A DNA stretch of 64,000 nt from Flavobacteriaceae bacterium (lineage in GTDB: Bacteria; Bacteroidota; Bacteroidia; Flavobacteriales; Flavobacteriaceae). This document shows positions 1 through 64,000 of this stretch, one piece after another. The translations under genes were made by a program, and so were the position numbers. Below the pieces are notes generated by a model. The model ran no database searches, was not told the origin of the DNA, and saw only the letters and a list, made by a program, of their open reading frames with translations. The stretch is from the NCBI GenBank assembly GCA_002746415.1, contig NVXD01000001.1, positions 248,001 through 312,000 of the forward strand, given 5' to 3'. Each line of letters begins with the position of its first letter. The first letter of the stretch is position 1.

Positions 1-1038
1 GGTTCTAAAATTGATGGCATGATAGATTCTTTGGACCAATTAGCGGCATTAAATGATCCTTTAGGTATAGAAAGGTTTCAGTTTACACATGAAAATGGCA
101 TGCACATCAGCAATAAAACTGCACCATTTGGGACCATTCTAATTATTTATGAATCTAGACCCGATGTTACTATTGAAGCTGCAGGCATTGCCTTTAAATC
201 TGGCAATAAAATCTTGCTTAAAGGAGGAAAAGAATCTCTTGAAAGCAATTTGGTATTGGTAAGCTTATGGCACAAAGCACTAAAGGAACACCATGCGCCT
301 GCTGATTGGGTTACCTATTTACAATACAATAGAACCGAAACACAGGGGTTCTTAGAAAACCCAACCCAAAAATTAGACCTTATTGTGCCACGTGGCGGAG
401 AACGTTTAATTGCCTTTGTAAAGCAGCATGCCAGCTGTCCGGTAATTGTAAGTGGTCGTGGTAACAACTTTTTGTTCGTTGACAAAGCAGCTGACGCAAA
501 AATGGCTCTGGATATTATCATTAATGCAAAAACAGCAAAAATATCTGCCTGTAATGCTTTGGATAAAGTATTGATTCATGCCGATTTTCCAAATAAAGAA
601 ATCTTCATTAAAGCATTGATTTCTGAATTGAAAAAGAAGGATGTTGAGATTTTAACCGATGGTGATTTGGATTCTTTTGAAGGCACTGAAAGAATATCTT
701 CTGAAGCCGTTTGGTTTGAAGAATTTTTGGATTATAAAATTGTTATCGGACAGGTTAAAAACCTGATGGAGGCTACTGAAAAAATAAACAAATATGGTGG
801 TGGGCATTCCGCAGTAATTGTGAGCAGCAACAATGAGACCGCAACTGTTTTTATGAATGCTGTAGATTCTGCTGCAGTATACCATAATGCGTCCACCCGT
901 TTTACAGATGGCTTTCAATTTGGATTGGGAGGAGAATTAGCCATAAGCACAGATAAATTACATCAAAGAGGACCAATGGGCTTGCAACATTTGGTGACCA
1001 ATAAATGGTATATTTTAGGTGATGGACAAATAAGATAA
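1..1038 (+). CDS. proA: Glutamate-5-semialdehyde dehydrogenase (gamma-glutamyl phosphate reductase), 5' end outside window
   Basis: Reduces L-glutamyl 5-phosphate to glutamate-5-semialdehyde with NADPH, the second step of cytoplasmic proline synthesis. The frame is open from base 1 (reads GSKIDG before the first Met at 19), so the gene enters from the left; about 345 residues are present against roughly 400-420 in the family, so about 60 N-terminal residues are missing. Visible are the aldehyde-dehydrogenase cofactor region (YESRPDVT, LLKGGKES), the catalytic Cys segment (KISACNALDKVLIH) and the family C-terminus (QFGLGGELAIST). proB follows 88 bases later in the same direction, which supports the proline assignment. 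High confidence. Confidence 0.96.
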   Translation, partial: GSKIDGMIDSLDQLAALNDPLGIERFQFTHENGMHISNKTAPFGTILIIYESRPDVTIEAAGIAFKSGNKILLKGGKESLESNLVLVSLWHKALKEHHAPADWVTYLQYNRTETQGFLENPTQKLDLIVPRGGERLIAFVKQHASCPVIVSGRGNNFLFVDKAADAKMALDIIINAKTAKISACNALDKVLIHADFPNKEIFIKALISELKKKDVEILTDGDLDSFEGTERISSEAVWFEEFLDYKIVIGQVKNLMEATEKINKYGGGHSAVIVSSNNETATVFMNAVDSAAVYHNASTRFTDGFQFGLGGELAISTDKLHQRGPMGLQHLVTNKWYILGDGQIR

Positions 1039-1126
1039 TCCATCCCCTTATTGCAACTTTAATTGAGTGAATACCTCCTCAAATGTTTCGAAATTTCGGG
1101 AGAGAGGTTATTGATAAGTAAGAAGT

Positions 1127-1891
1127 ATGAAAAGTAAAAAGAGAATTTTACTAAAAATTGGAACCAATACCTTAACCAAGGAAACAAATCATATTTCCAG
1201 AGGTAAGATTGAGGATATTGGTAGGCAAATAGCAGCTCTTAACGACAAATACGAATTTGTAATTGTAAGTTCTGGTGCTATTGCTGCTGCGAAACAATTT
1301 GTGAAATTAGAACATAAAGGGCAGGAAATAAAGGTGAAACAGGCCCTAGCAGCAATTGGTCAGCCTCACTTAATGAGAATGTTCCAAGAAAGTTTTAGGG
1401 AATTAGGATTAGGTACATCCCAATGTTTGCTCTCTTATTCAGATTTTGAAAAAACAGCTTCTAAAGCCAATATTAAAAATACTATTGATGTACTGGTCGA
1501 AAATAATTTCATTCCAATCATCAATGAAAATGATACCGTGGCTACGGATGAAATCAAGTTTGGTGACAATGATAAGCTAGCAGCTCTAACAGCAACACTA
1601 TTGCAAGTTGATTTATTAATTATTGCTACCAATACAGATGGCATTTACACCAAAGCGTCTCTAGAGAATGGAAATCCAAAAACAATCCTTTCGGTTTCCG
1701 ACCTCTCAGAATTAACGACCGAAATCAGCCATGAGAAATCCTCCCAAGGAACCGGAGGTATGCAATCCAAAATAGAGGCAATGACCATTGCAAAACAATC
1801 CAATATAGAAACTTGGATTGTTAACGGTCTAAAAGATAACTTTATCATCAGCGCAATTGATGGAACCAGTACTTATACTAAAATCAAATAA
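1127..1891 (+). CDS. proB: Glutamate 5-kinase (no PUA domain)
   Basis: Phosphorylates the gamma-carboxyl of glutamate to start proline synthesis. The 254-residue protein is only the amino-acid-kinase domain: KIGTNTLT at the N-terminus, a Ser-Ser-Gly-Ala nucleotide loop, the glutamate-binding NENDTVATDEIKFGDND segment near residues 134-150 and TGGMQSKIEA near 210. Many ProB proteins (about 370 residues) carry a C-terminal PUA domain; it is absent here, and the next gene starts one base after the stop, so this is the natural length. It sits between proA and argF', in a joint proline/arginine operon drawing on glutamate. Confidence 0.95.
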   Translation: MKSKKRILLKIGTNTLTKETNHISRGKIEDIGRQIAALNDKYEFVIVSSGAIAAAKQFVKLEHKGQEIKVKQALAAIGQPHLMRMFQESFRELGLGTSQCLLSYSDFEKTASKANIKNTIDVLVENNFIPIINENDTVATDEIKFGDNDKLAALTATLLQVDLLIIATNTDGIYTKASLENGNPKTILSVSDLSELTTEISHEKSSQGTGGMQSKIEAMTIAKQSNIETWIVNGLKDNFIISAIDGTSTYTKIK

Positions 1892-1892
1892 T

Positions 1893-2834
1893 ATGAAAAA
1901 TTATTTGTCTGTAAACGATATTGACAACCTTTCTGATTGGGTCAAGGAGGCTCGGAATTTAAAAGCCAATCCAAATCAATTTAAAGCATTGGGTGAAGGA
2001 AAAACAATTTGCCTTTTATTCTTTAACAACAGTCTAAGAACACGACTGAGCACTCAAAAAGCAGCAATTCATCTTGGCATGGATGTTATTGTTATGAATT
2101 TTGGCGGTGAAGGTTGGGCCTTGGAGTATAACGATGGCACTGTAATGGACCAAGGAAAAGCGGAACACGTAAAAGAAGCGGCCCAAGTTGTATCACAATA
2201 TGCAGACATCATTGCTATAAGAGCTTTTGCCTCATTGACAGACAAGAAAAAAGATGAATCTGAAGAGGTATTAAATGCTTTTAAAAAATATGCCACAGTG
2301 CCTATTGTAAACATGGAAAGCTCAATTAGCCACCCTTTACAAGCCTTAGCAGATGCCATTACTTTAGATGAAGTAAGTACAAAGAAAAAACCCAAAGTGG
2401 TACTATCGTGGGCTCCACATCCTAGAGCTTTGCCGCATGCGGTTGCCAATTCCTTTGTTGAAATGATGCAATTGCAAAATGCTGATTTTGTAATTACACA
2501 CCCTAAAGGATATGAATTGGATTCACGAATTACGAAAGGCGCACATATTGAGCACAACCAAAACAAAGCGTTTGAAAATGCTGACTTTGTATATGTAAAA
2601 AACTGGAGCAGCTATTCCGATTATGGTAAAGTATTGAGTGAAGATAAAGAATGGACCATTACCAAAGAGAAACTGGGCAATGCTAAATTCATGCATTGTT
2701 TGCCAGTACGTAGAAATATTGTTGTAGCTGATGCTGTCTTAGATAGTGAACAGAGTTTAGTAATTGAACAAGCAAATAACAGAACCTATTCTGCACAGAC
2801 AGTTTTGAAGAAAATATTGGAAAGCCTTCCTTAG
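1893..2834 (+). CDS. argF': N-acetylornithine / N-succinylornithine carbamoyltransferase
   Basis: Transfers a carbamoyl group to an acylated ornithine, giving acylcitrulline, in the variant arginine route known from Bacteroides and Xanthomonas. The carbamoyl-phosphate loop reads FFNNSLRTRLST (about residues 43-54) instead of the classical STRT, and the tail has FMHCLPVRRN. I start at the ATG at 1893 (MKNYLSVND), immediately after the proB stop; a longer in-frame reading from 1857 would overlap proB by 35 bases. About 313 residues. Whether the substrate is acetyl- or succinylornithine cannot be settled by eye. The neighbouring argB and M20 deacetylase complete the acylated-intermediate route. 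Confidence 0.9.
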   Translation: MKNYLSVNDIDNLSDWVKEARNLKANPNQFKALGEGKTICLLFFNNSLRTRLSTQKAAIHLGMDVIVMNFGGEGWALEYNDGTVMDQGKAEHVKEAAQVVSQYADIIAIRAFASLTDKKKDESEEVLNAFKKYATVPIVNMESSISHPLQALADAITLDEVSTKKKPKVVLSWAPHPRALPHAVANSFVEMMQLQNADFVITHPKGYELDSRITKGAHIEHNQNKAFENADFVYVKNWSSYSDYGKVLSEDKEWTITKEKLGNAKFMHCLPVRRNIVVADAVLDSEQSLVIEQANNRTYSAQTVLKKILESLP

Positions 2835-2864
2835 TTCCTCCGTAGGGGTCTGAGAAATTAAAAA

Positions 2865-3617
2865 ATGAAAATGAAACTTAAAGATAAAGTCTGTATAGTT
2901 ACTGGAGCAACAAGTGGTATGGGAAAGGCCATATCGGAAGCTTTTGCAAAGGAAGGAGCTAAACTAATTCTTTCAGGACGAAATGTGGAAAGAGGAGAAG
3001 CGCTAGTCAGTCAATTAAAAAATTCAATTTTTATTTCTGGAGATATAAGTGAAGAAGCAACTAATGAAAAGCTGGTGAAAGCAGCTATTACAAATTTTGG
3101 AAAACTAGATATTATATCCCTTAATGCTGGTGTTTTAGGGCTAGGAAATGTTGTGGACCTCTCTATTTCAACATGGCACCATACCTTGAATACCAATTTA
3201 AGTTCCATATTTTATCTATCCAAATATGCCCTTCCATATTTATTGAAAGCAAATGAGGGCAACATCCTGATTAATTCATCTATTGCAGCGTTTAAAAGTT
3301 TTCCAAATCACCCAGCGTATTGTGCTTCAAAGGCAGCAGCATTGGCATTAATGAAGCAAATGGCTGTAGAATACGCGCCAAAGATAAGAGTAAATGCAAT
3401 GTGCCCTGGCCCTGTCAACACACCATTATTATGGGATTCGGCCAAAGCTTTTGAAAACATTGATGCAGCAGTAGAAAATGCTAAAAATGCTACTTTGCTA
3501 CAAAGGTTGGGTACTCCTGAAGATATTGCCAAATTAGCTCTTTTTCTTGTATCGGAAGATTCTAATTGGATAACGGGAAGCGCAATAACCATTGATGGAG
3601 GAATACTAAATTCATAA
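2865..3617 (+). CDS. SDR-family NAD(P)-dependent oxidoreductase, substrate unknown
   Basis: Classical short-chain dehydrogenase of 250 residues. The Rossmann motif TGATSGMG lies near residues 14-21, the NAG motif (LNAGVLG) near 90, the catalytic Ser in INSSIAAF near 140, and the catalytic pair YCASK near residue 153. The tail SNWITGSAITIDGG is typical of FabG/glucose-dehydrogenase-like members. It lies between argF' (30-base gap) and argB (14-base gap), so it is probably cotranscribed with the arginine genes, although no step of arginine synthesis needs an SDR. It could be a passenger or act on a related semialdehyde; the sequence does not tell. Confidence 0.85.
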   Translation: MKMKLKDKVCIVTGATSGMGKAISEAFAKEGAKLILSGRNVERGEALVSQLKNSIFISGDISEEATNEKLVKAAITNFGKLDIISLNAGVLGLGNVVDLSISTWHHTLNTNLSSIFYLSKYALPYLLKANEGNILINSSIAAFKSFPNHPAYCASKAAALALMKQMAVEYAPKIRVNAMCPGPVNTPLLWDSAKAFENIDAAVENAKNATLLQRLGTPEDIAKLALFLVSEDSNWITGSAITIDGGILNS

Positions 3618-3631
3618 CTTTAACAAAGAAC

Positions 3632-4411
3632 ATGAAACCAAAATTAGCTATAGTAAAAATTGGCGGAAACGTCATCGAGAACAAAACAGAGCTAGCAAAG
3701 TTCTTATCTTCGTTCTCCCTGATGGCTGAACCAAAAATATTGGTGCACGGTGGCGGGAAATTGGCCACAGAATTGGGTAAAAAACTGGGCATAGCATCCA
3801 AAATGGTGGGTGGTAGAAGAATTACTGATGCCCAAAGCCTAGAATTGATTACCATGGTTTATGCTGGCTTGGCTAATAAAAATATTGTAGCGCAATTACA
3901 AGCGAAGCACTGCAACGCCATTGGACTTTCAGGTGCAGATGGAAACAGCATACAAGCACACAAAAGACCAGTAAAAGAAATAGATTTTGGTTTTGTTGGG
4001 GATATTGACGGAGTAAATGAGGAGACAATCTCCAACCTTCTTAAAGTGGGTTTCGTACCTGTTTTCTGTGCCATGTCACATGATGGCAAGGGGCAATTGT
4101 TAAATACAAATGCAGATACCATAGCATCGGAAATTGCAATTGGAATGAGCAATGAATATGAAACAACTTTATATTATTGCTTTGAAAAGAAAGGTGTACT
4201 ACTAGATGTGGAAAACGATGACTCGGTGGTAAAACACATCAACTCAGAAACCTATCAAGAATTATTAGAAAAGAAAATAATTGCAGATGGTATGCTTCCA
4301 AAAATGCACAATTGCTTTCATGCACTAAACAACAATGTACAAAAAGTATGTATTGGTGATGTCTCCATGTTAGCTACCAAATCGACCTTATTTACAACCT
4401 TGACCTTATGA
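3632..4411 (+). CDS. argB: Acetylglutamate (or succinylglutamate) kinase
   Basis: Phosphorylates N-acyl-glutamate, the second step of arginine synthesis. The amino-acid-kinase fold is visible: IVKIGGNVIE at the N-terminus, the glycine loop LVHGGGKLATELGKKLGI (about residues 38-55), GLSGADGNSI near 104, NTNADTIASEIAIGM near 152 and the C-terminal GMLPKMHNCFHAL. 259 residues is a normal length. The stop overlaps the next start as ATGA (4408-4411), indicating translational coupling to the deacetylase. In organisms using succinylornithine carbamoyltransferase the enzyme may prefer the succinyl substrate; this cannot be resolved here. Confidence 0.92.
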   Translation: MKPKLAIVKIGGNVIENKTELAKFLSSFSLMAEPKILVHGGGKLATELGKKLGIASKMVGGRRITDAQSLELITMVYAGLANKNIVAQLQAKHCNAIGLSGADGNSIQAHKRPVKEIDFGFVGDIDGVNEETISNLLKVGFVPVFCAMSHDGKGQLLNTNADTIASEIAIGMSNEYETTLYYCFEKKGVLLDVENDDSVVKHINSETYQELLEKKIIADGMLPKMHNCFHALNNNVQKVCIGDVSMLATKSTLFTTLTL

Positions 4412-5478
4412 GCAATTCACAAAACATATTAACCCAAGACGCAATAGTGCTGCTAAAAAAATTGATATCCATTCAGTCTTTTTCAACAGAAGAGGATAAA
4501 ACAGCAGCTGCAATTGAAGAATGGTTCACAGTGCATCAAATTTCATTCAAGAGAGAACAGAACAATGTATACGCTTTCAACAAACATTTTGATGAAAGCA
4601 AGCCTACACTCTTGCTCAATTCTCACCATGATACGGTAAAACCAAATTCTGCTTACGCTAAGGACCCCTTTCAACCACATGTAGAAGATGGTAAATTATT
4701 TGGCTTGGGAAGTAATGATGCAGGTGGTTGTTTGGTTTCACTCCTAGCAACATTTACACATTTCTATGCTGCTGAGAATTTAAACCATAATATTATTATT
4801 GTAGCTTCTGCAGAGGAAGAGAACTCAGGCCCCAAGGGATTGAACAGTATGCTTCCTATACTACCAAAAATTGATGTCGCCATTGTGGGAGAACCCACAT
4901 TAATGAACTTGGCGATTGCTGAAAAAGGTTTGGTAGTTTTTGATGCTGAAGTGAAAGGGACCCCTTCCCATGCGGCACACCCCAATGATGACAATGCACT
5001 TTACAACAGCATAAAGGTATTGGAATGGTTTAAAAATTATTCGTTTGACAAGGTTTCTGAAGTTTTGGGAGAAGTAAAACTTACAGTAACCCAAATCAAT
5101 GGCGGGAGCCAACACAATGTAGTGCCTGCTAAAGTAGATATGGTTATTGACGTTCGTGTAAACGATTGCTACAGCAACAAAGAAATTGCGGCTATTTTAA
5201 AAAAAGAAGCCCCTTGTACTCTAAAACCACGATCATTACGATTAAATTCGTCAGCAATAGATAAAAATCATGCCTTGGTATCCTCTGGATTAGCATTGGG
5301 AAGAACACCATATGGTTCTCCTACCCTATCAGACCAGGCGGCTTTAAGTTGTCAGTCTTTAAAATTGGGGCCTGGTGATAGTACACGCTCGCATTCGGCT
5401 GACGAATTTATTTATGTAAAAGAAATTGAAGAAGGAATAGACATATATATTAAAATATTAAACGGGTTTCTTCTGTGA
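4408..5478 (+). CDS. argE: M20-family deacylase, probable acetylornithine/acetylcitrulline deacetylase
   Basis: Zinc-dependent M20 amidohydrolase of 356 residues. Metal-binding motifs are visible: NSHHDTV (His74, Asp75), GLGSNDAGG (bridging Asp104), then SAEEENSGPKG with the catalytic and metal Glu residues. The dimerisation lid follows (AEKGLVVFDAEVKGTPSHAAHPNDDNA split by the family His), and a final metal His is in TRSHSADEF. Because the operon has an N-acylornithine carbamoyltransferase, the natural substrate is probably N-acylcitrulline rather than acetylornithine; that is inference from pathway logic. It overlaps argB by four bases. Confidence 0.85.
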   Translation: MSNSQNILTQDAIVLLKKLISIQSFSTEEDKTAAAIEEWFTVHQISFKREQNNVYAFNKHFDESKPTLLLNSHHDTVKPNSAYAKDPFQPHVEDGKLFGLGSNDAGGCLVSLLATFTHFYAAENLNHNIIIVASAEEENSGPKGLNSMLPILPKIDVAIVGEPTLMNLAIAEKGLVVFDAEVKGTPSHAAHPNDDNALYNSIKVLEWFKNYSFDKVSEVLGEVKLTVTQINGGSQHNVVPAKVDMVIDVRVNDCYSNKEIAAILKKEAPCTLKPRSLRLNSSAIDKNHALVSSGLALGRTPYGSPTLSDQAALSCQSLKLGPGDSTRSHSADEFIYVKEIEEGIDIYIKILNGFLL

Positions 5479-5623
5479 AATTATTAAGTGCAAGTGCAAG
5501 TTCGAATTTGTTAGCTTTAAAAATTGAACTTGTTACTTTAAAAAAAATTAATACTCATTCAAGTGAAGTCATGAACAATCAAATAGCATCATGGCTCACC
5601 AAGAACGACTAAATGGAATTAAA

Positions 5624-6907
5624 ATGAAACTCTGGGACAAAGGATTTAGTACCGATAAAAAAATAGATCACTTTACTGTAGGCAATGATAGAGAGTTAGA
5701 TATGCTTTTAGCCAAGTATGATGTAATTGCTTCCAAGGCACATGCAAAAATGCTAGGTAAAATTGGATTGTTATCAGAAAAAGAAACTTCTGATTTGGTT
5801 ACAGAATTGAACAATATTGACAAATCCATTGCAGAGGGCACTTTCATCATTGAGGATTCTTTCGAAGATATGCACTCCAAAATAGAATTTCTACTGACAG
5901 AAAAATTGGGTGATACTGGCAAAAAAATACACACAGCTAGATCCAGAAACGATCAAGTTTTGGTGGCCATGCATCTGTACCTTAAAGATGAATTGACGGA
6001 GATAAAAAATCAGACTGCCGCCTTATTCAATTTACTATTGGATTTAGCAGAGGAGCATAAATCTGTCTTACTTCCAGGATACACACATTTACAAATTGCG
6101 ATGCCTTCCTCATTTGGACTTTGGTTTTCTGCCTATGCAGAAAGTTTAGTGGATGATTTATATTTTATCAATGCAGCATACAAAGTAGCAGACCAAAACC
6201 CTTTGGGAAGTGCAGCTGGTTATGGAAGCTCTTTCCCAATAGATAGAAACTTTACCACAAAAGAAATGGGATTTGAAACCATGAAGTACAATGTGGTAGC
6301 TGCACAAATGGGCAGAGGAAAGGTAGAAAAAGCCACCGCTTTTGGTATGAGCAGTATAGGTGCAACAATATCTAAAATGGCGATGGATATCTGTTTGTAT
6401 ATGAGTCAGAATTTTAATTTCATCTCTTTTCCAGATGAATTGACCACGGGCAGTAGTATAATGCCTCACAAAAAAAATCCTGATGTTTTTGAGTTGATCA
6501 GAGCCAAATGCAATAAAATTCAATCTGTTCCCAATCAATTGATTTTGATTACCAATAATCTTCCAAGTGGCTATCATAGAGATTTACAATTGGTTAAAGA
6601 AGTGATTGTACCTGCAATTCAGGATTTAAAGGCATGTTTGGAGTTGTTGACTTTCAGCCTAAAAGAAATAAAAGTCAACAAGGGCATATTGGAAGACCCA
6701 AAATACGATTACCTGTTTAGCGTGGATACTTTAAACGAACTGGTCCAAAACGGAATGCCATTTAGAGATGCCTATAAAAAAATGGGCATAGAAATAAACG
6801 AAGGGACATTTAGTCCAAAAAGAGACATAAAGCATACTCATGATGGCAGTCTAGGAAATCTTTGTTTAAGTGAGATTAGAAAGAAAATGAACAAAGCACT
6901 TGCTTAA
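5624..6907 (+). CDS. argH: Argininosuccinate lyase
   Basis: Splits argininosuccinate to arginine and fumarate, the last step of arginine synthesis. The fumarase/aspartase-superfamily signature GSSIMPHKKNP is present near residue 280, with HTARSRNDQV near 105 and PLGSAAGYGSSFP near 195. I start at MKLWDKGFSTDKK (5624), matching the usual N-terminus; a start at 5591 would add 11 residues. About 427 residues, slightly shorter than many ArgH proteins (about 460) because the C-terminal swap region is compact. The gap from argE is 145 bases, so an internal promoter is possible. Confidence 0.95.
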   Translation: MKLWDKGFSTDKKIDHFTVGNDRELDMLLAKYDVIASKAHAKMLGKIGLLSEKETSDLVTELNNIDKSIAEGTFIIEDSFEDMHSKIEFLLTEKLGDTGKKIHTARSRNDQVLVAMHLYLKDELTEIKNQTAALFNLLLDLAEEHKSVLLPGYTHLQIAMPSSFGLWFSAYAESLVDDLYFINAAYKVADQNPLGSAAGYGSSFPIDRNFTTKEMGFETMKYNVVAAQMGRGKVEKATAFGMSSIGATISKMAMDICLYMSQNFNFISFPDELTTGSSIMPHKKNPDVFELIRAKCNKIQSVPNQLILITNNLPSGYHRDLQLVKEVIVPAIQDLKACLELLTFSLKEIKVNKGILEDPKYDYLFSVDTLNELVQNGMPFRDAYKKMGIEINEGTFSPKRDIKHTHDGSLGNLCLSEIRKKMNKALA

Positions 6908-6923
6908 ATTGATATATTTTTTC

Positions 6924-6951
6924 TAAATACAGTGCCTTTCTGTTGTATTTA
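6924..6951 (+). terminator. Weak hairpin downstream of argH
   Basis: TAAATACA (6924-6931) pairs perfectly with TGTATTTA (6944-6951) around a 12-base loop, 17 bases after the argH stop. There is no clear T-run after it, so termination is only a suggestion. Confidence 0.35.
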
Positions 6952-6960
6952 TAAACAGAA

Positions 6961-7455
6961 ATGGACGAATCGGAACATATTGAACGTTTGGCTGAAGCAG
7001 AAATTCGGCTTTCCTACTTTTTAGCAGAACAGATAAAAAACGCCACTCCCCATTTTTTGTATCAGTAGTTTGGCAAATTACATCTAAACAATGCTGGTGA
7101 CCCATGAGTGCTATATGTGGGTACACATGACACCACCATAAGTGGATCAAGAAATGATTTTTTAGCCTTGAATCTATGGTACGTTTTCCAAAAAAAGGGA
7201 GCAAAAGTTTTTAAAGAAGAAGGGAAGCAATGCATTAAAAATGCAACCTACTTGACCCAAAAACTAAAGGAAAATGAAGCATCCCAATGTTGGCCATTTT
7301 CCAAATCAAACCATTGTTCCTTTTAAAAAGCCCGACTCAAAATTAGTTAGTAAATACCAACTTGCTACCCAAGATGATATTGCTCATATTGTGGTGATGC
7401 AGCATATTACAAAATCCAGGAAGATACCTTTTGTAGGGAGTTGGGTGGAAATCAA
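6961..7455 (+). pseudogene. Remnant of a PLP-dependent histidine/aromatic-type decarboxylase
   Basis: One frame starts MDESEHIERLAEAEIR and runs through FGKLHLNNAGDP, which matches the N-terminal 'LHLNNxGDP' region of bacterial PLP histidine decarboxylases. It then passes straight to VGTHDTTISGSRND, matching the family C-terminal 'DTTISGSRNG' segment. The central part holding the cofactor lysine is missing. In-frame stops lie at 7066-7068 (TAG) and 7105-7107 (TGA). A frameshift near 7300 moves the homology to another frame (IVPFKKPDSKLVSKYQLAT, IAHIVVMQHITK). The end decays just before the convergent rluB-like stop. Assignment to the decarboxylase family rests on recalled motifs; no active enzyme can be made. 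Confidence 0.75.
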
Positions 7456-7459
7456 TACG

Positions 7460-8302
7460 CTACTTTATCACCGCCAAATTAATCACTTCTTGTGCAGTAA
7501 GGTTACGCCAATGTCCGCGCGGAAGGTCTTTTTTGGTAAGTCCGGCATAAACCACACGATCCAACTTTACAACATCATACTCCAAATGTTCAAAAATACG
7601 ACGCACTATATTGTTCCTGCTACTAAAAATCTCTAAACCAATCTCTCTTTTGGGTGCGTTAACCACATAACTAATTTCTGCAACCCTGACCAAACTATCT
7701 TCTACAGTTAATCCGTCTTTAATTTTTTTAAAATCTTCTGAACGTAAATCCCTATTCAATTCTACATGATAAATTTTACGTAATCCGTTTTTGGGTCTTG
7801 CAAGCCTAGTTATCATTTCACCATCATTGGTGAACAATATTAATCCTGTTGTAGCTTTTTCTAATTTACCAATAGGATATAATGTTGATTTTGAAGCACC
7901 TACAACCAATTGTGCTGCAGTTCGCCTACCCCTACCATCTTTTGTAGTTGTTGCAAAATCCTTGGGTTTATTCAATAAGATATATTCCTTTTTTTCTGGG
8001 TTCAGAAGACGTCCATCAAATTTAACAACATCCTTCAGCTTTACCTTATACCCCATTTCTGTAATAGGTTTCCCATTTACAGTTACATTTCCAGAAGAAA
8101 TATAGATATCAGCATCCCTTCTAGAACATACCCCAGAATTGGCCACATATTTATTCAACCTAATTAAATCAGGATCTGAAGCCTGTTTAGGAGCAGTACT
8201 TCTTTTTGACGAAGGTTTCCCTTCATTGTATTTCCGCTTTCTATAATTTCCTTCCTCCTTGCTTGAAGATTTTCTATCCTTATTATAGTCTGACCTGCCC
8301 AT
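7460..8302 (-). CDS. RsuA/RluB-family rRNA pseudouridine synthase with altered catalytic motif
   Basis: Would convert a specific rRNA uridine to pseudouridine. The first 65 residues are a basic, low-complexity Lys/Ser/Arg tail; an S4 RNA-binding domain follows (LIRLNKYVANSGVCSRRDADIYI, about residues 47-105) and then the catalytic domain to residue 280. The family motif GRLDxxTxGLLLxTNDG appears as GKLEKATTGLILFTNDG, so the catalytic Asp is Glu148 and the preceding Arg is Lys. All other conserved surroundings (KIYHVEL, GRWREIG-like tail PRGHWRNLTAQE) are intact. It may be inactive, slow, or use Glu; see findings. Stop lies next to the convergent pseudogene. Confidence 0.85.
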   Translation of the reverse strand: MGRSDYNKDRKSSSKEEGNYRKRKYNEGKPSSKRSTAPKQASDPDLIRLNKYVANSGVCSRRDADIYISSGNVTVNGKPITEMGYKVKLKDVVKFDGRLLNPEKKEYILLNKPKDFATTTKDGRGRRTAAQLVVGASKSTLYPIGKLEKATTGLILFTNDGEMITRLARPKNGLRKIYHVELNRDLRSEDFKKIKDGLTVEDSLVRVAEISYVVNAPKREIGLEIFSSRNNIVRRIFEHLEYDVVKLDRVVYAGLTKKDLPRGHWRNLTAQEVINLAVIK

Positions 8303-8344
8303 GTTTTAAATTTTCGGCAAAGGTAGTCAAAGGTTTTTGGATTT

Positions 8345-9250
8345 TTACAAAATTCGATGGAGAACTAAATCAATGTCTATCAACAAAATACTAAAGACCC
8401 CAACAATGATTATCAGCTTTAAAATATTGTGCAACCATACATAATGTTTTTTGGCCTTAGATTTCCACATCAATACCAAAAACAATAGCAGTAAAAGAAT
8501 ACTGCCCTTAAAATAAAGGTGCATATATCCTACATCAAAATTATTAATCAATAAGAAGGCGGGGATTAATGTTAATAACACTAAGATTCCTATCAGTACT
8601 TTTGAGGTCTTTACGCCAAAAAGAATCGGAATTGTTCTGTAATTCTGTGCCATATCACCCTTAATATTCTCCAAATCCTTGATCATTTCCCTGGCCAAAA
8701 TCAATAGAAAAAGAAAAATAGCATGTACAAAGATGACCGATTCAAAATTCTTATAATACACAAAAACAGCAAAGAAAGGTGCAATGGCTAATGTTGCGGA
8801 CACCATATTCCCAACAAATGGAAGCTTCTTTAGTTTATGTGAATAGTACCAAATTCCAAAAACATAAGCTGAAAAGAACAGTACTGCTCTAAAAGATATA
8901 TAGCTTGCTAAAAAGGCAGCAAGAAAGTTGAGGATAAAATAAGTGGTTAATTTAAATCGCTGACTTACTAATTTATCCAGCATACTCTTCCGCGGCTTAT
9001 TGATTAAATCCTTCTCCGCATCATAAAAATTATTGATGATATAACCCGCTGCAATGACCATTGCAGAAGCAGTAACAATAAGAAATAGGTTGGGATCAAA
9101 AATTACTTTTCCAAAGGGAAGATGAGGTGCAAGAATATAAATAGATGCCAAATACTGGGCAAGTGTTACCATTAGCACATTATAGCCTCTGACAACGGAA
9201 AACAAACTCACTAACTTATACAGAAGGAGCTTATTTTTTCTACTAAACAT
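8345..9250 (-). CDS. UbiA-family prenyltransferase
   Basis: Polytopic inner-membrane prenyltransferase of about 301 residues. Both Asp-rich Mg-diphosphate motifs are visible: NNFYDAEKD (first, before IINKPRK-like basic residues) and DLENIKGDMAQNYRTIPI (second). Around eight hydrophobic segments surround them. I start at MFSRKNKLLL (9250), 10 bases after the upstream stop; a longer reading from 9298 would overlap the kinase gene. Flavobacterial relatives beside mevalonate genes are often labelled geranylgeranylglycerol-phosphate geranylgeranyltransferase, but the true acceptor is not visible. Cotranscribed with two mevalonate-pathway genes that supply prenyl diphosphate precursors. Confidence 0.85.
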   Translation of the reverse strand: MFSRKNKLLLYKLVSLFSVVRGYNVLMVTLAQYLASIYILAPHLPFGKVIFDPNLFLIVTASAMVIAAGYIINNFYDAEKDLINKPRKSMLDKLVSQRFKLTTYFILNFLAAFLASYISFRAVLFFSAYVFGIWYYSHKLKKLPFVGNMVSATLAIAPFFAVFVYYKNFESVIFVHAIFLFLLILAREMIKDLENIKGDMAQNYRTIPILFGVKTSKVLIGILVLLTLIPAFLLINNFDVGYMHLYFKGSILLLLLFLVLMWKSKAKKHYVWLHNILKLIIIVGVFSILLIDIDLVLHRIL

Positions 9251-9260
9251 CTTGATTGAT

Positions 9261-10199
9261 TTAGAAGTTGTAAACCACTTCCAATTTATGGCCTTCAAGT
9301 GCCAGCTTGGCCTTATCTATATCTTGTGTAAAACCCAAAATATAACCACCGCCACCAGAACCACAAAGTTTCAGATAATACTCATTGGTTTCTATTCCAT
9401 GTTTCCAGATTTTATGAAATTTAGCTGGAATCATAGGCTTAAAATTGTTCAATACCACATGGGATAACTGCTTGAGGTTACCAAAAAGGGATTTTACATT
9501 TCCATTGATAAAATCTTCAACGCAGGCATCGGTATGCTTAATAAACTGATTCTTAAGCATGTTCCTAAACCCTTCTTGCTTCATTTTTTCCATAAAAATC
9601 TGAACCATAGGTGCTGTTTCTCCTGTACTACCACTATCCAGTAAAAATACGGCTCCTCTACCTTCTTGATTTTGTGATGGAATACTGGTAGATTCTATAT
9701 TATCTTGGGAATTAATAAGAATTGGCAGGCTTAAATAACTATTCAAAGGATCCAAACCTGAAGATTTCCCGTGGAAGAAAGACTCCATTTTGCCAAAAAT
9801 CGTTTTTAGTTTTAGTAATTTTTCCCTAGTAAGATTCTCTAAAACTGTAATTTTATTTTGTGCGTATTTATAATAAACAGCAGCAACCAAGGCACCACTA
9901 CTGCCCACACCATATCCTTGAGGAATAGAACTATCAAAATACATTCCGTTAAAAACATCTTTCTTTAGGCCATCCAAATTAAAAGAAACCAATTCTGGAT
10001 GTTCTTGCTCCATTTCTTCTAAGTAAGAAACAAATGCTTTTAAACTAGTGTTAGATTTTTTTGCTGCTCCGACTAAATTCTCTTCAGTCTTTAAAGCTCC
10101 TTTAAAAAAATTATAAGGAATGGAAAGTCCTTTGGAATCTTTAATAATTCCATACTCGCCAAAAAGCAAAATTTTAGAGTAAAATAAGGGTCCTTTCAT
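9261..10199 (-). CDS. mvk: GHMP kinase, probable mevalonate kinase
   Basis: Probably phosphorylates mevalonate at the 5-hydroxyl in isoprenoid synthesis. The start MKGPLFYSKILLFGEYGII (10199) fits GHMP kinases; an in-frame Met six codons earlier is less likely. The ATP loop reads PQGYGVGSSGALVAA (about residues 91-105), followed by SFFHGKSSGLDPLNSY with the catalytic Asp, and a C-terminal glycine motif LCGSGGGGYILGF. 312 residues. The downstream UbiA gene begins 10 bases after the stop, and mvaD lies 68 bases upstream. Phosphomevalonate kinase is not in the window; a related GHMP activity is the main alternative. Confidence 0.85.
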   Translation of the reverse strand: MKGPLFYSKILLFGEYGIIKDSKGLSIPYNFFKGALKTEENLVGAAKKSNTSLKAFVSYLEEMEQEHPELVSFNLDGLKKDVFNGMYFDSSIPQGYGVGSSGALVAAVYYKYAQNKITVLENLTREKLLKLKTIFGKMESFFHGKSSGLDPLNSYLSLPILINSQDNIESTSIPSQNQEGRGAVFLLDSGSTGETAPMVQIFMEKMKQEGFRNMLKNQFIKHTDACVEDFINGNVKSLFGNLKQLSHVVLNNFKPMIPAKFHKIWKHGIETNEYYLKLCGSGGGGYILGFTQDIDKAKLALEGHKLEVVYNF

Positions 10200-10267
10200 A
10201 AATTTATTTAAAAACAAAATGTTTTAGGAGGTAACGTTTAACTCCACAATCTTATTGTAAGATTAGG

Positions 10268-11359
10268 TTACAACTTTTTTGCCCCAAAACCAATTCGATC
10301 ACAAATATACTGCTGTTCTTGGCAATATACAACCAACTCATCTTTAATGAATTGAAAAACGACATCTTTCTCATTTTCTGGATAAAGTACATGAACATTG
10401 GCTCCAGCATCCAATGTAAAACAAACATGGGTACTTGAGGCCTTTCTAAATTTCCATATTTTTTCAATAATTTTCAAGGTATTAGGTTTCATTAAAATAA
10501 AATAAGGCAAGCTTGTCATCATCATGGCATGCAATGTAAGGGCCTCACCTTCCACAATTTCAATAAACCTATCTAAATTGCCTTCTGTAAATACAACTTG
10601 TAGCTCTGATAAGTTTAGGTGGGCTTGCTTAAATCGTTCCTCAGAAAATGGGTGATTGTGCATTAAATTATGGCCAACTGTACTACTTACTTGCTTCTGC
10701 CCCTTGTCCACCAACAAAATGGTATCATGAAAATTTTTAAAAATAGGGTGAATCTTAAACGGATACTTTATTGCGTGCAAATCGGAACTGCCCTCAATCT
10801 CTTTATGCCTTCCCCATTGTATTACATCGCCTTCTATACTTCTGCATGCACTTCCAGAGCCCAAACGAGCTAAAAACGATGCTTTTTGATTGAAGAAAAT
10901 ACCATCAATCTCTGGATTCAATTCCTTTTCAACACTCATTAAACACAGCCCTAAAGCTGCCATCCCGCTTGCAGAAGAGGCAATACCACTACTATGGGGA
11001 AAAGAATTTTCCGTTTCAATCTTAAAATGATATTCTTTAAGAAAAGGAAGGTACTTTTCTATCCTAGTGAAAAAGGCAATTATCTTGGGTTTAAAATCTT
11101 CTTTTGATTTGCCTTCAAAAAACAAATCGAATGAAAATTCCTTGTTCTTTTTCTGAAGCTTTGTAAATGTTAGTATTGTTGTTGTAGCACAAGCATCCAA
11201 AGTAAAACTAATGGATGGGTTAGCCGGAATTTGATTTTCTTTTTTTCCCCAATACTTTACAAGTGCAATATTACTTGGTGCTTTCCAACTTACCTTTCCC
11301 CCATTTTTTGAATGTAAATATGGTGAAGGCACAAAACTAGTATGGGTCATATGTGTCAA
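10268..11359 (-). CDS. mvaD: Diphosphomevalonate decarboxylase
   Basis: Decarboxylates mevalonate 5-diphosphate to isopentenyl diphosphate. The hallmark N-terminal segment APSNIALVKYWGKK (about residues 27-40) is present, then NPSISFTLD, the phosphate loop FPHSSGIASSASGMAAL near 115-131, and GSGSACRSIEGDVIQW near 165 with the Arg used in catalysis. 363 residues, about family size. First gene of a leftward operon with mevalonate kinase and UbiA; the 87-base gap to the divergent tspO gene must hold its promoter. Confidence 0.93.
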   Translation of the reverse strand: MTHMTHTSFVPSPYLHSKNGGKVSWKAPSNIALVKYWGKKENQIPANPSISFTLDACATTTILTFTKLQKKNKEFSFDLFFEGKSKEDFKPKIIAFFTRIEKYLPFLKEYHFKIETENSFPHSSGIASSASGMAALGLCLMSVEKELNPEIDGIFFNQKASFLARLGSGSACRSIEGDVIQWGRHKEIEGSSDLHAIKYPFKIHPIFKNFHDTILLVDKGQKQVSSTVGHNLMHNHPFSEERFKQAHLNLSELQVVFTEGNLDRFIEIVEGEALTLHAMMMTSLPYFILMKPNTLKIIEKIWKFRKASSTHVCFTLDAGANVHVLYPENEKDVVFQFIKDELVVYCQEQQYICDRIGFGAKKL

Positions 11360-11446
11360 AAATTTTCACAAAGATAGTTTTTACCCAACTTTTGATACTG
11401 CCCAATTAAAATAAATTCCTATTTTAGTTGGCTTACAACTAACAAT

Positions 11447-11920
11447 TTGAAAAAGAAAGGCATATATATCATAATTTCGGTAAGCATTTGTTTGCTGATT
11501 GGTTTTCTTTCAAGGACAGCTGCACTCGATTCAGTGAATGACTGGTACCTTACCTTGAACAAACCTAGTTTTACTCCTGACAATTGGGTGTTTGTACTTG
11601 TATGGGTTGTTCTTTATATATTAATGGGAATAGCTGCTGGTTTGGTTTGGGCTAAAGGTTCTTACCATATATGGGTTAAAACTGCGCTATACCATTTTGG
11701 ATTTCAGCTTTTATTAAATGCTTTATGGAGCATTGTATTTTTCGGATATCAAAGTTCTTTTTGGGCACTCTTAATCATTTTGGTATTGGTTCTTTTCATT
11801 CTATTTACCATTAATTGGTTTAGAATAGTAAGTACCAAAGCCGCTTATCTTATGATACCCTATTTATTGTGGACAGGTTTTATAACCTTATTGAATTATA
11901 AAATTTGGGTATTAAATTAA
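11447..11920 (+). CDS. tspO: TspO/MBR family membrane protein
   Basis: 157-residue, five-helix membrane protein of the translocator/peripheral benzodiazepine receptor family, which binds tetrapyrroles. Visible are LNKPSFTPDNWVFVLVWVVLYILMG split around the family 'P-x-W-x-F-x-x-W-x-x-L-Y' signature, and the aromatic-rich LNALWSIVFFGYQSSFWAL. The first codon is TTG at 11447; no in-frame ATG precedes the first helix, so a TTG start is the best choice. Its stop overlaps the stop of the convergent DUF1697 gene by four bases. Confidence 0.9.
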   Translation: MKKKGIYIIISVSICLLIGFLSRTAALDSVNDWYLTLNKPSFTPDNWVFVLVWVVLYILMGIAAGLVWAKGSYHIWVKTALYHFGFQLLLNALWSIVFFGYQSSFWALLIILVLVLFILFTINWFRIVSTKAAYLMIPYLLWTGFITLLNYKIWVLN

Positions 11921-12459
11921 TTGCTTGCCAATTTAATCAACTTCATCATTGTTTTTAAGTTTCGCGTAGTTGCCGAAACCTTTAGTTTTTTTTCAAAAAA
12001 ATTGTTATTGCATTTTGCCCTTCCATATCCATGTAGACTGGTAAAATACACGCATTTTTCAGTAATGTAGAATTTTTCTCCCTCATAGTCATGCGCATCC
12101 AATATAGCTACCAGTTCTTTTGATGGTGCATTTTTTAATAAGGTGTAGTACACTCTTTCCTTTTCTCCCTCCAACAGTTTATCAAAAGGTGTTTCCTCAA
12201 CAATTTGTACGACACTTTCTTTGGAAAGAACCAACACTGGGACATCAAAACCATAATGATCCTTTATTTTTTCTTTTATTTCGTTTTCTAAGATATCAAT
12301 GGTCATTTTTTCACTACTAAAAATGATGTTGCCACTTTGGATGTAGGTAACTACATCTTTTAAGCCTATTCCTTTTAAGAGCTCTTTTAAGTCGGTCATT
12401 AGTATTTTTTTTTGACCACTTACATTTATCCCTCTTATTAATGCTATATATATATTCAT
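11917..12459 (-). CDS. DUF1697 family protein
   Basis: 180-residue soluble protein beginning MNIYIALIRGINVSGQKKI, with DVVTYIQSGNIIFSS near residue 36 and the C-terminal VSATTRNLKTMMKLIKLA; these are the conserved blocks of the DUF1697 family, whose biochemical role is not established. Probably monocistronic: it converges on tspO and its start faces the glpK promoter region. Confidence 0.85.
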   Translation of the reverse strand: MNIYIALIRGINVSGQKKILMTDLKELLKGIGLKDVVTYIQSGNIIFSSEKMTIDILENEIKEKIKDHYGFDVPVLVLSKESVVQIVEETPFDKLLEGEKERVYYTLLKNAPSKELVAILDAHDYEGEKFYITEKCVYFTSLHGYGRAKCNNNFFEKKLKVSATTRNLKTMMKLIKLASN

Positions 12460-12633
12460 TAGTTTTTTTATTTTTTATTCTAAGGATAACTTTATCAAGG
12501 AGTTAGTTATTAGTAGACAAAATGTTTGTACATGCTTATGTGAAATTCTCTATTATTTTTTATAATCCTAATTTTAAATAAATCTACAATCACTATATTT
12601 AACTACTTAATAAAATTTTTGTAATACTTTAAT

Positions 12634-14133
12634 ATGGGCAATTACATTCTGGCTTTGGATCAAGGAACAACAAGTTCGCGTGCTGTTATTTTTGATAAAA
12701 GTGGAAATATTGTCTCTGTTGCACAAAAGGAATTTACTCAAATTTTTCCTAAACCTGGATGGGTTGAGCATGATCCAATGGAAATATGGTCAACGCAATC
12801 TGGCATGGCCAACGAAGTACTTACCAAAAAAGGATTAAATCCTTCCAATATTACAGCTATAGGCATCACTAACCAAAGAGAAACTGTTGTTGTATGGGAC
12901 AAAAGCACAGGAAATCCAATATACAATGCTATCGTTTGGCAAGATAAAAGAACCGCTAATTATTGTGATGAGTTAAAACAACAAGGGAAATCTCAACTCA
13001 TTAGAGAAAAAACTGGATTGGTCATAGACTCTTATTTTTCTGGAACCAAAGTAAAGTGGATATTGGATACTGTTGAAGGGGCTAGAGAGAGAGCTGAAAA
13101 TGGCGAACTTCTAATGGGCACTATAGATTCTTGGCTAATTTGGAACATGACAAAAGGAGCATTACATATAACCGATGTCACCAATGCTTCTAGAACATTG
13201 CTTTACAACATTAATACCATGGATTGGGATGATGAGTTGTTGCAGCTCTTCAACATTCCAAAAAGCATGTTGCCACAAGTAAAACAGTCCAGTGAAGTTT
13301 ATGGAAACACTGATACTAATTTTCTTGGTACGAGTATTCCAATTGCAGGCATAGCTGGTGATCAACAAGCTGCATTGTTCGGGCAAATGTGTACTAAGGA
13401 AGGTATGGTTAAAAACACCTATGGTACAGGATGTTTTATGCTGATGAACATTGGCGGAAAACCCATTGTTTCTAAAAATAATTTATTGACCACGGTGGCA
13501 TGGAAAATAAACGGAAAAACTACATATGCATTGGAGGGCAGTATCTTTATTGCAGGTGCAGTAGTGCAATGGCTTCGTGATAGCCTAAAAATCATAAAAA
13601 CTTCTTCTGAAGTGGAAAATTTAGCGAATACTGTTGAGAGTTCGGAGGGTGTATATGTAGTCCCGGCATTTGCAGGATTGGGAGCGCCCTATTGGAATCA
13701 GCACGCACAAGGAAGCATATTTGGACTTACACGTGGCAGCACAGATGCCCATATTGCTAGAGCTTCATTAGAAGCTATTGCCTACCAAACCATGGATGTC
13801 CTAAAAGCTATGGAAGCTGATTCTAAAGTGGACATAAAAGAGCTTAGAGTTGATGGTGGTGCCACAGTAAACAATCTTTTGATGCAATTTCAAGCTGATG
13901 TATTAAATACAGTTACTGTTCGTCCAGAAATAGTCGAAACTACTGTTATGGGTGCTGCTTATTTAGCTGGATTAGCTGTTGGTTATTGGGACAGTTTGGA
14001 AGAAATTCAAAAAATCTGGAAAACAGACGTCTATTTTGAGCCTAAAAAAGACAGGAAAGAAATAGAAAAAGGAATCAATGGTTGGTACAGAGCCATTGAT
14101 GCCATAGAACATTGGTCGAAAAATAATTCATAA
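12634..14133 (+). CDS. glpK: Glycerol kinase
   Basis: Phosphorylates glycerol to sn-glycerol-3-phosphate in the cytoplasm. 499 residues, the usual length for the FGGY kinase family. N-terminal [15 protein letters not shown], the [12 protein letters not shown] block near 83, [14 protein letters not shown] near 240, [10 protein letters not shown] near 268, and the C-terminal FGGY-type [21 protein letters not shown] are all present. A 15-base gap separates it from glpF, so uptake and trapping of glycerol are coupled. No glycerol-3-phosphate dehydrogenase is in the window. The 174-base upstream gap to the divergent DUF1697 gene should hold the promoter. Confidence 0.96.
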
Positions 14134-14148
14134 TAATAAACTGAAAAA

Positions 14149-14877
14149 ATGACTCCTTTTATAGCAGAGATTATCGGAACATTTTTATTAATTCTATTAG
14201 GTGGAGGTGTTGTTGCCAACGTTGTTTTAGAAAAAACCAAGTCCAATGATATGGGTTGGATGGTTATTACAACCGCATGGGGATTGGCCGTATATATTGG
14301 CGTGGTAGTGGCTGCACCATACAGTGGTGCACACTTAAACCCGGCTGTAACTCTAGGATTGGCACTTGCGGGGGAATTTGATTGGACATCCGTTCCCACA
14401 TACATTTTAGCACAGTTCTTAGGTGCCATGCTTGGATCTACAATTGTATGGCTTTTGTACAAAGATCATTTTGACATCACAAAGGACAAAGAGGCTAAGC
14501 TTGGTGTTTTCTCCACTATTCCAGCCATTAGAAACCCTCTTTCTAACCTATTCAGTGAAATTGTAGGGACTTTTGTACTCGTCTTTGTGATTCTTTATTT
14601 TACGGATGCCACCATTATAGAAAGTGATACCATAATTGGATTAGGTTCACTTGGAGCCTTACCAGTTGGTTTGTTGGTATGGGTAATTGGATTATCTCTT
14701 GGTGGTACTACTGGATATGCTATTAACCCTGCGCGTGACTTAGGTCCTAGGTTTATGCATTATATACTCCCTATTAAGGATAAAGGATCTAGTAATTGGG
14801 GATATGCTTGGGTTCCAGTAATTGGACCAATCATTGGGTGTATTTTAGCTGCCCTTTTGATGATGGCGCTTTCTTAA
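14149..14877 (+). CDS. glpF: MIP-family glycerol facilitator/aquaporin
   Basis: Inner-membrane channel of 242 residues with six hydrophobic segments and the two pore NPA-type boxes: HLNPAVTLGLALAG (about residue 65) and INPARDLGPR (about residue 196). The extended loop and the Arg-Asp after the second box (NPARD) are typical of the glycerol-conducting branch, and the position behind glpK supports glycerol uptake. Stops one base before the convergent flavoprotein gene. Confidence 0.93.
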   Translation: MTPFIAEIIGTFLLILLGGGVVANVVLEKTKSNDMGWMVITTAWGLAVYIGVVVAAPYSGAHLNPAVTLGLALAGEFDWTSVPTYILAQFLGAMLGSTIVWLLYKDHFDITKDKEAKLGVFSTIPAIRNPLSNLFSEIVGTFVLVFVILYFTDATIIESDTIIGLGSLGALPVGLLVWVIGLSLGGTTGYAINPARDLGPRFMHYILPIKDKGSSNWGYAWVPVIGPIIGCILAALLMMALS

Positions 14878-14878
14878 T

Positions 14879-16159
14879 TTAAGATGATGTTATCGCTTCT
14901 GCAGCAATATAAGCAGTAGTCCAAGCATTTTGAAAATTAAACCCTCCAGTAATGGCATCGACGTTAATTATTTCACCTGCAAAGTATAAATTGGGATGAA
15001 TTTTGCTTTCAAAAGTTTTAAAATTTATTTCCTTTAAATCCACACCACCGGCAGTTACAAATTCCTCTTTATAAGTGCTTTTACCTTCAACAAAAAATTC
15101 TGATTTAGTCAATTGATCCGTTAAATTCTGCAGTTGAATTTTTGAAACATCTGCCCATTTTGTTGTTTCAGAAATGCCTGATGCTTTTACCAGATTTATC
15201 CATAGGCGCCTAGGAATTTCAACAGCATTGGTTCTAAGAACCGTTTTTTTTGTTTCAACATCTTTTATTTGCATTAATAGACGTAGAATTCCTCCTATAT
15301 GGTAATCAGGCAACCAGTTTACAATAATTTTAAAATTATACTTATAATCGTTCAATACTTTTGCTCCCCATGCTGATAGTTTTAAAATAACCGGACCACT
15401 CATGCCCCAATGTGTAATCAGCAAAGGACCTTCTGACTCTAACTTTGGGGGTTTCGGTATTTTACTTTTAAGCGCTACAGAAATTTTTGTGCTTCCATAT
15501 TTTATAGCCTCAACTTTTACCCGAGCATTAGTACTGACCCCTTGAATACCGTTTATTCTATGGTCCTGTATATTAAAAGTAAACAATGAAGGTACTGGTG
15601 TTTCTATGGTATGACCCAAATTCCTTAACAACTGCCATATTTTTGGATTACTGCCTGTAGCCAATAAAACTTTTCTTGCATGATAGGTTTTTTTATAAGA
15701 TTGTACCATCCAACCTCCAGGGTTATCCATTGCTTGTGATAACGCAATATCCACTACTGAGCTATTTTTAAGCAATGTTATACCAAGCCTATCTACTTCA
15801 TTAAGAAAACAATCTATTATAGTTTGCGAAGAATTACTTGAAGGAAACATTCTACCATCCTCTTCAACTTTTAAAGGCACTCCTCTTTCTTCAAAAAAAC
15901 TTACCGTATCACCACTGCAAAAAGTATGAAAAGGGCCTAAAAGTTCTTTCTCCCCTCTTGGATAGTTCTTAACTATTTCATTGGGAACAAATTCAGCGTG
16001 AGTCACATTACAACGACCTCCACCCGAAACTTTCACTTTGGTAAGCACTTCTTTGCCACGTTCCAAAATAGCAATTTTCATATTTGGCGAAGCCTCCGCC
16101 ATATGTATGGCAGAAAAAAACCCAGCGGCTCCTCCTCCTATTATGATTACATCAAACAT
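14879..16159 (-). CDS. BaiN/HI0933-family FAD-dependent oxidoreductase
   Basis: 426-residue flavoprotein. The dinucleotide-binding site is at the very N-terminus (IIIGGGAAGFFSAIHMAE), followed by the family segment VKVSGGGRCNVTH near residue 42, LLATGSNPKIW near 165, and the C-terminal FAD-contacting block FAGEIINVDAITGGFNFQNAWTT split around residues 390-415. Members are annotated as aminoacetone oxidase-like or BaiN-like, but the substrate is uncertain. It ends against glpF and lies 3 bases downstream of the GDPD stop, so it may be cotranscribed with GDPD. Confidence 0.88.
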   Translation of the reverse strand: MFDVIIIGGGAAGFFSAIHMAEASPNMKIAILERGKEVLTKVKVSGGGRCNVTHAEFVPNEIVKNYPRGEKELLGPFHTFCSGDTVSFFEERGVPLKVEEDGRMFPSSNSSQTIIDCFLNEVDRLGITLLKNSSVVDIALSQAMDNPGGWMVQSYKKTYHARKVLLATGSNPKIWQLLRNLGHTIETPVPSLFTFNIQDHRINGIQGVSTNARVKVEAIKYGSTKISVALKSKIPKPPKLESEGPLLITHWGMSGPVILKLSAWGAKVLNDYKYNFKIIVNWLPDYHIGGILRLLMQIKDVETKKTVLRTNAVEIPRRLWINLVKASGISETTKWADVSKIQLQNLTDQLTKSEFFVEGKSTYKEEFVTAGGVDLKEINFKTFESKIHPNLYFAGEIINVDAITGGFNFQNAWTTAYIAAEAITSS

Positions 16160-16162
16160 GAA

Positions 16163-16915
16163 TTAATTGATTCGCTCAGGATAGTTAGTTATTATTCCAT
16201 CTACTCCCATTCTTTTTACTTTTTCAATATCGGAAGGTTCATTCACAGTCCAAGTATAAATTTTAAAACCTGCTGCTTTTATTTTCTTCACATTTTCTTC
16301 CGTAAGGGTTTCAAAATCAGGATTAATGGCTATAGCTCCCAGTTCTTTGGCAATGGCAATAGCATCTAAAGGGTCTTCTTCCGTAAGTATAGCAATAGGA
16401 ATATCTGGATTGTGTTTTCTCATTTCTTTTAGCTCATCCCATTTAAAACTAGAGATAATTAAATTTTCCTGATTCCAACCTCTTTTAGCGGTATAATATT
16501 TCAAAATGTGATTGACCTTTTCAGCGGTATCACCTCCTTTAAGTTCAACATTCAATTTAGTCTTATTATCAACCAATTTTAGCACATCTTGTAACAAAGG
16601 TATCTTATGATTGCCGTCTAAGGTTAAGCGATTTAAATCTGCAACATTATACTCTTCTATATTTCCACCACCATTAGTTAAGCGCTCTACCCTCTTGTCA
16701 TGAAAAACAGCTATCTCTCCACTTTTTATCGTAAAGACATCTATTTCAATCATGTCAACCCCCAAATCCATTGCTTTTTGAATAGAAGCTAATGTGTTTT
16801 CAGTTTCATGTCCCATAGCTCCTCTATGACCAATTACCATAAATTTTGGATTTTTATTTGTACACGAAAAAATGCCAATCAATGCAAAAATATATACTTG
16901 TGCTTTTATTTTCAT
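16163..16915 (-). CDS. Glycerophosphodiester phosphodiesterase, lipoprotein
   Basis: Hydrolyses glycerophosphodiesters to glycerol-3-phosphate plus an alcohol. The signal peptide MKIKAQVYIFALIGIFSC ends in a lipobox Cys at residue 18, so it should be membrane anchored in the periplasm or at the surface. The GDPD core follows: GHRGAMGHETENT (about residues 29-41), DMIEIDVFTIKSGEIAVFHD near 54-73 with the metal Glu/Asp and His, then LNVELKG and ITNYPERI. 250 residues. Its place beside glpK and glpF suggests phospholipid-derived glycerol use, although it is on the other strand. Confidence 0.92.
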   Translation of the reverse strand: MKIKAQVYIFALIGIFSCTNKNPKFMVIGHRGAMGHETENTLASIQKAMDLGVDMIEIDVFTIKSGEIAVFHDKRVERLTNGGGNIEEYNVADLNRLTLDGNHKIPLLQDVLKLVDNKTKLNVELKGGDTAEKVNHILKYYTAKRGWNQENLIISSFKWDELKEMRKHNPDIPIAILTEEDPLDAIAIAKELGAIAINPDFETLTEENVKKIKAAGFKIYTWTVNEPSDIEKVKRMGVDGIITNYPERIN

Positions 16916-17225
16916 TTTTTATTTCTACAATTTTAATAAAAGTACAATATGGGAACGATATTTAAGTTTTTTCTGACAACGAAAACATTAAAAATAGTGA
17001 TTTATCATGTCACATTCTTATTGATAACGCTAAATGTTTATTGTATCTTCTGAAAATTAACATTTTCTATGTGTTATCAACATAATACATGAAATTAATT
17101 TATTGAAACTGAACAGCATAACCTATAACATTTACAACATATCAAGAAATATAATTATCACCTATACACCAATTTCCGTATGGAATATTAGTTAACAAAA
17201 TCAAGATAAGGTTTTTGGTTTTAGA
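16916..17225. other. 310-base AT-rich gap between the GDPD and GH13 genes
   Basis: Both flanking genes run leftward, so the right end should hold the 3' untranslated region of the amylase gene and the left end the promoter of the GDPD gene. I see no convincing ORF, strong hairpin or full consensus promoter here. Confidence 0.4.
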
Positions 17226-19091
17226 TTACAACTTAAAAATGAATGACTCCAGTGGCTGAATTTTTATAGTAAATTTCCCTAATTCTTCTTCAACTATTAA
17301 ATCTGTACTAGTTTTTTGATATAATTGGTCTGTTATTTTATATACGCCTTTTTCAAGATTCCATTTCTTAATAATCTCTTTAGGAAGTTTCAATTCAAGA
17401 GAATAGCTTTCATCTGCATTAAAATTGGATATAACAATAAGCTTTTCATTTTCAGACCAACGCACATAGGATAAAACTCTATGGTCATAATTTTCTGTAT
17501 GCTCTTTATTATAAAAGTGAATTTCTTGATAGTCTCCCATAAGAGCATCACTGTTTATGGTAAAATTCAAAAGTCTTTTATAAAAATCTCTAAGCTCCTT
17601 TTCTTTCTGCGAAAGTTGTCCCCCATCAAACTTTTTATCATTGACCCATCGTTGGTGGTGAGGCACACCTATATAATCAAAAATAGATGTCCTACTGGGT
17701 TGTCCAAACCCCGCATTCTCAGCTCCTGGCTCACCAACCTCCTGTCCAAAATAAATCATAGTGGGCGAGGTACTAATGGTCGTGGAAACTACCATTCCCG
17801 GTTTTCCCTTTTGAGCACTCCCAACAAATTCTGGGCTTGCAATTCGCTGCTCGTCATGATTCTCTAGAAAATGAAGCATTTGATGCTCAATATCTTTCAT
17901 CCCATTTTGCACAACAGGAATATGATCTGTCCAGCCATAACCCTTCATAATGTGCTTGAGACCATCATAAAATTCTACCTTATCATATAAATAATCCATT
18001 TTACCTAAATGAATATATGCCCTATACAAATCTGGATTGTAAACCTCAGCTAGTAAAAACGCCTCGGGGTTCCTCATCTTGATATTTGAATTCATATAGC
18101 TCCAAAACGCTACTGGAACCATTTCTGCCATGTCATATCTAAATCCATCAACACCCATGTCTAACCAATACAAAGCAATGTCTTTGAATTTTTTCCACGA
18201 ATCTGGAACCTTTTTATTTTTCCAAAAATTAAAATGAGCTACATAATCTTTTTTGTCAAACCCATTTGGCAGTTCATCAAAATCCTTTGTGCCGTCAGGT
18301 CTAACGCCATAATTGATTTTTACGGTCTCATACCAATCATTAAAATTAGGTTGGGACAAACGCGAACCATTTCCAGTCCATTTTGTGGGAATTTCTTTAA
18401 ATGTATTGTCAGCAATACTATTTTCTTCTCCACCTAACGGTAAATACCCATCTTGCCATTCTGGTACTTTAAAGGCTTCCTTGGGGTTATAATAAAAATT
18501 GTTGTCTTTGTTGTATACCACTGAAACATCATCACTGGCTCCAAAATCTTCTACACCAATTGGGTTTACACTCCCCTCATAGCTTCTGGCAATGTGGTTG
18601 GGAACAATGTCAATAATAACTTTTAATCCATTTTCATGACTTCGATTTATGAGTTCCTTAAACTCTTCTAGTCTGTTTTTTGGGTCAACGGCTAAATCTG
18701 GATTAACATTATAATAATCTTTTACTGCGTACGGAGAGCCCGCCCTACCCTTTACCACATCTGGATCATCGTTAGATATGCCATAAGGAGAATAATCGTT
18801 AATTACAGCATGGTGGGGAACGCCGGTGTACCAAATATGTGTAATTCCCAATGCTTGTATTTCTTTTAATGCTTCATCAGTAAAATCAACAAATTTTCCA
18901 ACACCATTCTCTTCAATGGTTCCCCATGGTTTATTAGTCGTATTTGTATTTCCAAATAACCTTGTAAAAACCTGGTAGACCACCTTTTTCCCCTCTTTCC
19001 TTTTCATCGGTTTTTCTTGATTTTTATGTACTGTATTGCATGAAATAAAAAGTATAATTAGAACTACTAATAAAGGAACTCTTTTTCGCAT
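17226..19091 (-). CDS. GH13 alpha-amylase-family lipoprotein
   Basis: Hydrolyses (or transglycosylates) alpha-1,4-glucans outside the inner membrane. 621 residues. Signal peptide with lipobox LFISC (Cys about residue 18). GH13 conserved regions are in order: DIVPNH (region I), GFRYDMAE with nucleophile Asp320 (II), LLAEVYN with acid/base Glu349 (III), LENHDEQR with Asp413 (IV). A C-terminal beta domain completes the protein. The region after the lipid Cys is not acidic, so periplasmic rather than surface location is plausible. It lies 21 bases downstream of the GH65 gene at the end of the leftward maltose operon, making maltose-size products for the transporter. Confidence 0.93.
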   Translation of the reverse strand: MRKRVPLLVVLIILFISCNTVHKNQEKPMKRKEGKKVVYQVFTRLFGNTNTTNKPWGTIEENGVGKFVDFTDEALKEIQALGITHIWYTGVPHHAVINDYSPYGISNDDPDVVKGRAGSPYAVKDYYNVNPDLAVDPKNRLEEFKELINRSHENGLKVIIDIVPNHIARSYEGSVNPIGVEDFGASDDVSVVYNKDNNFYYNPKEAFKVPEWQDGYLPLGGEENSIADNTFKEIPTKWTGNGSRLSQPNFNDWYETVKINYGVRPDGTKDFDELPNGFDKKDYVAHFNFWKNKKVPDSWKKFKDIALYWLDMGVDGFRYDMAEMVPVAFWSYMNSNIKMRNPEAFLLAEVYNPDLYRAYIHLGKMDYLYDKVEFYDGLKHIMKGYGWTDHIPVVQNGMKDIEHQMLHFLENHDEQRIASPEFVGSAQKGKPGMVVSTTISTSPTMIYFGQEVGEPGAENAGFGQPSRTSIFDYIGVPHHQRWVNDKKFDGGQLSQKEKELRDFYKRLLNFTINSDALMGDYQEIHFYNKEHTENYDHRVLSYVRWSENEKLIVISNFNADESYSLELKLPKEIIKKWNLEKGVYKITDQLYQKTSTDLIVEEELGKFTIKIQPLESFIFKL

Positions 19092-19112
19092 TTCTCCAGA
19101 TTATATGTTACC

Positions 19113-21404
19113 CTAATTTGTTGGCTGTAATAGCACTTTTTCACCATTAACAAGGATAGTTATTTCTTCCTCACCTTCCAATAAAAAATCATTGCTTTTA
19201 TCACTGACTTTAACCTTAATAATTGTATTCCTAAAATTAATTTTAAAAGAATAGGCCTCCCATTGTTTTGGAATTCTTGGTTCAAAGGAAAGGGTATCAT
19301 CAATGATTCGCATTCCTCCAAAACCTTCAACAACACTCATCCAAGTCCCAGCCATAGAAGTAATGTGTAAGCCTTCTTCCACTTCAGTATTATAATCGTC
19401 TAAATCTAAACGGGATGTACGCAGGTAAAAAGCATAGGCCTCTTCCATTCTGTTTAATTTAGCAGCCTGAATACTATGCACACAAGGAGAAAGTGAAGAT
19501 TCATGAACAGTATAAGGTTCATAAAAATCAAAATTGTTTTTCAATTCTTCAATTGAAAAATGATCCTCAAAAAAATAAAGCCCTTGTAAAACATCCGCTT
19601 GTTTTATATATGGGGAACGAAGAATCCTATCCCAACTCCATTTTTGATTAATAGGGCGTTCCGATTTTGGCAAATCATTGACCTTAATTAATTCCTTATC
19701 TAAAAACCCATCTTGTTGTAAAAACACCTGATGCTTTTCTGAATATGGAAAATACATATTGGATGCAATTTTTGACCATTCACCCAACTCGACATCATAC
19801 AATTTAGTCTTATCAATTATCCTTTTATAATCCTCGGGGTAATCTTCTTTCACCTTTTCTATTTGATCGAGTGTATAGTCAAGGCACCATTTGGCTATAT
19901 AGTTAGTATACCAGTTATTGCTCACATTATTTTCATACTCATTGGGACCTGTTACGCCCAAGATTACATACTGCTGTGCTTTGGTGGAAAAATTTGTCCT
20001 TTGATACCAGAAACGTGCAATGCCTACCAACACTTCTAGTCCCATTTCTATGATATATGAATAATCTCCTGTATACCTATAATAGTTAAAGATTGCAAAT
20101 GCTATTGCACCATTTCTATGGATTTCCTCAAAAGTTATTTCCCATTCATTATGACATTCTTCGCCATTCATGGTCACCATGGGGTAAAGGGCCGCCCCGT
20201 TTTTAAATCCCAATTTTTCAGCATTCTCAATGGCTTTTTCCAAATGATTGTAGCGGTACTCTAAAAGATTTCTCGCCACTTGCTGGTTTTTGGTTGCCAT
20301 ATAAAAAGGAATGCAATATGCCTCCGTATCCCAATATGTACTGCCTCCGTACTTTTCACCTGTAAATCCTTTTGGACCAATATTCAATCTAGAATCTTTC
20401 CCTAAATAGGTCTGGTTCAATTGAAAAATATTAAATCGGATACCTTGCTGTGCTTTTATATCTCCCTCAATAACAATATCGCTCATTTTCCATATGTCTG
20501 CCCAAGATTCTTTTTGTTTCTGTAACAAGGTGTTAAAGCCAAGATTGGTTACCTCATCCATTACGGTATTAGCTGCGTTTATTAAATCTGAGGGATCATG
20601 ATTTCTAGAAACCGTGTATCCTCCAAATTTGTAAAGCGTTATATTTTCTCCCTTTTTCAAATCATGCTCAAACTCGAGCTCTACATATGCCTCCTTGGCT
20701 TCCCCTATTTTACCTTCTATTTGAATACCAGAAGATGTAGCACTCGCCTCCATAAAAGTACAGGTAGCCAAATTTGTTTTCATGGTATGCGCTTCAATAA
20801 AAGCTCTATTCCTTTCAGAAGTTACTTTGGTGGTGTTCCAAAATTTATCTTCCCAATTACTATCTTCATTGGTGATACCGCTATCCAAATAGGGTATCAT
20901 TTTAATTTTTGCATCAGAATTAAGCACTTCCAATGTATACTGAATGGCACCTACCTCATCAAAGTTTAAACTTAAAAATCGGGTTATATTTACCGATACT
21001 TGAATTTCATTCGGCAAAGTCGCTACAAAACTTCTTTGGTACCAGCCCTCTTTCATATTAAGTTCCCTCCGAAAGTTGTCTACTTTTCTACAAGTGTTCA
21101 AATCCAAAGTAACATCATTTATAAATATATTGATGCCAATCCAGTTTGGAGCATTTAAAACCTTGGCAAAATATTCTGGATACCCATTTTTCCACCAACC
21201 AACACGAGTCTTATCTGGATAATAAACTCCGGCAATATAACTTCCTTGAAATGTCTTTCCAGAATATTGCTCCTCAAAGTTGGCACGTTGCCCCATTGCT
21301 CCATTCCCTATGCTGAATAGACTCTCCGAAGATTTTACATTTTCTTTATCAAACCCCTCCTCAACAACAGACCATTCATCAGGTTTTATATATTCTTGGT
21401 TCAT
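19113..21404 (-). CDS. GH65 disaccharide phosphorylase, probably maltose phosphorylase
   Basis: Splits an alpha-glucobiose with inorganic phosphate into glucose and beta-glucose-1-phosphate. 763 residues, no signal peptide, so cytoplasmic. The catalytic acid lies in GVTGPNEYENNVSNNWYTN (Glu489), the (alpha/alpha)6 barrel motif KYGGSTYWDTEAYCIPF lies near 350-366, and the phosphate-binding segment HESSLSPCVHS near 635. The beta-phosphoglucomutase gene directly upstream overlaps it by four bases, which fits a beta-glucose-1-phosphate product. Trehalose or kojibiose as substrate cannot be excluded from sequence alone, but the SusCD and GH13 context favours maltose. Confidence 0.9.
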   Translation of the reverse strand: MNQEYIKPDEWSVVEEGFDKENVKSSESLFSIGNGAMGQRANFEEQYSGKTFQGSYIAGVYYPDKTRVGWWKNGYPEYFAKVLNAPNWIGINIFINDVTLDLNTCRKVDNFRRELNMKEGWYQRSFVATLPNEIQVSVNITRFLSLNFDEVGAIQYTLEVLNSDAKIKMIPYLDSGITNEDSNWEDKFWNTTKVTSERNRAFIEAHTMKTNLATCTFMEASATSSGIQIEGKIGEAKEAYVELEFEHDLKKGENITLYKFGGYTVSRNHDPSDLINAANTVMDEVTNLGFNTLLQKQKESWADIWKMSDIVIEGDIKAQQGIRFNIFQLNQTYLGKDSRLNIGPKGFTGEKYGGSTYWDTEAYCIPFYMATKNQQVARNLLEYRYNHLEKAIENAEKLGFKNGAALYPMVTMNGEECHNEWEITFEEIHRNGAIAFAIFNYYRYTGDYSYIIEMGLEVLVGIARFWYQRTNFSTKAQQYVILGVTGPNEYENNVSNNWYTNYIAKWCLDYTLDQIEKVKEDYPEDYKRIIDKTKLYDVELGEWSKIASNMYFPYSEKHQVFLQQDGFLDKELIKVNDLPKSERPINQKWSWDRILRSPYIKQADVLQGLYFFEDHFSIEELKNNFDFYEPYTVHESSLSPCVHSIQAAKLNRMEEAYAFYLRTSRLDLDDYNTEVEEGLHITSMAGTWMSVVEGFGGMRIIDDTLSFEPRIPKQWEAYSFKINFRNTIIKVKVSDKSNDFLLEGEEEITILVNGEKVLLQPTN

Positions 21405-22060
21405 CTACGTTCCGTTAATTCTTTAATAAATTCGATTTCGATTTCTTTAAAATTATTGAAGTTATAATCGGCATGAGAAAGTATTTTTTTATTTCCTATT
21501 CCAATGCTAACCATTTTTGCTGCATTAGCCGCTTCCACTCCTGCCACCGCATCTTCAAACACCACGCAGTTTTCTGGAGCTACTCCAAGTTGTTTGGCAG
21601 CAATTAAAAAAACTTCTGGATCTGGCTTGGCCTTGGTCACATTGTTACCGTCTGCAATAACATCAAAATAATGCAGTAAGTGAACCTTTTCTAGAATGGG
21701 CTTGGCATTTTTACTTGCTGAACCCAATGCTATAGGCATCTTATTTTCTTTTAAATAGTTTAAAATTTTGGGGACATCTGGCAATATTTCAGATTCGTTC
21801 ATTTTTTCAATATAGGCTAGATAGTCAACATTTTTTTCTATCATCCATCTATTGAATTGTTCGGTATTGGCTTCTATATTTCCTATATCTAATAAAATCT
21901 CCATGCACCTTTTTCTACTGACTCCTTTAAAAAGTTCATTTTGGTCTTCAGTAAATTCAAATCCCAATTCATTAGCTAGTTTCTTCCATGCCAGATAATG
22001 GTATTTGGCAGTGTCTACTATGACACCGTCCAAATCAAAAATAAATCCAATTTTATTCAT
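21401..22060 (-). CDS. pgmB: Beta-phosphoglucomutase (HAD family)
   Basis: Interconverts beta-glucose-1-phosphate and glucose-6-phosphate, feeding phosphorolysis products into glycolysis. 219 residues; HAD motif I is FDLDGVIVDT (nucleophile Asp9 and Asp11), followed by a cap with KGVSRKRCMEIL, motif II GSASKNA, the motif III Lys in KAKPDPEVFL, and motif IV VFEDAVAGVEAA. It overlaps the GH65 gene by 4 bases and the transporter gene by 8, so the three are translationally coupled. Confidence 0.93.
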   Translation of the reverse strand: MNKIGFIFDLDGVIVDTAKYHYLAWKKLANELGFEFTEDQNELFKGVSRKRCMEILLDIGNIEANTEQFNRWMIEKNVDYLAYIEKMNESEILPDVPKILNYLKENKMPIALGSASKNAKPILEKVHLLHYFDVIADGNNVTKAKPDPEVFLIAAKQLGVAPENCVVFEDAVAGVEAANAAKMVSIGIGNKKILSHADYNFNNFKEIEIEFIKELTERR

Positions 22061-23426
22061 TTAATTGATACGTAATCGCATTTTTGTTTGTTATTAAAAA
22101 GTTTGACAAACCAGCAAGAATTAAACTTATACCCGCTACCGTCATTGCATTAATTGCCTCATCTCCCAATAAACCAGAGACATAATTAATACCGCCCAAT
22201 GCTGCAATAATTTGAGGAATTACGATGAACATATTGAAGATTCCCATAATCACGCCCATTTTTTTAGGATCAACAGAACTAGATAGCATTGCATAAGGCA
22301 TTGAGAGAATACTTCCCCATGCAATTCCTATGAGGATAAAACAATACTTTAAATTTTCTGGAGATGTATAATACATTAAAATAAACCCAAACCCTCCTAG
22401 GATAAGTGAAAACATGTGGACAAATTTTCTGTTTATCCTTTTCTTTGAAGTATAGAATACAAGAATAAGAGCAAATCCCATTGATGACAATCCATATATA
22501 CCCATGGCCGAACCAACAGAATTAGAGGCTTCTTGAAAGGCGGTGTTTACCACATCAAATGCTTCTTTTTGAATACTGTTGGTCATATCATAAGCAGATT
22601 CAATTGGTGCCGGAGCATTAAACACATGTTCAGTAAGTGCAGGGTTTGCTAAACTCCACATTGTAAAAAAAGCAAACCAACTAAAAAACTGAATCAAGCC
22701 TAACCTTTTCATTGTGGTCGGCATAGACCTTATATTCCCAAGAATATCAGAAATAAATGAACTTTTGGATTCCCTCTTTTCTCGTTCAAACGCTTCCAAA
22801 TCTTCGGGAGGATATTCTGTTGTAGTAAAAACGGTATAAAAAATACTGGCTAAAAACACAAAAGCCCCAACAGCAAAAGCAACCTTAACAGACATTGGCA
22901 CCACACCAGGTGCTGCCAAATTACTGACCCCCAACTGTGTCATCATCCATGGTAGATTACTTGCTACCCATGTGCCAATGCCAATAATAAGTGTTTGCAT
23001 CACAAAACCATAAGAACGCTGTGAATTTGGCAACTTATCTGCGACCAATGCTCTAAAGGGTTCCATTGAAATATTGATGGAAGCATCCAGAATCCATAGA
23101 AAGCCAGCTGCTACCCAGAGCACTGGTGAATGTGGAACAAAGAGTAGTGCCAAAGAACTTAAGATTGCACCTATTAAAAAATAAGGTCTCCTTCTACCCC
23201 ATCTTACACTCCAAGTTCTATCACTTAAATATCCAACAACTGGTTGTACTAAAAGGCCTGTCAATGGTGCGGCAATCCATAATAATGGAATAGCATCTTT
23301 TTCTGCACCCAGTGTTTGAAAAATACGTGACATGAATCCTCCTTGCAAAGCAAAACCAAACTGTATACCCAAAAATCCAAAACTCATGTTCCAGATTTCC
23401 CAAAAACTTAATTTATTTTTTTTCAT
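22053..23426 (-). CDS. MFS sugar transporter, SLC45/maltose type
   Basis: Inner-membrane carrier of 457 residues with about 12 hydrophobic segments. The loop motif GYLSDRTWSVRWGRRRPYF between helices 2 and 3 is characteristic of the GPH/SLC45-like sugar carriers, and the N-terminal MSFGFLGIQFGFALQ fits too. From context it likely imports maltose or maltodextrin for the cytoplasmic phosphorylase. It is the first gene of the leftward operon after lacI; a 122-base gap to lacI probably holds a promoter. Confidence 0.88.
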   Translation of the reverse strand: MKKNKLSFWEIWNMSFGFLGIQFGFALQGGFMSRIFQTLGAEKDAIPLLWIAAPLTGLLVQPVVGYLSDRTWSVRWGRRRPYFLIGAILSSLALLFVPHSPVLWVAAGFLWILDASINISMEPFRALVADKLPNSQRSYGFVMQTLIIGIGTWVASNLPWMMTQLGVSNLAAPGVVPMSVKVAFAVGAFVFLASIFYTVFTTTEYPPEDLEAFEREKRESKSSFISDILGNIRSMPTTMKRLGLIQFFSWFAFFTMWSLANPALTEHVFNAPAPIESAYDMTNSIQKEAFDVVNTAFQEASNSVGSAMGIYGLSSMGFALILVFYTSKKRINRKFVHMFSLILGGFGFILMYYTSPENLKYCFILIGIAWGSILSMPYAMLSSSVDPKKMGVIMGIFNMFIVIPQIIAALGGINYVSGLLGDEAINAMTVAGISLILAGLSNFLITNKNAITYQLNE

Positions 23427-23548
23427 AGTTATAACATATTATATAGAAGCAGATGGTGTTATTTGGAAGGTGTAGTTATTTCTGGTTAAGTTTTAACAAA
23501 ATAGAACTGGGCTTCATAAAAGCATAACATCACAGGTAAGGTAATAAG

Positions 23549-24568
23549 TCAATTAATGGTTGAATCTCCTTCAATAAGAGTAGATTTAATAACTTCTGTT
23601 CTATAAATTTCATTTTCTTCTTCACTTTCAATTTTCTCTATGAGCATTTCAGCCGCCGCCTCACCCATTCTACCTCCATGTTGGTCAACTGTTGTTAGGC
23701 GGGGATTTGCGTATCTAGACAAAAGCCCATCAGTAAACCCAATAAAGGAAATATCTTCTGGCACTTTAAGTCCCTTTCTTTGAACTACCCTCATGGCTCT
23801 TATACCAAAAGTCTCGTTAACTGATAAAACTGCGTCAATTTCTTGCTTATCAAAAAATTCTTCAATGGGAGTATCGTCCATATCAAAATGATCTAATTCC
23901 AAAATGAGGTTTTCATTTATTTCAAAATTATTGTCTAAAAGTGCTTGCCGATATCCCCTATCCCTTTCTTTGCTAACACTAAAGTAACTTGCAGTAGTTA
24001 ATAGCGCTATTTTTTTGTTACCGTTATCAATAAGTTTTTTTACTGCTTTATAGGCCCCAACTTTATCATCAATAATCACCTTATCACAAGCTACTTCATT
24101 GGTGACTCGATCAAACAATACCAAAGGAATGCCTTGTTCTGTTATTTCTTTTAAGTGATCAAAGTTATTTTTCATTTCAGTTTCTTCAGAAATTGCTAAA
24201 ATAAAACCGTCTATACTTCCATTTGCCAATAACTCAATATTAATAACTTCTTTCTCATAAGATTCATTTGTAACACATATAATAAGGTTGTAACCTTTAG
24301 TATTTGCATAGGTCTGAATTCCCTTAATGACAGTTGAAAAAAAGTGATGTACAATTTCAGGAATAATAACTCCAATATTTTTTGTTTGGCGATTCTTAAG
24401 GCTTAATGCTATGCTATTAGGTCTATAATTTGACATTTTAGCAAATGCCCGTATTTTATCCTTTGTATCTTTACTAATTTCTCCGCTGTCTTTTAAAGCC
24501 TTTGACACGGTAGAAATAGAGACTTCAAGTTCTCTTGCAATTTGCTTAAGTGTAATTTTTTTTTTCAA
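23549..24568 (-). CDS. LacI-family transcriptional regulator of the maltose locus
   Basis: 339 residues: an N-terminal LacI helix-turn-helix (ITLKQIARELEVSISTVSK, residues 4-22, with the hinge helix NYRPNSIALSL near 50-60) and a periplasmic-binding-protein-like sensor domain (NIGVIIPEIVHHFF near 65, DGFILAIS, GFTDGLLSRYANPRLTTVDQ near 275). It lies between the phosphorylase operon and susC, and probably senses an intracellular sugar and controls both directions. This differs from the SusR-type membrane regulator of Bacteroides starch loci. Confidence 0.92.
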   Translation of the reverse strand: MKKKITLKQIARELEVSISTVSKALKDSGEISKDTKDKIRAFAKMSNYRPNSIALSLKNRQTKNIGVIIPEIVHHFFSTVIKGIQTYANTKGYNLIICVTNESYEKEVINIELLANGSIDGFILAISEETEMKNNFDHLKEITEQGIPLVLFDRVTNEVACDKVIIDDKVGAYKAVKKLIDNGNKKIALLTTASYFSVSKERDRGYRQALLDNNFEINENLILELDHFDMDDTPIEEFFDKQEIDAVLSVNETFGIRAMRVVQRKGLKVPEDISFIGFTDGLLSRYANPRLTTVDQHGGRMGEAAAEMLIEKIESEEENEIYRTEVIKSTLIEGDSTIN

Positions 24569-24904
24569 AACGGCTTTAAAATTTTGTTCTCCTTATTATA
24601 AACTCAGCACTTCGCTTAATTGTAGTCAAAAGTCTCTGAAGCTGGAATTGCAATGATAGAAACACTATCCTTTTAATTGCAATCCGTTGCGTAAACAATC
24701 CCACAGTTGGCGACAAACTGTCAATAACTCTTTGAAAAAGGCTGTATTTTACGAATATACTATATTGTGGTATTACATATTAGGATTAACCTAATAATAT
24801 AAATATTTATCAACACTCAAACGGTTTCGTAGCATTTAATGGGGCTTATTGCCAGAATTTAATTTTTTTTTATATATTTTTAGCCCAAACTAAATTAACT
24901 TTCT
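24569..24904. promoter_or_regulatory. Divergent control region between lacI and susC
   Basis: 336 bases without an ORF. It contains two copies of the 8-bp palindrome ATTGCAAT (24647-24654 and 24676-24683), and a 9-base palindrome AAACGGTTT (24819-24827) close to susC. These are candidate operators for the LacI protein; none has been proven and the palindromes are short. Confidence 0.45.
24849..24880 (+). promoter_or_regulatory. Candidate susC promoter
   Basis: TTG at 24849-24851 is followed after 21 bases by TATATTTT (24873-24880), one base off the Bacteroidota -7 consensus TAnnTTTG, 24 bases before the susC ATG. An overlapping reading (TATATATT at 24871) has the ideal 19-base spacing but a poorer match. 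Confidence 0.5.
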
Positions 24905-27900
24905 ATGAAGATTACGCTACTAAAAAGCTTGTTAATTACAGGAGCATTTTTATGCTTTGGTATAACACAAGCTCAAGAAGTAAACGGAACAGTTTCGGAT
25001 GCTAATGGCCCATTACCAGGGGCAAGTGTTGTTGTAAAAGGCACCACAAATGGTACACAAACCGATTTTGATGGTAATTATACCATTAATAGTGATGGTG
25101 GAGAAATTTTGGTGTTTAGCTATATTGGCTTTAAAACATCTGAAATTGCCATCAATGGCCAAAGTACAATTAATGTTATCCTTGAAGAAGACGCAGAAGC
25201 TTTGGATGAGGTAATCATAATTGGTTATGGTACTACAACTGTAAAAGATGCTACAGGTTCGGTTTCAGCCGTAACCTCGGATGATTTTAACGGTGGGATA
25301 ATAAGCTCACCTGAGCAATTGATTCAAGGTAAAACTGCTGGAGTAAACATCCAACAAACAAGTGGTGAGCCTGGAGGAGGAATAAGCATTAACATTAGAG
25401 GGGCAAACTCTGTACGTTCTAACAACAATCCTTTATTCGTTGTGGATGGAGTAGCATTGTTTGGACAAAGTACAGACGCACAAGGAACAGTGAGTAATTC
25501 CGCTAACAGTGCCGACCAAGGAAACCCACTTGCCTTTTTAAATCCTAACGATATAGAAAGCATGAGTATCCTAAAAGATGCCTCAGCAACTGCAATTTAC
25601 GGATCTAGGGGTGCAAATGGAGTTATTATTATTACGACTAAGACTGGTAAAGCTTCTTCTGGTGGCAAATTAGAGTTCTCCTCTAACCTTACCATCTCAA
25701 GACCAGTGAGAAAGTTTGATCTTCTTAGCCGAGACGAATATCTTGATGCCTTACCTGATTTTGGTGGTGATCCAGTTGCAAATAATTTTGGAGCTAACAC
25801 AGATTGGCAAGAAGTATTATTAAGAAGTACTGCATCTACCAACCAAAACCTTTCATATTCTAACAATTATGGTTCTGGAAATATTCGCGCTACACTAGGT
25901 TACCAAAAACAATTTGGTATTATAGAAAAATCAGAATTTGAAAGAATTACTGGGAGAGTAAATTTAAACCAAAGATTTTTTGATGACAAATTACTTATTG
26001 GAATTCAAACTTCTATATCAAGGGTAAATAATCAAAGACCACCTTTAGATAATAGAGCTGGTGCACAGGGAGATTTATTGGGAGCCGCCTATGCAGCCAA
26101 TCCTACTTGGCCAGCTGATTCTAATTTTAGACCAGATGGTAGTATTTCAATAAACCCTTTGAATATGTTGGCTGAAACAAGAAGTATTACAAATACAAAC
26201 AGGTTTCTAGTAAATGGTTCAGCAGAATATAAGTTCACTCCAGAATTTTCAGCCAAAGTAAATTTAGGATATGACAAGTCTACCAGTGAGAACGTATCTG
26301 TTTTAAGTGGAGATGTGTTCTTACAAAGTATCACAGATAATGGTTTTGGAACGTTTAACAGTTTAGATCGTGACAATAAAACAATGGAAATTACAACCAG
26401 TTATTTTAAAGAATTTGACAACTCCAGTTTTGATGTTGTTGCTGGTTATGCTTTCCAAGATTTTAGAACTAGAGGACGTAATGCACAAGCCCGTGGTTTT
26501 AGCTCTACTGATCTTAACGTGATGAGTTCTGATCTTAAAACAGCTGTAAATAGAGCCGCTGCTGCTGCCACAGGCCGGTATCAGCAATATTTTTATGCAA
26601 CGAATTTCTCAGGTCTAAACATCAATAGATTATTTCCAACTTCTGGGACTGATAATGTTGAGTATACGCATACTGGAGATGTGCAAGCAATGTCTGCAGA
26701 CACATATGACAACACAGATGAGTTGCAGTCCTTTTTTGGAAGAGTAAATTATAGTTATGCCAATAAATATTTACTAACAGCAACAGTAAGAGCGGATGGC
26801 TCCTCTAGATTTGGACCTGAAAACCAGTATGGCTATTTTCCTTCAGCGGCTTTAGCTTGGAAATTAAGTGAAGAAGATTTTGTAGGTGATAATGTTTCCA
26901 CTCTTAAATTACGTGTAAGTGCAGGTAAAACTGGAAACCAAGATGGATTAGGTTACGGTAACTTTGTTGCTCGTCAACGGTATGGCGGAGTTGGCATTAA
27001 TAACGATAACACCATTAACCAAAATGGTCTTACTATTGTTGCTACAGATCGTCCTGATTTAAAATGGGAATCTACAAATGACTTTAACTTTGGTTTAGAC
27101 TTTGGTTTTAATAATGATCGTTTTAGTGGTAGTGTTGATGTGTATCATAGAGATACTCAAGATGTTCTGTTAAGAACTCCTCCAGCATTTCCTGCTACAA
27201 CACCTTTTCAATTCTCTAATGTAGATGCGAGTATAATTAACCAAGGAATAGAGCTTGCTTTAGCTTATGATTTTATTCAAACTGATGATGTAACCTTCTC
27301 AACTTCCTTTAATATTGCTTATAACAAAAATGAGATTCAAGATTTTGCTGGAGCAATTAACTCAGGACCTATCAATGGACCAGGTTTATCAGGTGCATTT
27401 GCACAACGTTTTGAGGCAGGATACTCCTTATTCTCATACTATATGGCAGTATTTGAAGGCTTTGATAACACAGGGAATCCTATTTACACAGATGTTGATG
27501 GCAACGGTGTTGGTGATCCAGATGTTGACAAAATATTTGTAGATGAAGATGGTCTTCCAGATATTACTTCTGGTCTATCCTTAAACCTAAACATTAAGAA
27601 CTGGGATTTTGGAGCCTATTTCTCTGGACAATTTGGCTTCTCTGTGTACAACAATACAGCGAATGCATTATTAAATGCTGGTCAATTAGGTACAGCACGT
27701 AATGTTACTCGTAACGTGCTTACAGAAGGCGAAGATCCTGGTGCATCTACCGCAGTGTCTACTAGATTCTTAGAAAAGGGTGACTTTGTAAGATTCCAAA
27801 ATGCTTCTATAGGATACAATGTTCCAGTAACTGGAGAGGGTCTATTTAATAGTTTAAGATTATCTTTAACTGGACAAAACCTATTTTTGATAACTGATTA

Positions 27901-28033
27901 TAGTGGTGCAGATCCAGAAGTAAGTGTACCTACAGGTAACTTAAACGCTGCCAACTTACCAACAAGAGGTATAGATTGGTCTGCTTACCCTAATCCAATG
28001 TCTATAACATTTGGCATTAATGCGTCCTTTTAA
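24905..28033 (+). CDS. SusC/RagA-family TonB-dependent outer-membrane transporter
   Basis: 1042 residues. A signal peptide ends at QAQ-E near residue 24. A carboxypeptidase-regulatory-like domain follows (NGTVSDANGPLPGASVVVKG to about residue 100), then the plug (GYGTTTVKDATGSVS, IRGANSVRSNNNPLFVVDGV, ILKDASATAIYGSRGANGVI) and a long beta-barrel ending in a hydrophobic strand with terminal Phe. It imports oligosaccharides captured by its SusD partner using TonB energy. The genomic partners indicate alpha-glucan or maltooligosaccharide ligands. susD follows after 20 bases. Confidence 0.95.
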   Translation: MKITLLKSLLITGAFLCFGITQAQEVNGTVSDANGPLPGASVVVKGTTNGTQTDFDGNYTINSDGGEILVFSYIGFKTSEIAINGQSTINVILEEDAEALDEVIIIGYGTTTVKDATGSVSAVTSDDFNGGIISSPEQLIQGKTAGVNIQQTSGEPGGGISINIRGANSVRSNNNPLFVVDGVALFGQSTDAQGTVSNSANSADQGNPLAFLNPNDIESMSILKDASATAIYGSRGANGVIIITTKTGKASSGGKLEFSSNLTISRPVRKFDLLSRDEYLDALPDFGGDPVANNFGANTDWQEVLLRSTASTNQNLSYSNNYGSGNIRATLGYQKQFGIIEKSEFERITGRVNLNQRFFDDKLLIGIQTSISRVNNQRPPLDNRAGAQGDLLGAAYAANPTWPADSNFRPDGSISINPLNMLAETRSITNTNRFLVNGSAEYKFTPEFSAKVNLGYDKSTSENVSVLSGDVFLQSITDNGFGTFNSLDRDNKTMEITTSYFKEFDNSSFDVVAGYAFQDFRTRGRNAQARGFSSTDLNVMSSDLKTAVNRAAAAATGRYQQYFYATNFSGLNINRLFPTSGTDNVEYTHTGDVQAMSADTYDNTDELQSFFGRVNYSYANKYLLTATVRADGSSRFGPENQYGYFPSAALAWKLSEEDFVGDNVSTLKLRVSAGKTGNQDGLGYGNFVARQRYGGVGINNDNTINQNGLTIVATDRPDLKWESTNDFNFGLDFGFNNDRFSGSVDVYHRDTQDVLLRTPPAFPATTPFQFSNVDASIINQGIELALAYDFIQTDDVTFSTSFNIAYNKNEIQDFAGAINSGPINGPGLSGAFAQRFEAGYSLFSYYMAVFEGFDNTGNPIYTDVDGNGVGDPDVDKIFVDEDGLPDITSGLSLNLNIKNWDFGAYFSGQFGFSVYNNTANALLNAGQLGTARNVTRNVLTEGEDPGASTAVSTRFLEKGDFVRFQNASIGYNVPVTGEGLFNSLRLSLTGQNLFLITDYSGADPEVSVPTGNLNAANLPTRGIDWSAYPNPMSITFGINASF

Positions 28034-28053
28034 ATAAAAAAAAAGTTAGAAAA

Positions 28054-29685
28054 ATGAAAAATAATAAATTTAAAATATTTGGGTTATCCTTAGTTACATT
28101 ATTAGGGATAACGGCATGTTCCGATTTGGAAATAGAGGAAACCGATTCTTTTATTACTGAAGGTTTTCAGGGATTAGAAAACGCTTCTTCTGCATTGGAA
28201 GGACTGTACGGAAGTATTAGAGGTCAGTTATCTGATCAAGCAAATACTTATGCACTTAGAGAAGTAACTACAGACGCACAATTGATTCCAACAAGGGGTG
28301 CTGACTGGGGAGATAATGGTCGTTGGAGAAAATTACACCAACATGAATGGGGATTGGAAGAGAGTGACATCCTTACACCATTTCAACAATGGACTTCTAA
28401 CCAATTACTTGCATCACAAATTATGGATGAGCGTAGTAATGCCCCTGCCTCGGATGCCTTAGAAGCAAGATTTCTTAGAGCCTTTAGCATGTGGAATTCT
28501 CTAGATTTATTTGGACAAGTACCTTATAGAGATACCCAATTATCATCTTCAGAATTACCTGTCGTTCTTTCTGGTGTAGAAGCTGTAAATTTCATAATTG
28601 CAGATTTAGATATATGCATTGCAGGTTTGCCAAGTACTGCTGGTGGAGCTGGTGATGACTTAGTAAGTCCATCAAAATCAGCAGCACGTTTCTTAAAAGC
28701 CAAAATGCTTTTGAATAAGCATATCTATGAAAACCAATTGGTAGAAGGAACTACTGGTACAGCCAGTTCTTCTGATATGGCTGAGGTTATTTCTTTGGTA
28801 GATCAAATTACAGCTGATGGGTTCGCCTTACAAGCTGGTTATTTTGATTTATTTCTGCCAACAGCAGACAATGAAACAATCTGGTATACAGAAACTAGTG
28901 TACAAAACCTTATATATGCTCCTTTGCATGTTAATTCTTTTGGATTAGCCGGTGGTGGTGGTTGGAATGGTTTTAGTACTCTTGCTGAATTTTATGATTT
29001 ATTTGAAGGCGACCCTAACATTAATAGAGTAGCTACAGATTTAACATTATTAGATGGTCAAGAAGAAAGAAGGGGTGGTACGCCTCCTGAAGGATTACCT
29101 TTTACTGGAACTTCTGGTCAAGATTCCGCTGATGGTTATGAGTTTGGCTCTAATATTGGTTATGGTTTCTTAATCAACCAACAATATGATTTAGATGGCT
29201 CCAAATTACAAGATAGACAAGGTGATGATCTACAGTTTAAAAGAGAATTTACTGATGGAACCGGTGCTAAAAATTTGATTAACAACAACGAGCAAACTGG
29301 TGTAAGAATCATAAAGCACAACCCTCGTAATGGTACTGGTACTCAGCATAAAATTCAATTTAGATATGCAGATGCACATTTAATGAAAGCTGAAGCAATG
29401 CTAAGAAGTGGTGGAGACCCAACAGCCCTTGTTAATGAATTAAGAATTTTAAGAGGAGCTAGCGCTTTAGCCTCTGTGAACGAACAAGAGCTTTTAGATG
29501 AAAGAGGTAGAGAGTTGTATACAGAAGGATGGAGAAGAAACGATTTAATTCGTTTTGGTCAATACCTAAGAGATTGGGAGTTTAAAGGCGCGTCTGAAAT
29601 AAATAATGAAAAAAGACTTTTATTTCCTATTCCATTACCACAAGTTTTGGCTAATCCAAACATAGTACAGAACCCAGGTTACTAA
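28054..29685 (+). CDS. SusD/RagB-family surface glycan-binding lipoprotein
   Basis: 543 residues. Signal peptide with lipobox GITACS (Cys about residue 22) followed by an acidic stretch (DLEIEETD) of the kind linked to surface export in Bacteroidota. The TPR-like SusD fold is indicated by SALEGLYGSIR, ARFLRAFSMWNSLDLFGQVPYRD near residue 140-160, the C-terminal HLMKAEAMLRSGG and RELYTEGWRRNDLIRFGQYL, and the ending LFPIPLPQVLANPNIVQNPGY split over the last 25 residues. It forms the lid of the SusC channel. A strong terminator follows. Confidence 0.95.
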   Translation: MKNNKFKIFGLSLVTLLGITACSDLEIEETDSFITEGFQGLENASSALEGLYGSIRGQLSDQANTYALREVTTDAQLIPTRGADWGDNGRWRKLHQHEWGLEESDILTPFQQWTSNQLLASQIMDERSNAPASDALEARFLRAFSMWNSLDLFGQVPYRDTQLSSSELPVVLSGVEAVNFIIADLDICIAGLPSTAGGAGDDLVSPSKSAARFLKAKMLLNKHIYENQLVEGTTGTASSSDMAEVISLVDQITADGFALQAGYFDLFLPTADNETIWYTETSVQNLIYAPLHVNSFGLAGGGGWNGFSTLAEFYDLFEGDPNINRVATDLTLLDGQEERRGGTPPEGLPFTGTSGQDSADGYEFGSNIGYGFLINQQYDLDGSKLQDRQGDDLQFKREFTDGTGAKNLINNNEQTGVRIIKHNPRNGTGTQHKIQFRYADAHLMKAEAMLRSGGDPTALVNELRILRGASALASVNEQELLDERGRELYTEGWRRNDLIRFGQYLRDWEFKGASEINNEKRLLFPIPLPQVLANPNIVQNPGY

Positions 29686-29706
29686 GGGATTAAAATTAAA
29701 GATTAT

Positions 29707-29732
29707 AAAACCCGCTCAATTGAGCGGGTTTT
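29707..29732 (+). terminator. Rho-independent terminator after susD
   Basis: A perfect inverted repeat, AAAACCCGCTCAA/TTGAGCGGGTTTT, with the T-rich continuation TTCTTTATT. It separates susCD from the VCBS genes, so those probably have their own promoter. Confidence 0.9.
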
Positions 29733-29832
29733 CTTTATTAAACATTTCATTGCAACCTAACTACCATCAATAATTCATTTATTAAAATGAATTATTTTAA
29801 CATGAACTTTTACGTTTCATAAAAGAACATAC

Positions 29833-29840
29833 TAAATTTG
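29833..29840 (+). promoter_or_regulatory. -7 element for the VCBS lipoprotein operon
   Basis: TAAATTTG matches the Bacteroidota -7 consensus exactly, 63 bases before the chosen ATG. No good TTTG -33 element is at the ideal distance. Confidence 0.5.
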
Positions 29841-29903
29841 TAGTTCAATAATCCAGTATATATTAATGTTGTTTTGAAACTGAGGCAATTAATCAGTAGG
29901 TAC

Positions 29904-32900
29904 ATGCAGAAAAAATATATAACCCTATTAGTCATATCGTTGGCGCTTTCCTGTACCAAAAATGAAAAACTTTTCACGAAGGTAAGCCTCTCCACATCTC
30001 ATGTTCAATTTAATAATACATTAACCCCAACACCAGACCTTAACATTCTTAATTATCTATACTATTATAATGGCGCAGGCATTGCTGCTGCCGACTTCAA
30101 CAATGATGGTTTAATAGATTTATTTTTTACAGGAAATCAGGTTCAAGATAAGTTATACCTAAATAAGGGAAACCTCCAATTTCAAGACATTACAATATCA
30201 GCTGGTATTACACTTGATAATAACTGGTCCACAGGAGTTAGTCATGTGGATATTAACAATGACGGACTTTTGGATATTTACATTTGCAAAGCTTCGGGTT
30301 ATAGAGCGTTAGAAGGAAAGAATTTATTATATATAAATCAAGGAATTAATGATGATGGAATTCCACAATTTAAGGAAGATGCCAAATCTTATGGTTTAGA
30401 TTTTGCTGGCCTAAGTACACATGCTGCGTTTTTTGATTATGATTTGGACGGAGATTTGGATGCCTACCTCTTAAATCATTCTGTTCACCCTAATCATAAT
30501 TACGGTCGTGGTTCCCAGCGAAATGGGTTTAGTGATATTTCCGGAGATGTCCTATTAGAAAATCAAAATGGCAAATATGTTGATATAAGTAAAAAATCTG
30601 GGATTTTTCAAGGTAAATCTGGCTATGGATTAGGAGTGTCAATAAGTGACATTAACAATGATGGTTATCCAGACATTTATGTTGGAAATGATTTTTTCGA
30701 GAATGATTACCTATACATAAATCAAAAAGATGGCACCTTCAAAGAAACGATTACCCAAAACAAAGGCAACATTGGGCATACCTCCCACTTTTCCATGGGA
30801 AATAACATCGCGGATATAAACAATGATGGTTTGGTAGACATAATATCCCTAGATATGCTACCAGAAAATTTAGAAACCTACAAAACCTCTGGACTAGAAT
30901 ATGGTTATTCCATATACAACCAATACCTTAAAAATGGCTACGCACCACAATACATGCAAAATAGCCTTCAGCTTAATACCGGTGGTGGGTATTTCTCTGA
31001 AATATCTCATTTAAGCGAAATTTCAGCTACAGAATGGTCTTGGGGAACGCTGCTGGCAGATTTTGATAATGATGGACATAAAGACCTCTTCATAACCAAT
31101 GGCATAAAAGGAGCTACAAATGATATGGATTATCTACGTTTCATATCAAATGAAGATATTCAAAAGAGAATAGACCAAGGAATGACCAAAACGGACATGC
31201 CTTTGGTCTCAGAAATACCTGAAAAAAAAGTCCCTAACTACTTTTTTAAAAATAATGGAGACCTAACTTTCCAAAACGTAACAAAGAAATGGTTCCATGA
31301 TGAAGCAAGCTTTAGTAATGGCACTATAACAGCAGACCTAGATAACGACGGCGACCTAGACATTGTAGTCAACAATGTAAATGAAACCGCTCACATCCTA
31401 GAAAACAACTCCAAAAAAGGAAACTATTTAAAAATTGAATTTGAAGGGCCTCTAAATAACCCATTTGGAATTGGCGCAAAAGTACTTGCCTATTCCAGCG
31501 AAACCCTCTTACAAGAGAACCATATAGCAAAGGGTTATCTTTCGGCAACACCACCAATAGTTCACCTAGGATTAGGCAACGATTCTATTATTGATTCAAT
31601 TAAGGTAAGCTGGCCAGGAGGAAAGTTTGAAGTTTTAAAATTCATCAAATCAAACAGAACAATAAAAGTCAACTACAAAAATGCAATTCAGAAGAAAACT
31701 TCCCTAGCCAATTCAGAGAAAAAACATTTTACAATAAATGATACGCTTGTAAATTACACTCACAAAGAGTATCCGACTTTGGATTTTGACCGCTCTCCTT
31801 TAATCCCTTTTGCCAATTCCAATAATGGGCCATGCATCTCAATAGGAGACGTTAATAATGATGGGCTAAAAGATATTTACATAGGTGGTGCCAAGAGACA
31901 ACCAGGAGCTTTATTCGTGCAAAATAATTTAGGAAAATTTACAAAAAGGCAGGAAGAACTGTTTGACTCACACAATTCAAACGAAGATACAGCAAGTACT
32001 TTTTTTGATGCCAATGGTGATGGATACCAGGATTTAATGGTGGCTAGTGGTGGTAATGAGTTTACTACTGGCAAAACGATGCAACCACGTCTTTATATGA
32101 ACACCAATGGAATTCTATATCTTAAAGAAGGAGCATTTAATAAAATTGAAACCAATGCTTCGCAGATAACTTCTGGAGATTTAGATAATGACGGGGATAT
32201 AGACCTTATTCTAACATCTGACCAAGTCTCTAGACAATTTGGAAAGACCGCTAAGCAACATATTTTAATAAACGATGGCGTAGGAAATTTTACAGATTTA
32301 ACAAAACAAATTGCACCAGCTTTAGAATTTATTGGAGGTGTAAAAGATGTTAAACTGCAAGACCTCAATAAAGACGGACTATTGGACCTCATTGTTGTTG
32401 GCCATTGGATGCCAATTTCTATCCTTATTAATAATGGAAAACAATTAACTTTGCAAAAGAATAACGGACTAGAAAATTCCAATGGTTGGTGGAATAATAT
32501 CACAGTCACAGACATTGACAAGGATGGAGATTTGGATTTTATTTGTGGTAATTGGGGCTTAAATTCAAGATTCAGGGCGTCCATAGACAATCCAGTTACG
32601 CTGTATAGAAATGATTTTGACCAAAATGAAAGTATAGAACCTCTGGTTACCTATTTTCATAAAAATACACAAACAGCATTTGCCTCAAAAGATGAATTAG
32701 TAAAACAAATGCCCTTTTTAAATAAAGAATTTCTTTCTTATTCCAAATTTGCTCAAGCAAGTTTAAATGACCTCTTTGGAAAAGAGAACCTAGACCAATC
32801 AGAAAAGAAATATGTTTATGAATTGCAAAGTTGTGTTTTTATGAATGATGGCAACGGAAAGTTCACAAAAAAGGTATTACCACTTATTGCTCAGGCTTCT

Positions 32901-33182
32901 CAAGTTAATGATATTGCAGTAGAAGATATAAATAATGATGGTTTTATTGATTTAATATTAATTGGCAACAATCATCACATAAGCACACAACTTGGTAGGT
33001 TAGACGCCAACCATGGAATAATTTTACAAAACGATAAGGACGGTGGTTTTTCCTGGGACAAAAAAAATGGCTTAGGCATTACAGGAGTATCAAGGACAAT
33101 TAATGCTATTACTATACTGGGAAAAGAAGGTTACATTATTGGTAGAAATGATAATACCCCTATTATTTTACAAAAAAACTAA
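29904..33182 (+). CDS. VCBS/FG-GAP repeat and ASPIC/UnbV lipoprotein, copy 1
   Basis: About 1092 residues. I start at the ATG at 29904, giving a clean lipoprotein signal MQKKYITLLVISLALSC; a TTG start ten codons earlier would precede it. The first ~500 residues form an FG-GAP/VCBS propeller with calcium-type DxNNDG or DxDxDG loops (AADFNNDGLIDLFF, DYDLDGDLDAYL, DINNDGYPDIYVGNDF). An ASPIC/UnbV module follows (NPFGIGAKVLAYSS to VSWPGGKFE, about residues 545-620), and then a second FG-GAP array to the end. It should be a large surface-anchored calcium-binding protein. Such proteins often accompany SusCD genes in Flavobacteriia and may bind glycan, but their function is not established. Confidence 0.82.
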   Translation: MQKKYITLLVISLALSCTKNEKLFTKVSLSTSHVQFNNTLTPTPDLNILNYLYYYNGAGIAAADFNNDGLIDLFFTGNQVQDKLYLNKGNLQFQDITISAGITLDNNWSTGVSHVDINNDGLLDIYICKASGYRALEGKNLLYINQGINDDGIPQFKEDAKSYGLDFAGLSTHAAFFDYDLDGDLDAYLLNHSVHPNHNYGRGSQRNGFSDISGDVLLENQNGKYVDISKKSGIFQGKSGYGLGVSISDINNDGYPDIYVGNDFFENDYLYINQKDGTFKETITQNKGNIGHTSHFSMGNNIADINNDGLVDIISLDMLPENLETYKTSGLEYGYSIYNQYLKNGYAPQYMQNSLQLNTGGGYFSEISHLSEISATEWSWGTLLADFDNDGHKDLFITNGIKGATNDMDYLRFISNEDIQKRIDQGMTKTDMPLVSEIPEKKVPNYFFKNNGDLTFQNVTKKWFHDEASFSNGTITADLDNDGDLDIVVNNVNETAHILENNSKKGNYLKIEFEGPLNNPFGIGAKVLAYSSETLLQENHIAKGYLSATPPIVHLGLGNDSIIDSIKVSWPGGKFEVLKFIKSNRTIKVNYKNAIQKKTSLANSEKKHFTINDTLVNYTHKEYPTLDFDRSPLIPFANSNNGPCISIGDVNNDGLKDIYIGGAKRQPGALFVQNNLGKFTKRQEELFDSHNSNEDTASTFFDANGDGYQDLMVASGGNEFTTGKTMQPRLYMNTNGILYLKEGAFNKIETNASQITSGDLDNDGDIDLILTSDQVSRQFGKTAKQHILINDGVGNFTDLTKQIAPALEFIGGVKDVKLQDLNKDGLLDLIVVGHWMPISILINNGKQLTLQKNNGLENSNGWWNNITVTDIDKDGDLDFICGNWGLNSRFRASIDNPVTLYRNDFDQNESIEPLVTYFHKNTQTAFASKDELVKQMPFLNKEFLSYSKFAQASLNDLFGKENLDQSEKKYVYELQSCVFMNDGNGKFTKKVLPLIAQASQVNDIAVEDINNDGFIDLILIGNNHHISTQLGRLDANHGIILQNDKDGGFSWDKKNGLGITGVSRTINAITILGKEGYIIGRNDNTPIILQKN

Positions 33183-33189
33183 ACTAAAG

Positions 33190-36100
33190 ATGAAAGGATA
33201 TATTTTAAAATTTTGTTGTTTACTATTCATAGTCAGCTCATGTAAGAAAAAAAATGATCCAACGGTCGTTACTAAAACCAAAGAGACTTTATTTACCCTA
33301 CTTAGTTCAGAAGAAACAGGAGTAGATTTTATAAATAAAGTAGCTAATCAGAAAGACTTTAATATTTTTAAATACCGAAATTTCTATAATGGTGGAGGTG
33401 TAGCTATTGGTGACATTAATAATGATGGTTTAGCTGATATCTACCTTACTGGCAATATGGAAACAAACAAATTATACCTCAACAAGGGAAATATGCAATT
33501 TGAAGACATTTCTCTAAAAGCTGGTGTAGAAGGAGATAAACCTTGGTCTACAGGAGTAGTAATGGTAGATTTAAATTCTGACGGATTACTAGATATCTAT
33601 GTTAGTAATGCTGGAAATTTAGAGGGAAATAATCATGATAATGACCTTTATATTAATAATGGAGATTTAACCTTTACAGAAAAGGCCGATGAGTTCAATT
33701 TGGCAAAAACAGGGTTTTCTACCCATGCTTCATTTTTTGATTATGACAAAGACGGAGATTTGGATGCCTATATTCTAAATAATAGTAACATCCCGGTTAG
33801 TAGCTTAGGTTATGCGGAACAACGTGAAGTCCGTGCCCAGGATTGGGAAGGTGTACCACATATATTCCGAGGTGTTGGAGATATGCTCCTTAGAAATGAT
33901 AATGGAAAATTTGTTGATGTAAGCCAAGAGGCTGGTATTTATGGAAGCCTTATAGGTTTTGGATTGGGCGTATTGGTTACAGACATTAACCAAGACCTAT
34001 ACCCTGATATTTATGTTTCTAACGATTTTTATGAAAGAGACTATCTGTATATTAATCAGAAAGATGGCACCTTTACAGAAGAAATTAAAAACTACACTTC
34101 GCATCTCAGTCTATCTGCAATGGGAATAGATATAGCAGATATTAATAATGATGGTTACAATGATATATTTATTACCGATATGCTTCCAGAAGCAGAGCAA
34201 CGTGTGAAATCTGTTATGGAATTTGAAGGTTACAATATTTATGACCTTAAACGAAGTAAAGATTTCTCGCAACAATACATTCAAAATACACTTCAATTAA
34301 ACAACGGCAACGGATCTTTTTCAGAAATTGCTTACTACAGCGGTATAGATGCTACGGATTGGAGTTGGGCTGGTTTAATATTCGACATGGACAATGATGG
34401 TCTTAAAGATATATTTATAACCAATGGCATTAACCATGACCTTACTGATTTAGATTTTGTAGACTTTTTCGCCAATGAAATCATTCAAAAAATGGCATTA
34501 ACTGGCAAAAAAGAATCTATAGATTCTATTATTAGTAAAATGCCTATTAAACCACAGCCTAATTACGCCTATAGAAACAACGGGGACCTCACCTTTGACA
34601 AGGCTAACGAATATTGGGGTTTTGATCTTGCTACTCGCTCCAATGGTGCTGCATATGGAGATTTGGATAATGATGGGGACTTAGACCTTGTCATAAACAA
34701 TGTAAACACTGAGACCTTTATTTACAGGAACAACACCAACACTCAAAAAGACAATAATTATATACAACTTAAATTTATTGGGGAAGGTAAAAATCCTTTT
34801 GCAGTGGGAACACTTGCTCAATTTTATTTTGATGGGAATATTGTTAACCAGGAACTTTTTCCTTCAAGAGGCTTCCAGTCTTCTGTAGATTACATCATGA
34901 CATTAGGCCTTGGAAATCACCAAAAACTAGACTCCCTAAGAATTATTTGGACAAATGACAAAACAACTCTTTTAACAAATGTTAAAGCCAATCAACTGCT
35001 AACATTAAAACAGTCTGAAGCACTCAAAACATATAAACTCCCAACAAAAAAGAAAAAGGAAACCTTACTTATAGAATTAGATAACGGGAACTTTTTAACT
35101 CATGAAGAAAACAACTATAACGATTTTGATCAAGAAAGACTCATTTCCAAAAAATTATCACAAGAAGGGCCTGCCATGGCAATTGGAGATATAGACCAAG
35201 ATGGTAATGAGGACCTTTTTATTGGAGGTGCCAAAGGAAATCCAGGAATTATATATAGACACACTGGTAATGGTATATTTTCTCAAAAAAACCAAAGTAT
35301 TTTTGAACAAGACAAACTTTATGAAGATACTGCTGCAGTATTTTTAGATGCCGATTCTGATGGAGATCTAGACCTTATGGTTGGAAGCGGTGGAAACGAA
35401 CCTGGAAACGAGAAGCTATATAGAACCAGACTTTATCTTAACGATGGTAAAGGTAATTTTTCTGCTTCCAAACAGAACCTCCCAACCAATTACAAAAATG
35501 TAGCCACTATAGCCGCAAATGACTTTGATCATGACGGGGATATAGATGTTTTTATTGGATCTAGAAGCGTGGTTGGTGTTTATGGGCCAAGTCCAGATCA
35601 TTTATTACTTGAAAATAGAGATGGTCAATTTGTAGACGCTACAGAGCGCAGAGGATACGACTTAAAAGATGAAGGCATGGTTACCAAAGCTATTTGGGCT
35701 GATATAGATGGCGATCAAAAACAAGATTTAATTACAGTTTCTGAGTGGGGCACTCCTAAAATTTACAGAAACTCTGGCAGACGAATTCAAAAAATGGATT
35801 CTTCTCTAGATAGTTTATTTGGTTGGTGGAATAGTGTGGAAGCTGCTGATTTAGATAATGACGGTGATTTAGATTTAGTTTTGGGCAACCAAGGAGAGAA
35901 TTTACACTACAGGCCTAAAGATGGTCAAGTAATGAAACTGTGGATTAATGACTTTGATAACAATGGAACCATCGAACAGATTATGACGTTGAGTGAAAAT
36001 GGTAAGGATTACCCAATTCACCAGAAAAAAGAGCTTACCGCACAGCTAAGCCACCTTAAAAAACAAAATTTAAAGGCATCTGACTATGCCCAGCGTACTA

Positions 36101-36531
36101 TTCAAGAACTGTTTTCAAAACAATTAATAGAAGAATCTATAGTAAAGTTAGCTACAATTTCTGCTTCTGTTATTGCTATTAATGAAGGAAATGGTCAATT
36201 CACAATTAAAAAACTACCAAGTAGAACACAATTTTCCTGCGTCTGTGGCATACGCTGTACAGACGTTAATAATGACGGAAATATTGACATAATTATGGCT
36301 GGAAATAATTTTGAATTCAAACCTCAGTTTTCACGTTTAGATGCTAATTACGGCAATGTATTATTAGGAGATGGAAAATTAGGTTTTACTTGGCAAGACT
36401 ATGATGAGAGTGGTTTCTTTGTACGTGAAGAAATAAAACACTTGGGGCAGTTAAAAGATAAATCTGGTAAAAGGTTTATCATAGCGGCGATTAACGAAGG
36501 GAAACCTAAAATATTTGCATTACATGATTAG
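33190..36531 (+). CDS. VCBS/FG-GAP repeat and ASPIC/UnbV lipoprotein, copy 2
   Basis: About 1113 residues starting at the ATG at 33190, 7 bases after the previous stop; a longer in-frame reading from 33103 overlaps copy 1 and would bury the signal peptide. Lipobox VSSC (Cys about residue 18). Same layout as its neighbours: N-terminal FG-GAP blades (AIGDINNDGLADIYLTGN, DYDKDGDLDAYILNNS, DINQDLYPDIYVSNDFYE), ASPIC-like KNPFAVGTLAQFYF near 540, then C-terminal blades (ADLDNDGDLDLVLGNQG near 900). Two Cys-rich bases near the end (FSCVCGIRCTDVNNDG) are unusual for the set. Tandem paralogue; role unknown. Confidence 0.82.
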   Translation: MKGYILKFCCLLFIVSSCKKKNDPTVVTKTKETLFTLLSSEETGVDFINKVANQKDFNIFKYRNFYNGGGVAIGDINNDGLADIYLTGNMETNKLYLNKGNMQFEDISLKAGVEGDKPWSTGVVMVDLNSDGLLDIYVSNAGNLEGNNHDNDLYINNGDLTFTEKADEFNLAKTGFSTHASFFDYDKDGDLDAYILNNSNIPVSSLGYAEQREVRAQDWEGVPHIFRGVGDMLLRNDNGKFVDVSQEAGIYGSLIGFGLGVLVTDINQDLYPDIYVSNDFYERDYLYINQKDGTFTEEIKNYTSHLSLSAMGIDIADINNDGYNDIFITDMLPEAEQRVKSVMEFEGYNIYDLKRSKDFSQQYIQNTLQLNNGNGSFSEIAYYSGIDATDWSWAGLIFDMDNDGLKDIFITNGINHDLTDLDFVDFFANEIIQKMALTGKKESIDSIISKMPIKPQPNYAYRNNGDLTFDKANEYWGFDLATRSNGAAYGDLDNDGDLDLVINNVNTETFIYRNNTNTQKDNNYIQLKFIGEGKNPFAVGTLAQFYFDGNIVNQELFPSRGFQSSVDYIMTLGLGNHQKLDSLRIIWTNDKTTLLTNVKANQLLTLKQSEALKTYKLPTKKKKETLLIELDNGNFLTHEENNYNDFDQERLISKKLSQEGPAMAIGDIDQDGNEDLFIGGAKGNPGIIYRHTGNGIFSQKNQSIFEQDKLYEDTAAVFLDADSDGDLDLMVGSGGNEPGNEKLYRTRLYLNDGKGNFSASKQNLPTNYKNVATIAANDFDHDGDIDVFIGSRSVVGVYGPSPDHLLLENRDGQFVDATERRGYDLKDEGMVTKAIWADIDGDQKQDLITVSEWGTPKIYRNSGRRIQKMDSSLDSLFGWWNSVEAADLDNDGDLDLVLGNQGENLHYRPKDGQVMKLWINDFDNNGTIEQIMTLSENGKDYPIHQKKELTAQLSHLKKQNLKASDYAQRTIQELFSKQLIEESIVKLATISASVIAINEGNGQFTIKKLPSRTQFSCVCGIRCTDVNNDGNIDIIMAGNNFEFKPQFSRLDANYGNVLLGDGKLGFTWQDYDESGFFVREEIKHLGQLKDKSGKRFIIAAINEGKPKIFALHD

Positions 36532-39500
36532 ACTCTTCCTATTTTTCTGTTTGGCTATTTCATTAGTAGGCTGTAATAAAGAGGGGACTGTTTTCAAAAC
36601 AACATCACCCAAACAAACAGGGGTGGATTTTTCTAATAACATTACAGAAACCGACGAACTCAATATCTTAGATTACCTATATTTTTATAATGGTGGTGGT
36701 GTTGCTATAGGCGACATAAACAATGATGATCTCCCAGATATTTTCTTCTCTGGAAACCAAGTAAAAAATAAATTATACCTCAACAAAGGTCAAATGCAAT
36801 TTGAGGATATTACTCAAACCGCTAATGTAGAAGGAAACAGTACCTGGAATACTGGGGTGACTATGGGAGATATCAATGGTGATGGCTGGTTAGATATTTA
36901 TGTCTGTGCAGTTGTTGGTATAAATGGCTTCAATGGCCACAATGAGCTTTTTATTAACAACCAAGACGGTACTTTTACAGAAAAATCGGCGGAATACGGT
37001 TTAGATTTTGATTCTTATAGCTCATCTGCTGCATTTTTAGATTACGATTTAGATGGTGACTTGGACCTGTACCTTCTTAACCATGCGGTGCATACATCTG
37101 AGTCTTATGGTAAAGCAAATTTAAGGCACCAACGCAACTATGAATCTGGCGATAAACTTTTACGAAATGACAATGGTAAATTTACTGATGTAAGTGAAGA
37201 AGCTGGCATTTATGGGGGTATAAATAGTTATGGTCTAGGCTTAGCCATATCAGATTTTAATCTGGACGGATACCCTGATATGTATGTCGGGAATGATTTT
37301 CATGAGGATGATTATTATTATCTAAACAATGGCAATGGTACTTTTACAGAAAGTTTACGTGAGTCGTTTGGGCACACAAGCCGTTTTTCAATGGGTAGTG
37401 ATGTTGCTGATATTAATCATGACGGACTTCCAGACCTTATCTCTTTGGATATGCTTCCTGAAAAAGAAATTCCGTTAAAAGCTTCAGAAGGGGATGATAA
37501 TATACAAACCCAAAAAATGCGGATTGCACAATATGGCTACCATTACCAGTTTACTAGAAACATGATGTATGTAAACCAACCAGATGGTAATTTTATGGAA
37601 ACTGCTCTAATGAGTGGTATTGCAGCAACAGATTGGAGTTGGAGTGCCCTTTTTGGTGATTATGACCAAGATGGTGAACAAGATTTATTTGTGGCCAACG
37701 GAATTCCTAAACGCCCCAATGATTTAGATTTTGTAAAATTTGTATCTAGTGAGCAGATTCTCAACAAAATAAACAACACCAAATTAGTAGACCAAAAGGC
37801 TTTGGAAATGATGCCATCAGGAGCACATCATAATTATATGTTTCAAGGCAAAACGAATTTGTCCTTTGAAAATCAATCCAAAGATTGGATTACCAACGAC
37901 ACTTTAATTTCTGGGGCATCTGCATACGGAGACTTAGACAATGATGGAGACTTAGATTTGGTGGTCAACAACCTAAATTCCCCGGCTACAATCTATCAAA
38001 ACAAGACCAATAATAAACATAGTTTTTTAAAGTTAAAATTTAACTATATTGGAAAAAACACATTTGGAATCGGCACTAAAGTTTATGCTTATACCAATGG
38101 AAAACTGCAATATAAAGAGCTTTTCCCTTCAAGAGGTTTTCAAGCAACATCTGAACCTATTATTCATTTTGGGTTTGCAAATGCTACAGAAATAGACTCT
38201 CTAAAGATAGTTTGGCCCAATAAAACCTATCAAACTTTAGAAGATATAGAAACAAATCAGACAATAACCCTTAGCCCAAAAAACACAAAAACCTTAAATT
38301 ATAAAACTTTAATCCCAAAATTAAAACCTCTATTTAAAAAGGACAGTTCTAATTTGGGAATTAATTTTACTCATATTGAAGATGGCTATTTAGATTTTAA
38401 CCGTGAAAAATTAATCCCATATAAAATTTCAGATAGAGGCCCTGCTTTTGCTGAAGGGGATTTAGATAATGACGGCAAAAAGGATCTTTTCTTTGGTGGC
38501 TCCAAATATATGCCATCTGTGGTATACCTTAACAAAGACAGCATTTTTATACAAACATCAGTGGAGGAAATTAAAAACGACTCCATTAAAGAAGACATCT
38601 CAGCTGTTATAGCAGATTTTAATGGTGACCATAAAAATGATTTGTTAATAGGTTCTGGCGGAGGAGATTTCTTTGGGAAATCAGACCCATTAACGGATTC
38701 TTTTTACCAACAATTAGACGCTCAATTTAAAGCTGAAGCATTCCCCAATATTTTCCAAAATACCGCTATCATAAAACCATTTGATTATGACAAGGATGGA
38801 GATTTGGATATATTTATTGGCTCCCAGACCATTACTGGGGATTTTGGAGCCAGTGTAAAATCTCATCTTCTTATAAACCAAAAAGGAACATTTATTATTG
38901 ATGACAATTTTGTCTTAGAAGGCATGGTTACTGATGCGCTGTGGGATGATTTTGACAACGATGGTTTCACTGACTTAATTGTTGTAGGCGAATGGATGAG
39001 TCCCAAATTTTATAAAAACAGTAATGGTATATTTGCAGTTGTAGAAACACCCAAGATTTCTGGATTATGGCAGTCCATCCATCCATTTGATATAGATGCA
39101 GATGGTGACACGGACTATTTGTTGGGGAATTGGGGGTTAAACACCAAATTTAAAGCCTCTAAAGATGCCCCCTTAAAGTTATTTTATGCAGATTTTGATA
39201 AAAACGGGCAAACAGAAACGGTAACGGCAATTGCCAAAAATGGAGCCTACTACCCTATTGAAGGTTTAGATGGTTTATCTAGCCAAATGGTATTCCTGAA
39301 GAAAAAATTTAATTCCTTTAGCTCCTTTGCTGGTAAAACAATACAGGAAATTTTTGGGGAGGAATTATTGAAGCAAGCCACCACCTTAGACGTAAATACA
39401 CTCGCTTCTGGTTATCTAAAGAATGAAAATGGCGCGTTTATTTTTGTTCCTTTTAAACACGAACTACAAGTATCCCCAATCCTAGATTTTGTTTCTTTCG

Positions 39501-39766
39501 ATTTTGACGGAGATGGCAATACAGAGGTTTTAGTAGGCGGAAATTATTTTGGAGTAAAACCATACCATGGAAGGTTTGATTCCTTCCCTGGGGCTCTTAT
39601 TCATAGCGAAAAGCACATAGTACTGGGGAATAAGTTAGGATTAGATTTCACCCAAAAATCCATACGACATTTACATGTTTTAGATTTTAACGGAATCCAT
39701 TATTTGCTAGCAGTATATAATAATGACACAGTAGAAACCTATAAGATATTAGATGAAAAAAATTAG
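36524..39766 (+). CDS. VCBS/FG-GAP repeat and ASPIC/UnbV lipoprotein, copy 3
   Basis: About 1080 residues. Start chosen at 36524 (MIRLFLFFCLAISLVGC, lipobox Cys about residue 17), where ATGATTAG overlaps the stop of copy 2, so translation is coupled. N-terminal FG-GAP blades (AIGDINNDDLPDIFFSGN, DYDLDGDLDLYLLNHAVH, DFNLDGYPDMYVGNDFHEDD), ASPIC/UnbV (NTFGIGTKVYAYTNGK, near 540) and a C-terminal blade set (DYDKDGDLDIFIGSQT, DIDADGDTDYLLGNWGLNTKFKAS split near 860-885). Together with copies 1 and 2 it gives three adjacent homologues of nearly equal size, best explained by duplication followed by divergence. Confidence 0.82.
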   Translation: MIRLFLFFCLAISLVGCNKEGTVFKTTSPKQTGVDFSNNITETDELNILDYLYFYNGGGVAIGDINNDDLPDIFFSGNQVKNKLYLNKGQMQFEDITQTANVEGNSTWNTGVTMGDINGDGWLDIYVCAVVGINGFNGHNELFINNQDGTFTEKSAEYGLDFDSYSSSAAFLDYDLDGDLDLYLLNHAVHTSESYGKANLRHQRNYESGDKLLRNDNGKFTDVSEEAGIYGGINSYGLGLAISDFNLDGYPDMYVGNDFHEDDYYYLNNGNGTFTESLRESFGHTSRFSMGSDVADINHDGLPDLISLDMLPEKEIPLKASEGDDNIQTQKMRIAQYGYHYQFTRNMMYVNQPDGNFMETALMSGIAATDWSWSALFGDYDQDGEQDLFVANGIPKRPNDLDFVKFVSSEQILNKINNTKLVDQKALEMMPSGAHHNYMFQGKTNLSFENQSKDWITNDTLISGASAYGDLDNDGDLDLVVNNLNSPATIYQNKTNNKHSFLKLKFNYIGKNTFGIGTKVYAYTNGKLQYKELFPSRGFQATSEPIIHFGFANATEIDSLKIVWPNKTYQTLEDIETNQTITLSPKNTKTLNYKTLIPKLKPLFKKDSSNLGINFTHIEDGYLDFNREKLIPYKISDRGPAFAEGDLDNDGKKDLFFGGSKYMPSVVYLNKDSIFIQTSVEEIKNDSIKEDISAVIADFNGDHKNDLLIGSGGGDFFGKSDPLTDSFYQQLDAQFKAEAFPNIFQNTAIIKPFDYDKDGDLDIFIGSQTITGDFGASVKSHLLINQKGTFIIDDNFVLEGMVTDALWDDFDNDGFTDLIVVGEWMSPKFYKNSNGIFAVVETPKISGLWQSIHPFDIDADGDTDYLLGNWGLNTKFKASKDAPLKLFYADFDKNGQTETVTAIAKNGAYYPIEGLDGLSSQMVFLKKKFNSFSSFAGKTIQEIFGEELLKQATTLDVNTLASGYLKNENGAFIFVPFKHELQVSPILDFVSFDFDGDGNTEVLVGGNYFGVKPYHGRFDSFPGALIHSEKHIVLGNKLGLDFTQKSIRHLHVLDFNGIHYLLAVYNNDTVETYKILDEKN

Positions 39767-40661
39767 TTACGGCATTCTTATAATTTTATTTATGGGACTT
39801 TTATGGTACCTATTTGTAAAACCTTCAGATTATATTATACGGTTTACCGCCAAAACCTTTCCTGGTGATATCAATCAAACGCTTAAACTTTGGAATCAAA
39901 ATTTAAGTAACTCTAAAGAAAAATTAGCAGGACAGACTATTGAGGATAATGGAGACCTCCTTCATTTAGTACAAAATATTAAATTTGGAGACTCCGTGCA
40001 TACTTATTACTGGGACATAAAACCACTAACAGACTCCACCTCTAAAGTAATAGTGGGTGTTACGGATAAGGAACACAGTATTCTTAACCGCATAAAAATT
40101 CCCTTCTCCAAAACTGATTTTGAAAAACGGAGTGAAAAAACGGTATTGGATTTTATGCAAAATTTACGAGAGCACACCAAAAATTTTAAAATAACCATTA
40201 TAGGAGAAGCGGAGATTCCGTCTAAGTATATTGCTTACATTCCCATTAAAGGAAAGCAATTTGAAAAGGCAGATGGCATGATGCGTAATTTTACTTTTCT
40301 CACCAATGAACTTTTTATAAATGGGGCAGAATTTAACGGACCTCCAATAATTGAAGTAACGTATTGGGACAAAAAAAATGATAGTATTCATTTTAACTTT
40401 GGGCAACCCATAATTAGGTCAGAAAATTTACCCATTGGCCAAGAAATAAAATACAAGCGAATTTTTAAGAAAAAAGCTCTGAAAGCTGAATACAATGGCA
40501 ACTACATTACTTCAGATAGAGCATGGTATGCCCTTTTAAATTATGCCAAAAAAAATAATATAGAAGTTGATGCTACACCATTTGAAGTATTCCATAATAA
40601 TCCCAACACTGGTGGAGACGAGATAAATTGGAAGGCTGAAGTATACCTGCCTATTAAATAA
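39753..40661 (+). CDS. Membrane-anchored SRPBCC/GyrI-like effector-binding protein
   Basis: 302 residues with one N-terminal hydrophobic helix (ISYGILIILFMGLLWYLFV) and no lipobox, so probably held in the inner membrane with a periplasmic domain. Residues about 25-140 look like a START/polyketide-cyclase-like fold (IIRFTAKTFPGDINQTLKLWNQ) and the C-terminal 130 residues like a GyrI/AraC effector-binding domain (ends NNPNTGGDEINWKAEVYLPIK-type, where 'P..xxxW.xEvyiPi' is the usual closing strand). The start overlaps copy 3 by 14 bases, so it is cotranscribed with the VCBS genes. Ligand unknown. Confidence 0.65.
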   Translation: MKKISYGILIILFMGLLWYLFVKPSDYIIRFTAKTFPGDINQTLKLWNQNLSNSKEKLAGQTIEDNGDLLHLVQNIKFGDSVHTYYWDIKPLTDSTSKVIVGVTDKEHSILNRIKIPFSKTDFEKRSEKTVLDFMQNLREHTKNFKITIIGEAEIPSKYIAYIPIKGKQFEKADGMMRNFTFLTNELFINGAEFNGPPIIEVTYWDKKNDSIHFNFGQPIIRSENLPIGQEIKYKRIFKKKALKAEYNGNYITSDRAWYALLNYAKKNNIEVDATPFEVFHNNPNTGGDEINWKAEVYLPIK

Positions 40662-40693
40662 AAAAGCTTCATCTTAAAATAGATGAAGCTTTT
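40662..40693 (+). terminator. Strong, possibly bidirectional terminator
   Basis: AAAAGCTTCATCT (40662-40674) and AGATGAAGCTTTT (40681-40693) pair perfectly around a 6-base loop, right at the stop of the preceding gene. Before integration of the element it would also have stood just downstream of the leftward tRNA-Leu gene. Confidence 0.88.
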
Positions 40694-40697
40694 AGAA

Positions 40698-40748
40698 GTA
40701 CTCGAGGCGGGAATCGAACCCGCACTCCGAAGAACTGGATTTTGAATC
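40698..40748 (-). repeat. att repeat, distal copy (tRNA-Leu 3' fragment)
   Basis: 51 bases identical to 47747-47797. It covers the T arm, variable arm and anticodon loop of the tRNA and then stops matching at 40749 (T instead of C), so it is a fragment and not a functional tRNA. Confidence 0.95.
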
Positions 40749-40829
40749 TAGGTTAGTTGTTTTTACAATTTCCATGTTGTTGATAGTCAGTTTTTTAAAG
40801 TTTTTTAAATACTGGATTAATAACTAATC

Positions 40830-40849
40830 GTACTCGATTTCGTACTCGA
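40830..40849. repeat. Left-end paired GTACTCGA repeats (candidate integrase arm sites)
   Basis: GTACTCGA occurs at 40830-40837 and 40842-40849, 12 bp apart. The same pair recurs near the other end at 47640 and 47652 with the same spacing, and the att core itself begins GTACTCGAG. The surrounding gap 40749-40912 holds nothing else I can identify. Confidence 0.6.
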
Positions 40850-40912
40850 TAATCTTCTATTAAAATTATTCTGTTGCTTAATATATTTACCTATTTATCA
40901 AAAAATATCGGC

Positions 40913-41833
40913 TCACTTATTTAAAGATTTGGAAAGGTTTTCCATAATGTTGATAATTGAGTCCTTAGCATGATTTCCAACAAAATACGTCACTCCATTT
41001 TTATCATTAACTTTCTTTTTTAAGACTTCATCAATAAAATAAGTTTTAGAATTATGCAAATCGGTATAAGTACCTTTCAAATGAACATGAATATATTCAA
41101 TCATTGTTATGTCCACTACATAACCCATCAAATTGACAGGTACCAATTGGCCTTTTTTTAGTCGCCTGTTCTTAGATAATATTATTGTTTTGCTTAAAGA
41201 CATTTCTACATTATCACTCCATTGAGTTAAAATTTGTGCTTTAATATTAAAATTTGTACTGCCAGCATCCAATGATACCATGTTTAAAAAGAATTTAAGT
41301 GTATCATTTTCGCTTGTGAATTTAAAAGGATCATTATCAGGATGAAAGAAAGGATCATTAGGAGGCATGAAACTATTATTTGTAGTACTTGTTCCTTCAA
41401 CTTCAGACAAAAGGCTTTCTATTTTTATTCCTTGATTCGCAAATATTATTGCAATTCGATTATATAATATATCGCTTTCTTCCTTAACACCTTGGCGAAT
41501 TAAACTATCACGTTGAATCCTTTCAGCTTTAAGTAAATTATCTATTGTTATAAGCCTCTGTTTTTTATAACAATACTGAGCAGTCATTAGTGAAAAGATT
41601 ATTAAATTTAAAACTATCAGATTCCTTCCTCTCGGAGTTATTACTTTCCACCATTTACTTGTAAATGTCAAATTAGATAATATCCCTTTAGTAATTACAA
41701 AAGGTATAATCAATACAATAATTGCAATTAACAATGAAAAGACTAAATCAGGTATTTCTGAAAAAACCTCCAAGTTCATATAATTTTCACTATTTATCCT
41801 ATTCCTACATACCTGGACTAAACCAAGATACAT
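40913..41833 (-). CDS. Unknown membrane protein, element cargo
   Basis: 306 residues, not recognised. Two hydrophobic helices lie near residues 28-50 (LVFSLLIAIIVLIIPFVIT) and 71-86 (LIVLNLIIFSLMTAQYC), then a charged coiled-coil-like stretch (KKQRLITIDNLLKAERIQRD), a low-complexity linker (NNSFMPPNDPFFHPDNDPF near 165) and a soluble, beta-rich C-terminal domain. It lies at the distal end of the element on the opposite strand to most of it, a typical place for cargo. The 244-base gap on its upstream side is shared with the divergent lipoprotein gene. Confidence 0.6.
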   Translation of the reverse strand: MYLGLVQVCRNRINSENYMNLEVFSEIPDLVFSLLIAIIVLIIPFVITKGILSNLTFTSKWWKVITPRGRNLIVLNLIIFSLMTAQYCYKKQRLITIDNLLKAERIQRDSLIRQGVKEESDILYNRIAIIFANQGIKIESLLSEVEGTSTTNNSFMPPNDPFFHPDNDPFKFTSENDTLKFFLNMVSLDAGSTNFNIKAQILTQWSDNVEMSLSKTIILSKNRRLKKGQLVPVNLMGYVVDITMIEYIHVHLKGTYTDLHNSKTYFIDEVLKKKVNDKNGVTYFVGNHAKDSIINIMENLSKSLNK

Positions 41834-42026
41834 TATTTTTATTCCAACAAATTACAACAAATTATATTCACAACACTTTAACAAGGTAAACCATAGGTAT
41901 TTAATGGTTTTCATATAGTTTGATTTGAAAAACTTGTCATACTTTGGCACTCCCCCTTTGGATTATAGATACCATAACTGTTTATAAACCTTTTAATAAC
42001 TTAAGCAAAGAAACTTCTTACAAATA

Positions 42027-42070
42027 TAGTTTTGATAGTAAATTTAAGATGATTTATAAATCTTAAATTT
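42027..42070 (+). promoter_or_regulatory. -7 element followed by an 11-bp hairpin before the small lipoprotein
   Basis: TAGTTTTG (42027-42034) is an exact TAnnTTTG match. Six bases later AAATTTAAGAT (42040-42050) and ATCTTAAATTT (42060-42070) form a perfect inverted repeat with a 9-base loop, ending 7 bases before the ATG at 42078. Transcription would begin about at the hairpin, which is either an operator or a 5' stem of the mRNA. Confidence 0.6.
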
Positions 42071-42077
42071 TATTATT

Positions 42078-42254
42078 ATGAAAAAAGTAGGGTATTTGTT
42101 TTTTGCAGTAGTAGTGTTAATGGGTTCTTTGGTTTCTTGTAAGCCTGAAACTAATTTAGACGAAACAGCAAAGCTGTATGACACAATCAAAATCGACGAA
42201 CTCGCCATCGACAAAGACGACACAACATCAGGGGGGGATAAAGGAAGCAACTAA
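42078..42254 (+). CDS. Small lipoprotein (58 aa), element cargo
   Basis: Reads MKKVGYLFFAVVVLMGSLVSCKPE: a textbook lipoprotein signal with lipobox LVSC and Cys21, leaving a mature peptide of only 38 residues rich in Asp, Lys and Thr and ending DDTTSGGDKGSN. A promoter and hairpin stand directly upstream. Its last 77 bases overlap the next gene in another frame. Similar tiny lipoproteins can be immunity-like or entry-exclusion-like factors, but nothing in the sequence proves a role. Confidence 0.7.
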   Translation: MKKVGYLFFAVVVLMGSLVSCKPETNLDETAKLYDTIKIDELAIDKDDTTSGGDKGSN

Positions 42255-42942
42255 CCATATTCTTCGTTTTATTAAATATTATTTGGTCACAGTCATCTTG
42301 GCTGTGGCTTTTTTTTCTCACATGTTTTTCCCAAATAGAGAACATGATATCTCTGCCGTAAAAAACGAAAGGAACCAGGTAACCGAAAATATTACAAATG
42401 CCTCTCAAGCAATTGTACAATTGACTGCGGATTTTTTACAAAACAATATAGATCTCCCAACTTTTGAAGCTTCTGTTAAACTCCAGAACATAACCATTGG
42501 TGATCTTGAATTACAAGAACAACAACTAACCGAAGAATTCAACAAAATGGATAGACGTTACAGAAAACTCTATTTTGGCTTTCCTTCCAGAAGGTTGCTT
42601 TTTTACAATATTGGTCTAGGTATTGATTTTTGCATCCTTGCTTTATTGATAATCAATTTAAGTTTTAAGCAAAAAAATACAACTAAAAGATTATCATACG
42701 GTTTAGTAGGTATCATTGGGCTACAAATTGGGGTATACTTCTTTGTCTGGATTTTGTATGATCAACAAGACTTAAGTTATAATATATATATGTGCATCAT
42801 GGTTTTGATTGCCGGTTGTGCTGCTAGTTTGGGTTATTACTTATCCAAAATAAAGTATGAAAAAATTAGCGTATTAAAATCAAAAAACACTTTTCTTCAA
42901 AGTGCCTTGGATTCAACATTTAAAATTTTAGGCAAAAAATAA
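42178..42942 (+). CDS. Unknown four-helix membrane protein, element cargo
   Basis: 254 residues, not recognised. After a hydrophilic, Ser/Thr-rich N-terminus comes a first helix (YYLVTVILAVAFFSHMFF, about residues 34-51), a coiled-coil-like region rich in Gln and Glu (about 60-125), and three further helices (GIDFCILALLIINLSF, LVGIIGLQIGVYFFVWILY, NIYMCIMVLIAGCAASLGYYL). The ATG at 42178 lies inside the lipoprotein gene, an overlap of 77 bases; no better later start precedes the first helix. Probably works with the lipoprotein and the 61-aa gene that follows 2 bases after its stop. Confidence 0.6.
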   Translation: MTQSKSTNSPSTKTTQHQGGIKEATNHILRFIKYYLVTVILAVAFFSHMFFPNREHDISAVKNERNQVTENITNASQAIVQLTADFLQNNIDLPTFEASVKLQNITIGDLELQEQQLTEEFNKMDRRYRKLYFGFPSRRLLFYNIGLGIDFCILALLIINLSFKQKNTTKRLSYGLVGIIGLQIGVYFFVWILYDQQDLSYNIYMCIMVLIAGCAASLGYYLSKIKYEKISVLKSKNTFLQSALDSTFKILGKK

Positions 42943-42944
42943 GT

Positions 42945-43130
42945 ATGAATAAATACAAACAACTCACTATTCAGCTTATTGAGGCTCGAGAACAATTTGA
43001 TAATGGCGATATTACTCTTGAAGATTTTGAGAAGATTTTGAAGGGTCTTTATGAAGATTACTTGAAATTAGAAAAAAAGCAAAATGAAAAGGAAAGGAAA
43101 GAAATGGTAAACCTTCTATTTGCTACTTAA
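42945..43130 (+). CDS. Small charged protein (61 aa), element cargo
   Basis: Predicted helical and highly charged (LIEAREQFDNGDITLEDFEKIL, KKQNEKERKE), with no signal peptide. It starts 2 bases after the membrane-protein stop, so the two are very likely cotranscribed. Its last four bases overlap the end of the convergent repressor gene. Function unknown. Confidence 0.55.
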   Translation: MNKYKQLTIQLIEAREQFDNGDITLEDFEKILKGLYEDYLKLEKKQNEKERKEMVNLLFAT

Positions 43131-43621
43131 GATTTTTTTGATTTCAATTGATTCAGATCCCCAACATTCTCACCCAATCTACTCTCAAATCCTTCTTTGT
43201 GCAACATATTGTAAATTTCATCTACCTTTTCAATGGTACTTGCAAGCGTAGTATTCATAACCTTGGGAAAGTCTTCTTCTAAGGTTAATATTTGCTTTTG
43301 AAGCATTGCAATTATTTGATCCTTATTTACACCGGGATCTACCTTGCTATTTTTATTCGATAATTCTGGATGATTCTCTTCCACAAAACGATCATACTGT
43401 TGTGAAGGAAAACCAATTTCACCGGTAACAAAGTCAGTTAAATTAATTTCAAAGTACTTACACATCAATAAAATCTTGTCAATTGGTGGCTTTACTGTGC
43501 CATTTACCCAACCACTAACACTACCTGGACTCGTGTTCGCTATCACTTTTCCAAAATCTGATTGTTTTACGTTTCGGATTGAAAGTAGTTTTTTTAAATT
43601 ACTGGGTAAATTGTAAGGCAT
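43127..43621 (-). CDS. XRE-family repressor of the element
   Basis: 164 residues. The first 70 are a Cro/CI-type helix-turn-helix (NLKKLLSIRNVKQSDFGKVI, then SPGSVSGWVNGTVKPPIDKILLMCKYFEI), followed by an alpha-helical region (about 95-150, ILTLEEDFPKVMNTTLASTIEKVDEIYNML split over two helices) that may dimerise. It faces the 43720 gene across a 98-base gap containing three inverted repeats and a good promoter, the classical arrangement of an immunity repressor. Confidence 0.82.
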   Translation of the reverse strand: MPYNLPSNLKKLLSIRNVKQSDFGKVIANTSPGSVSGWVNGTVKPPIDKILLMCKYFEINLTDFVTGEIGFPSQQYDRFVEENHPELSNKNSKVDPGVNKDQIIAMLQKQILTLEEDFPKVMNTTLASTIEKVDEIYNMLHKEGFESRLGENVGDLNQLKSKKS

Positions 43622-43622
43622 T

Positions 43623-43695
43623 TAATTATTTTAAATAATTATTCAATTAAACCTTTGTGTATTTAATTATATTAAATTAAATTTGTTGGAAACAA
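43623..43695 (+). promoter_or_regulatory. Rightward element promoter with three inverted-repeat operators
   Basis: The promoter is TTTG (43654-43657), 20 bases, then TAAATTTG (43678-43685), a full Bacteroidota consensus. IR1 AATTATT-TTA-AATAATT spans 43624-43640; IR2 ATTTAAT-TAT-ATTAAAT spans 43661-43677 and fills the spacer between -33 and -7; IR3 TTGTT-GGA-AACAA spans 43683-43695 and overlaps the -7 element. All three have a 3-base centre. These are the likely sites of the adjacent XRE protein. Confidence 0.72.
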
Positions 43696-43719
43696 TTTAA
43701 CAACTGCAATTTAATCATT

Positions 43720-44037
43720 ATGATTTCATTACACAAAAAATATCTAATTGCCCGTAACAAAAAGGCATTTTTTTTCATCATAGATAAGATAAGTAAAGGG
43801 GTTCCCGTAGTTGATGCCCTACAACAGGCCGCAGAGTCAAATGATTTTACCGTTTCCTATGGTTGTGCAAAACAACTTATTTACAACAAAGAATATTTTT
43901 GGTCTCCTTATTTTGAATATGACAAGAAAGGCAATGTCGTTTTTTTGTTGGATATCAGTGGTGCAAAAATTGTTGGCTCAGAAACTAAATTTTATAAGGA
44001 CTATATGAAAGAGAAGGAATTGAAAGAAGTAGCATAA
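43720..44037 (+). CDS. Unknown protein (105 aa), first gene of the rightward element operon
   Basis: Not recognised. No membrane segment; basic N-terminus (MISLHKKYLIARNKKAFFFIID), a helical middle (VVDALQQAAESNDFTVSYGCAKQLIY, resembling a small DNA-binding or helix-turn-helix-like stretch but not convincingly) and a charged tail (KDYMKEKELKEVA). Its place opposite the XRE repressor is where satellite and phage elements usually keep a Cro, antirepressor or other early regulator, so a regulatory role is a reasonable guess. Confidence 0.55.
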   Translation: MISLHKKYLIARNKKAFFFIIDKISKGVPVVDALQQAAESNDFTVSYGCAKQLIYNKEYFWSPYFEYDKKGNVVFLLDISGAKIVGSETKFYKDYMKEKELKEVA

Positions 44038-44064
44038 GGCCAACAAAAAAATACCATTAAAAAA

Positions 44065-44084
44065 GGCAGGGTACCAACCCTGCC
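44065..44084 (+). promoter_or_regulatory. Perfect hairpin directly before leader copy 1
   Basis: GGCAGGGT-ACCA-ACCCTGCC, an 8-bp perfect GC-rich stem with a 4-base loop, ending 3 bases before leader copy 1. No T-run follows, so it is not a standard terminator. Confidence 0.6.
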
Positions 44085-44087
44085 TCA

Positions 44088-44102
44088 CCAAATAAAATAC
44101 CA
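44088..44102 (+). repeat. Leader repeat copy 1 (CCAAATAAAATACCA)
   Basis: Identical 15 bases recur at 44819, 45290 and 46004. Here the nearest ATG is at 44117 (a 36-codon ORF), and the recognised gene starts at 44212. Confidence 0.75.
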
Positions 44103-44116
44103 CAAAAAATACTCGA

Positions 44117-44227
44117 ATGAGTACTATCGTGGAGATTTTAATTTTCAAAAGAGTACCACCTCTTTTGAATTGCAAAGATAACAAAAAAACGAGTGGCGCA
44201 ACAATAGTACAATGGACCAAGGAGTAA
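44117..44227 (+). CDS. Possible 36-aa leader peptide
   Basis: ATG at 44117 opens 36 codons (MSTIVEILIFKRVPPLLN...) ending in TAA at 44225-44227, overlapping the start of the next gene at 44212. It is placed like the coding starts behind the other leader copies, but nothing else supports it; it may be a leader peptide or chance. Confidence 0.3.
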   Translation: MSTIVEILIFKRVPPLLNCKDNKKTSGATIVQWTKE

Positions 44228-44445
44228 CAACATTTTTAACTGATAGCATTAAGGCTTTGACCAAGAAGCAACAAATGCAAATTGTTGAGAGTGTTTTAAA
44301 GGACTTGGACAGCAACAGTATAAAGGCAAAAGAAATCAACCAGACCATAGCACTAATGCCGCAATATGATATCAGTGCAATGGCCGCTGAAATTAGAAGA
44401 ACCCACAACTATAAAAATAGAAAACCCAAAGCAGTAACCCATTAA
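44212..44445 (+). CDS. Unknown small protein (77 aa)
   Basis: Not recognised. Soluble, mostly helical by composition (DSIKALTKKQQMQIVESVLKDLD), with a basic tail (RRTHNYKNRKPKAV) that could contact nucleic acid. Followed after 17 bases by the next small gene, so likely cotranscribed within the rightward cluster. Confidence 0.5.
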   Translation: MDQGVTTFLTDSIKALTKKQQMQIVESVLKDLDSNSIKAKEINQTIALMPQYDISAMAAEIRRTHNYKNRKPKAVTH

Positions 44446-44462
44446 TAATTAAATACATATTT

Positions 44463-44720
44463 ATGAAATCAAGTGACATTTTAGCAGAGCTCAAAGCGAG
44501 AAAGCAGAAAGCAACAGAAGGAGTTGGAAAAGGAAAAAAAATTCCACAAATAGCCATTACTGAAAACGACATCGAAAAGGCCTTATCCTCTTTGAATGGT
44601 GTGACAGAGGATTATCTTAACCAACCTGGTTTCCTTACCACGGTTTATTTGAACGGAGCCAAAAGAACTGGTAAGGATATTACAAATATTAGAGAAGGTC
44701 TATTTGTGGCCTTTGTTTAA
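44463..44720 (+). CDS. Unknown small protein (85 aa)
   Basis: Not recognised. Lys-rich N-terminus (LKARKQKATEGVGKGKKIP) followed by a more ordered part (ITENDIEKALSSLNGVTEDYL, AKRTGKDITNIREGLFVAFV). No signal peptide or membrane segment. A small palindrome (44730-44740, GGCAA-T-TTGCC) and a CGGGAG/CTCCCG pair (44754-44782) lie in the 112-base gap before the next gene. Confidence 0.5.
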   Translation: MKSSDILAELKARKQKATEGVGKGKKIPQIAITENDIEKALSSLNGVTEDYLNQPGFLTTVYLNGAKRTGKDITNIREGLFVAFV

Positions 44721-44818
44721 AATCCAAGGGGCAATTTGCCTTTAGCCTAAGTTCGGGAGTTTACCAAAGGGGGTTTCTCCCGTCCTTACGGCTTTCAAAA
44801 GTACCGCAATACCATTCA

Positions 44819-44833
44819 CCAAATAAAATACCA
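44819..44833 (+). repeat. Leader repeat copy 2, fused to a start codon
   Basis: CCAAATAAAATACCA, whose last A is the A of the ATG of the following gene at 44833. Confidence 0.8.
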
Positions 44834-45075
44834 TGTACACACCACAAGATAAAAGAAAGGTCAAAGCGGCCATTAAAACCATTAAGGAAATATATAACGA
44901 TAATGACATTCATTTTATCATCATTTCCAAAGAGGTATTAAAAGGAGATAAGGACCAAGTGAATTTTGATATAGGAGGTAATCCAATACAAATAGCACAC
45001 GCAATTTACTCCGCCGCAACAGATGATCACATGATCAATCATATTATTAAGAAAGCAACCCAAATATTAAAATAA
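44833..45075 (+). CDS. Unknown small protein (80 aa)
   Basis: Not recognised. Begins MYTPQDKRKVKAAIKTIKEIY, then DIHFIIISKEVLKGDKDQVNFDIGG and HAIYSAATDDHMINHIIKKATQIL: an alternating helix/strand pattern of a compact alpha/beta protein. Start fixed by leader copy 2 and coupled by a TAATG overlap to the next ORF at 45075. Confidence 0.5.
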   Translation: MYTPQDKRKVKAAIKTIKEIYNDNDIHFIIISKEVLKGDKDQVNFDIGGNPIQIAHAIYSAATDDHMINHIIKKATQILK

Positions 45076-45236
45076 TGGCATCAAACGAAAAAGGCGAAAC
45101 CGTTGCCCATATCGCTCAAATACAGGATATGAAAGATAAATACCCAGAAATTGCAAGGCCCTTGACCAACATTGAAAACCATTTCAAGGGGCTGACACGA
45201 ATTAAATCTGTCAGACAACCAAATACCATTACATAA
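45075..45236 (+). CDS. Unknown small protein (53 aa)
   Basis: ATG at 45075 overlaps the previous stop (TAATG). Reads MASNEKGETVAHIAQIQDMK and continues through KYPEIARPLTNIENHFKGL to RQPNTIT, then TAA. Hydrophilic, helical, no membrane segment. The translational coupling is the main reason to accept it as a gene. Function unknown. Confidence 0.5.
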   Translation: MASNEKGETVAHIAQIQDMKDKYPEIARPLTNIENHFKGLTRIKSVRQPNTIT

Positions 45237-45243
45237 TAAAACC

Positions 45244-45288
45244 TTAAAGCAATAATGCTTTAAACCACCAAAACCATGCCTTGCATGG
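45244..45288 (+). promoter_or_regulatory. Two tandem hairpins before leader copy 3
   Basis: TTAAAGCA-ATAA-TGCTTTAA (45244-45263, 8-bp stem) and CCATGC-CTT-GCATGG (45274-45288, 6-bp stem). The second ends 1 base before leader copy 3, as the hairpin before copy 1 does. Confidence 0.6.
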
Positions 45289-45289
45289 A

Positions 45290-45304
45290 CCAAATAAAAT
45301 ACCA
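45290..45304 (+). repeat. Leader repeat copy 3
   Basis: CCAAATAAAATACCA, 2 bases before the ATG at 45307. Confidence 0.8.
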
Positions 45305-45306
45305 CA

Positions 45307-45627
45307 ATGAAACATACATCACAACAGGTTACATCATTTCATTTAATGCAACCCCTTAGAAAAAACAAGAACTTATTGGAAGTTCCTAATTTAAGCCATA
45401 CACCGGTACAATTTCACGGACTGTATTCCACCATTCGCCAAAACCAACACATCAAAAAATTTGAACAGCATTTGTCAGGAACAAGAATATACCTGCAATT
45501 GTTTTTAGCAGATGGGCTTATTTGCCACACAGCATTGAATAGAAGACTTGCTAATATGTTCTACAGCCATAGTGCGGTAATAACATTTCACGAGAACTTT
45601 CTAATTGTTGAACTCCAAATTAAGTAA
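45307..45627 (+). CDS. Unknown protein (106 aa)
   Basis: Not recognised. No signal peptide. Composition suggests a small alpha/beta protein (VQFHGLYSTIRQNQHIKKFEQHLSGTR, IYLQLFLADGLICHTALNRRLANMFY split, ending FHENFLIVELQIK). Start set by leader copy 3; the next gene begins 1 base after the stop (TAATATG), so the two are coupled. Confidence 0.5.
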   Translation: MKHTSQQVTSFHLMQPLRKNKNLLEVPNLSHTPVQFHGLYSTIRQNQHIKKFEQHLSGTRIYLQLFLADGLICHTALNRRLANMFYSHSAVITFHENFLIVELQIK

Positions 45628-45628
45628 T

Positions 45629-45967
45629 ATGATTATTTCACCGGTGGACATATTGACAATCAGTATTTATTTGGTTGCCAATATATGGGTTCGCCTCTGG
45701 TTGATAATACGCAAAACAAAAATAAAGACATTCCATTTTCATTGTTTAAATACCATCCATGAAGCCCTGCCATTAATGCCGGACTTTTTCAAAATGTGCA
45801 ATGATGAATGCTTTACAAAACAATACTTTAAATATGACAAAATCAAACCAAACCACGATGATATGCTTTACAGTTTTAAAAAATTGACCATTGAAAATTG
45901 GTTTACCGAAAATCAAATAAAAACTCTTTTTGGGCTGCCCCACCAGTCCTTAAATAAACAATTATGA
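45629..45967 (+). CDS. Unknown protein with one N-terminal hydrophobic helix (112 aa)
   Basis: Not recognised. I start at the ATG at 45629 rather than an overlapping TTG at 45605. One hydrophobic segment (VDILTISIYLVANIWVRLWLII split near residues 6-26) is followed by a basic, His/Cys-containing hydrophilic domain (FHFHCLNTIHEALPLMPDFF, MCNDECFTKQYFKYDK). Likely a single-pass membrane protein with a cytoplasmic C-terminus. Confidence 0.5.
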   Translation: MIISPVDILTISIYLVANIWVRLWLIIRKTKIKTFHFHCLNTIHEALPLMPDFFKMCNDECFTKQYFKYDKIKPNHDDMLYSFKKLTIENWFTENQIKTLFGLPHQSLNKQL

Positions 45968-46003
45968 GATAATCCGAACAAGACAAAATTACTAGCATTC
46001 CCA

Positions 46004-46018
46004 CCAAATAAAATACCA
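46004..46018 (+). repeat. Leader repeat copy 4
   Basis: CCAAATAAAATACCA, 4 bases before the ATG at 46023. No hairpin stands in front of this copy. Confidence 0.8.
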
Positions 46019-46022
46019 CAAA

Positions 46023-47084
46023 ATGAGCAATTCAGCGAAAAGAAGTAACAAGAGTGCATCTGTTTTACAGGTCATGCAGGAGGTACCAGGAGTAAAAAAA
46101 GAAGTGCAAGTAATTTCCGCAACAGAACTGCAACAGATGGGGAACTATCCCTACAAAGCAGTGTTTCCAATCTTGGAGAAAAACACCCTTTCTTACTGCT
46201 ACCAACGATATAGAGAGTATGAAACCCTGTATAACACCAAGGTATTTAACTTCAATTTAATTGTTGAGCGATTCAACAATAATGTTGATATGAATATTAC
46301 AAAGACCTCTAATTCCAAATCATGCCTCCAGCAAGCTAAGAACTTCATATCACAACACAATTCCAATCAAGTTTGGGAATACAATATTAAGGCACAAGAA
46401 TACAACATGCTTTTTCCATCCCCAATAATCAAATTACGAAAAGCACAACCATTAAAAAATAACCATAGGGATTTGTTTGATATGATTTTACGCAGGTATC
46501 AAATTAGTTTAATGGAAATGAAGCGGATGCAACAAAGAATGGGTAAAACTCACGCTACTACTATTCCAAGAGTAGATGTAAACACATCCCATTTAACCGA
46601 TTTAAACCACATTGGAGGCGCTAAAATGACACTTAAAACACGTGTTACCCTAAGGCGCACAAAAAAGCGACTAGAGGAAGCTGGTGTGCTTACAGACAAG
46701 GCTTTTAGAGGGAACAAAAGAGGGGTTTTATACTTCATTAACCCTCAAATTTTTGCCGTTTTTGATGATTTTGATGGAGAAATTTTGAGGTCTGACAATC
46801 AGCTTGTTATCCCCCCATCTGTATCAAAATGTTATGATTCTCTTACCCCTACTTGTTCAATAAATAAACCAATAATAAAGAGAGTTGTTGAAAAGACAAC
46901 TCTTATAAGGAAAAAAGCCGCCAACACAACTAAAAAACAGCCAGATAATGCAGATGGCTTTTTGTCGAGAAATTGTCTTACAGACAGTTCTACTTGTTCA
47001 CCAAGTGCAAAAAACGGTCAAAGCGAACCACTGGAAACGGATTTTTTTGAACCACTTAAAAAATCGTTTCAGATTATACTATAA
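46023..47084 (+). CDS. Unknown 353-aa protein with winged-helix-like region, possible replication or transcription factor
   Basis: Largest gene of the rightward cluster. Basic N-terminus (SAKRSNKSASV); the middle segment TLKTRVTLRRTKKRLEEAGVL followed by GNKRGVLYFINPQIFAVFDDF (about residues 200-255) has the look of a winged helix as found in plasmid/element replication initiators and regulators. The C-terminal 90 residues are low-complexity and Ser/Thr/Lys-rich. Position next to the integrase and size fit a replication initiator of a small element, but no Rep family signature is certain. Confidence 0.5.
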   Translation: MSNSAKRSNKSASVLQVMQEVPGVKKEVQVISATELQQMGNYPYKAVFPILEKNTLSYCYQRYREYETLYNTKVFNFNLIVERFNNNVDMNITKTSNSKSCLQQAKNFISQHNSNQVWEYNIKAQEYNMLFPSPIIKLRKAQPLKNNHRDLFDMILRRYQISLMEMKRMQQRMGKTHATTIPRVDVNTSHLTDLNHIGGAKMTLKTRVTLRRTKKRLEEAGVLTDKAFRGNKRGVLYFINPQIFAVFDDFDGEILRSDNQLVIPPSVSKCYDSLTPTCSINKPIIKRVVEKTTLIRKKAANTTKKQPDNADGFLSRNCLTDSSTCSPSAKNGQSEPLETDFFEPLKKSFQIIL

Positions 47085-47138
47085 AAGGGTTTGCAATAAA
47101 TATTGCTATGCTCACTTTAATCCGGCGGGGGTGGTATA

Positions 47139-47687
47139 CTATGTCCGTCCTTTCCACTTAAGTTCTGATATGCTTTTTTTGTCTAACTCATTTTCTTTAC
47201 ACCAATCCAAAAACATATTGAGGTAATTCCAATAACTATTGTACGTGCCTTCTTTTAAAGTATTTTTTTTGTTTTCTAATGCTGAAACAAACGCTTCTTT
47301 GATTGTATTGTATGTTTTTTCAATTTGTTCATTAGCAGTATCATCAAGGGGGTTCCATCCTCCAACTAGTAATTCCTTATAAGCAGCAACCATTGCATTA
47401 CCGTAAACAATCCTCTCATTAACGGTTTTAAAGCGATTAATATTTCTATAAAATTTTAAAGGTTGCTTGGAAAATAAGCCAGTATCAGGGTCCTTATACC
47501 TAAAATACACATACCACCGATAACCTTTTTTTGCAGTAGGAACACGCATACCCCTTGTATTTTCCTTTGGAATATACAGTTTAGGCTCTGAATAACGTCT
47601 TTCAGCGATAATCATTTTGTGTTTTATGACCTCATTTCCGTACTCGAATTCGTACTCACTTTGAATATTTATGCTAATTTTTTTCAT
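47139..47687 (-). pseudogene. Truncated tyrosine recombinase/integrase (N-terminal 182 aa only)
   Basis: Starts MKKISINIQSEYEFEYGNEV, with an arm-type DNA-binding region (KGYRWYVYFRYKDPDTGLF) and the beginning of a SAM-like core-binding domain (EGTYNSYWNYLNMFLDWCKENELDKKSI split near residues 142-170). It then stops after LKWKGRT, before the catalytic domain with its Arg-His-Arg-Tyr residues (integrases of this class are usually about 400 residues). The gene begins 60 bases from the att repeat, as expected for a site-specific integrase. The 3' part has been deleted near 47140, so the protein cannot catalyse excision. Confidence 0.8.
47640..47658. repeat. Right-end paired GTACTCGA repeats (candidate integrase arm sites)
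   Basis: GTACTCGA at 47640-47647 and GTACTCA at 47652-47658, with the same 12-bp spacing as the left-end pair. They lie inside the start of the integrase gene, where they encode EYEFEY-type residues, about 90 bp from the att repeat. Confidence 0.55.
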
Positions 47688-47712
47688 AGCTAAATATCAA
47701 TTTTATACAAAA

Positions 47713-47736
47713 AAACCCCTTTGTTTAAAGGGGTTT
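47713..47736 (-). terminator. Terminator of tRNA-Leu supplied by the element
   Basis: AAACCCCTTT-GTTT-AAAGGGGTTT, a perfect 10-bp stem followed on the minus strand by a T-run. It lies between the tRNA 3' end and the integrase start, outside the att repeat, so it belongs to the element. Confidence 0.85.
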
Positions 47737-47746
47737 GGGGGGAGTT

Positions 47747-47797
47747 GTACTCGAGGCGGGAATCGAACCCGCACTCCGAAGAACTGGATTTTGAATC
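47747..47797 (-). repeat. att repeat, copy within the intact tRNA-Leu
   Basis: Partner of the 40698-40748 repeat. This copy keeps the complete tRNA, as expected when a tyrosine recombinase integrates at a tRNA 3' end and restores the gene. Confidence 0.95.
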
Positions 47798-47827
47798 CAG
47801 CGCGTCTACCAGTTCCGCCACTCGAGC
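47748..47827 (-). tRNA. tRNA-Leu (anticodon CAA)
   Basis: 80 bases, transcribed leftward: acceptor stem GCTCGAG pairing with CTCGAGT (last pair G-T), discriminator A, D arm GCGGAACTGGTAGACGC, anticodon stem CTGGA/TCCAG with loop TTCAAAA (anticodon CAA, codon UUG), a short class-II variable arm, and T arm GCGGGTTCGATTCCCGC. CCA is not encoded. It is the integration site of the 7.1 kb element. Confidence 0.95.
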
Positions 47828-47921
47828 ATAAAATCTCCATATTTCCTAAATACATGGAAAATAAGGACTGCAAAACTATAAAATATTTTCTTCTTTTAAA
47901 GAAAAATATCAACATTTATCC

Positions 47922-47951
47922 TTTAGCAACACAAATAAATCCCTAAATTTG
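47922..47951 (+). promoter_or_regulatory. prs promoter
   Basis: TTTA (47922-47925), 18 bases, then TAAATTTG (47944-47951), an exact -7 consensus, 51 bases before the prs ATG. Confidence 0.65.
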
Positions 47952-48002
47952 CACCTCCTTATCCGATAAGGTATACAATAAACTAGTTAACAATACATTA
48001 CC

Positions 48003-48944
48003 ATGTCTTACACAGTTCCCGAACCAAAAATTTTTGGTTGCACACAAAGTACTGTTTTAGCGGAAAAAATTTCAAAAGCCTATGGAATAGGTTTAGGAAA
48101 TGTCGTATTTTCTAGATACAGTGATGGAGAATTTCAACCTTCATTTGAAGAATCTATTCGTGGAGCGAGAATATTCATCATAGGATCTACCAATCCAGGG
48201 TCAGAAAACTTAATGGAAATGTTATTAATGTTAGATGCTGCCAAAAGGGCATCAGCAAGACATATAACTGCTGTAATGCCTTATTTTGGGTGGGCCAGAC
48301 AGGATAGAAAAGATAAGCCAAGAGTTCCAATTGCGGCAAAGTTAGTTGCAAAAATGCTTGAAGTCGCTGGGGCCACTCGTATTATCACCATGGATTTACA
48401 TGCAGATCAAATACAAGGGTTTTTTGAAAAACCTGTTGATCATTTATTTGCCTCAACCATGTTCTTGCCTTATCTAAAAAGTTTAAAATTAGACAATTTA
48501 ACTATTGCTTCTCCGGACATGGGCGGGTCCAAAAGAGCCTATGCCTATTCCAAAGCCTTGGAAAGTGATGTTGTTATATGTTATAAGCAACGTTCTAAGT
48601 CCAATATGATTTCGCATATGGAACTTATTGGCGATGTAAAAGATAAAAATGTAGTCTTGGTAGATGATATGGTAGACACTGCCGGAACACTTGCCAAAGC
48701 AGCAGATTTAATGATGGAAAGAGGCGCCAAAAGTGTAAGGGCAATTACTTCTCATGGACTTTTATCAGGAGATGCATATGAAAGAATAGAAAAATCACAA
48801 TTATTGGAACTCATTGTTACAGACTCTATTCCTATTTTGAAAGAAAGTAATAAGATAAAAGTACTGAGTTGTGCGGAGCTTTTTGCTGATGTTATGTACA
48901 AAGTCCATCATAACACATCAATAGCATCAAAATTTTTAATGTAG
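48003..48944 (+). CDS. prs: Ribose-phosphate pyrophosphokinase
   Basis: Makes PRPP from ribose-5-phosphate and ATP for nucleotides, His, Trp and NAD. 313 residues. FSRYSDGEFQPSFEESIRG near residue 36, the ATP-binding block PYFGWARQDRKD near 98, the catalytic DLHADQIQGFF near 135, and the PRPP loop VLVDDMVDTAGTLAKAA near 218 are all present. Upstream flank of the element's tRNA site; followed after 70 bases by rplY, so the two may be cotranscribed. Confidence 0.96.
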   Translation: MSYTVPEPKIFGCTQSTVLAEKISKAYGIGLGNVVFSRYSDGEFQPSFEESIRGARIFIIGSTNPGSENLMEMLLMLDAAKRASARHITAVMPYFGWARQDRKDKPRVPIAAKLVAKMLEVAGATRIITMDLHADQIQGFFEKPVDHLFASTMFLPYLKSLKLDNLTIASPDMGGSKRAYAYSKALESDVVICYKQRSKSNMISHMELIGDVKDKNVVLVDDMVDTAGTLAKAADLMMERGAKSVRAITSHGLLSGDAYERIEKSQLLELIVTDSIPILKESNKIKVLSCAELFADVMYKVHHNTSIASKFLM

Positions 48945-49014
48945 TTCAAATGCCTTAAAACGGAAAAATCCAATAGGGATTTCAAACAAGAATTATTAAT
49001 TTTTAATATATATA

Positions 49015-49668
49015 ATGAAGTCAATTACAATTAAAGGATCACAAAGAGAAAGCGTGGGCAAGAAAGCAACAAAAGCCCTACGTAATGCTGGAAAGGTACC
49101 TTGCGTGTTATACGGAGGAGATAAACCATTGCATTTTTCAGCGAATGAACTAGCATTTAAAAAATTGGTTTACACCCCAAAGGCGCACACTGTTGTGATT
49201 GCTATCGAGGGTGGAGACAGTTTTAAAGCTGTTCTACAGGATATACAATTTCATCCTGTTACAGATAAAATCTTACATGTAGATTTTTATGAACTATTCA
49301 GTGACAAAGAAGTTACTATGAACATTCCTGTAACCTTGACTGGAACTTCTCCAGGAGAAAGAAATGGTGGTAGATTGTTATTCAGAAAAAGAAAGCTATC
49401 CATCAAAGCATTACCGGACAATCTTCCAGATTTCTTTGATGTGGATATTTCTAAATTAAAAATTGGAGAAAACATTTCAGTAGCATCTTTACTGAGTGAT
49501 GATTTTTCCATTTTACACCCAGACACAACAGTTGTAGTACAAGTTAAAACAGCTCGTACAGCAGTTGCAGAAGAAGAGGAAGAAGAAGGTGCAGAAGCAG
49601 CAGAAGGTGCAGAAGCAGCAGAAGGTGCTGAAGGCGCAGAAGGTGCAGCGGCAGAAAGCAAAGAATAG
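49015..49668 (+). CDS. rplY: 50S ribosomal protein L25/Ctc
   Basis: Binds 5S rRNA; the long Ctc form has an additional TL5-type beta domain. 217 residues: the N-terminal L25 fold ([32 protein letters not shown]) and the C-terminal domain ending about residue 180 ([15 protein letters not shown]). An acidic/alanine tail of about 30 residues ([15 protein letters not shown]...) follows, encoded by an 18-bp tandem repeat (49591-49644). Such tails vary among flavobacteria and are not needed for the fold. Confidence 0.94.
49591..49644 (+). repeat. 18-bp tandem repeat inside the rplY tail
   Basis: GCAGAAGCAGCAGAAGGT occurs twice perfectly (49591-49608, 49609-49626), then a third copy with three changes (49627-49644). 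Each unit codes for AEAAEG. Confidence 0.85.
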
Positions 49669-49692
49669 TTTTTACGATAAAACTAATAATAT

Positions 49693-49736
49693 AAAGCATC
49701 CCGTCTCGATTTATATCGGGGGTATCGGGATGCTTT
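49693..49736 (+). terminator. Terminator after rplY
   Basis: AAAGCATCCCG (49693-49703) pairs with CGGGATGCTTT (49726-49736), with T-rich sequence after it; the long loop has its own short stem. Confidence 0.8.
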
Positions 49737-49749
49737 TGTATTTTTATAT

Positions 49750-50376
49750 ATGTGGTCATTATTAAAATCTATTTTTAATACATCTTTAATTTTAGATGAA
49801 AAGAACAGTATGAAAAAATTTCTGATTGTTGGTTTGGGAAATATTGGTGCCGAATATGAGGAAACAAGGCATAATATTGGATTCAAAATATTAGATTTTC
49901 TAGCAAAAAAAGAAGACGTTCCTTTTGAGCCTAATAAACTAGGAAGCACATCTCTCATAAAGATTAAAGGCAAAAGTGTGCTACTATTAAAGCCATCTAC
50001 ATATATGAACAGAAGCGGAAAAGCTGTGAAGTACTGGATGGACAAAGAGAAAATTCCGTTAGAAAACCTACTAATCATAACAGACGACATTAATCTTTCA
50101 TTTGGTACCATTAGATTAAAAACAAAAGGAAGCGATGGCGGACACAATGGATTAAAGGACATCCAGGCGTTAATACAAACAACTGCTTATAATAGGTTTA
50201 GATTTGGTGTAGGATCAGATTTTTCGAAAGGAAGACAGGTAGACCATGTCTTGGGTAAATGGGGAGTAGAAGAAGAAGATGTACTCGTTGAACGTTTAGA
50301 AAAAGCTGTGACGCTTATTCGTTCTTTTGCCTTGTCTGGTATCAAAATTACAATGAACCATTTTAATGGAACCTAA
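49750..50376 (+). CDS. pth: Peptidyl-tRNA hydrolase
   Basis: Releases peptides from stalled peptidyl-tRNA. The enzyme core begins MKKFLIVGLGNIGAEYEETRHNIGF (second possible start, 49810), with the catalytic His in RHN, then LLKPSTYMNRSG and GSDGGHNGLKDI. A start at 49750 adds 20 residues (MWSLLKSIFNTSLIL...); similar extensions occur in flavobacterial Pth, so I keep the longer form, but either is possible. 188-208 residues fits the family. Confidence 0.93.
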   Translation: MWSLLKSIFNTSLILDEKNSMKKFLIVGLGNIGAEYEETRHNIGFKILDFLAKKEDVPFEPNKLGSTSLIKIKGKSVLLLKPSTYMNRSGKAVKYWMDKEKIPLENLLIITDDINLSFGTIRLKTKGSDGGHNGLKDIQALIQTTAYNRFRFGVGSDFSKGRQVDHVLGKWGVEEEDVLVERLEKAVTLIRSFALSGIKITMNHFNGT

Positions 50377-50377
50377 A

Positions 50378-51058
50378 TCAAATTACTTTAAACTGAAAAA
50401 TCCCTGAATCTGATATATTTCCTTCTGAATCTTTTGTTACAATTCGCCAATAGTAGGTAATCTCAGATAGAACACTAACCTTACGAATAAAGTCATCTGC
50501 TGTTAATGTGATAATTAAAATATTTGCAGCTGGATCAGTTCCAAAATACACCTCAAAAACCTCAATATCATCCTCTATATCTACTCCGGACCAGCTTAAT
50601 TTCACTTCATTATTTATGTCCTTTAAAACAGAAGATCCAGACTCTGGAAAAATAATCTGTGCCGGAAAAGGCGCATAAGTAGTTTGAGACCCTGCATTGT
50701 AAAATTGCCATGTTTCACTAAATGCCGTTTCATTAGTCGTTGCATTTTTTGACACCACAAACCACGAATATGGAGCTCCTTTTTCCAATGGTAATTTGGC
50801 CGAAAGAGATGATGTACTTATAATTTGGGCAATCCCAGTGCTTATATTACTAACATTAAGTTCATAGGTTTCTGTGTTTTTTGAATCACCCCACCTAAAT
50901 TCAACACTACTTGTAGTTTCATTTAAGGCTTCCCCTGTAGTACATTCTGAATCTTGATTTGGAAAAACCAAAACACTGGCTTGTGGAGGTTTGGGCGCAT
51001 CTTTTTTCTTGCATCCAATAGCCAACAAACAACATACTAAAATTACAAGATACCTCAT
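50378..51058 (-). CDS. Lipoprotein with two fibronectin type III-like domains
   Basis: 226 residues. Lipobox AIGCKK (Cys16), so anchored outside the inner membrane. Two FnIII-like repeats are visible, with strand patterns 'SVEFRWGDSKNTETYELNVS' near residue 50-70 and 'EVKLSWSGVDIEDDIEVFEVYFG' near 150-173, each ending in YxWxxxxKxxxxxxSxxxxF. The start overlaps the stop of the upstream protease gene by four bases (ATGA), so it is translated with it, perhaps as its cell-surface partner. Confidence 0.8.
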   Translation of the reverse strand: MRYLVILVCCLLAIGCKKKDAPKPPQASVLVFPNQDSECTTGEALNETTSSVEFRWGDSKNTETYELNVSNISTGIAQIISTSSLSAKLPLEKGAPYSWFVVSKNATTNETAFSETWQFYNAGSQTTYAPFPAQIIFPESGSSVLKDINNEVKLSWSGVDIEDDIEVFEVYFGTDPAANILIITLTADDFIRKVSVLSEITYYWRIVTKDSEGNISDSGIFQFKVI

Positions 51059-54000
51059 CTTTTTATTACTTTAAACACCTTCATTACAGCTTCGGAATTG
51101 ACATTCATAAAATACATTCCTGAAGGCAGTCCAATAAACTCAACATCTATCTCACCATTATCGGCAACATACTTTCTAGTACTTATTTTCTGACCGTTGA
51201 TTGCATATATATTAATCTCAATAATTTCACTAGTTGGTCCAACGAGCACTTTTAATCTATCTACAAATGGATTTGGATAAACCATAGGCTCATCAAAAAC
51301 AACATAATCCTCTTCAAAACTTCCTTGACAAGGTAAATTGGTATATACCCTAACATGATTAGCTCCGCTCTTTAAATCCAATTGAATCTCTTTCTCTTCC
51401 GTCTGTATCAACAGTCCGTTCAGCTCTATATTATACAGTAAAGATCCGCTTAGGGTTAGCAATGCCTGTTTTCCATCAACTGAAACCAAAGATGCAACAC
51501 CCAATACATCAGGCTGCACAACAATAACTTCAAAACAATGCGGTTCATACGTTATGACTCCGTCCGTTCCTGTGATACATATAGAATAGGTTCCAGCATC
51601 TAAGTTACTCACTGTATATATATCCATAAAACTATCCATAATATTAACACCATTACCACTAACTGTAACTGTATAATCAATGGTTTGGTCCATAGAAACA
51701 ATCAGAACAGATCCATCATTACTATTAATACAAGACTCACTATTTATGGCTATTGAGAAATTGTTTGTAGGGAACCTATAGATTGCACAGCCATCAACAT
51801 TTACCTCAGCACCCTTTGGAGTCCCTAGACAAAGATCATCCCCATCGTCATAAACCCCATCTTCATCAGCATCTGGTCTAAAGCTACCTTCCACACATAT
51901 ATCCAAGGAAAAGGAATTTAAAAAACCACCGTCTGATGGCGCACTATCCCTAATTTCCAAGACCCACTCCCCAAAAGTTGATTCCCCATTAAAAGAAGAC
52001 AAGGAACCTAAAGGACTAACACTACCACTGATGGAAGGCTGTATGACTCCATCAATTACAAGGTTATTTCCACAAACAAATGGACTAGCCTCATCATCAA
52101 AAATTGCGTTGATGTTTATACGGTCTCCACACGAACTAGAGGTTAAAACAACGGTTGTTCCCGATGGAGAAGTCAATGACACCACCAAATCTGCCAAAAA
52201 ACTATGTTCTATGTCTAAGTTTACATTCAAATCAGAAATTGGCAAATCCTCTAATAAAGTAATTGTAGCAGTAATTGTGGGTGTTCCAACAGTAGAAATT
52301 TCAACTGGAACTGTTTTGGTTGCTATACTCGTGCAACTAATTTGTATTGTGGTAAAACTAAAAGGAGCACCAAAAATGCCCTCTCCACAATTGTTTTTTG
52401 GTTTAACCCTCCAAAAATATTGGGTCTCCGAAATTAAGTCAGTTGCATTATATGCATTAAAAATAACATTGGTAGTCGCAACAATATCTGTAAATAAATT
52501 ATCTGTTGCTATCTCCACATCATAACTTGTTGCGTTTGGCTCCTGATCCCATGTTAAAACTTGTAATTGACTTGCATCTATCATCCCGTCTATTGGAGAC
52601 ACTAAATTAACTACTGAAAAAGTAGTGTTGTCTATATTCAATTGCAGAACAACTTCTTTGGTAACACTTGTTGATGTAGCCGTAATTGTAATTGGATAAC
52701 TTCCAGTCGTTACTCCGGCTGTATTCGAAAAAGTAATAGTAACTGGCGTATCGACAGTAGCTGTAGGCGGAGAAAATACAACTCCCAAACCTACTGGCGC
52801 ATCTGGGATTGAAAAAGTAACCTCTTCATTAAACCCTAAAAAAGTTTGATAATCAAATGGAACTATCAAATTAGATGGCTGGCATACTTCCTGTTCCAAA
52901 CTACTAAAACTTAGAACCACTTCTGAAGCTGTAATCGTAAAATCTGAAGTATTTACAGCGTAAAATATGCTATTGCTCGCCTTGACCATTAAACGTGCCG
53001 TTGTAGTAGACAACCCAGGCAATAAAATGGGTTGTACACCATCATTGGGTACGCCATTAGCAACCTGTATAGGAAATGAATTCCCTCCGTCTATAGAAAG
53101 AAATATATCTACCAATTGGGCATTCACTGGAGCACTGTCTGTATTTGCAACATCCCAGATTACGTCTTCCGTAGTTCCTGAAACATAAGATTCATTTAAT
53201 GTTTGTGATGTGACCACAAAAGGGCCAGCTGCATTCACAACATTTATTTTCATTAAATCTGATACTACCTGTCCTCCTCCAACAACGTTATCTCTTACTG
53301 TAAGGGCAAAGTTCATTTCTCTTTCCACATCAGATAACGTTTCCCAGGCTGAACCTGTTTCTGGATTTGTCTGAGTAAGATTTCCTTCAATAACACTGGA
53401 TAATTTTGGAAAATACCGCTCTGGCGCTATGGTAGGTTTCAGAGACCTAAAATTGGCCCCACTAGGATTTGTTGGTCCAAAAGTGGTGGCTGTGACTACT
53501 CCATCATCAATTTGTTCCCAAGAATAAGTAATAATATTCCCCAAATCAGAATCCGAAGCATTACCTTTTAAGACAAAAGCAGTTGATTTTGGAATGGTAT
53601 AATCCCCAATAGGAATAATTACAGGTGGATTATTAGTAATTGCAATTTCTTCTGCACAACTAGTAGTTTCTAAGTATTCTGTTATTTGAAGAATGCTATA
53701 ATAATGAAAATAATCATCTCCATTTAAGGCCACATTATTACCGTTTACAATTCCTGCATAACCCATAATGGTAGTTCCACTTGCCGGTTCAACTTGTACC
53801 AATGTCCCTTCCGACTCAAAAGACCATGTATGATTTGCACCAAACTGATGTCCCATTTCATGAGAAACAAAATCAAAATCAAATTGGTCACCCTCTGGTG
53901 TTAAGGCAGAAGAAAAACCACTTCCCTTTTTGTTGTCTACACATACAGAACCCACAAAACCTGCATTCCCATTATTATCATCTTCATGAAAAAGGTGTCC

Positions 54001-54855
54001 TACATCATAATTTTCCTCTCCAATAATGCTTGCGAGTGTATTTTGTATTTCAGAATTTAAATTTCCATTGTAGGGATCAGTGGTAGCGTTCGTATAAATC
54101 ACTAAATCATTATTTGGGACCAACTCTAAAGTAACGCCCAAATCCGTTTCAAAAACCTCATTTACACGGGTAAGTGTTGCATTGATACCAGCCAATGCAT
54201 CTGCCTTCGTTCCTCCATGATACTGAGTATATTCCCCTGTAGCAGAAACTGCAATTCTATATTTTTTTAGAATCTGGTCATCAACCAAACTAAAAGAAAC
54301 CTGCCCATTATTGTTTTGAATTTCCGATTTAGTGTTGCACACAAAATCATTTTTTAAAGAAAGATTGGCGTCACGAGTATAAACCACATATTTTTCATCA
54401 TCCGCATTGGCTTTTTGCATGAAAATTGCACTGTTTTTGCCCTTATTGACAATCATACTTTGTATCCCTTTATGAGAAACACTAAACCTAATTCTCTTGT
54501 TTTTGTCATCCACCCCATACCCAATATATGATTTTATCTCTGGATATTTCAAGGCCAATTTAGGTGACAAAATGGTTTTTTCTTCGACCTTAAAAGCAAT
54601 GTAACTCCCTTCTAAATCAGGGAAGTATACTACCTTGGACACCTTTTTATTTATAGAAAGAGATGTTAATTCTTTTTTTAAAACTGCTGGCCTTAGGATA
54701 AATAATTTGGTCTTATTTACATCCAGATTTTGTATGGATTTTCCAATAACAACATGCTGTGAGCTTGCTTGCTCCCAATACTTAGTTTGGGCCAATCCGT
54801 AAAAGCAGAGAAAAAATATGGAAATTGAAAAAACAAGACGTAATTTTGTAAGCAT
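51055..54855 (-). CDS. Secreted M12B (reprolysin-like) zinc metalloprotease with T9SS sorting domain
   Basis: 1266 residues. Signal peptide (FSISIFFLCFYGLAQ), a propeptide-like region to about 190, then the zinc protease with HEMGHQFGANH (His332, Glu333, His336, His342; HExxHxxGxxH). The middle holds Ig/Fn-like modules (to about 860). A proprotein-convertase P domain follows (CTSIATKTVPVEIS to DGGFLNSFSLDICV, about 870-1020), then a type A T9SS C-terminal sorting domain (YPNPFVDRLKVLVG to GLPSGMYFMNV and a Lys-Arg end). It is exported through the outer membrane by the type IX system, with the sorting domain cleaved. Substrate unknown. Confidence 0.92.
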   Translation of the reverse strand: MLTKLRLVFSISIFFLCFYGLAQTKYWEQASSQHVVIGKSIQNLDVNKTKLFILRPAVLKKELTSLSINKKVSKVVYFPDLEGSYIAFKVEEKTILSPKLALKYPEIKSYIGYGVDDKNKRIRFSVSHKGIQSMIVNKGKNSAIFMQKANADDEKYVVYTRDANLSLKNDFVCNTKSEIQNNNGQVSFSLVDDQILKKYRIAVSATGEYTQYHGGTKADALAGINATLTRVNEVFETDLGVTLELVPNNDLVIYTNATTDPYNGNLNSEIQNTLASIIGEENYDVGHLFHEDDNNGNAGFVGSVCVDNKKGSGFSSALTPEGDQFDFDFVSHEMGHQFGANHTWSFESEGTLVQVEPASGTTIMGYAGIVNGNNVALNGDDYFHYYSILQITEYLETTSCAEEIAITNNPPVIIPIGDYTIPKSTAFVLKGNASDSDLGNIITYSWEQIDDGVVTATTFGPTNPSGANFRSLKPTIAPERYFPKLSSVIEGNLTQTNPETGSAWETLSDVEREMNFALTVRDNVVGGGQVVSDLMKINVVNAAGPFVVTSQTLNESYVSGTTEDVIWDVANTDSAPVNAQLVDIFLSIDGGNSFPIQVANGVPNDGVQPILLPGLSTTTARLMVKASNSIFYAVNTSDFTITASEVVLSFSSLEQEVCQPSNLIVPFDYQTFLGFNEEVTFSIPDAPVGLGVVFSPPTATVDTPVTITFSNTAGVTTGSYPITITATSTSVTKEVVLQLNIDNTTFSVVNLVSPIDGMIDASQLQVLTWDQEPNATSYDVEIATDNLFTDIVATTNVIFNAYNATDLISETQYFWRVKPKNNCGEGIFGAPFSFTTIQISCTSIATKTVPVEISTVGTPTITATITLLEDLPISDLNVNLDIEHSFLADLVVSLTSPSGTTVVLTSSSCGDRININAIFDDEASPFVCGNNLVIDGVIQPSISGSVSPLGSLSSFNGESTFGEWVLEIRDSAPSDGGFLNSFSLDICVEGSFRPDADEDGVYDDGDDLCLGTPKGAEVNVDGCAIYRFPTNNFSIAINSESCINSNDGSVLIVSMDQTIDYTVTVSGNGVNIMDSFMDIYTVSNLDAGTYSICITGTDGVITYEPHCFEVIVVQPDVLGVASLVSVDGKQALLTLSGSLLYNIELNGLLIQTEEKEIQLDLKSGANHVRVYTNLPCQGSFEEDYVVFDEPMVYPNPFVDRLKVLVGPTSEIIEINIYAINGQKISTRKYVADNGEIDVEFIGLPSGMYFMNVNSEAVMKVFKVIKR

Positions 54856-54905
54856 CCAGCAGGTGTTAACTCTATCAAATATAATTCTTTTTATTTTTCT
54901 ATTCT

Positions 54906-55832
54906 GTGATAACAGTTCAAAGCATTTCTACCTTCGATAAAAAGCACTTCACCGCTATAACCATTGGCACTTTTGATGGCGTACATATTGGACACAGAAA
55001 GATATTGGAACGTCTCATAAATAATGCCAAAGATTTAGATTTAAAATCCACCGTTCTTACTTTCTTTCCCCATCCAAGAATGGTTTTACAAAAAGATGCC
55101 GAAATTAAATTATTGAATACCATAGATGAGAGAATACATATTCTCGAAAAATCTGGATTGGATTATCTAATTGTTCACCCATTTACCTTACCGTTTTCAC
55201 GGCTGTCGGCTACAGAATTTGTTAGGGATGTTTTAGTGAATGATTTAAATATTAAAAAAATTGTTCTTGGTTATGACCATAGGTTTGGCAGAAACCGGAA
55301 TGCAAATATCAATGACCTTATTTCTTTTGGAAATACATTAGATTTTCAAGTGGAAGAAATTCCTGCCCAAGAAATTGATGATGTATCTGTGAGTTCTACC
55401 AAAATAAGGAAAGCATTATTAGATGGTGATATTAAGACGGCCAACGCTTATCTAGGGTACAATTATATGTTGACAGGCGTTGTGCAAAAAGGCAAAGGTC
55501 TTGGACGAAAAATTAATTTTCCAACGGCCAACCTTCATATAGAAGAAACCTACAAACTTATTCCCAAAGAAGGCGTGTATGTAGTTAAAAGTAACTTGAA
55601 AAATGTTACTGTCTACGGCATGATGAATATTGGTTACAACCCCACAGTTGCAGGTACTGAAAAAAGTATAGAAATTCACTTTTTTGATTTTGATCAAGAT
55701 TTGTACGATCAAAAAATTCAGATAGATATCGTTGACCGATTACGGGACGAACATAAGTTTGATTCTGTTGAAAAACTTCAGCAGCAGTTGGAAAAAGATA
55801 AAAAAACCTCATTAGAAATACTATTTAACTAA
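54906..55832 (+). CDS. ribF: Bifunctional riboflavin kinase / FAD synthetase
   Basis: Makes FMN then FAD. 308 residues: the N-terminal nucleotidyltransferase domain with TIGTFDGVHIGHRKIL (HxGH motif) and VSSTKIRKALLDGD, and the C-terminal flavokinase domain with GLGRKINFPTANLHI and GVYVVKS, GYNPTVAGTEKSIEIHFFDFD split near 245-265. The start is GTG (54906); there is no ATG close enough to the conserved region. Only 50 bases separate it from the divergent protease gene and no FMN riboswitch is visible. Confidence 0.93.
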   Translation: MITVQSISTFDKKHFTAITIGTFDGVHIGHRKILERLINNAKDLDLKSTVLTFFPHPRMVLQKDAEIKLLNTIDERIHILEKSGLDYLIVHPFTLPFSRLSATEFVRDVLVNDLNIKKIVLGYDHRFGRNRNANINDLISFGNTLDFQVEEIPAQEIDDVSVSSTKIRKALLDGDIKTANAYLGYNYMLTGVVQKGKGLGRKINFPTANLHIEETYKLIPKEGVYVVKSNLKNVTVYGMMNIGYNPTVAGTEKSIEIHFFDFDQDLYDQKIQIDIVDRLRDEHKFDSVEKLQQQLEKDKKTSLEILFN

Positions 55833-55834
55833 AA

Positions 55835-57157
55835 ATGTTGAATCGCTTCCTTTTTAAAAAGATAGATAACAGTCCGCTCATACTGTTTCGCATTTTTTTT
55901 GGAATTCTAATCGCCAGTGAATGTTATGGTGCAATTTTAACAGGTTGGGTAAAAACAAATTTAATAGACCCAAAATTCAACTTTTCATTTATTGGGTTTC
56001 AATGGCTGCAGCCCTTACCGGGAAACGGCATGTATTTCTATTTCATTTTAATGGGAACCTTAGGGGTTTTAGTAACCCTGGGGTATAAATACCGTTTTAG
56101 CATCATTGCCTTTACAGTGTTATGGACTGGTGTTTATTTAATGCAAAAAACCTCTTATAACAATCATTACTATTTATTGATATTAATTTCCTTTATCATG
56201 GTGTTTTTCCCTGCAAACAGGGCAGTTTCTTTGGATGCAAAATACCATCCGTCCATAAAGACCAATGCCATGCCCAATTGGGTAAAATGGACAATTGTTG
56301 CACAACTTTTTATTGTATATACCTATGCAACCCTTGCCAAACTTTATATTGATTGGTTCGATTTTACTTTTATTAAAATCCTAATGAAGAGTAAAGCAGA
56401 TTACTACATTATTGGAGAACTCTTGCAACAACCATGGGCGCACAAAGCAATAGCTGCTTTTGCAATTTTATTTGATTTACTCATTGTTCCTGCCCTACTC
56501 TGGAGACCTACTCGAAAAATTGCCTTTTGCTTTGCCATTTTCTTCCATTTGTTCAACTCTATCGTATTTCAAATTGGGATATTTCCATATCTATCTTTGG
56601 CATTTATGGTATTCTTTTTTGATGGAAAAACCATCCGGAATATTTTCTTTAAAAAGAAAGCTTTGTATACTATTGATGAACTAAAAATGCCATCATATAA
56701 AGGTATATTTTTAGTAGCAACCAGCCTTTATTTTTTCATTCAATTGGCGTTACCAATGCGCCATTATTTTATACCTGAAAATGTGTTATGGACAGAAGAA
56801 GGGCACAGAATGAGTTGGCGCATGATGCTCAGAAGCAGGACTGGCTTGCTGGTTTTTAAAATTAAAGATAAAGAAACTGGAAAGATTGAAACTATTAAAA
56901 CAACCGATTATTTAACTAAAAAACAAGCAAGAAGAGTAGCCGCCCTCCCCGATTTTATTTGGCAGTTTGCTCAACATCTAAAAAAAGAATATGCAAAAAA
57001 GGGGCAAGATATAGAAGTCCATGCCGTAAACTCTAAAGTAAGCATTAATGGCAAACCCTATCAACACTTCATAGATCCGCAGGTTGATTTGGCCAATGAA
57101 TCTTGGAGTCATTTCAAGCACCATGAGTGGATTCTGCCTTTAAAAGCACCCGAATAA
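55835..57157 (+). CDS. HTTM-domain membrane protein (vitamin K-dependent gamma-carboxylase-like)
   Basis: 440 residues, with about nine hydrophobic segments in the first 300. The N-terminal pattern FRIFFGILIASECYGAILTGW and the repeated His-containing segments (YNNHYYLLILISFIMVFFPANR, FHLFNSIVFQIGIFPYLSLAF) match the HTTM ('horizontally transferred transmembrane') domain of gamma-carboxylase-like proteins. The C-terminal domain is soluble (RTGLLVFKIKDKETG onward). Bacterial members have no assigned reaction. It starts 2 bases after the ribF stop, so the two are cotranscribed. Confidence 0.82.
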   Translation: MLNRFLFKKIDNSPLILFRIFFGILIASECYGAILTGWVKTNLIDPKFNFSFIGFQWLQPLPGNGMYFYFILMGTLGVLVTLGYKYRFSIIAFTVLWTGVYLMQKTSYNNHYYLLILISFIMVFFPANRAVSLDAKYHPSIKTNAMPNWVKWTIVAQLFIVYTYATLAKLYIDWFDFTFIKILMKSKADYYIIGELLQQPWAHKAIAAFAILFDLLIVPALLWRPTRKIAFCFAIFFHLFNSIVFQIGIFPYLSLAFMVFFFDGKTIRNIFFKKKALYTIDELKMPSYKGIFLVATSLYFFIQLALPMRHYFIPENVLWTEEGHRMSWRMMLRSRTGLLVFKIKDKETGKIETIKTTDYLTKKQARRVAALPDFIWQFAQHLKKEYAKKGQDIEVHAVNSKVSINGKPYQHFIDPQVDLANESWSHFKHHEWILPLKAPE

Positions 57158-57186
57158 TTAAATAACCTTATAAAATCCAACGAAAC

Positions 57187-57579
57187 ATGCTCGGCAAAAT
57201 TCATTTCTTTTTTGGAATTCTTGTTGTTATAATATTTGTGCTAACAGGTCAGTATATGGATCTTTTTTACAACCATTTGCAAGATATGGAACCCATGCAA
57301 AGAGCATTGTTCCGTACTGGCCACTTATATATATTATTATTTGGGTTAATTAATGCATCACTAGGCGCTTATTTTAAACGTCCTAAAAATGGAGTTTGGT
57401 CGAAAATTCAATTGACAGGTTCTAGTATCATTCTATTTTCTACCTGCAGTATTATATATAGCTTTTTTATAGAATTACCTTCCTCTGATATAAACAGACC
57501 TATTGCTGCTTACAGTTTATATGCCATCCTATTAGGTGTAGTCATTCATGGAATTGTTCACCTATTTTATAAAAAATAA
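57187..57579 (+). CDS. Small four-helix membrane protein, unknown
   Basis: 130 residues with four hydrophobic helices (IHFFFGILVVIIFVLTGQYM, TGHLYILLFGLINASLGAYF, SSIILFSTCSIIYSFFIEL, ILLGVVIHGIVHLFY). Not recognised. Lies 29 bases after the HTTM gene in the same direction, so probably in one operon with ribF and the HTTM protein. Confidence 0.7.
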   Translation: MLGKIHFFFGILVVIIFVLTGQYMDLFYNHLQDMEPMQRALFRTGHLYILLFGLINASLGAYFKRPKNGVWSKIQLTGSSIILFSTCSIIYSFFIELPSSDINRPIAAYSLYAILLGVVIHGIVHLFYKK

Positions 57580-57613
57580 GACAAAGCAATAGCCTTTAGG
57601 CTATGTAGTGTGA

Positions 57614-57994
57614 TTAAAACTTTTGTGCTCTTTGGCACAATTGCAATGGCATGCCCCATGGGTCTCTTAGCATCACCAAATGGCTCCCATCTTCTAAATT
57701 CACTTCCTCAAAAAGAGAAGCACCCTCAGCAATTAATCTCACCTTATCTTCTTCTGCATTTTCGGAAACAAAGGCCACATGAAAAGTAAGTGGATGTTGT
57801 TGTCTAAAATCTGTAATGGTCTCATCTGGCCTGTGATACAATTCCACAACAACCCTACCTGAAGAATCTGCTAAGAAAGTCATAAAAGGAGCTTCCTTCT
57901 GTTGTCTAACAATTTTCAATTCCAAATGAGCTGTGTACCAAGATACAACCTCATCAATCTTAGCTACATTAAGGGCAAAATGTTCAAAAACCAT
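57614..57994 (-). CDS. VOC-family (glyoxalase/bleomycin-resistance-like) protein
   Basis: 126 residues with the paired beta-alpha-beta pattern of the vicinal-oxygen-chelate fold: FEHFALNVAKIDEVVSWYTAHLELKIV at the start, a metal-type His, and the C-terminal GSHLVMLRDPWGMPLQLCQRA. Likely metal-dependent, but the substrate is not indicated. Converges on the membrane-protein gene and diverges from serS. Confidence 0.88.
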   Translation of the reverse strand: MVFEHFALNVAKIDEVVSWYTAHLELKIVRQQKEAPFMTFLADSSGRVVVELYHRPDETITDFRQQHPLTFHVAFVSENAEEDKVRLIAEGASLFEEVNLEDGSHLVMLRDPWGMPLQLCQRAQKF

Positions 57995-58056
57995 ATAATT
58001 ATTTATTTTACTGCTATCAAGGGTAAAAGTAGCTGTTTTAAATGAGAAGATTACCT

Positions 58057-58064
58057 TAACTTTG
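58057..58064 (+). promoter_or_regulatory. serS -7 element
   Basis: TAACTTTG, exact TAnnTTTG, 21 bases before the serS ATG; the -33 region is weak. Confidence 0.55.
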
Positions 58065-58085
58065 TGCCTTTAAATCTAGAAATAA

Positions 58086-59357
58086 ATGTTGCAATTACAA
58101 ACTATTAGAGAAAAGAAAGAAGAAATCATCAAGGCGTTACAAAAACGTAATCTTGATGGCACATTGCTTATAGAAAACGTATTGCAATTAGATGAAAAAA
58201 GACGCTCCACTCAAACCCAATTAGACCGTGCTTTGGCGGAAGCAAATAGTTTATCCAAAGAAATAGGCATGCTCTTTAAGAATGGAAAGCAGCAAGAAGC
58301 CAATGTGCTAAAAGAAAAAACTGGCACATTAAAAGAGGAATCCAAAAAACTAGGGGAAGAATTAAACAATACTGCTGAGGAATTGCAGTCCTTATTATAT
58401 CAAATCCCTAATATTCCCCATCCATCTGTTCCTTCTGGGAATACAGAAGAGGATAATGTAGAAATTTTTAAAGAAGGTGATATTCCTATTTTGGCAGGTG
58501 ATGCCTTGCCTCATTGGGAATTGGCGAAAAAATACGATATCATAGATTTTGAGCTTGGTGTGAAAATTACTGGAGCAGGTTTTCCTGTTTATAAAGGTAA
58601 AGGAGCAAGATTGCAACGTGCTCTAATCGCTTATTTTTTAGATAAAAATACTGAAGCTGGTTATACAGAAATTCAGGTGCCTCATTTAGTGAATGAAGCT
58701 TCCGGCTATGGCACAGGTCAGCTACCGGATAAAGAAGGACAAATGTACCACGTAGGAGTAGATGACCTTTACCTCATCCCAACAGGAGAAGTTCCCGTGA
58801 CCAATATTTTCAGAAATGAGATTGTAAATGAAAAAGACTTTCCCATTCGTTATACAGCTTATACCCCATGTTTTAGAAGAGAAGCAGGAAGTTATGGGGC
58901 GCACGTTCGTGGATTAAACCGTCTGCACCAGTTTGATAAAGTAGAAATTGTACGTGTTGAGCATCCAGAAAAATCTTATGAGGCTTTAGACGGTATGGTT
59001 GATCATATCAAAAATATATTGCGTGAACTAAAATTACCCTATCGAGTTTTACGACTTTGTGGTGGTGATTTAGGTTTTACAGCAGCATTGACCTTTGACT
59101 TTGAAGTGTTTTCAACAGCACAAGACCGTTGGTTGGAAATTAGTTCTGTTTCCAATTTTGAAACCTACCAAGCAAACCGATTGAAACTCCGCTATAAAGA
59201 TGAAAATGGAAAAAGTAAATTAGCACATACCCTAAATGGCAGCTCTTTGGCCTTGCCAAGGGTTCTAGCAGGCATCCTGGAAAACTACCAAACTCCTGAG
59301 GGCATTCAAATCCCTGAAGTATTGATTCCTTACACCAATTTTAACATAATTGATTGA
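58086..59357 (+). CDS. serS: Seryl-tRNA synthetase
   Basis: Charges tRNA-Ser. 423 residues: N-terminal antiparallel coiled coil (about 30-100, rich in Lys, Glu and Leu) that reads the tRNA variable arm, then the class II core with motif 2 TPCFRREAGSYGAHVRGLNRLHQFDKVE split near 260-287 and motif 3 NGSSLALPRVLAGILENYQ near 383. Strong, complete match to the family. Confidence 0.97.
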   Translation: MLQLQTIREKKEEIIKALQKRNLDGTLLIENVLQLDEKRRSTQTQLDRALAEANSLSKEIGMLFKNGKQQEANVLKEKTGTLKEESKKLGEELNNTAEELQSLLYQIPNIPHPSVPSGNTEEDNVEIFKEGDIPILAGDALPHWELAKKYDIIDFELGVKITGAGFPVYKGKGARLQRALIAYFLDKNTEAGYTEIQVPHLVNEASGYGTGQLPDKEGQMYHVGVDDLYLIPTGEVPVTNIFRNEIVNEKDFPIRYTAYTPCFRREAGSYGAHVRGLNRLHQFDKVEIVRVEHPEKSYEALDGMVDHIKNILRELKLPYRVLRLCGGDLGFTAALTFDFEVFSTAQDRWLEISSVSNFETYQANRLKLRYKDENGKSKLAHTLNGSSLALPRVLAGILENYQTPEGIQIPEVLIPYTNFNIID

Positions 59358-59545
59358 TTTTTAAAATATACTCCACTTGATGTCAATATTATTCAAATAA
59401 AGCAAGTGTTTGATAAACATAGGATTTTAGTATTAGATAAATTCTTCTATAAAAAACTAACTATTGTCTTCTAGGCAACCCTCCCTTTATAACTCCCTTA
59501 ACACCAATTTTACACATTCTGCGTATCTTTGAAAAAACTACACTC

Positions 59546-61330
59546 TTGAAGTCCCTTCTTTTCATTTTTGCATTTTGTTGTTTCCAATCTGTCTTTTCAC
59601 AGGACAACTTTTTGGCGAAACAGTACCTAAATGATGGAGCATATGAGAAGGCTGTTATTTTCTATGAAAAATTAGTGGCACAAAACCCGCGTAGAACAGA
59701 TTACACCGAAGGGCTCATAACCTGTTATCAGCAATTAGAACGTTACCAGGAAGTTGAGGATTTACTACATAAAAAAATTAAAGCTGGTAATGTCCACCCT
59801 GTTTTTTTAGTAGAACTAGGTTATAATCACACCTTACAAGATATGCCAGAAAAGGCTATAATCTATTATGACAAAGCTTTAGATATACTAGACGAAAACC
59901 CAAATTTTGGGTATGGTGTTGGCTTTCGGTTTCAAAAATATGCCATTTTAGATTATGCCATAAAAGCCTATACAAAAGCAATGGAACTGAATCCAGAACT
60001 GAATTTCAATTTTCAATTAGCGCGTATATATGGAGAACAAGGAAATGTTTCCAAAATGTATGATAGTTATTTGGAACTAATTATAACAGGCAGAGCGTCT
60101 AAAGCTAATGTGCTCCGAAATATAGATGATTTTATTACCGAAGATGGTGAAAATGAAAATAACATCAGGCTTAAAAAAATCCTACTTCAAAGAGCTCAAA
60201 AAAATCCTGATGTATTGTGGAACGAACTATTAAGCTGGCTTTTTGTGCAACAAAAACAGTATAAAAGTGCCTTTACCCAAGAAAAAGCCATTTATAAACG
60301 AGAACAACAAAGTTCTTTGTTGCGTATGGAAAATTTAGGGAATATTGCATTAGAGAACAATGCTATAACGAATGCTGAGGATATTTATCAATATATTGTT
60401 GACAGCAGCCAGGATAAAGTCATAAAACTAAACGCACAATTAAACCTTATAGATATTGACCTTTTAGATGGCAATGAAAAAAAATATGATGCCGTTCTAA
60501 AAACATTTGAAAAGCTTATTGAGCAATATGGTTACCAACCAAATACGCTACAATTACCTATTGCATATGCCAATTTTCTTACATTCAAAAAAGAAGAACC
60601 AAAAAAAGCCATCATCATTTTAAAAAACAGTTTGGAAATGCCCTTAAACCGTTTTGGAGAGGGGTATGTGAAAATGGCCCTAGGCGATATTTTGGTTTTT
60701 GACAAAAAATTCAATGAAGCGCTTATTTATTTTTCTCAGATTCAGAAAAAATTAAAAAACGATGTCATGGGGCAAAATGCCCGTTTCAAAGTAGCACAAA
60801 CCAGTTTTTACAAAGGGGATTTTGATTGGGCTCTTACCCAACTAAAAGTATTACGCAGCTCTACATCACAGCTTATAGCCAATGATGCTATGCAATTAAG
60901 TTTATTGATTTCAGATAATTCTTTAGAAGATTCAACCCAAACAGCGCTCAAAAAATACGCGCGGGCAGATTTATTGGGATATCAAAATAAAACCAAAGAA
61001 GCCATTGCGGTCCTAGAGGATATTCTACAAAATCATAAGGGTGAAAAAATTGAGGATGAAGCATTAATGAAACAAGCTGCCCTTTTAGAAAACAGTAAAG
61101 ATTATGAAGCTGCTAAATTCAATTATCAAAAAATAGTGGAGTTCTACGGAAATGATATTTTGGCTGATGATGCTCATTTTGCCTTGGCAGAACTGTATAG
61201 AAACATCCTAAGTGAACCGGAAAAAGCAAAACAACATTACGAGAAAATAATATACAATTACCAGGATAGTTATTACTTTCCACAAGCAAGGAAAAATTTT
61301 AGGCAATTAAGAGGGGATTTCATCAATTAG
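59546..61330 (+). CDS. TPR-repeat protein, exported
   Basis: 594 residues. The TTG start at 59546 gives a signal peptide (LKSLLFIFAFCCFQSVFSQ). Helix-turn-helix TPR repeats fill the rest, for example AYEKAVIFYEKLVAQNPRRTDYTEGLITCYQ near 30-60, and DDAHFALAELYRNILSEPEKAKQHYEKIIYNYQDSYYFPQAR at the end (split over two repeats). A periplasmic or outer-membrane scaffold is likely. A 188-base gap upstream holds no other recognisable gene. Confidence 0.82.
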   Translation: MKSLLFIFAFCCFQSVFSQDNFLAKQYLNDGAYEKAVIFYEKLVAQNPRRTDYTEGLITCYQQLERYQEVEDLLHKKIKAGNVHPVFLVELGYNHTLQDMPEKAIIYYDKALDILDENPNFGYGVGFRFQKYAILDYAIKAYTKAMELNPELNFNFQLARIYGEQGNVSKMYDSYLELIITGRASKANVLRNIDDFITEDGENENNIRLKKILLQRAQKNPDVLWNELLSWLFVQQKQYKSAFTQEKAIYKREQQSSLLRMENLGNIALENNAITNAEDIYQYIVDSSQDKVIKLNAQLNLIDIDLLDGNEKKYDAVLKTFEKLIEQYGYQPNTLQLPIAYANFLTFKKEEPKKAIIILKNSLEMPLNRFGEGYVKMALGDILVFDKKFNEALIYFSQIQKKLKNDVMGQNARFKVAQTSFYKGDFDWALTQLKVLRSSTSQLIANDAMQLSLLISDNSLEDSTQTALKKYARADLLGYQNKTKEAIAVLEDILQNHKGEKIEDEALMKQAALLENSKDYEAAKFNYQKIVEFYGNDILADDAHFALAELYRNILSEPEKAKQHYEKIIYNYQDSYYFPQARKNFRQLRGDFIN

Positions 61331-61363
61331 AATACATTCTAGCCTTTAAAAAAAGAAGGACTT

Positions 61364-61675
61364 ATGATTATTTACAATGTAACCACAAACATCGAAGCTA
61401 GTGTTCATGAAAAATGGGTACTATGGATGAAAGAAACACATATTCCAGATGTCTTGGGCACGGGGAAGTTCACAAATGCTAAAATGTGCAAAGTTTTAGT
61501 GGAAGAAGATATGGGTGGTGCAACTTATTCTGTTCAATATGCTGTTACAGACAGGAATACTTTGAATGCATATTATGCAGAAGATGCGGATAGGTTACAA
61601 GGGGAAGTAACAAAACATTTCCCCAACAAATTTGTATCTTTTAGAACCGAATTGGAAATTATTAGTGAACAATAG
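61364..61675 (+). CDS. DUF4286 family protein
   Basis: 103 residues, beginning [22 protein letters not shown], the conserved opening of the DUF4286 family found beside ksgA/rsmA in Bacteroidota. Later blocks TYSVQYAV and [16 protein letters not shown] also fit. No known function. Its stop precedes the rsmA start by one base (TAGCATG). Confidence 0.88.
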
Positions 61676-61676
61676 C

Positions 61677-62546
61677 ATGGCCAAAAAGAAAAAAAACAGT
61701 TCCTATAATTTTAAAAAAGGAAATAAAAAATGGCGGGATGACAGTCCTGTAAAAGCCAAAAAATATTTGGGGCAACATTTTTTGAAAGACGAAAAAATTG
61801 CCAAAGATATTGCGGATACGCTTTCTTTTAAAGGGTATAGAAATGTATTGGAAATTGGCCCAGGAACAGGAGTCCTTACAAAATATTTATTGTTACATGA
61901 TATAGATTTAGTAGCAATGGACCTGGATGAAGAATCCATCATTTATCTAAATCACAGTTTTTCATTAGAGCATCCAGAAACCATGCATCGAAAAGGGACT
62001 TTTGAAGTGCTACAAGCGGATTTTTTAAAGCATGACCTTAGAGCTCTTTTTGGAGAGGATCAATTCGCTATAACCGGTAATTTTCCTTATAACATATCCA
62101 CCCAAATAGTTTTTAGAATGCTGGAAATGAGAGAGCAGATTCCAGAGTTTTCCGGCATGTTTCAAAAAGAAGTGGCGCAACGGATTTGCGAAAAAGAAGG
62201 CAGCAAGGTCTATGGTATTTTATCTGTATTTGTGCAGGCCTTTTATACCGCTGAATATTTATTTACAGTTGCACCATCAGTCTTTAACCCTCCTCCAAAA
62301 GTGCACTCTGGAGTTCTAAGGTTAGTCAGAAAAGAAAATTACACTTTAGATTGTGATGAAAAGTTATTTTTTAAAGTAGTGAAAACTGGCTTCAACCAAC
62401 GAAGAAAAACACTTCGCAATAGCTTAAAAACCTTTGCCTTATCTGATATTTTAAAAGAAGATACTATCTTTGACCAGCGCCCAGAACAATTATCTGTTGC
62501 TGATTTTATTGCGCTGACTAAGAAGATAGGGCATGATACCGTTTAA
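61677..62546 (+). CDS. rsmA: 16S rRNA (adenine-N6,N6)-dimethyltransferase
   Basis: Dimethylates A1518/A1519 of 16S rRNA (E. coli numbering) during 30S assembly. I start at 61677 ([15 protein letters not shown]), since the longer frame from 61632 overlaps DUF4286. About 289 residues. After a basic tail come [12 protein letters not shown], the SAM motif [23 protein letters not shown] and the catalytic NFPYNIST, then the C-terminal small domain. It overlaps mgtE by 14 bases, so coupled. Confidence 0.95.
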
Positions 62547-63885
62547 ACTAACAGACGAACTTGTTGCTGATATTGAACAGCACATTGAAAACCAAAAGGA
62601 TAAGGAACTAACATCCTTTATGGAAGAGTTTCATTATGCTGATATTGCAGAAATAATTGATGAACTTAATGAGGACAATGCTACCTATCTTATTAAACTT
62701 TTAGATAGTGAAAAGACATCCGATGTCCTTACCGAAGTAGATGATGACGTTCGTGAAGCCATTTTAAACAATCTCTCAGCCAAAGAAATTGCTGAAGAAA
62801 TTGACGAACTGGATACCGATGATGCTGCTGATATCATTGGTGACCTGCCCAAAGAAATTGTACAGAAGGTCATCTCAGAAATTGAGGACAAAGAACATGC
62901 CAAGGATATTGTGGATTTGCTTAGGTATCCTGAAGATTCCGCAGGTGGAATCATGGCAAAAGAACTTGTCAAGGTCTATGAAAATTGGACAGTAACCAAG
63001 TGCGTTGGAGAAATGCGGGCGCAGGCAGAAAATGTGACTCGTGTACATTCCATCTATGTAGTCGATAATGATGAAAAACTTAAGGGGCGTCTTTCCCTAA
63101 AAGATCTATTAACCGTATCCACTGAAACCTATATCAAAGAAATTTATATCTCTAAGGTAGATGCCGTAAAAGTTACCGAAGATGCTGAGGAAGTTGCCAA
63201 AATCATGTCCAAATATGATTTAGAGGCCATTCCGGTTGTTGATGAAATGGGAGCATTAGTTGGCCGTATTACTATTGATGATATTGTGGATGTAATAAAA
63301 GAAGAAGCTGAGAAAGATTATCAATTGGCAGCGGGTATTTCACAGGATGTAGAAGCAGATGATACCATTTGGGAGTTAACAAGGGCCCGATTACCTTGGC
63401 TAATTCTAGGCCTTTTTGGTGGTGTTGGCGCAGCCGTTATCATGGGTAGCTTTGAAGAAATAATACGAGACCACGCTATCCTTTTCCTGTTTACACCATT
63501 GATTGCGGCCATGGCTGGTAATGTTGGTGTGCAATCCAGTGCCATTATTGTACAAGGTCTAGCTAATGACGATTTAAAGGGTAGCATTAGCAACCGTTTG
63601 TGGAAAGAAATGCTATTAGCGCTTTTAAATGGACTCATTTTAGCAGCCATGTTATTGCTGTTCACATGGGCATGGAAGGGAAATTTTGCTACTGCTCTTG
63701 CAATTTCCACTTCATTAGTCGCTGTGATTGTTGTTGCTGGCGTTATTGGCACCTTTGTGCCCCTTTTTCTGAATAAAAGAGATATAGACCCCGCAATTGC
63801 CACTGGTCCTTTTATAACAACCAGTAATGATATTTTTGGCATTCTAATCTACTTTTGGATTGCTAAATTGATATTGGGAATTTAA
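62533..63885 (+). CDS. mgtE: Magnesium transporter MgtE
   Basis: 450 residues: N-terminal MgtE superhelix (about 10-130), with the DADD-type acidic repeats that sense cytosolic Mg ([18 protein letters not shown]); a CBS pair (about 130-255, [46 protein letters not shown]); and five membrane helices (about 285-450) with [17 protein letters not shown], the pore motif, near 325. Overlaps the end of rsmA. Confidence 0.95.
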
Positions 63886-63919
63886 ATTACGATTCCAAGA
63901 ATGGAAATCCACTTGCTAA

Positions 63920-64000
63920 ATGAAAACAAATAAAAATTTCATTGATTTAAGTCATACCATAGAAGATGGTCTTATCACCTACAAAGGACTCCCCGCCCCT
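63920..64000 (+). CDS. Putative cyclase / arylformamidase-like protein, 3' end outside window
   Basis: The ATG at 63920 opens 27 codons to the window end: MKTNKNFIDLSHTIEDGLIT continuing YKGLPAP. The DLSHTIxxGxxxYxGxPxP start is typical of the putative-cyclase/kynurenine-formamidase family. The rest lies beyond the window. Confidence 0.6.
   Translation, partial: MKTNKNFIDLSHTIEDGLITYKGLPAP

Follow-up and report, generated by a model that had tools for sequence, protein, structure and literature searches.

The 7-kb island inserted at the tRNA-Leu(CAA) gene in this window (the whole 64,000-nucleotide stretch of a Flavobacteriaceae contig analysed here) is very probably a cryptic prophage, the remnant of a larger temperate flavobacterial phage after an internal deletion. 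The order of its genes, complete homologues in other genomes, two gene truncations that meet at one junction, and the absence of the missing halves from the genome together argue for a deleted prophage. Integration into tRNA-Leu(CAA) and the "remnant" option of the original prediction were thus retained, but the idea of a 7.1-kb element in its own right gives way to that of a larger, internally deleted prophage: the orphan island would be what was left of a prophage cut down at an IS21-type mini-element. The element itself is nothing unusual, a dead prophage whose anatomy is clear (Table 1); the interesting part is the layout of its candidate integrase arm-type sites.

Table 1. Features of the element and its insertion site (coordinates within the window)
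Feature	Coordinates	Strand	Basis
Terminator adjoining displaced tRNA 3' end	40662..40693	-	Hairpin -16.4 kcal/mol, z -6.1
Att core, distal side (displaced original tRNA 3' end)	40698..40748		Exact repeat; ARAGORN calls no tRNA there
Probable distal arm-type site, 80 bp from att core	40829..40847		Match to integrase copy
ORF306, membrane-anchored cargo gene between att and repressor	40913..41833	-	Family match: none found
Cargo genes: 58-aa lipoprotein-like ORF, ORF254 membrane protein, ORF61	42078..43130	+	ORF list, family scans
CI-type HTH repressor	43127..43621	-	Pfam HTH_26; PHROG 2967, E 9.5e-11
Two operator-like palindromes, ATTTAATTAT(T/A)TTAAAT, between repressor and early genes	43621..43677		Sequence reading; inference
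Small early ORFs (105, 77, 85, 80, 53, 106, 120 aa)	43720..45967	+	ORF list
18-bp leader CACCAAATAAAATACCAC, four copies (44086, 44817, 45288, 46002)	44086..46023	+	Three abut start codons
ORF353, phage early protein cut to native residues 1-327 (553-629 aa in relatives)	46023..47003	+	Homologue alignment
IS21-type mini-element, 151 bp (TGCAAAAAACGG...CCGTCCTTTCCA), at deletion junction	47006..47156		Alignment of dispersed copies
Integrase, native codons 1-177 only	47157..47687	-	Homology to complete G040, G101 and G054 integrases reaches residues 166-177
Probable integrase arm-type site, 12-bp tandem, integrase codons 11-17 (EYEFEYG)	47639..47657		18/19 match to distal copy
Element-supplied terminator for rebuilt tRNA	~47713..47736	-	Fold -12.6 kcal/mol, then U run
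Att core, integrase side (3' 51 bp of tRNA)	47747..47797		Exact repeat
tRNA-Leu(CAA), rebuilt at integrase-side junction	47747..47827	-	ARAGORN

As originally predicted, and at the coordinates given then, the last 51 bp of the tRNA-Leu(CAA) gene are duplicated exactly at the two ends of the element; the repeat reaches 54 bp with one mismatch, and an exact match of 51 bp to a tRNA 3' end excludes chance. ARAGORN called a single tRNA in the window, and the left copy is therefore not a second full tRNA gene, the other reading for which the prediction had allowed. The terminator proposed beside this left copy is real, as judged from its hairpin, and is probably the original terminator of tRNA-Leu(CAA), with one relative (G027) carrying a similar hairpin immediately 3' of the same tRNA; on the plus strand, it may be used by ORF302, the left neighbour of the element, too. 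The G+C content is 32.9% within the element versus 35.2-35.8% in the flanks.

The tRNA-prs neighbourhood is conserved in relatives, with the tRNA uninterrupted beside prs. Except in G054, where a related integrase occupies this tRNA-Leu(CAA), the tRNA 3' end is intact in the 29 relatives whose flank was read, including the same-genus G001, where kduI comes after the uninterrupted gene. The empty site proposed for relatives was hence recovered on the tRNA/prs side, where a terminator hairpin directly follows the uninterrupted tRNA in several genomes, but not on the left side: a search via ORF302 returned no exact two-sided empty site, because this gene is located elsewhere in relatives (∼767 kb away in G001) and the left flank is common to none of them. 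Apart from the mini-element, no close DNA relative of the element was found among 198 relatives.

Read from the distal att inwards, the element consists of an arm-like repeat, ORF306 (-), the lipoprotein-like ORF, ORF254 and ORF61 (+), the CI-type repressor (-), the small early ORFs (+), ORF353 (+), and the truncated integrase (-). A similar repressor is present in prophages of Cochleicola gelatinilyticus (G040) and Flavobacterium gillisiae, and those of the small early ORFs that were scanned gave no family match in Pfam or PHROGs. Four copies of the leader CACCAAATAAAATACCAC were observed versus 0.72 expected; a scan of viral contigs for the leader CCAAATAAAATACCA was set aside, as it yielded only single, unspecific matches. 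The original prediction had seen no relaxase, capsid, or terminase gene, and scans with Pfam, PHROGs, and PADLOC agreed with it. Specifically, virion, packaging, and lysis genes were absent between 40749 and 47746 (Pfam, PHROGs), as were relaxase or transfer genes from the element (Pfam, PHROGs), and neither satellite packaging-interference nor satellite-specific replication genes were matched (Pfam, PHROGs, PADLOC).

The sole integrase gene of the element is truncated (a frame of 182 aa) and has a 151-bp dispersed repeat at its broken end, two features which the original prediction had overlooked. The core-binding domain begins within this frame (Pfam SAM-like, E 0.005; PHROG integrase, E 0.003) and the catalytic domain is missing, implying that the remnant cannot excise itself; complete relatives of the integrase comprise 431-436 aa in G040, G101, and G054. 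Likewise, 12 distinct relatives of ORF353, taken from flavobacterial genomes and IMG/VR contigs, measure 553-629 aa; relatives occur on eight viral contigs. The left end of the 151-bp repeat is the exact end of native ORF353 (residue 327), the final 26 codons of the present frame being read from the repeat, and its right end is the exact end of the native integrase (codon 177). The catalytic half of the integrase and the C-terminal half of ORF353 are absent from all contigs of an assembly that is 96.75% complete; the genome does hold a different, complete integrase (C26:40221-41540).

In a self-search of the genome, a stretch of ∼150 bp where ORF353 and the integrase end recurred on contig C36 with 94% and 92% identity, with shorter matches on C33 and at the contig ends of C33 and C15. 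The two ends of the repeat correspond to those, left and right, of a full-length IS21 in the genome (G000:C33:72993-75531), whose IstA and IstB score above the NCBIfam cut-offs; this identifies the repeat as an IS21-type mini-element without transposase. It shares with IS21-family insertion sequences such as this copy the TG...CA ends with repeated subterminal motifs and differs from them in its length of 151 bp and in lacking both transposase genes and a target-site duplication (CCAAG vs CTTAA). No such duplication was evident at the other IS21 or mini-element copies examined either. Recombination between two mini-element copies and an IS21-mediated deletion would both yield this junction, and since the lack of a target duplication fits either of them, we can only infer the route. 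A third possibility, that the 7-kb size is an assembly artefact caused by a misjoin at the dispersed repeat, draws on the two other copies in the genome (92-94% identical) and on IS21 ends that do break contigs; yet the missing halves lie on no contig of this nearly complete assembly, the copies are 6-8% divergent, and repeats of this kind usually make an assembler end a contig, not drop 20-30 kb of unique sequence. We regard a misjoin as highly unlikely.

The truncated genes are found whole and together in full-size prophages. The C. gelatinilyticus contig (G040) carries homologues of ORF353 and the integrase in one 26.5-kb element with 21-bp att repeats, and a genome of another genus (G101) has both in one 41.9-kb element with a 17-bp repeat. 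Order and orientation of the two genes are the same as here, the repressor being collinear as well in G040, and the integrase starts ∼100 bp or less from a tRNA in both prophages and 60 bp from the tRNA in our element. G101 encodes a terminase, a head-maturation protease, and an endolysin. In G040, an endolysin was recognised along with few structural genes, and neither a terminase nor a portal could be recognised among the ten proteins scanned. By arithmetic from coordinates, the stretch matching the deletion amounts to ∼22 kb in G040 and ∼33 kb in G101. Because the homologues are complete and collinear in whole prophages, roughly 20-35 kb, comprising the virion genes and both gene ends, would have been lost at the junction.

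Att core repeats and genes homologous to and collinear with complete prophages speak for a prophage remnant, whereas the lack of virion, packaging, and lysis genes and of the integrase catalytic domain sets the element apart from an intact prophage. Against the prophage reading, it should be mentioned that no virion gene remains and that phage origin is read from gene order and homologues, the closest of which are 25-40% identical. Besides, no homologues of the remaining early and cargo genes, except for the repressor, were detected in the G040 and G101 prophages.

The original prediction had also offered a satellite or a mobilisable island, and on the present data both give way to a phage remnant: genes specific to either type were not found, and the diagnostic genes are joined in full-size prophages. 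Descent from a PICI-like phage satellite that was without virion genes from the start and shed no more than a few kb would suit the small size, the combination of integrase, repressor, and small early genes, and an interval of ∼10.5 kb in G054 whose homologous integrase occupies tRNA-Leu(CAA) as well. However, the occurrence of ORF353 relatives on viral contigs and, joined to the integrase, in full-size prophages, together with the missing packaging or interference gene, makes this very unlikely. We give next to no credence to descent from an integrative mobilisable or conjugative element: flavobacterial elements of these kinds use related integrases, and G050 has mobilisation-type genes near one of them, but that integrase is far more distant (E 1e-7 versus 7e-27 for G040), and in place of a relaxase or transfer gene our element has a CI-type repressor and a phage-type early block.

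On the prophage reading, site-specific recombination would have placed a temperate phage in the 3' end of tRNA-Leu(CAA); the phage would have carried its own version of the tRNA 3' half together with a new terminator, so that the tRNA stayed whole. Later, IS21-type mini-elements may have entered both the early/replication gene and the integrase gene, or an insertion sequence may have caused the deletion directly, whereupon the stretch from mid-ORF353 to mid-integrase would have been lost and one mini-element left at the join. Given that the reading frames of the CI-type repressor and the cargo genes, as well as the operator-like region, are intact, continued expression of the repressor is plausible and could confer immunity to related phages.

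ORF353 itself belongs to what appears to be an undescribed phage protein family, as Pfam, PHROG, and PDB sequence searches returned no match; nor did tblastn of ORF353 against a phage collection (including Arctus_1) and a plasmid collection. The family model (pLDDT 71.6) has a helical N-terminal part with a winged-helix region and no Foldseek match at E ≤ 0.001. Its best VIA-align rows, 4pql (DNA binding protein N-terminal domain; Z 7.4) and 4pt7 (initiator; Z 7.1), score too low for a family assignment, and the weak structural rows include DNA-binding or initiator domains and phage replication proteins. From gene position and the modelled fold, our guess would be a replication initiator.

Codons 11-17 of the integrase gene contain a 19-bp tandem of period 12 that recurs 80 bp inside the opposite att, the two copies being identical at 18 of 19 positions (maximum of 16 in 60 shuffles). 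A 12-bp tandem matching at at least 9 of 12 positions was found in the first 105 nt of 24 out of 31 integrases, most of which start near a tRNA, usually tRNA-Met, compared with 0-5 of 31 in nine downstream windows; the set includes matches to a query that carries the repeat, which introduces a mild bias. Another search, spanning the phylum, supplied five distinct full-length integrases, of which four passed the tandem test and one failed. Within the same 105 nt, residues identical at positions i and i+4 used the same codon in 92 of 113 cases (52.3 expected; z 7.8), an excess indicating that the DNA is constrained rather than the peptide. For one repeat class, a pattern gave 40 matches in 14 genomes and its reversal four; the matches included pairs on the same strand at a spacing of 21-59 kb. 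The distance from the distal copy to a duplicate of the tRNA-Met 3' end is 83 bp in G029 (duplicate of 43 bp) and 92 bp in G025 (45 bp); the cores in G069 and G006 were shorter, and G040 has a 15/16 distal copy. Distal copies were weaker in Arctus_1 (14/16; P 0.09) and in the viral contig L142 with an undivided attP (P 0.06), not significant in G101 and G054, and not found for the second integrase of this genome (C26:40226).

These repeats are probably integrase arm-type binding sites embedded in the coding start of the integrase, a reading favoured by the arm-binding domain of Bacteroidetes integrases, which would predict such sites (PMC8138268). More generally, we consider it likely that flavobacterial tRNA-targeting integrases carry their own arm sites within the first 35 codons, as a 12-bp/four-codon tandem of element-specific sequence that recurs ∼80-100 bp inside the opposite att. 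The DNA site would then dictate the N-terminal peptide, and integrase bound to its own gene would couple recombination to autorepression. The literature searched, mainly open-access, contained no report of arm sites inside the coding start, which is weak evidence of novelty, and the arrangement may be new. The repeat pattern could allow both ends of many flavobacterial mobile elements to be located from sequence alone, and it predicts places of integrase binding as well as self-regulation, which are testable at the bench.

The closest known systems include temperate flavobacterial phages and prophages. The isolated Leeuwenhoekiella phage vB_LaeS_Arctus_1 has a related integrase and is organized as repressor (-), early genes (+), virion genes, and integrase (-) beside a tRNA-Met 3' end. 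With Arctus_1 and the C. gelatinilyticus and G101 prophages, our element shares a tRNA 3' end as att, an integrase that starts beside att and points inward, and the order of repressor and early genes, and with the two prophages the ORF353 family as well; from the 7-kb remnant, the virion genes, one half of ORF353, and the catalytic domain of the integrase have been deleted. CTnDOT and NBU1 represent the IntCTnDOT subgroup of tyrosine recombinases, Bacteroidetes integrases whose arm-binding domain contacts subterminal arm sites (PMC8138268); NBU1 also targets a tRNA-Leu 3' end (as cited in PMC10865867). Compared by features rather than by tree, our system differs in having its putative arm sites within the start of the integrase coding sequence. 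In intS of the KplE1 prophage, whose integrase likewise reads away from its tRNA att site, att overlaps the integrase promoter, resulting in autoregulation (PMC2951348); while the overlap described there is with the promoter, the repeats described here sit in codons, with a four-codon period.

Left of the element, window 24905-40661 holds SusC/SusD-like and FG-GAP-type genes. Since ORF302, the gene left of the element, does not adjoin tRNA-Leu in relatives, a rearrangement beside this tRNA gene is likely. The tRNA-Leu locus of relative G054 (L126) contains an exact 189-bp repeat, whose copies (4803-4991 and 15317-15505) lie 10.5 kb apart and span the tRNA 3' half together with a terminator and the beginning of the integrase gene; the pair is possibly the remnant of a tandem insertion. 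Besides, the genome carrying the element encodes a second, complete integrase of the same subfamily (contig C26, 40221-41540), which adjoins tRNA-Met and bears the 12-bp repeat (peptide VYENAYD) at its start.

IS21-type left ends entered host genes in the same frame at three sites, adding an AKNG.S.P-type tail that terminates in FFEPLKKSFQ..L in both mini-element cases (two of the three sites). On contig C36 of the same genome (L005, 9331-10000, minus strand), a C-terminal SAM methyltransferase fragment (187 aa) lies between two direct mini-element copies.

IS21-type left-end sites with an AKNG.S.P-type tail
Sequence	Coordinates
Window	47006-47084
L005	9331-9408
L093	5496-5530

The related 26.5-kb prophage of Cochleicola gelatinilyticus (L051/L086) encodes an endolysin, and several of its proteins have a C-terminal membrane helix, while neither terminase nor portal was recognised among ten proteins scanned. 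It is possibly a non-tailed phage.

Within the element, the leader CACCAAATAAAATACCAC occurs four times ahead of early genes (window 44086-46023). The Flavobacterium gillisiae prophage locus (L134) has its own repeated motif, CCATTAAACCAA, in 7-8 copies, and the two are perhaps analogous translation leaders.

Follow-up and report, generated by a model that had tools for sequence, protein, structure and literature searches.

Antisense RNAs encoded by mobile elements mostly control, to our knowledge, a single gene. CopA/RNAI-type plasmid antisense RNAs control replication initiators and act on the mRNA that is encoded opposite to them. The c4 RNA of P1/P7 is a short trans-acting prophage antisense RNA, which pairs around the ribosome-binding site and has been linked to heteroimmunity (PMC12197685). 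In Bacteroidota, FopS/GibS of Bacteroides thetaiotaomicron (Rfam RF04319) pair near the start codons of several mRNAs and so repress them, and the start-region duplex formed by FopS at susC has been reported to block initiation (PMC11697453). In addition, RteR of CTnDOT, as it is cited in PMC9299015, is an sRNA that a Bacteroidota mobile element encodes and that represses genes of this same element.

The locus considered here lies in an element within a 64-kb stretch of flavobacterial DNA (the window, that is, the whole stretch that was analysed), and four copies of one short motif in it very probably form the two sides of an antisense system, namely one sRNA seed and three start-codon targets. 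Among antisense RNAs that act at the ribosome-binding site and are tied to heteroimmunity, c4 would be the closest precedent: the likeness would lie in the trans pairing of an element sRNA with the ribosome-binding region, for which complementarity is seen here. However, c4 controls one mRNA (ant), whereas the seed of the element RNA is matched by 2–8 genes per element, and the element RNA is of another family, which is flavobacterial and has three hairpins and GUGGU loops. FopS/GibS and the element RNA are alike in being Bacteroidota sRNAs with a seed plus a terminator, but FopS has a single-stranded 5′ seed, a terminator and host SusC targets, while the element RNA has extra hairpins and candidate targets in its own element. 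RteR is set apart by its description, in which it acts on the transfer operon and, in the account cited, no shared seed at many start codons is described. With CopA/RNAI the element RNA would share the antisense control of a replication initiator gene, but some of its targets are as far as about 10 kb away, and not all of them are replication genes.

Copies of the Repeated Motif

Four exact 15-nt copies had been reported in the preliminary description, and all of them were recovered: the 15-mer CCAAATAAAATACCA lies on the + strand at 44088, 44819, 45290 and 46004. The 16-nt core common to the four copies is ACCAAATAAAATACCA (span 44087–46018), and the copies at 44088 and 46004 are alike over 22 nt (CACCAAATAAAATACCACAAAA). 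No further exact copy of the 15-mer was found in the 64-kb window or in the 3.82-Mb genome, and only three one-mismatch sites occur genome-wide. That is to say, the motif is unique to the element, and the possibility that it is an ordinary leader, common before flavobacterial genes, was ruled out by this confinement.

Three of the copies occupy the ribosome-binding position, as had been proposed. The spacing given earlier (0, 2 and 4 bases) stands for the gaps of 2 nt at ATG 45307 and 4 nt at ATG 46023, but at ORF 44833 the motif overlaps the start codon, its last A doubling as the A of the ATG. The copy at 44088 (core 44087–44102) is another matter: the next sizeable gene begins at ATG 44212, more than 100 nt off, so the copy is not its leader, and the frame that starts at the first ATG past it (44117) is short, about 36 codons. 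The views that selection rather than chance lies behind the conservation and that the motif coordinates a gene set are judged right. The assumption that all four copies are sites of the same kind has to be given up, as the 44088 copy falls instead in a putative sRNA gene on the opposite strand, with a promoter, a terminator and homologues.

Putative Small RNA Gene and Its Candidate Targets

When read on the minus strand, the 44087–44102 copy looks like the part of a putative ~110-nt small RNA gene that does the pairing. The gene as computed, from the −7 element to the terminator, covers 44056..44186 (−) and is matched by covariance model R2; the predicted transcript inside it runs from about 44168 to 44058 (−). 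A sequence scan places its predicted Bacteroidota-type promoter, TTG-N18-TATCTTTG, at 44173..44201 (−), and the full promoter consensus (spacing 18–20) occurs only three times on the minus strand of the window. Hairpin 1 (44144..44169, −), obtained by folding, has the loop GUGGUA and is conserved in the loci L140, L175 and L186. The seed UUUUGUGGUAUUUUAUUUGGUG (44086..44107, −) is antisense to the three leaders, and it is partly paired in the predicted fold. The intrinsic terminator GGCAGGGTTGGTACCCTGCC-TTTTTT, with the loop UUGGUA, follows at 44058..44086 (−), and its T-tract is present on the minus strand only. Thus the window RNA has both the −7 element TANNTTTG upstream and an intrinsic terminator with the (G/U)UGGU loop. 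An 80-codon frame with a TTG start (43978–44220, −) overlaps the small RNA; it is probably a chance frame, since its start precedes the predicted transcript start.

The three sites complementary to the seed lie on the + strand. Site 1 (44816..44835, 18-nt match) covers the start codon of ORF 44833 (44833..45075), which encodes 80 aa of no known family; site 2 (45289..45307, 19-nt match) precedes ORF 45307 (45307..45627), 106 aa and likewise of no known family; and site 3 (46002..46023, 22-nt match) precedes ORF 46023 (46023..47084), which encodes a 353-aa winged-helix protein. The seed duplexes with these targets reach −27 to −31 kcal/mol, while the next best among the 98 ATG starts in the window reaches −16. 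The 46023 protein is shorter than its relatives of about 580 aa and shares 20–28% identity with these distant relatives. Its fold weakly matches the RepA N-terminal domains 4pql/4pt7 (Z 6.9/6.5), Fur-type winged helices score equally well, and it may tentatively be called replication-initiator-like.

State of the Window Element

A Cro/C1-type repressor gene (43127..43621, −) lies on the same strand as the small RNA. Divergently from it, the predicted promoter of the element operon, TTG-N20-TAAATTTG, is located at 43655..43685 (+) and is followed by the first operon gene (43720..44037, +; 105 aa). Transcription of the operon would continue across the sequence complementary to the small RNA. At the other end, an integrase fragment (47139..47687, −) adjoins a tRNA-Leu (47747–47827). 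The integrase gene is cut short by a repeat of about 150 bp (47006–47156), which is IS-end or MITE-like and recurs twice on contig C36 (94%, 92%). This repeat also takes the place of the initiator gene's end, so that the final ~26 residues of the initiator-like protein are encoded by it. Because the integrase keeps its SAM-like N-terminal part only and the repeat replaces the initiator gene end, the window element is a decayed remnant, and for this reason the window RNA may be inactive now.

Related Elements with Their Own Seeds

No close relatives of the 46023 protein or of its L140/L139 relatives were found in collections of genome contigs, viral contigs, phages and plasmids, so relatives were taken from whole-genome searches, in which profile A1 of the initiator-like protein gave matches in 28 of 397 family genomes and in 30 of 299 genomes of one genus. 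A detector was defined by a terminator with at least 11 nt upstream of it antisense to at least two distant start-codon regions. It picks up the window RNA and a similar arrangement with another seed (CCATTTAACCACA) in L140, a locus brought in only through a relative 28% identical to the 46023 protein. The detector control, with 12-nt words, ran over all 120 stretches of random viral contigs holding the 15-mer (one copy in each of the 80 listed) and gave one incoherent call in 1.09 Mb of AT-rich sequence.

The arrangement is present in 12 elements including the window, with about seven seed classes, and it recurs with other seeds in elements that were located only via the 46023 protein. The seed is ACCATTTAACCACA in L140, L241 and L244, ACTATTTAAAATTACCACAC in L175, ACCAAATAAATACCAAA in L186 and ACCATTTAAAACCCACC in L247, and seeds of the types CACCATTAAACCAACC occur in L251, L257, L264 and L266. 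Most of the RNAs have the same order, that is, a −7 element, a GUGGU-loop hairpin, a short hairpin, the seed and a terminator usually with the (G/U)UGGU loop; the L262 RNA is without a clear first hairpin. In all 12 elements the reversed copy is followed by a T-tract terminator. Several Rep-bearing loci that were tested had no such RNA/leader system, and the RNA homologues in L139 and L246 had no clear long targets.

Some variants were observed beside these. The RNAs at L139 9011–9103, L240 11338–11428 and L242 11016–11104 form a sub-family in which the middle hairpin is longer and the terminator loop is again GUGGUA; their targets are short (9–10 nt) or not clear. In the L186 RNA (8230–8376) one terminator-like hairpin follows another, and beyond the second there is another copy of the seed. 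The Rep-bearing locus L178 holds at 7610–8700 a tandem array of about 15 copies of a 76-bp unit. In Rep-bearing loci of other genera (L181 6660–13480, L182 1611–12480 and L183 6065–12420), TAACGC-containing repeated leaders stand before 3–5 genes and a terminator is present in all three; L181 and L183 have an antisense TTG-N20-TACTTTTG promoter inside the first ORF. This second group is a possible parallel antisense system, and it was left out of the counts on account of the antisense start inside the first ORF and the lack of an R2 match.

Homology and Covariation of the RNA

Model R2, for which six elements from a single genus supplied the sequences and the window RNA was left out, matches the window RNA at 47.3 bits (E = 8e-9 in 1.06 Mb). 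By this blind match, and by a seed complementary to three start-codon leaders over 18–22 nt, the window RNA fits the R2 family. Matches at E 0.01 or less occur in 15 of the 299 genomes of that genus and are strongest in Rep-bearing elements. In a covariation set of 16 sequences, one of them a second, weak L246 match, 92% of cells are paired, two-sided changes number 93 against 27.6 in shuffles (0/500), and the covariation score is 0.69 against 0.05–0.15 for slid partners; all of these figures are inflated by the R2-based alignment, which was fitted to the structure. Weak R1 matches in 16 genomes were without the seed/target system, and promoter-plus-loop pattern matches in genome and viral contig collections were set aside as chance.

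Rfam 15 gave no family over the small RNA at the gathering score, and elsewhere in the loci searched only tRNA and Flavo-1. FopS (RF04319) was absent among the window matches up to E = 5, and L140 reached 19.4 bits against the 56 needed. As far as Rfam and the literature searched show, this RNA family is undescribed.

Co-change of Seeds and Targets

An earlier count found at least three targets for 7 of 83 terminators, against about 1.1% of random positions, with 4 of 83 in the sense control; this contrast is weak because any k-mers were counted, and a stricter count with own-seed, sense and shuffled comparisons was therefore used. In the 12 elements there are 59 own-seed target genes, compared with 3 in the sense control and a mean of 1.3 for dinucleotide-shuffled seeds. 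Complementary sites of at least 11 nt number 93, and 73 of these fall in start-codon leaders, which account for 6.5% of the sequence. When seeds are set against elements, the matrix is nearly block-diagonal, with own-element targets at about 4.9 compared with 0.35 per off-class cell.

The same gene families recur among the targets. The initiator gene is targeted in 8 of the 12 elements, with leaders that differ and each match the seed of their own element; a family of 89–112 aa is targeted in 8 elements and a 195-aa family in 3. A family of 65–70 aa, targeted in 6 of 12, is encoded on the strand opposite the operon, so these genes would be hit in trans. In newly examined flanks, the jelly-roll-like (195-aa) gene carries a 14-nt own-seed complement in L269 and L247 and a partial one of 10 nt in L192, while that of L264 is without a seed match.

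As for the nature of these elements, L257 with its flank L267 encodes a GH108 endolysin, an ArdC/primase-like protein and many small membrane-like proteins. The predicted structure of the 195-aa target (pLDDT 68, moderate) resembles the SPV1 capsid protein (Z 8.7, 149 residues, rmsd 3.9), which also ranked first in a second comparison, with PRD1 and SH1 proteins ranking below it. Because of this resemblance it is plausible, though not proven, that the elements are tailless proviruses.

Alternative Explanations

A translation-enhancing leader was one of the readings offered for the motif earlier, in which case the 44088 copy would merely lead the unannotated small ORF at ATG 44117 (about 36 codons). 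Three copies do stand at start codons, and specific upstream nucleotides, for example A at −3, favour flavobacterial initiation (PMC6847099). Such a leader should recur, yet the motif is absent elsewhere in the genome, the same genes carry different sequences there in related elements, and the 44088 copy lies inside a homologous RNA gene with covarying hairpins. Enhancement is accordingly improbable; repression is the likelier direction, and the best explanation of the three leaders is that the sRNA pairs with them.

It is still a little less probable that the copies are DNA operators for an element protein such as the 43127 repressor. Exact repeated sites near a repressor gene, for which either orientation is permitted, would suit an operator, but the sites are found where translation begins, not at promoters, and most of them lie within what looks like a single operon, between its genes; moreover, the T-tract terminator behind the reversed copy in 12/12 elements and the covariation of the RNA hairpins speak against it. 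Least credible of all is the proposal that recent spread left the copies behind as boundaries of modular gene cassettes or as recombination sites. Exact identity within otherwise unlike intergenic DNA first suggested it, but in relatives the orthologous genes still have a leader at that position, with another sequence, one matching the RNA of their own element. The leader stays with the same genes, and its sequence is what varies.

Proposed Mechanism and Meaning

For the antisense system that we favour, the anatomy of the gene, the complementarity, the RNA's homology between elements, its covarying helices and the joint change of seeds with targets were established by computation; we infer that the RNA is expressed, that its effect would be repression and that it would act at the ribosome. 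The RNA, about 110 nt long, would be transcribed from the minus strand at a place with the divergent repressor gene on one side and most of the element operon on the other, and its seed would pair with the identical complementary stretch that covers the three start codons, that of the replication-initiator-like gene among them. Since a start-region duplex has been reported to block initiation for FopS at susC, a duplex over the start codon should do so here: pairing would block the entry of the ribosome, which in Bacteroidota relies on an unstructured A-rich leader and not on Shine-Dalgarno. In this way one RNA would keep the gene set silent, and the likeliest outcome would be multi-target antisense translational repression of replication genes of the element and, among intact relatives, of jelly-roll-like capsid genes as well. 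The predicted operon promoter at 43655–43685 reads towards the complement of the RNA, so the operon transcript might titrate the RNA once the repressor is lifted. Because the seeds differ between elements, it is also conceivable that the RNA acts as element-specific immunity.

A wider proposal, which we hold only tentatively and consider rather doubtful, is that the RNA is the immunity determinant of tailless jelly-roll-capsid flavobacterial proviruses. In that case one diversifying seed would silence replication and capsid genes both in the resident element and in any incoming one of its seed class, the seed classes would be RNA-defined immunity groups, and the operon transcript would be the sponge by which the switch is released.

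The RNA would represent a new family absent from Rfam and a rare mobile-element regulator in Bacteroidota. One RNA together with a shared leader would control a gene set, and the pairing can be read from sequence alone, as the seed and its targets change together between elements. These elements may also offer a clean system for studying the co-evolution of a regulatory RNA with many targets, and whether the seeds define immunity groups.
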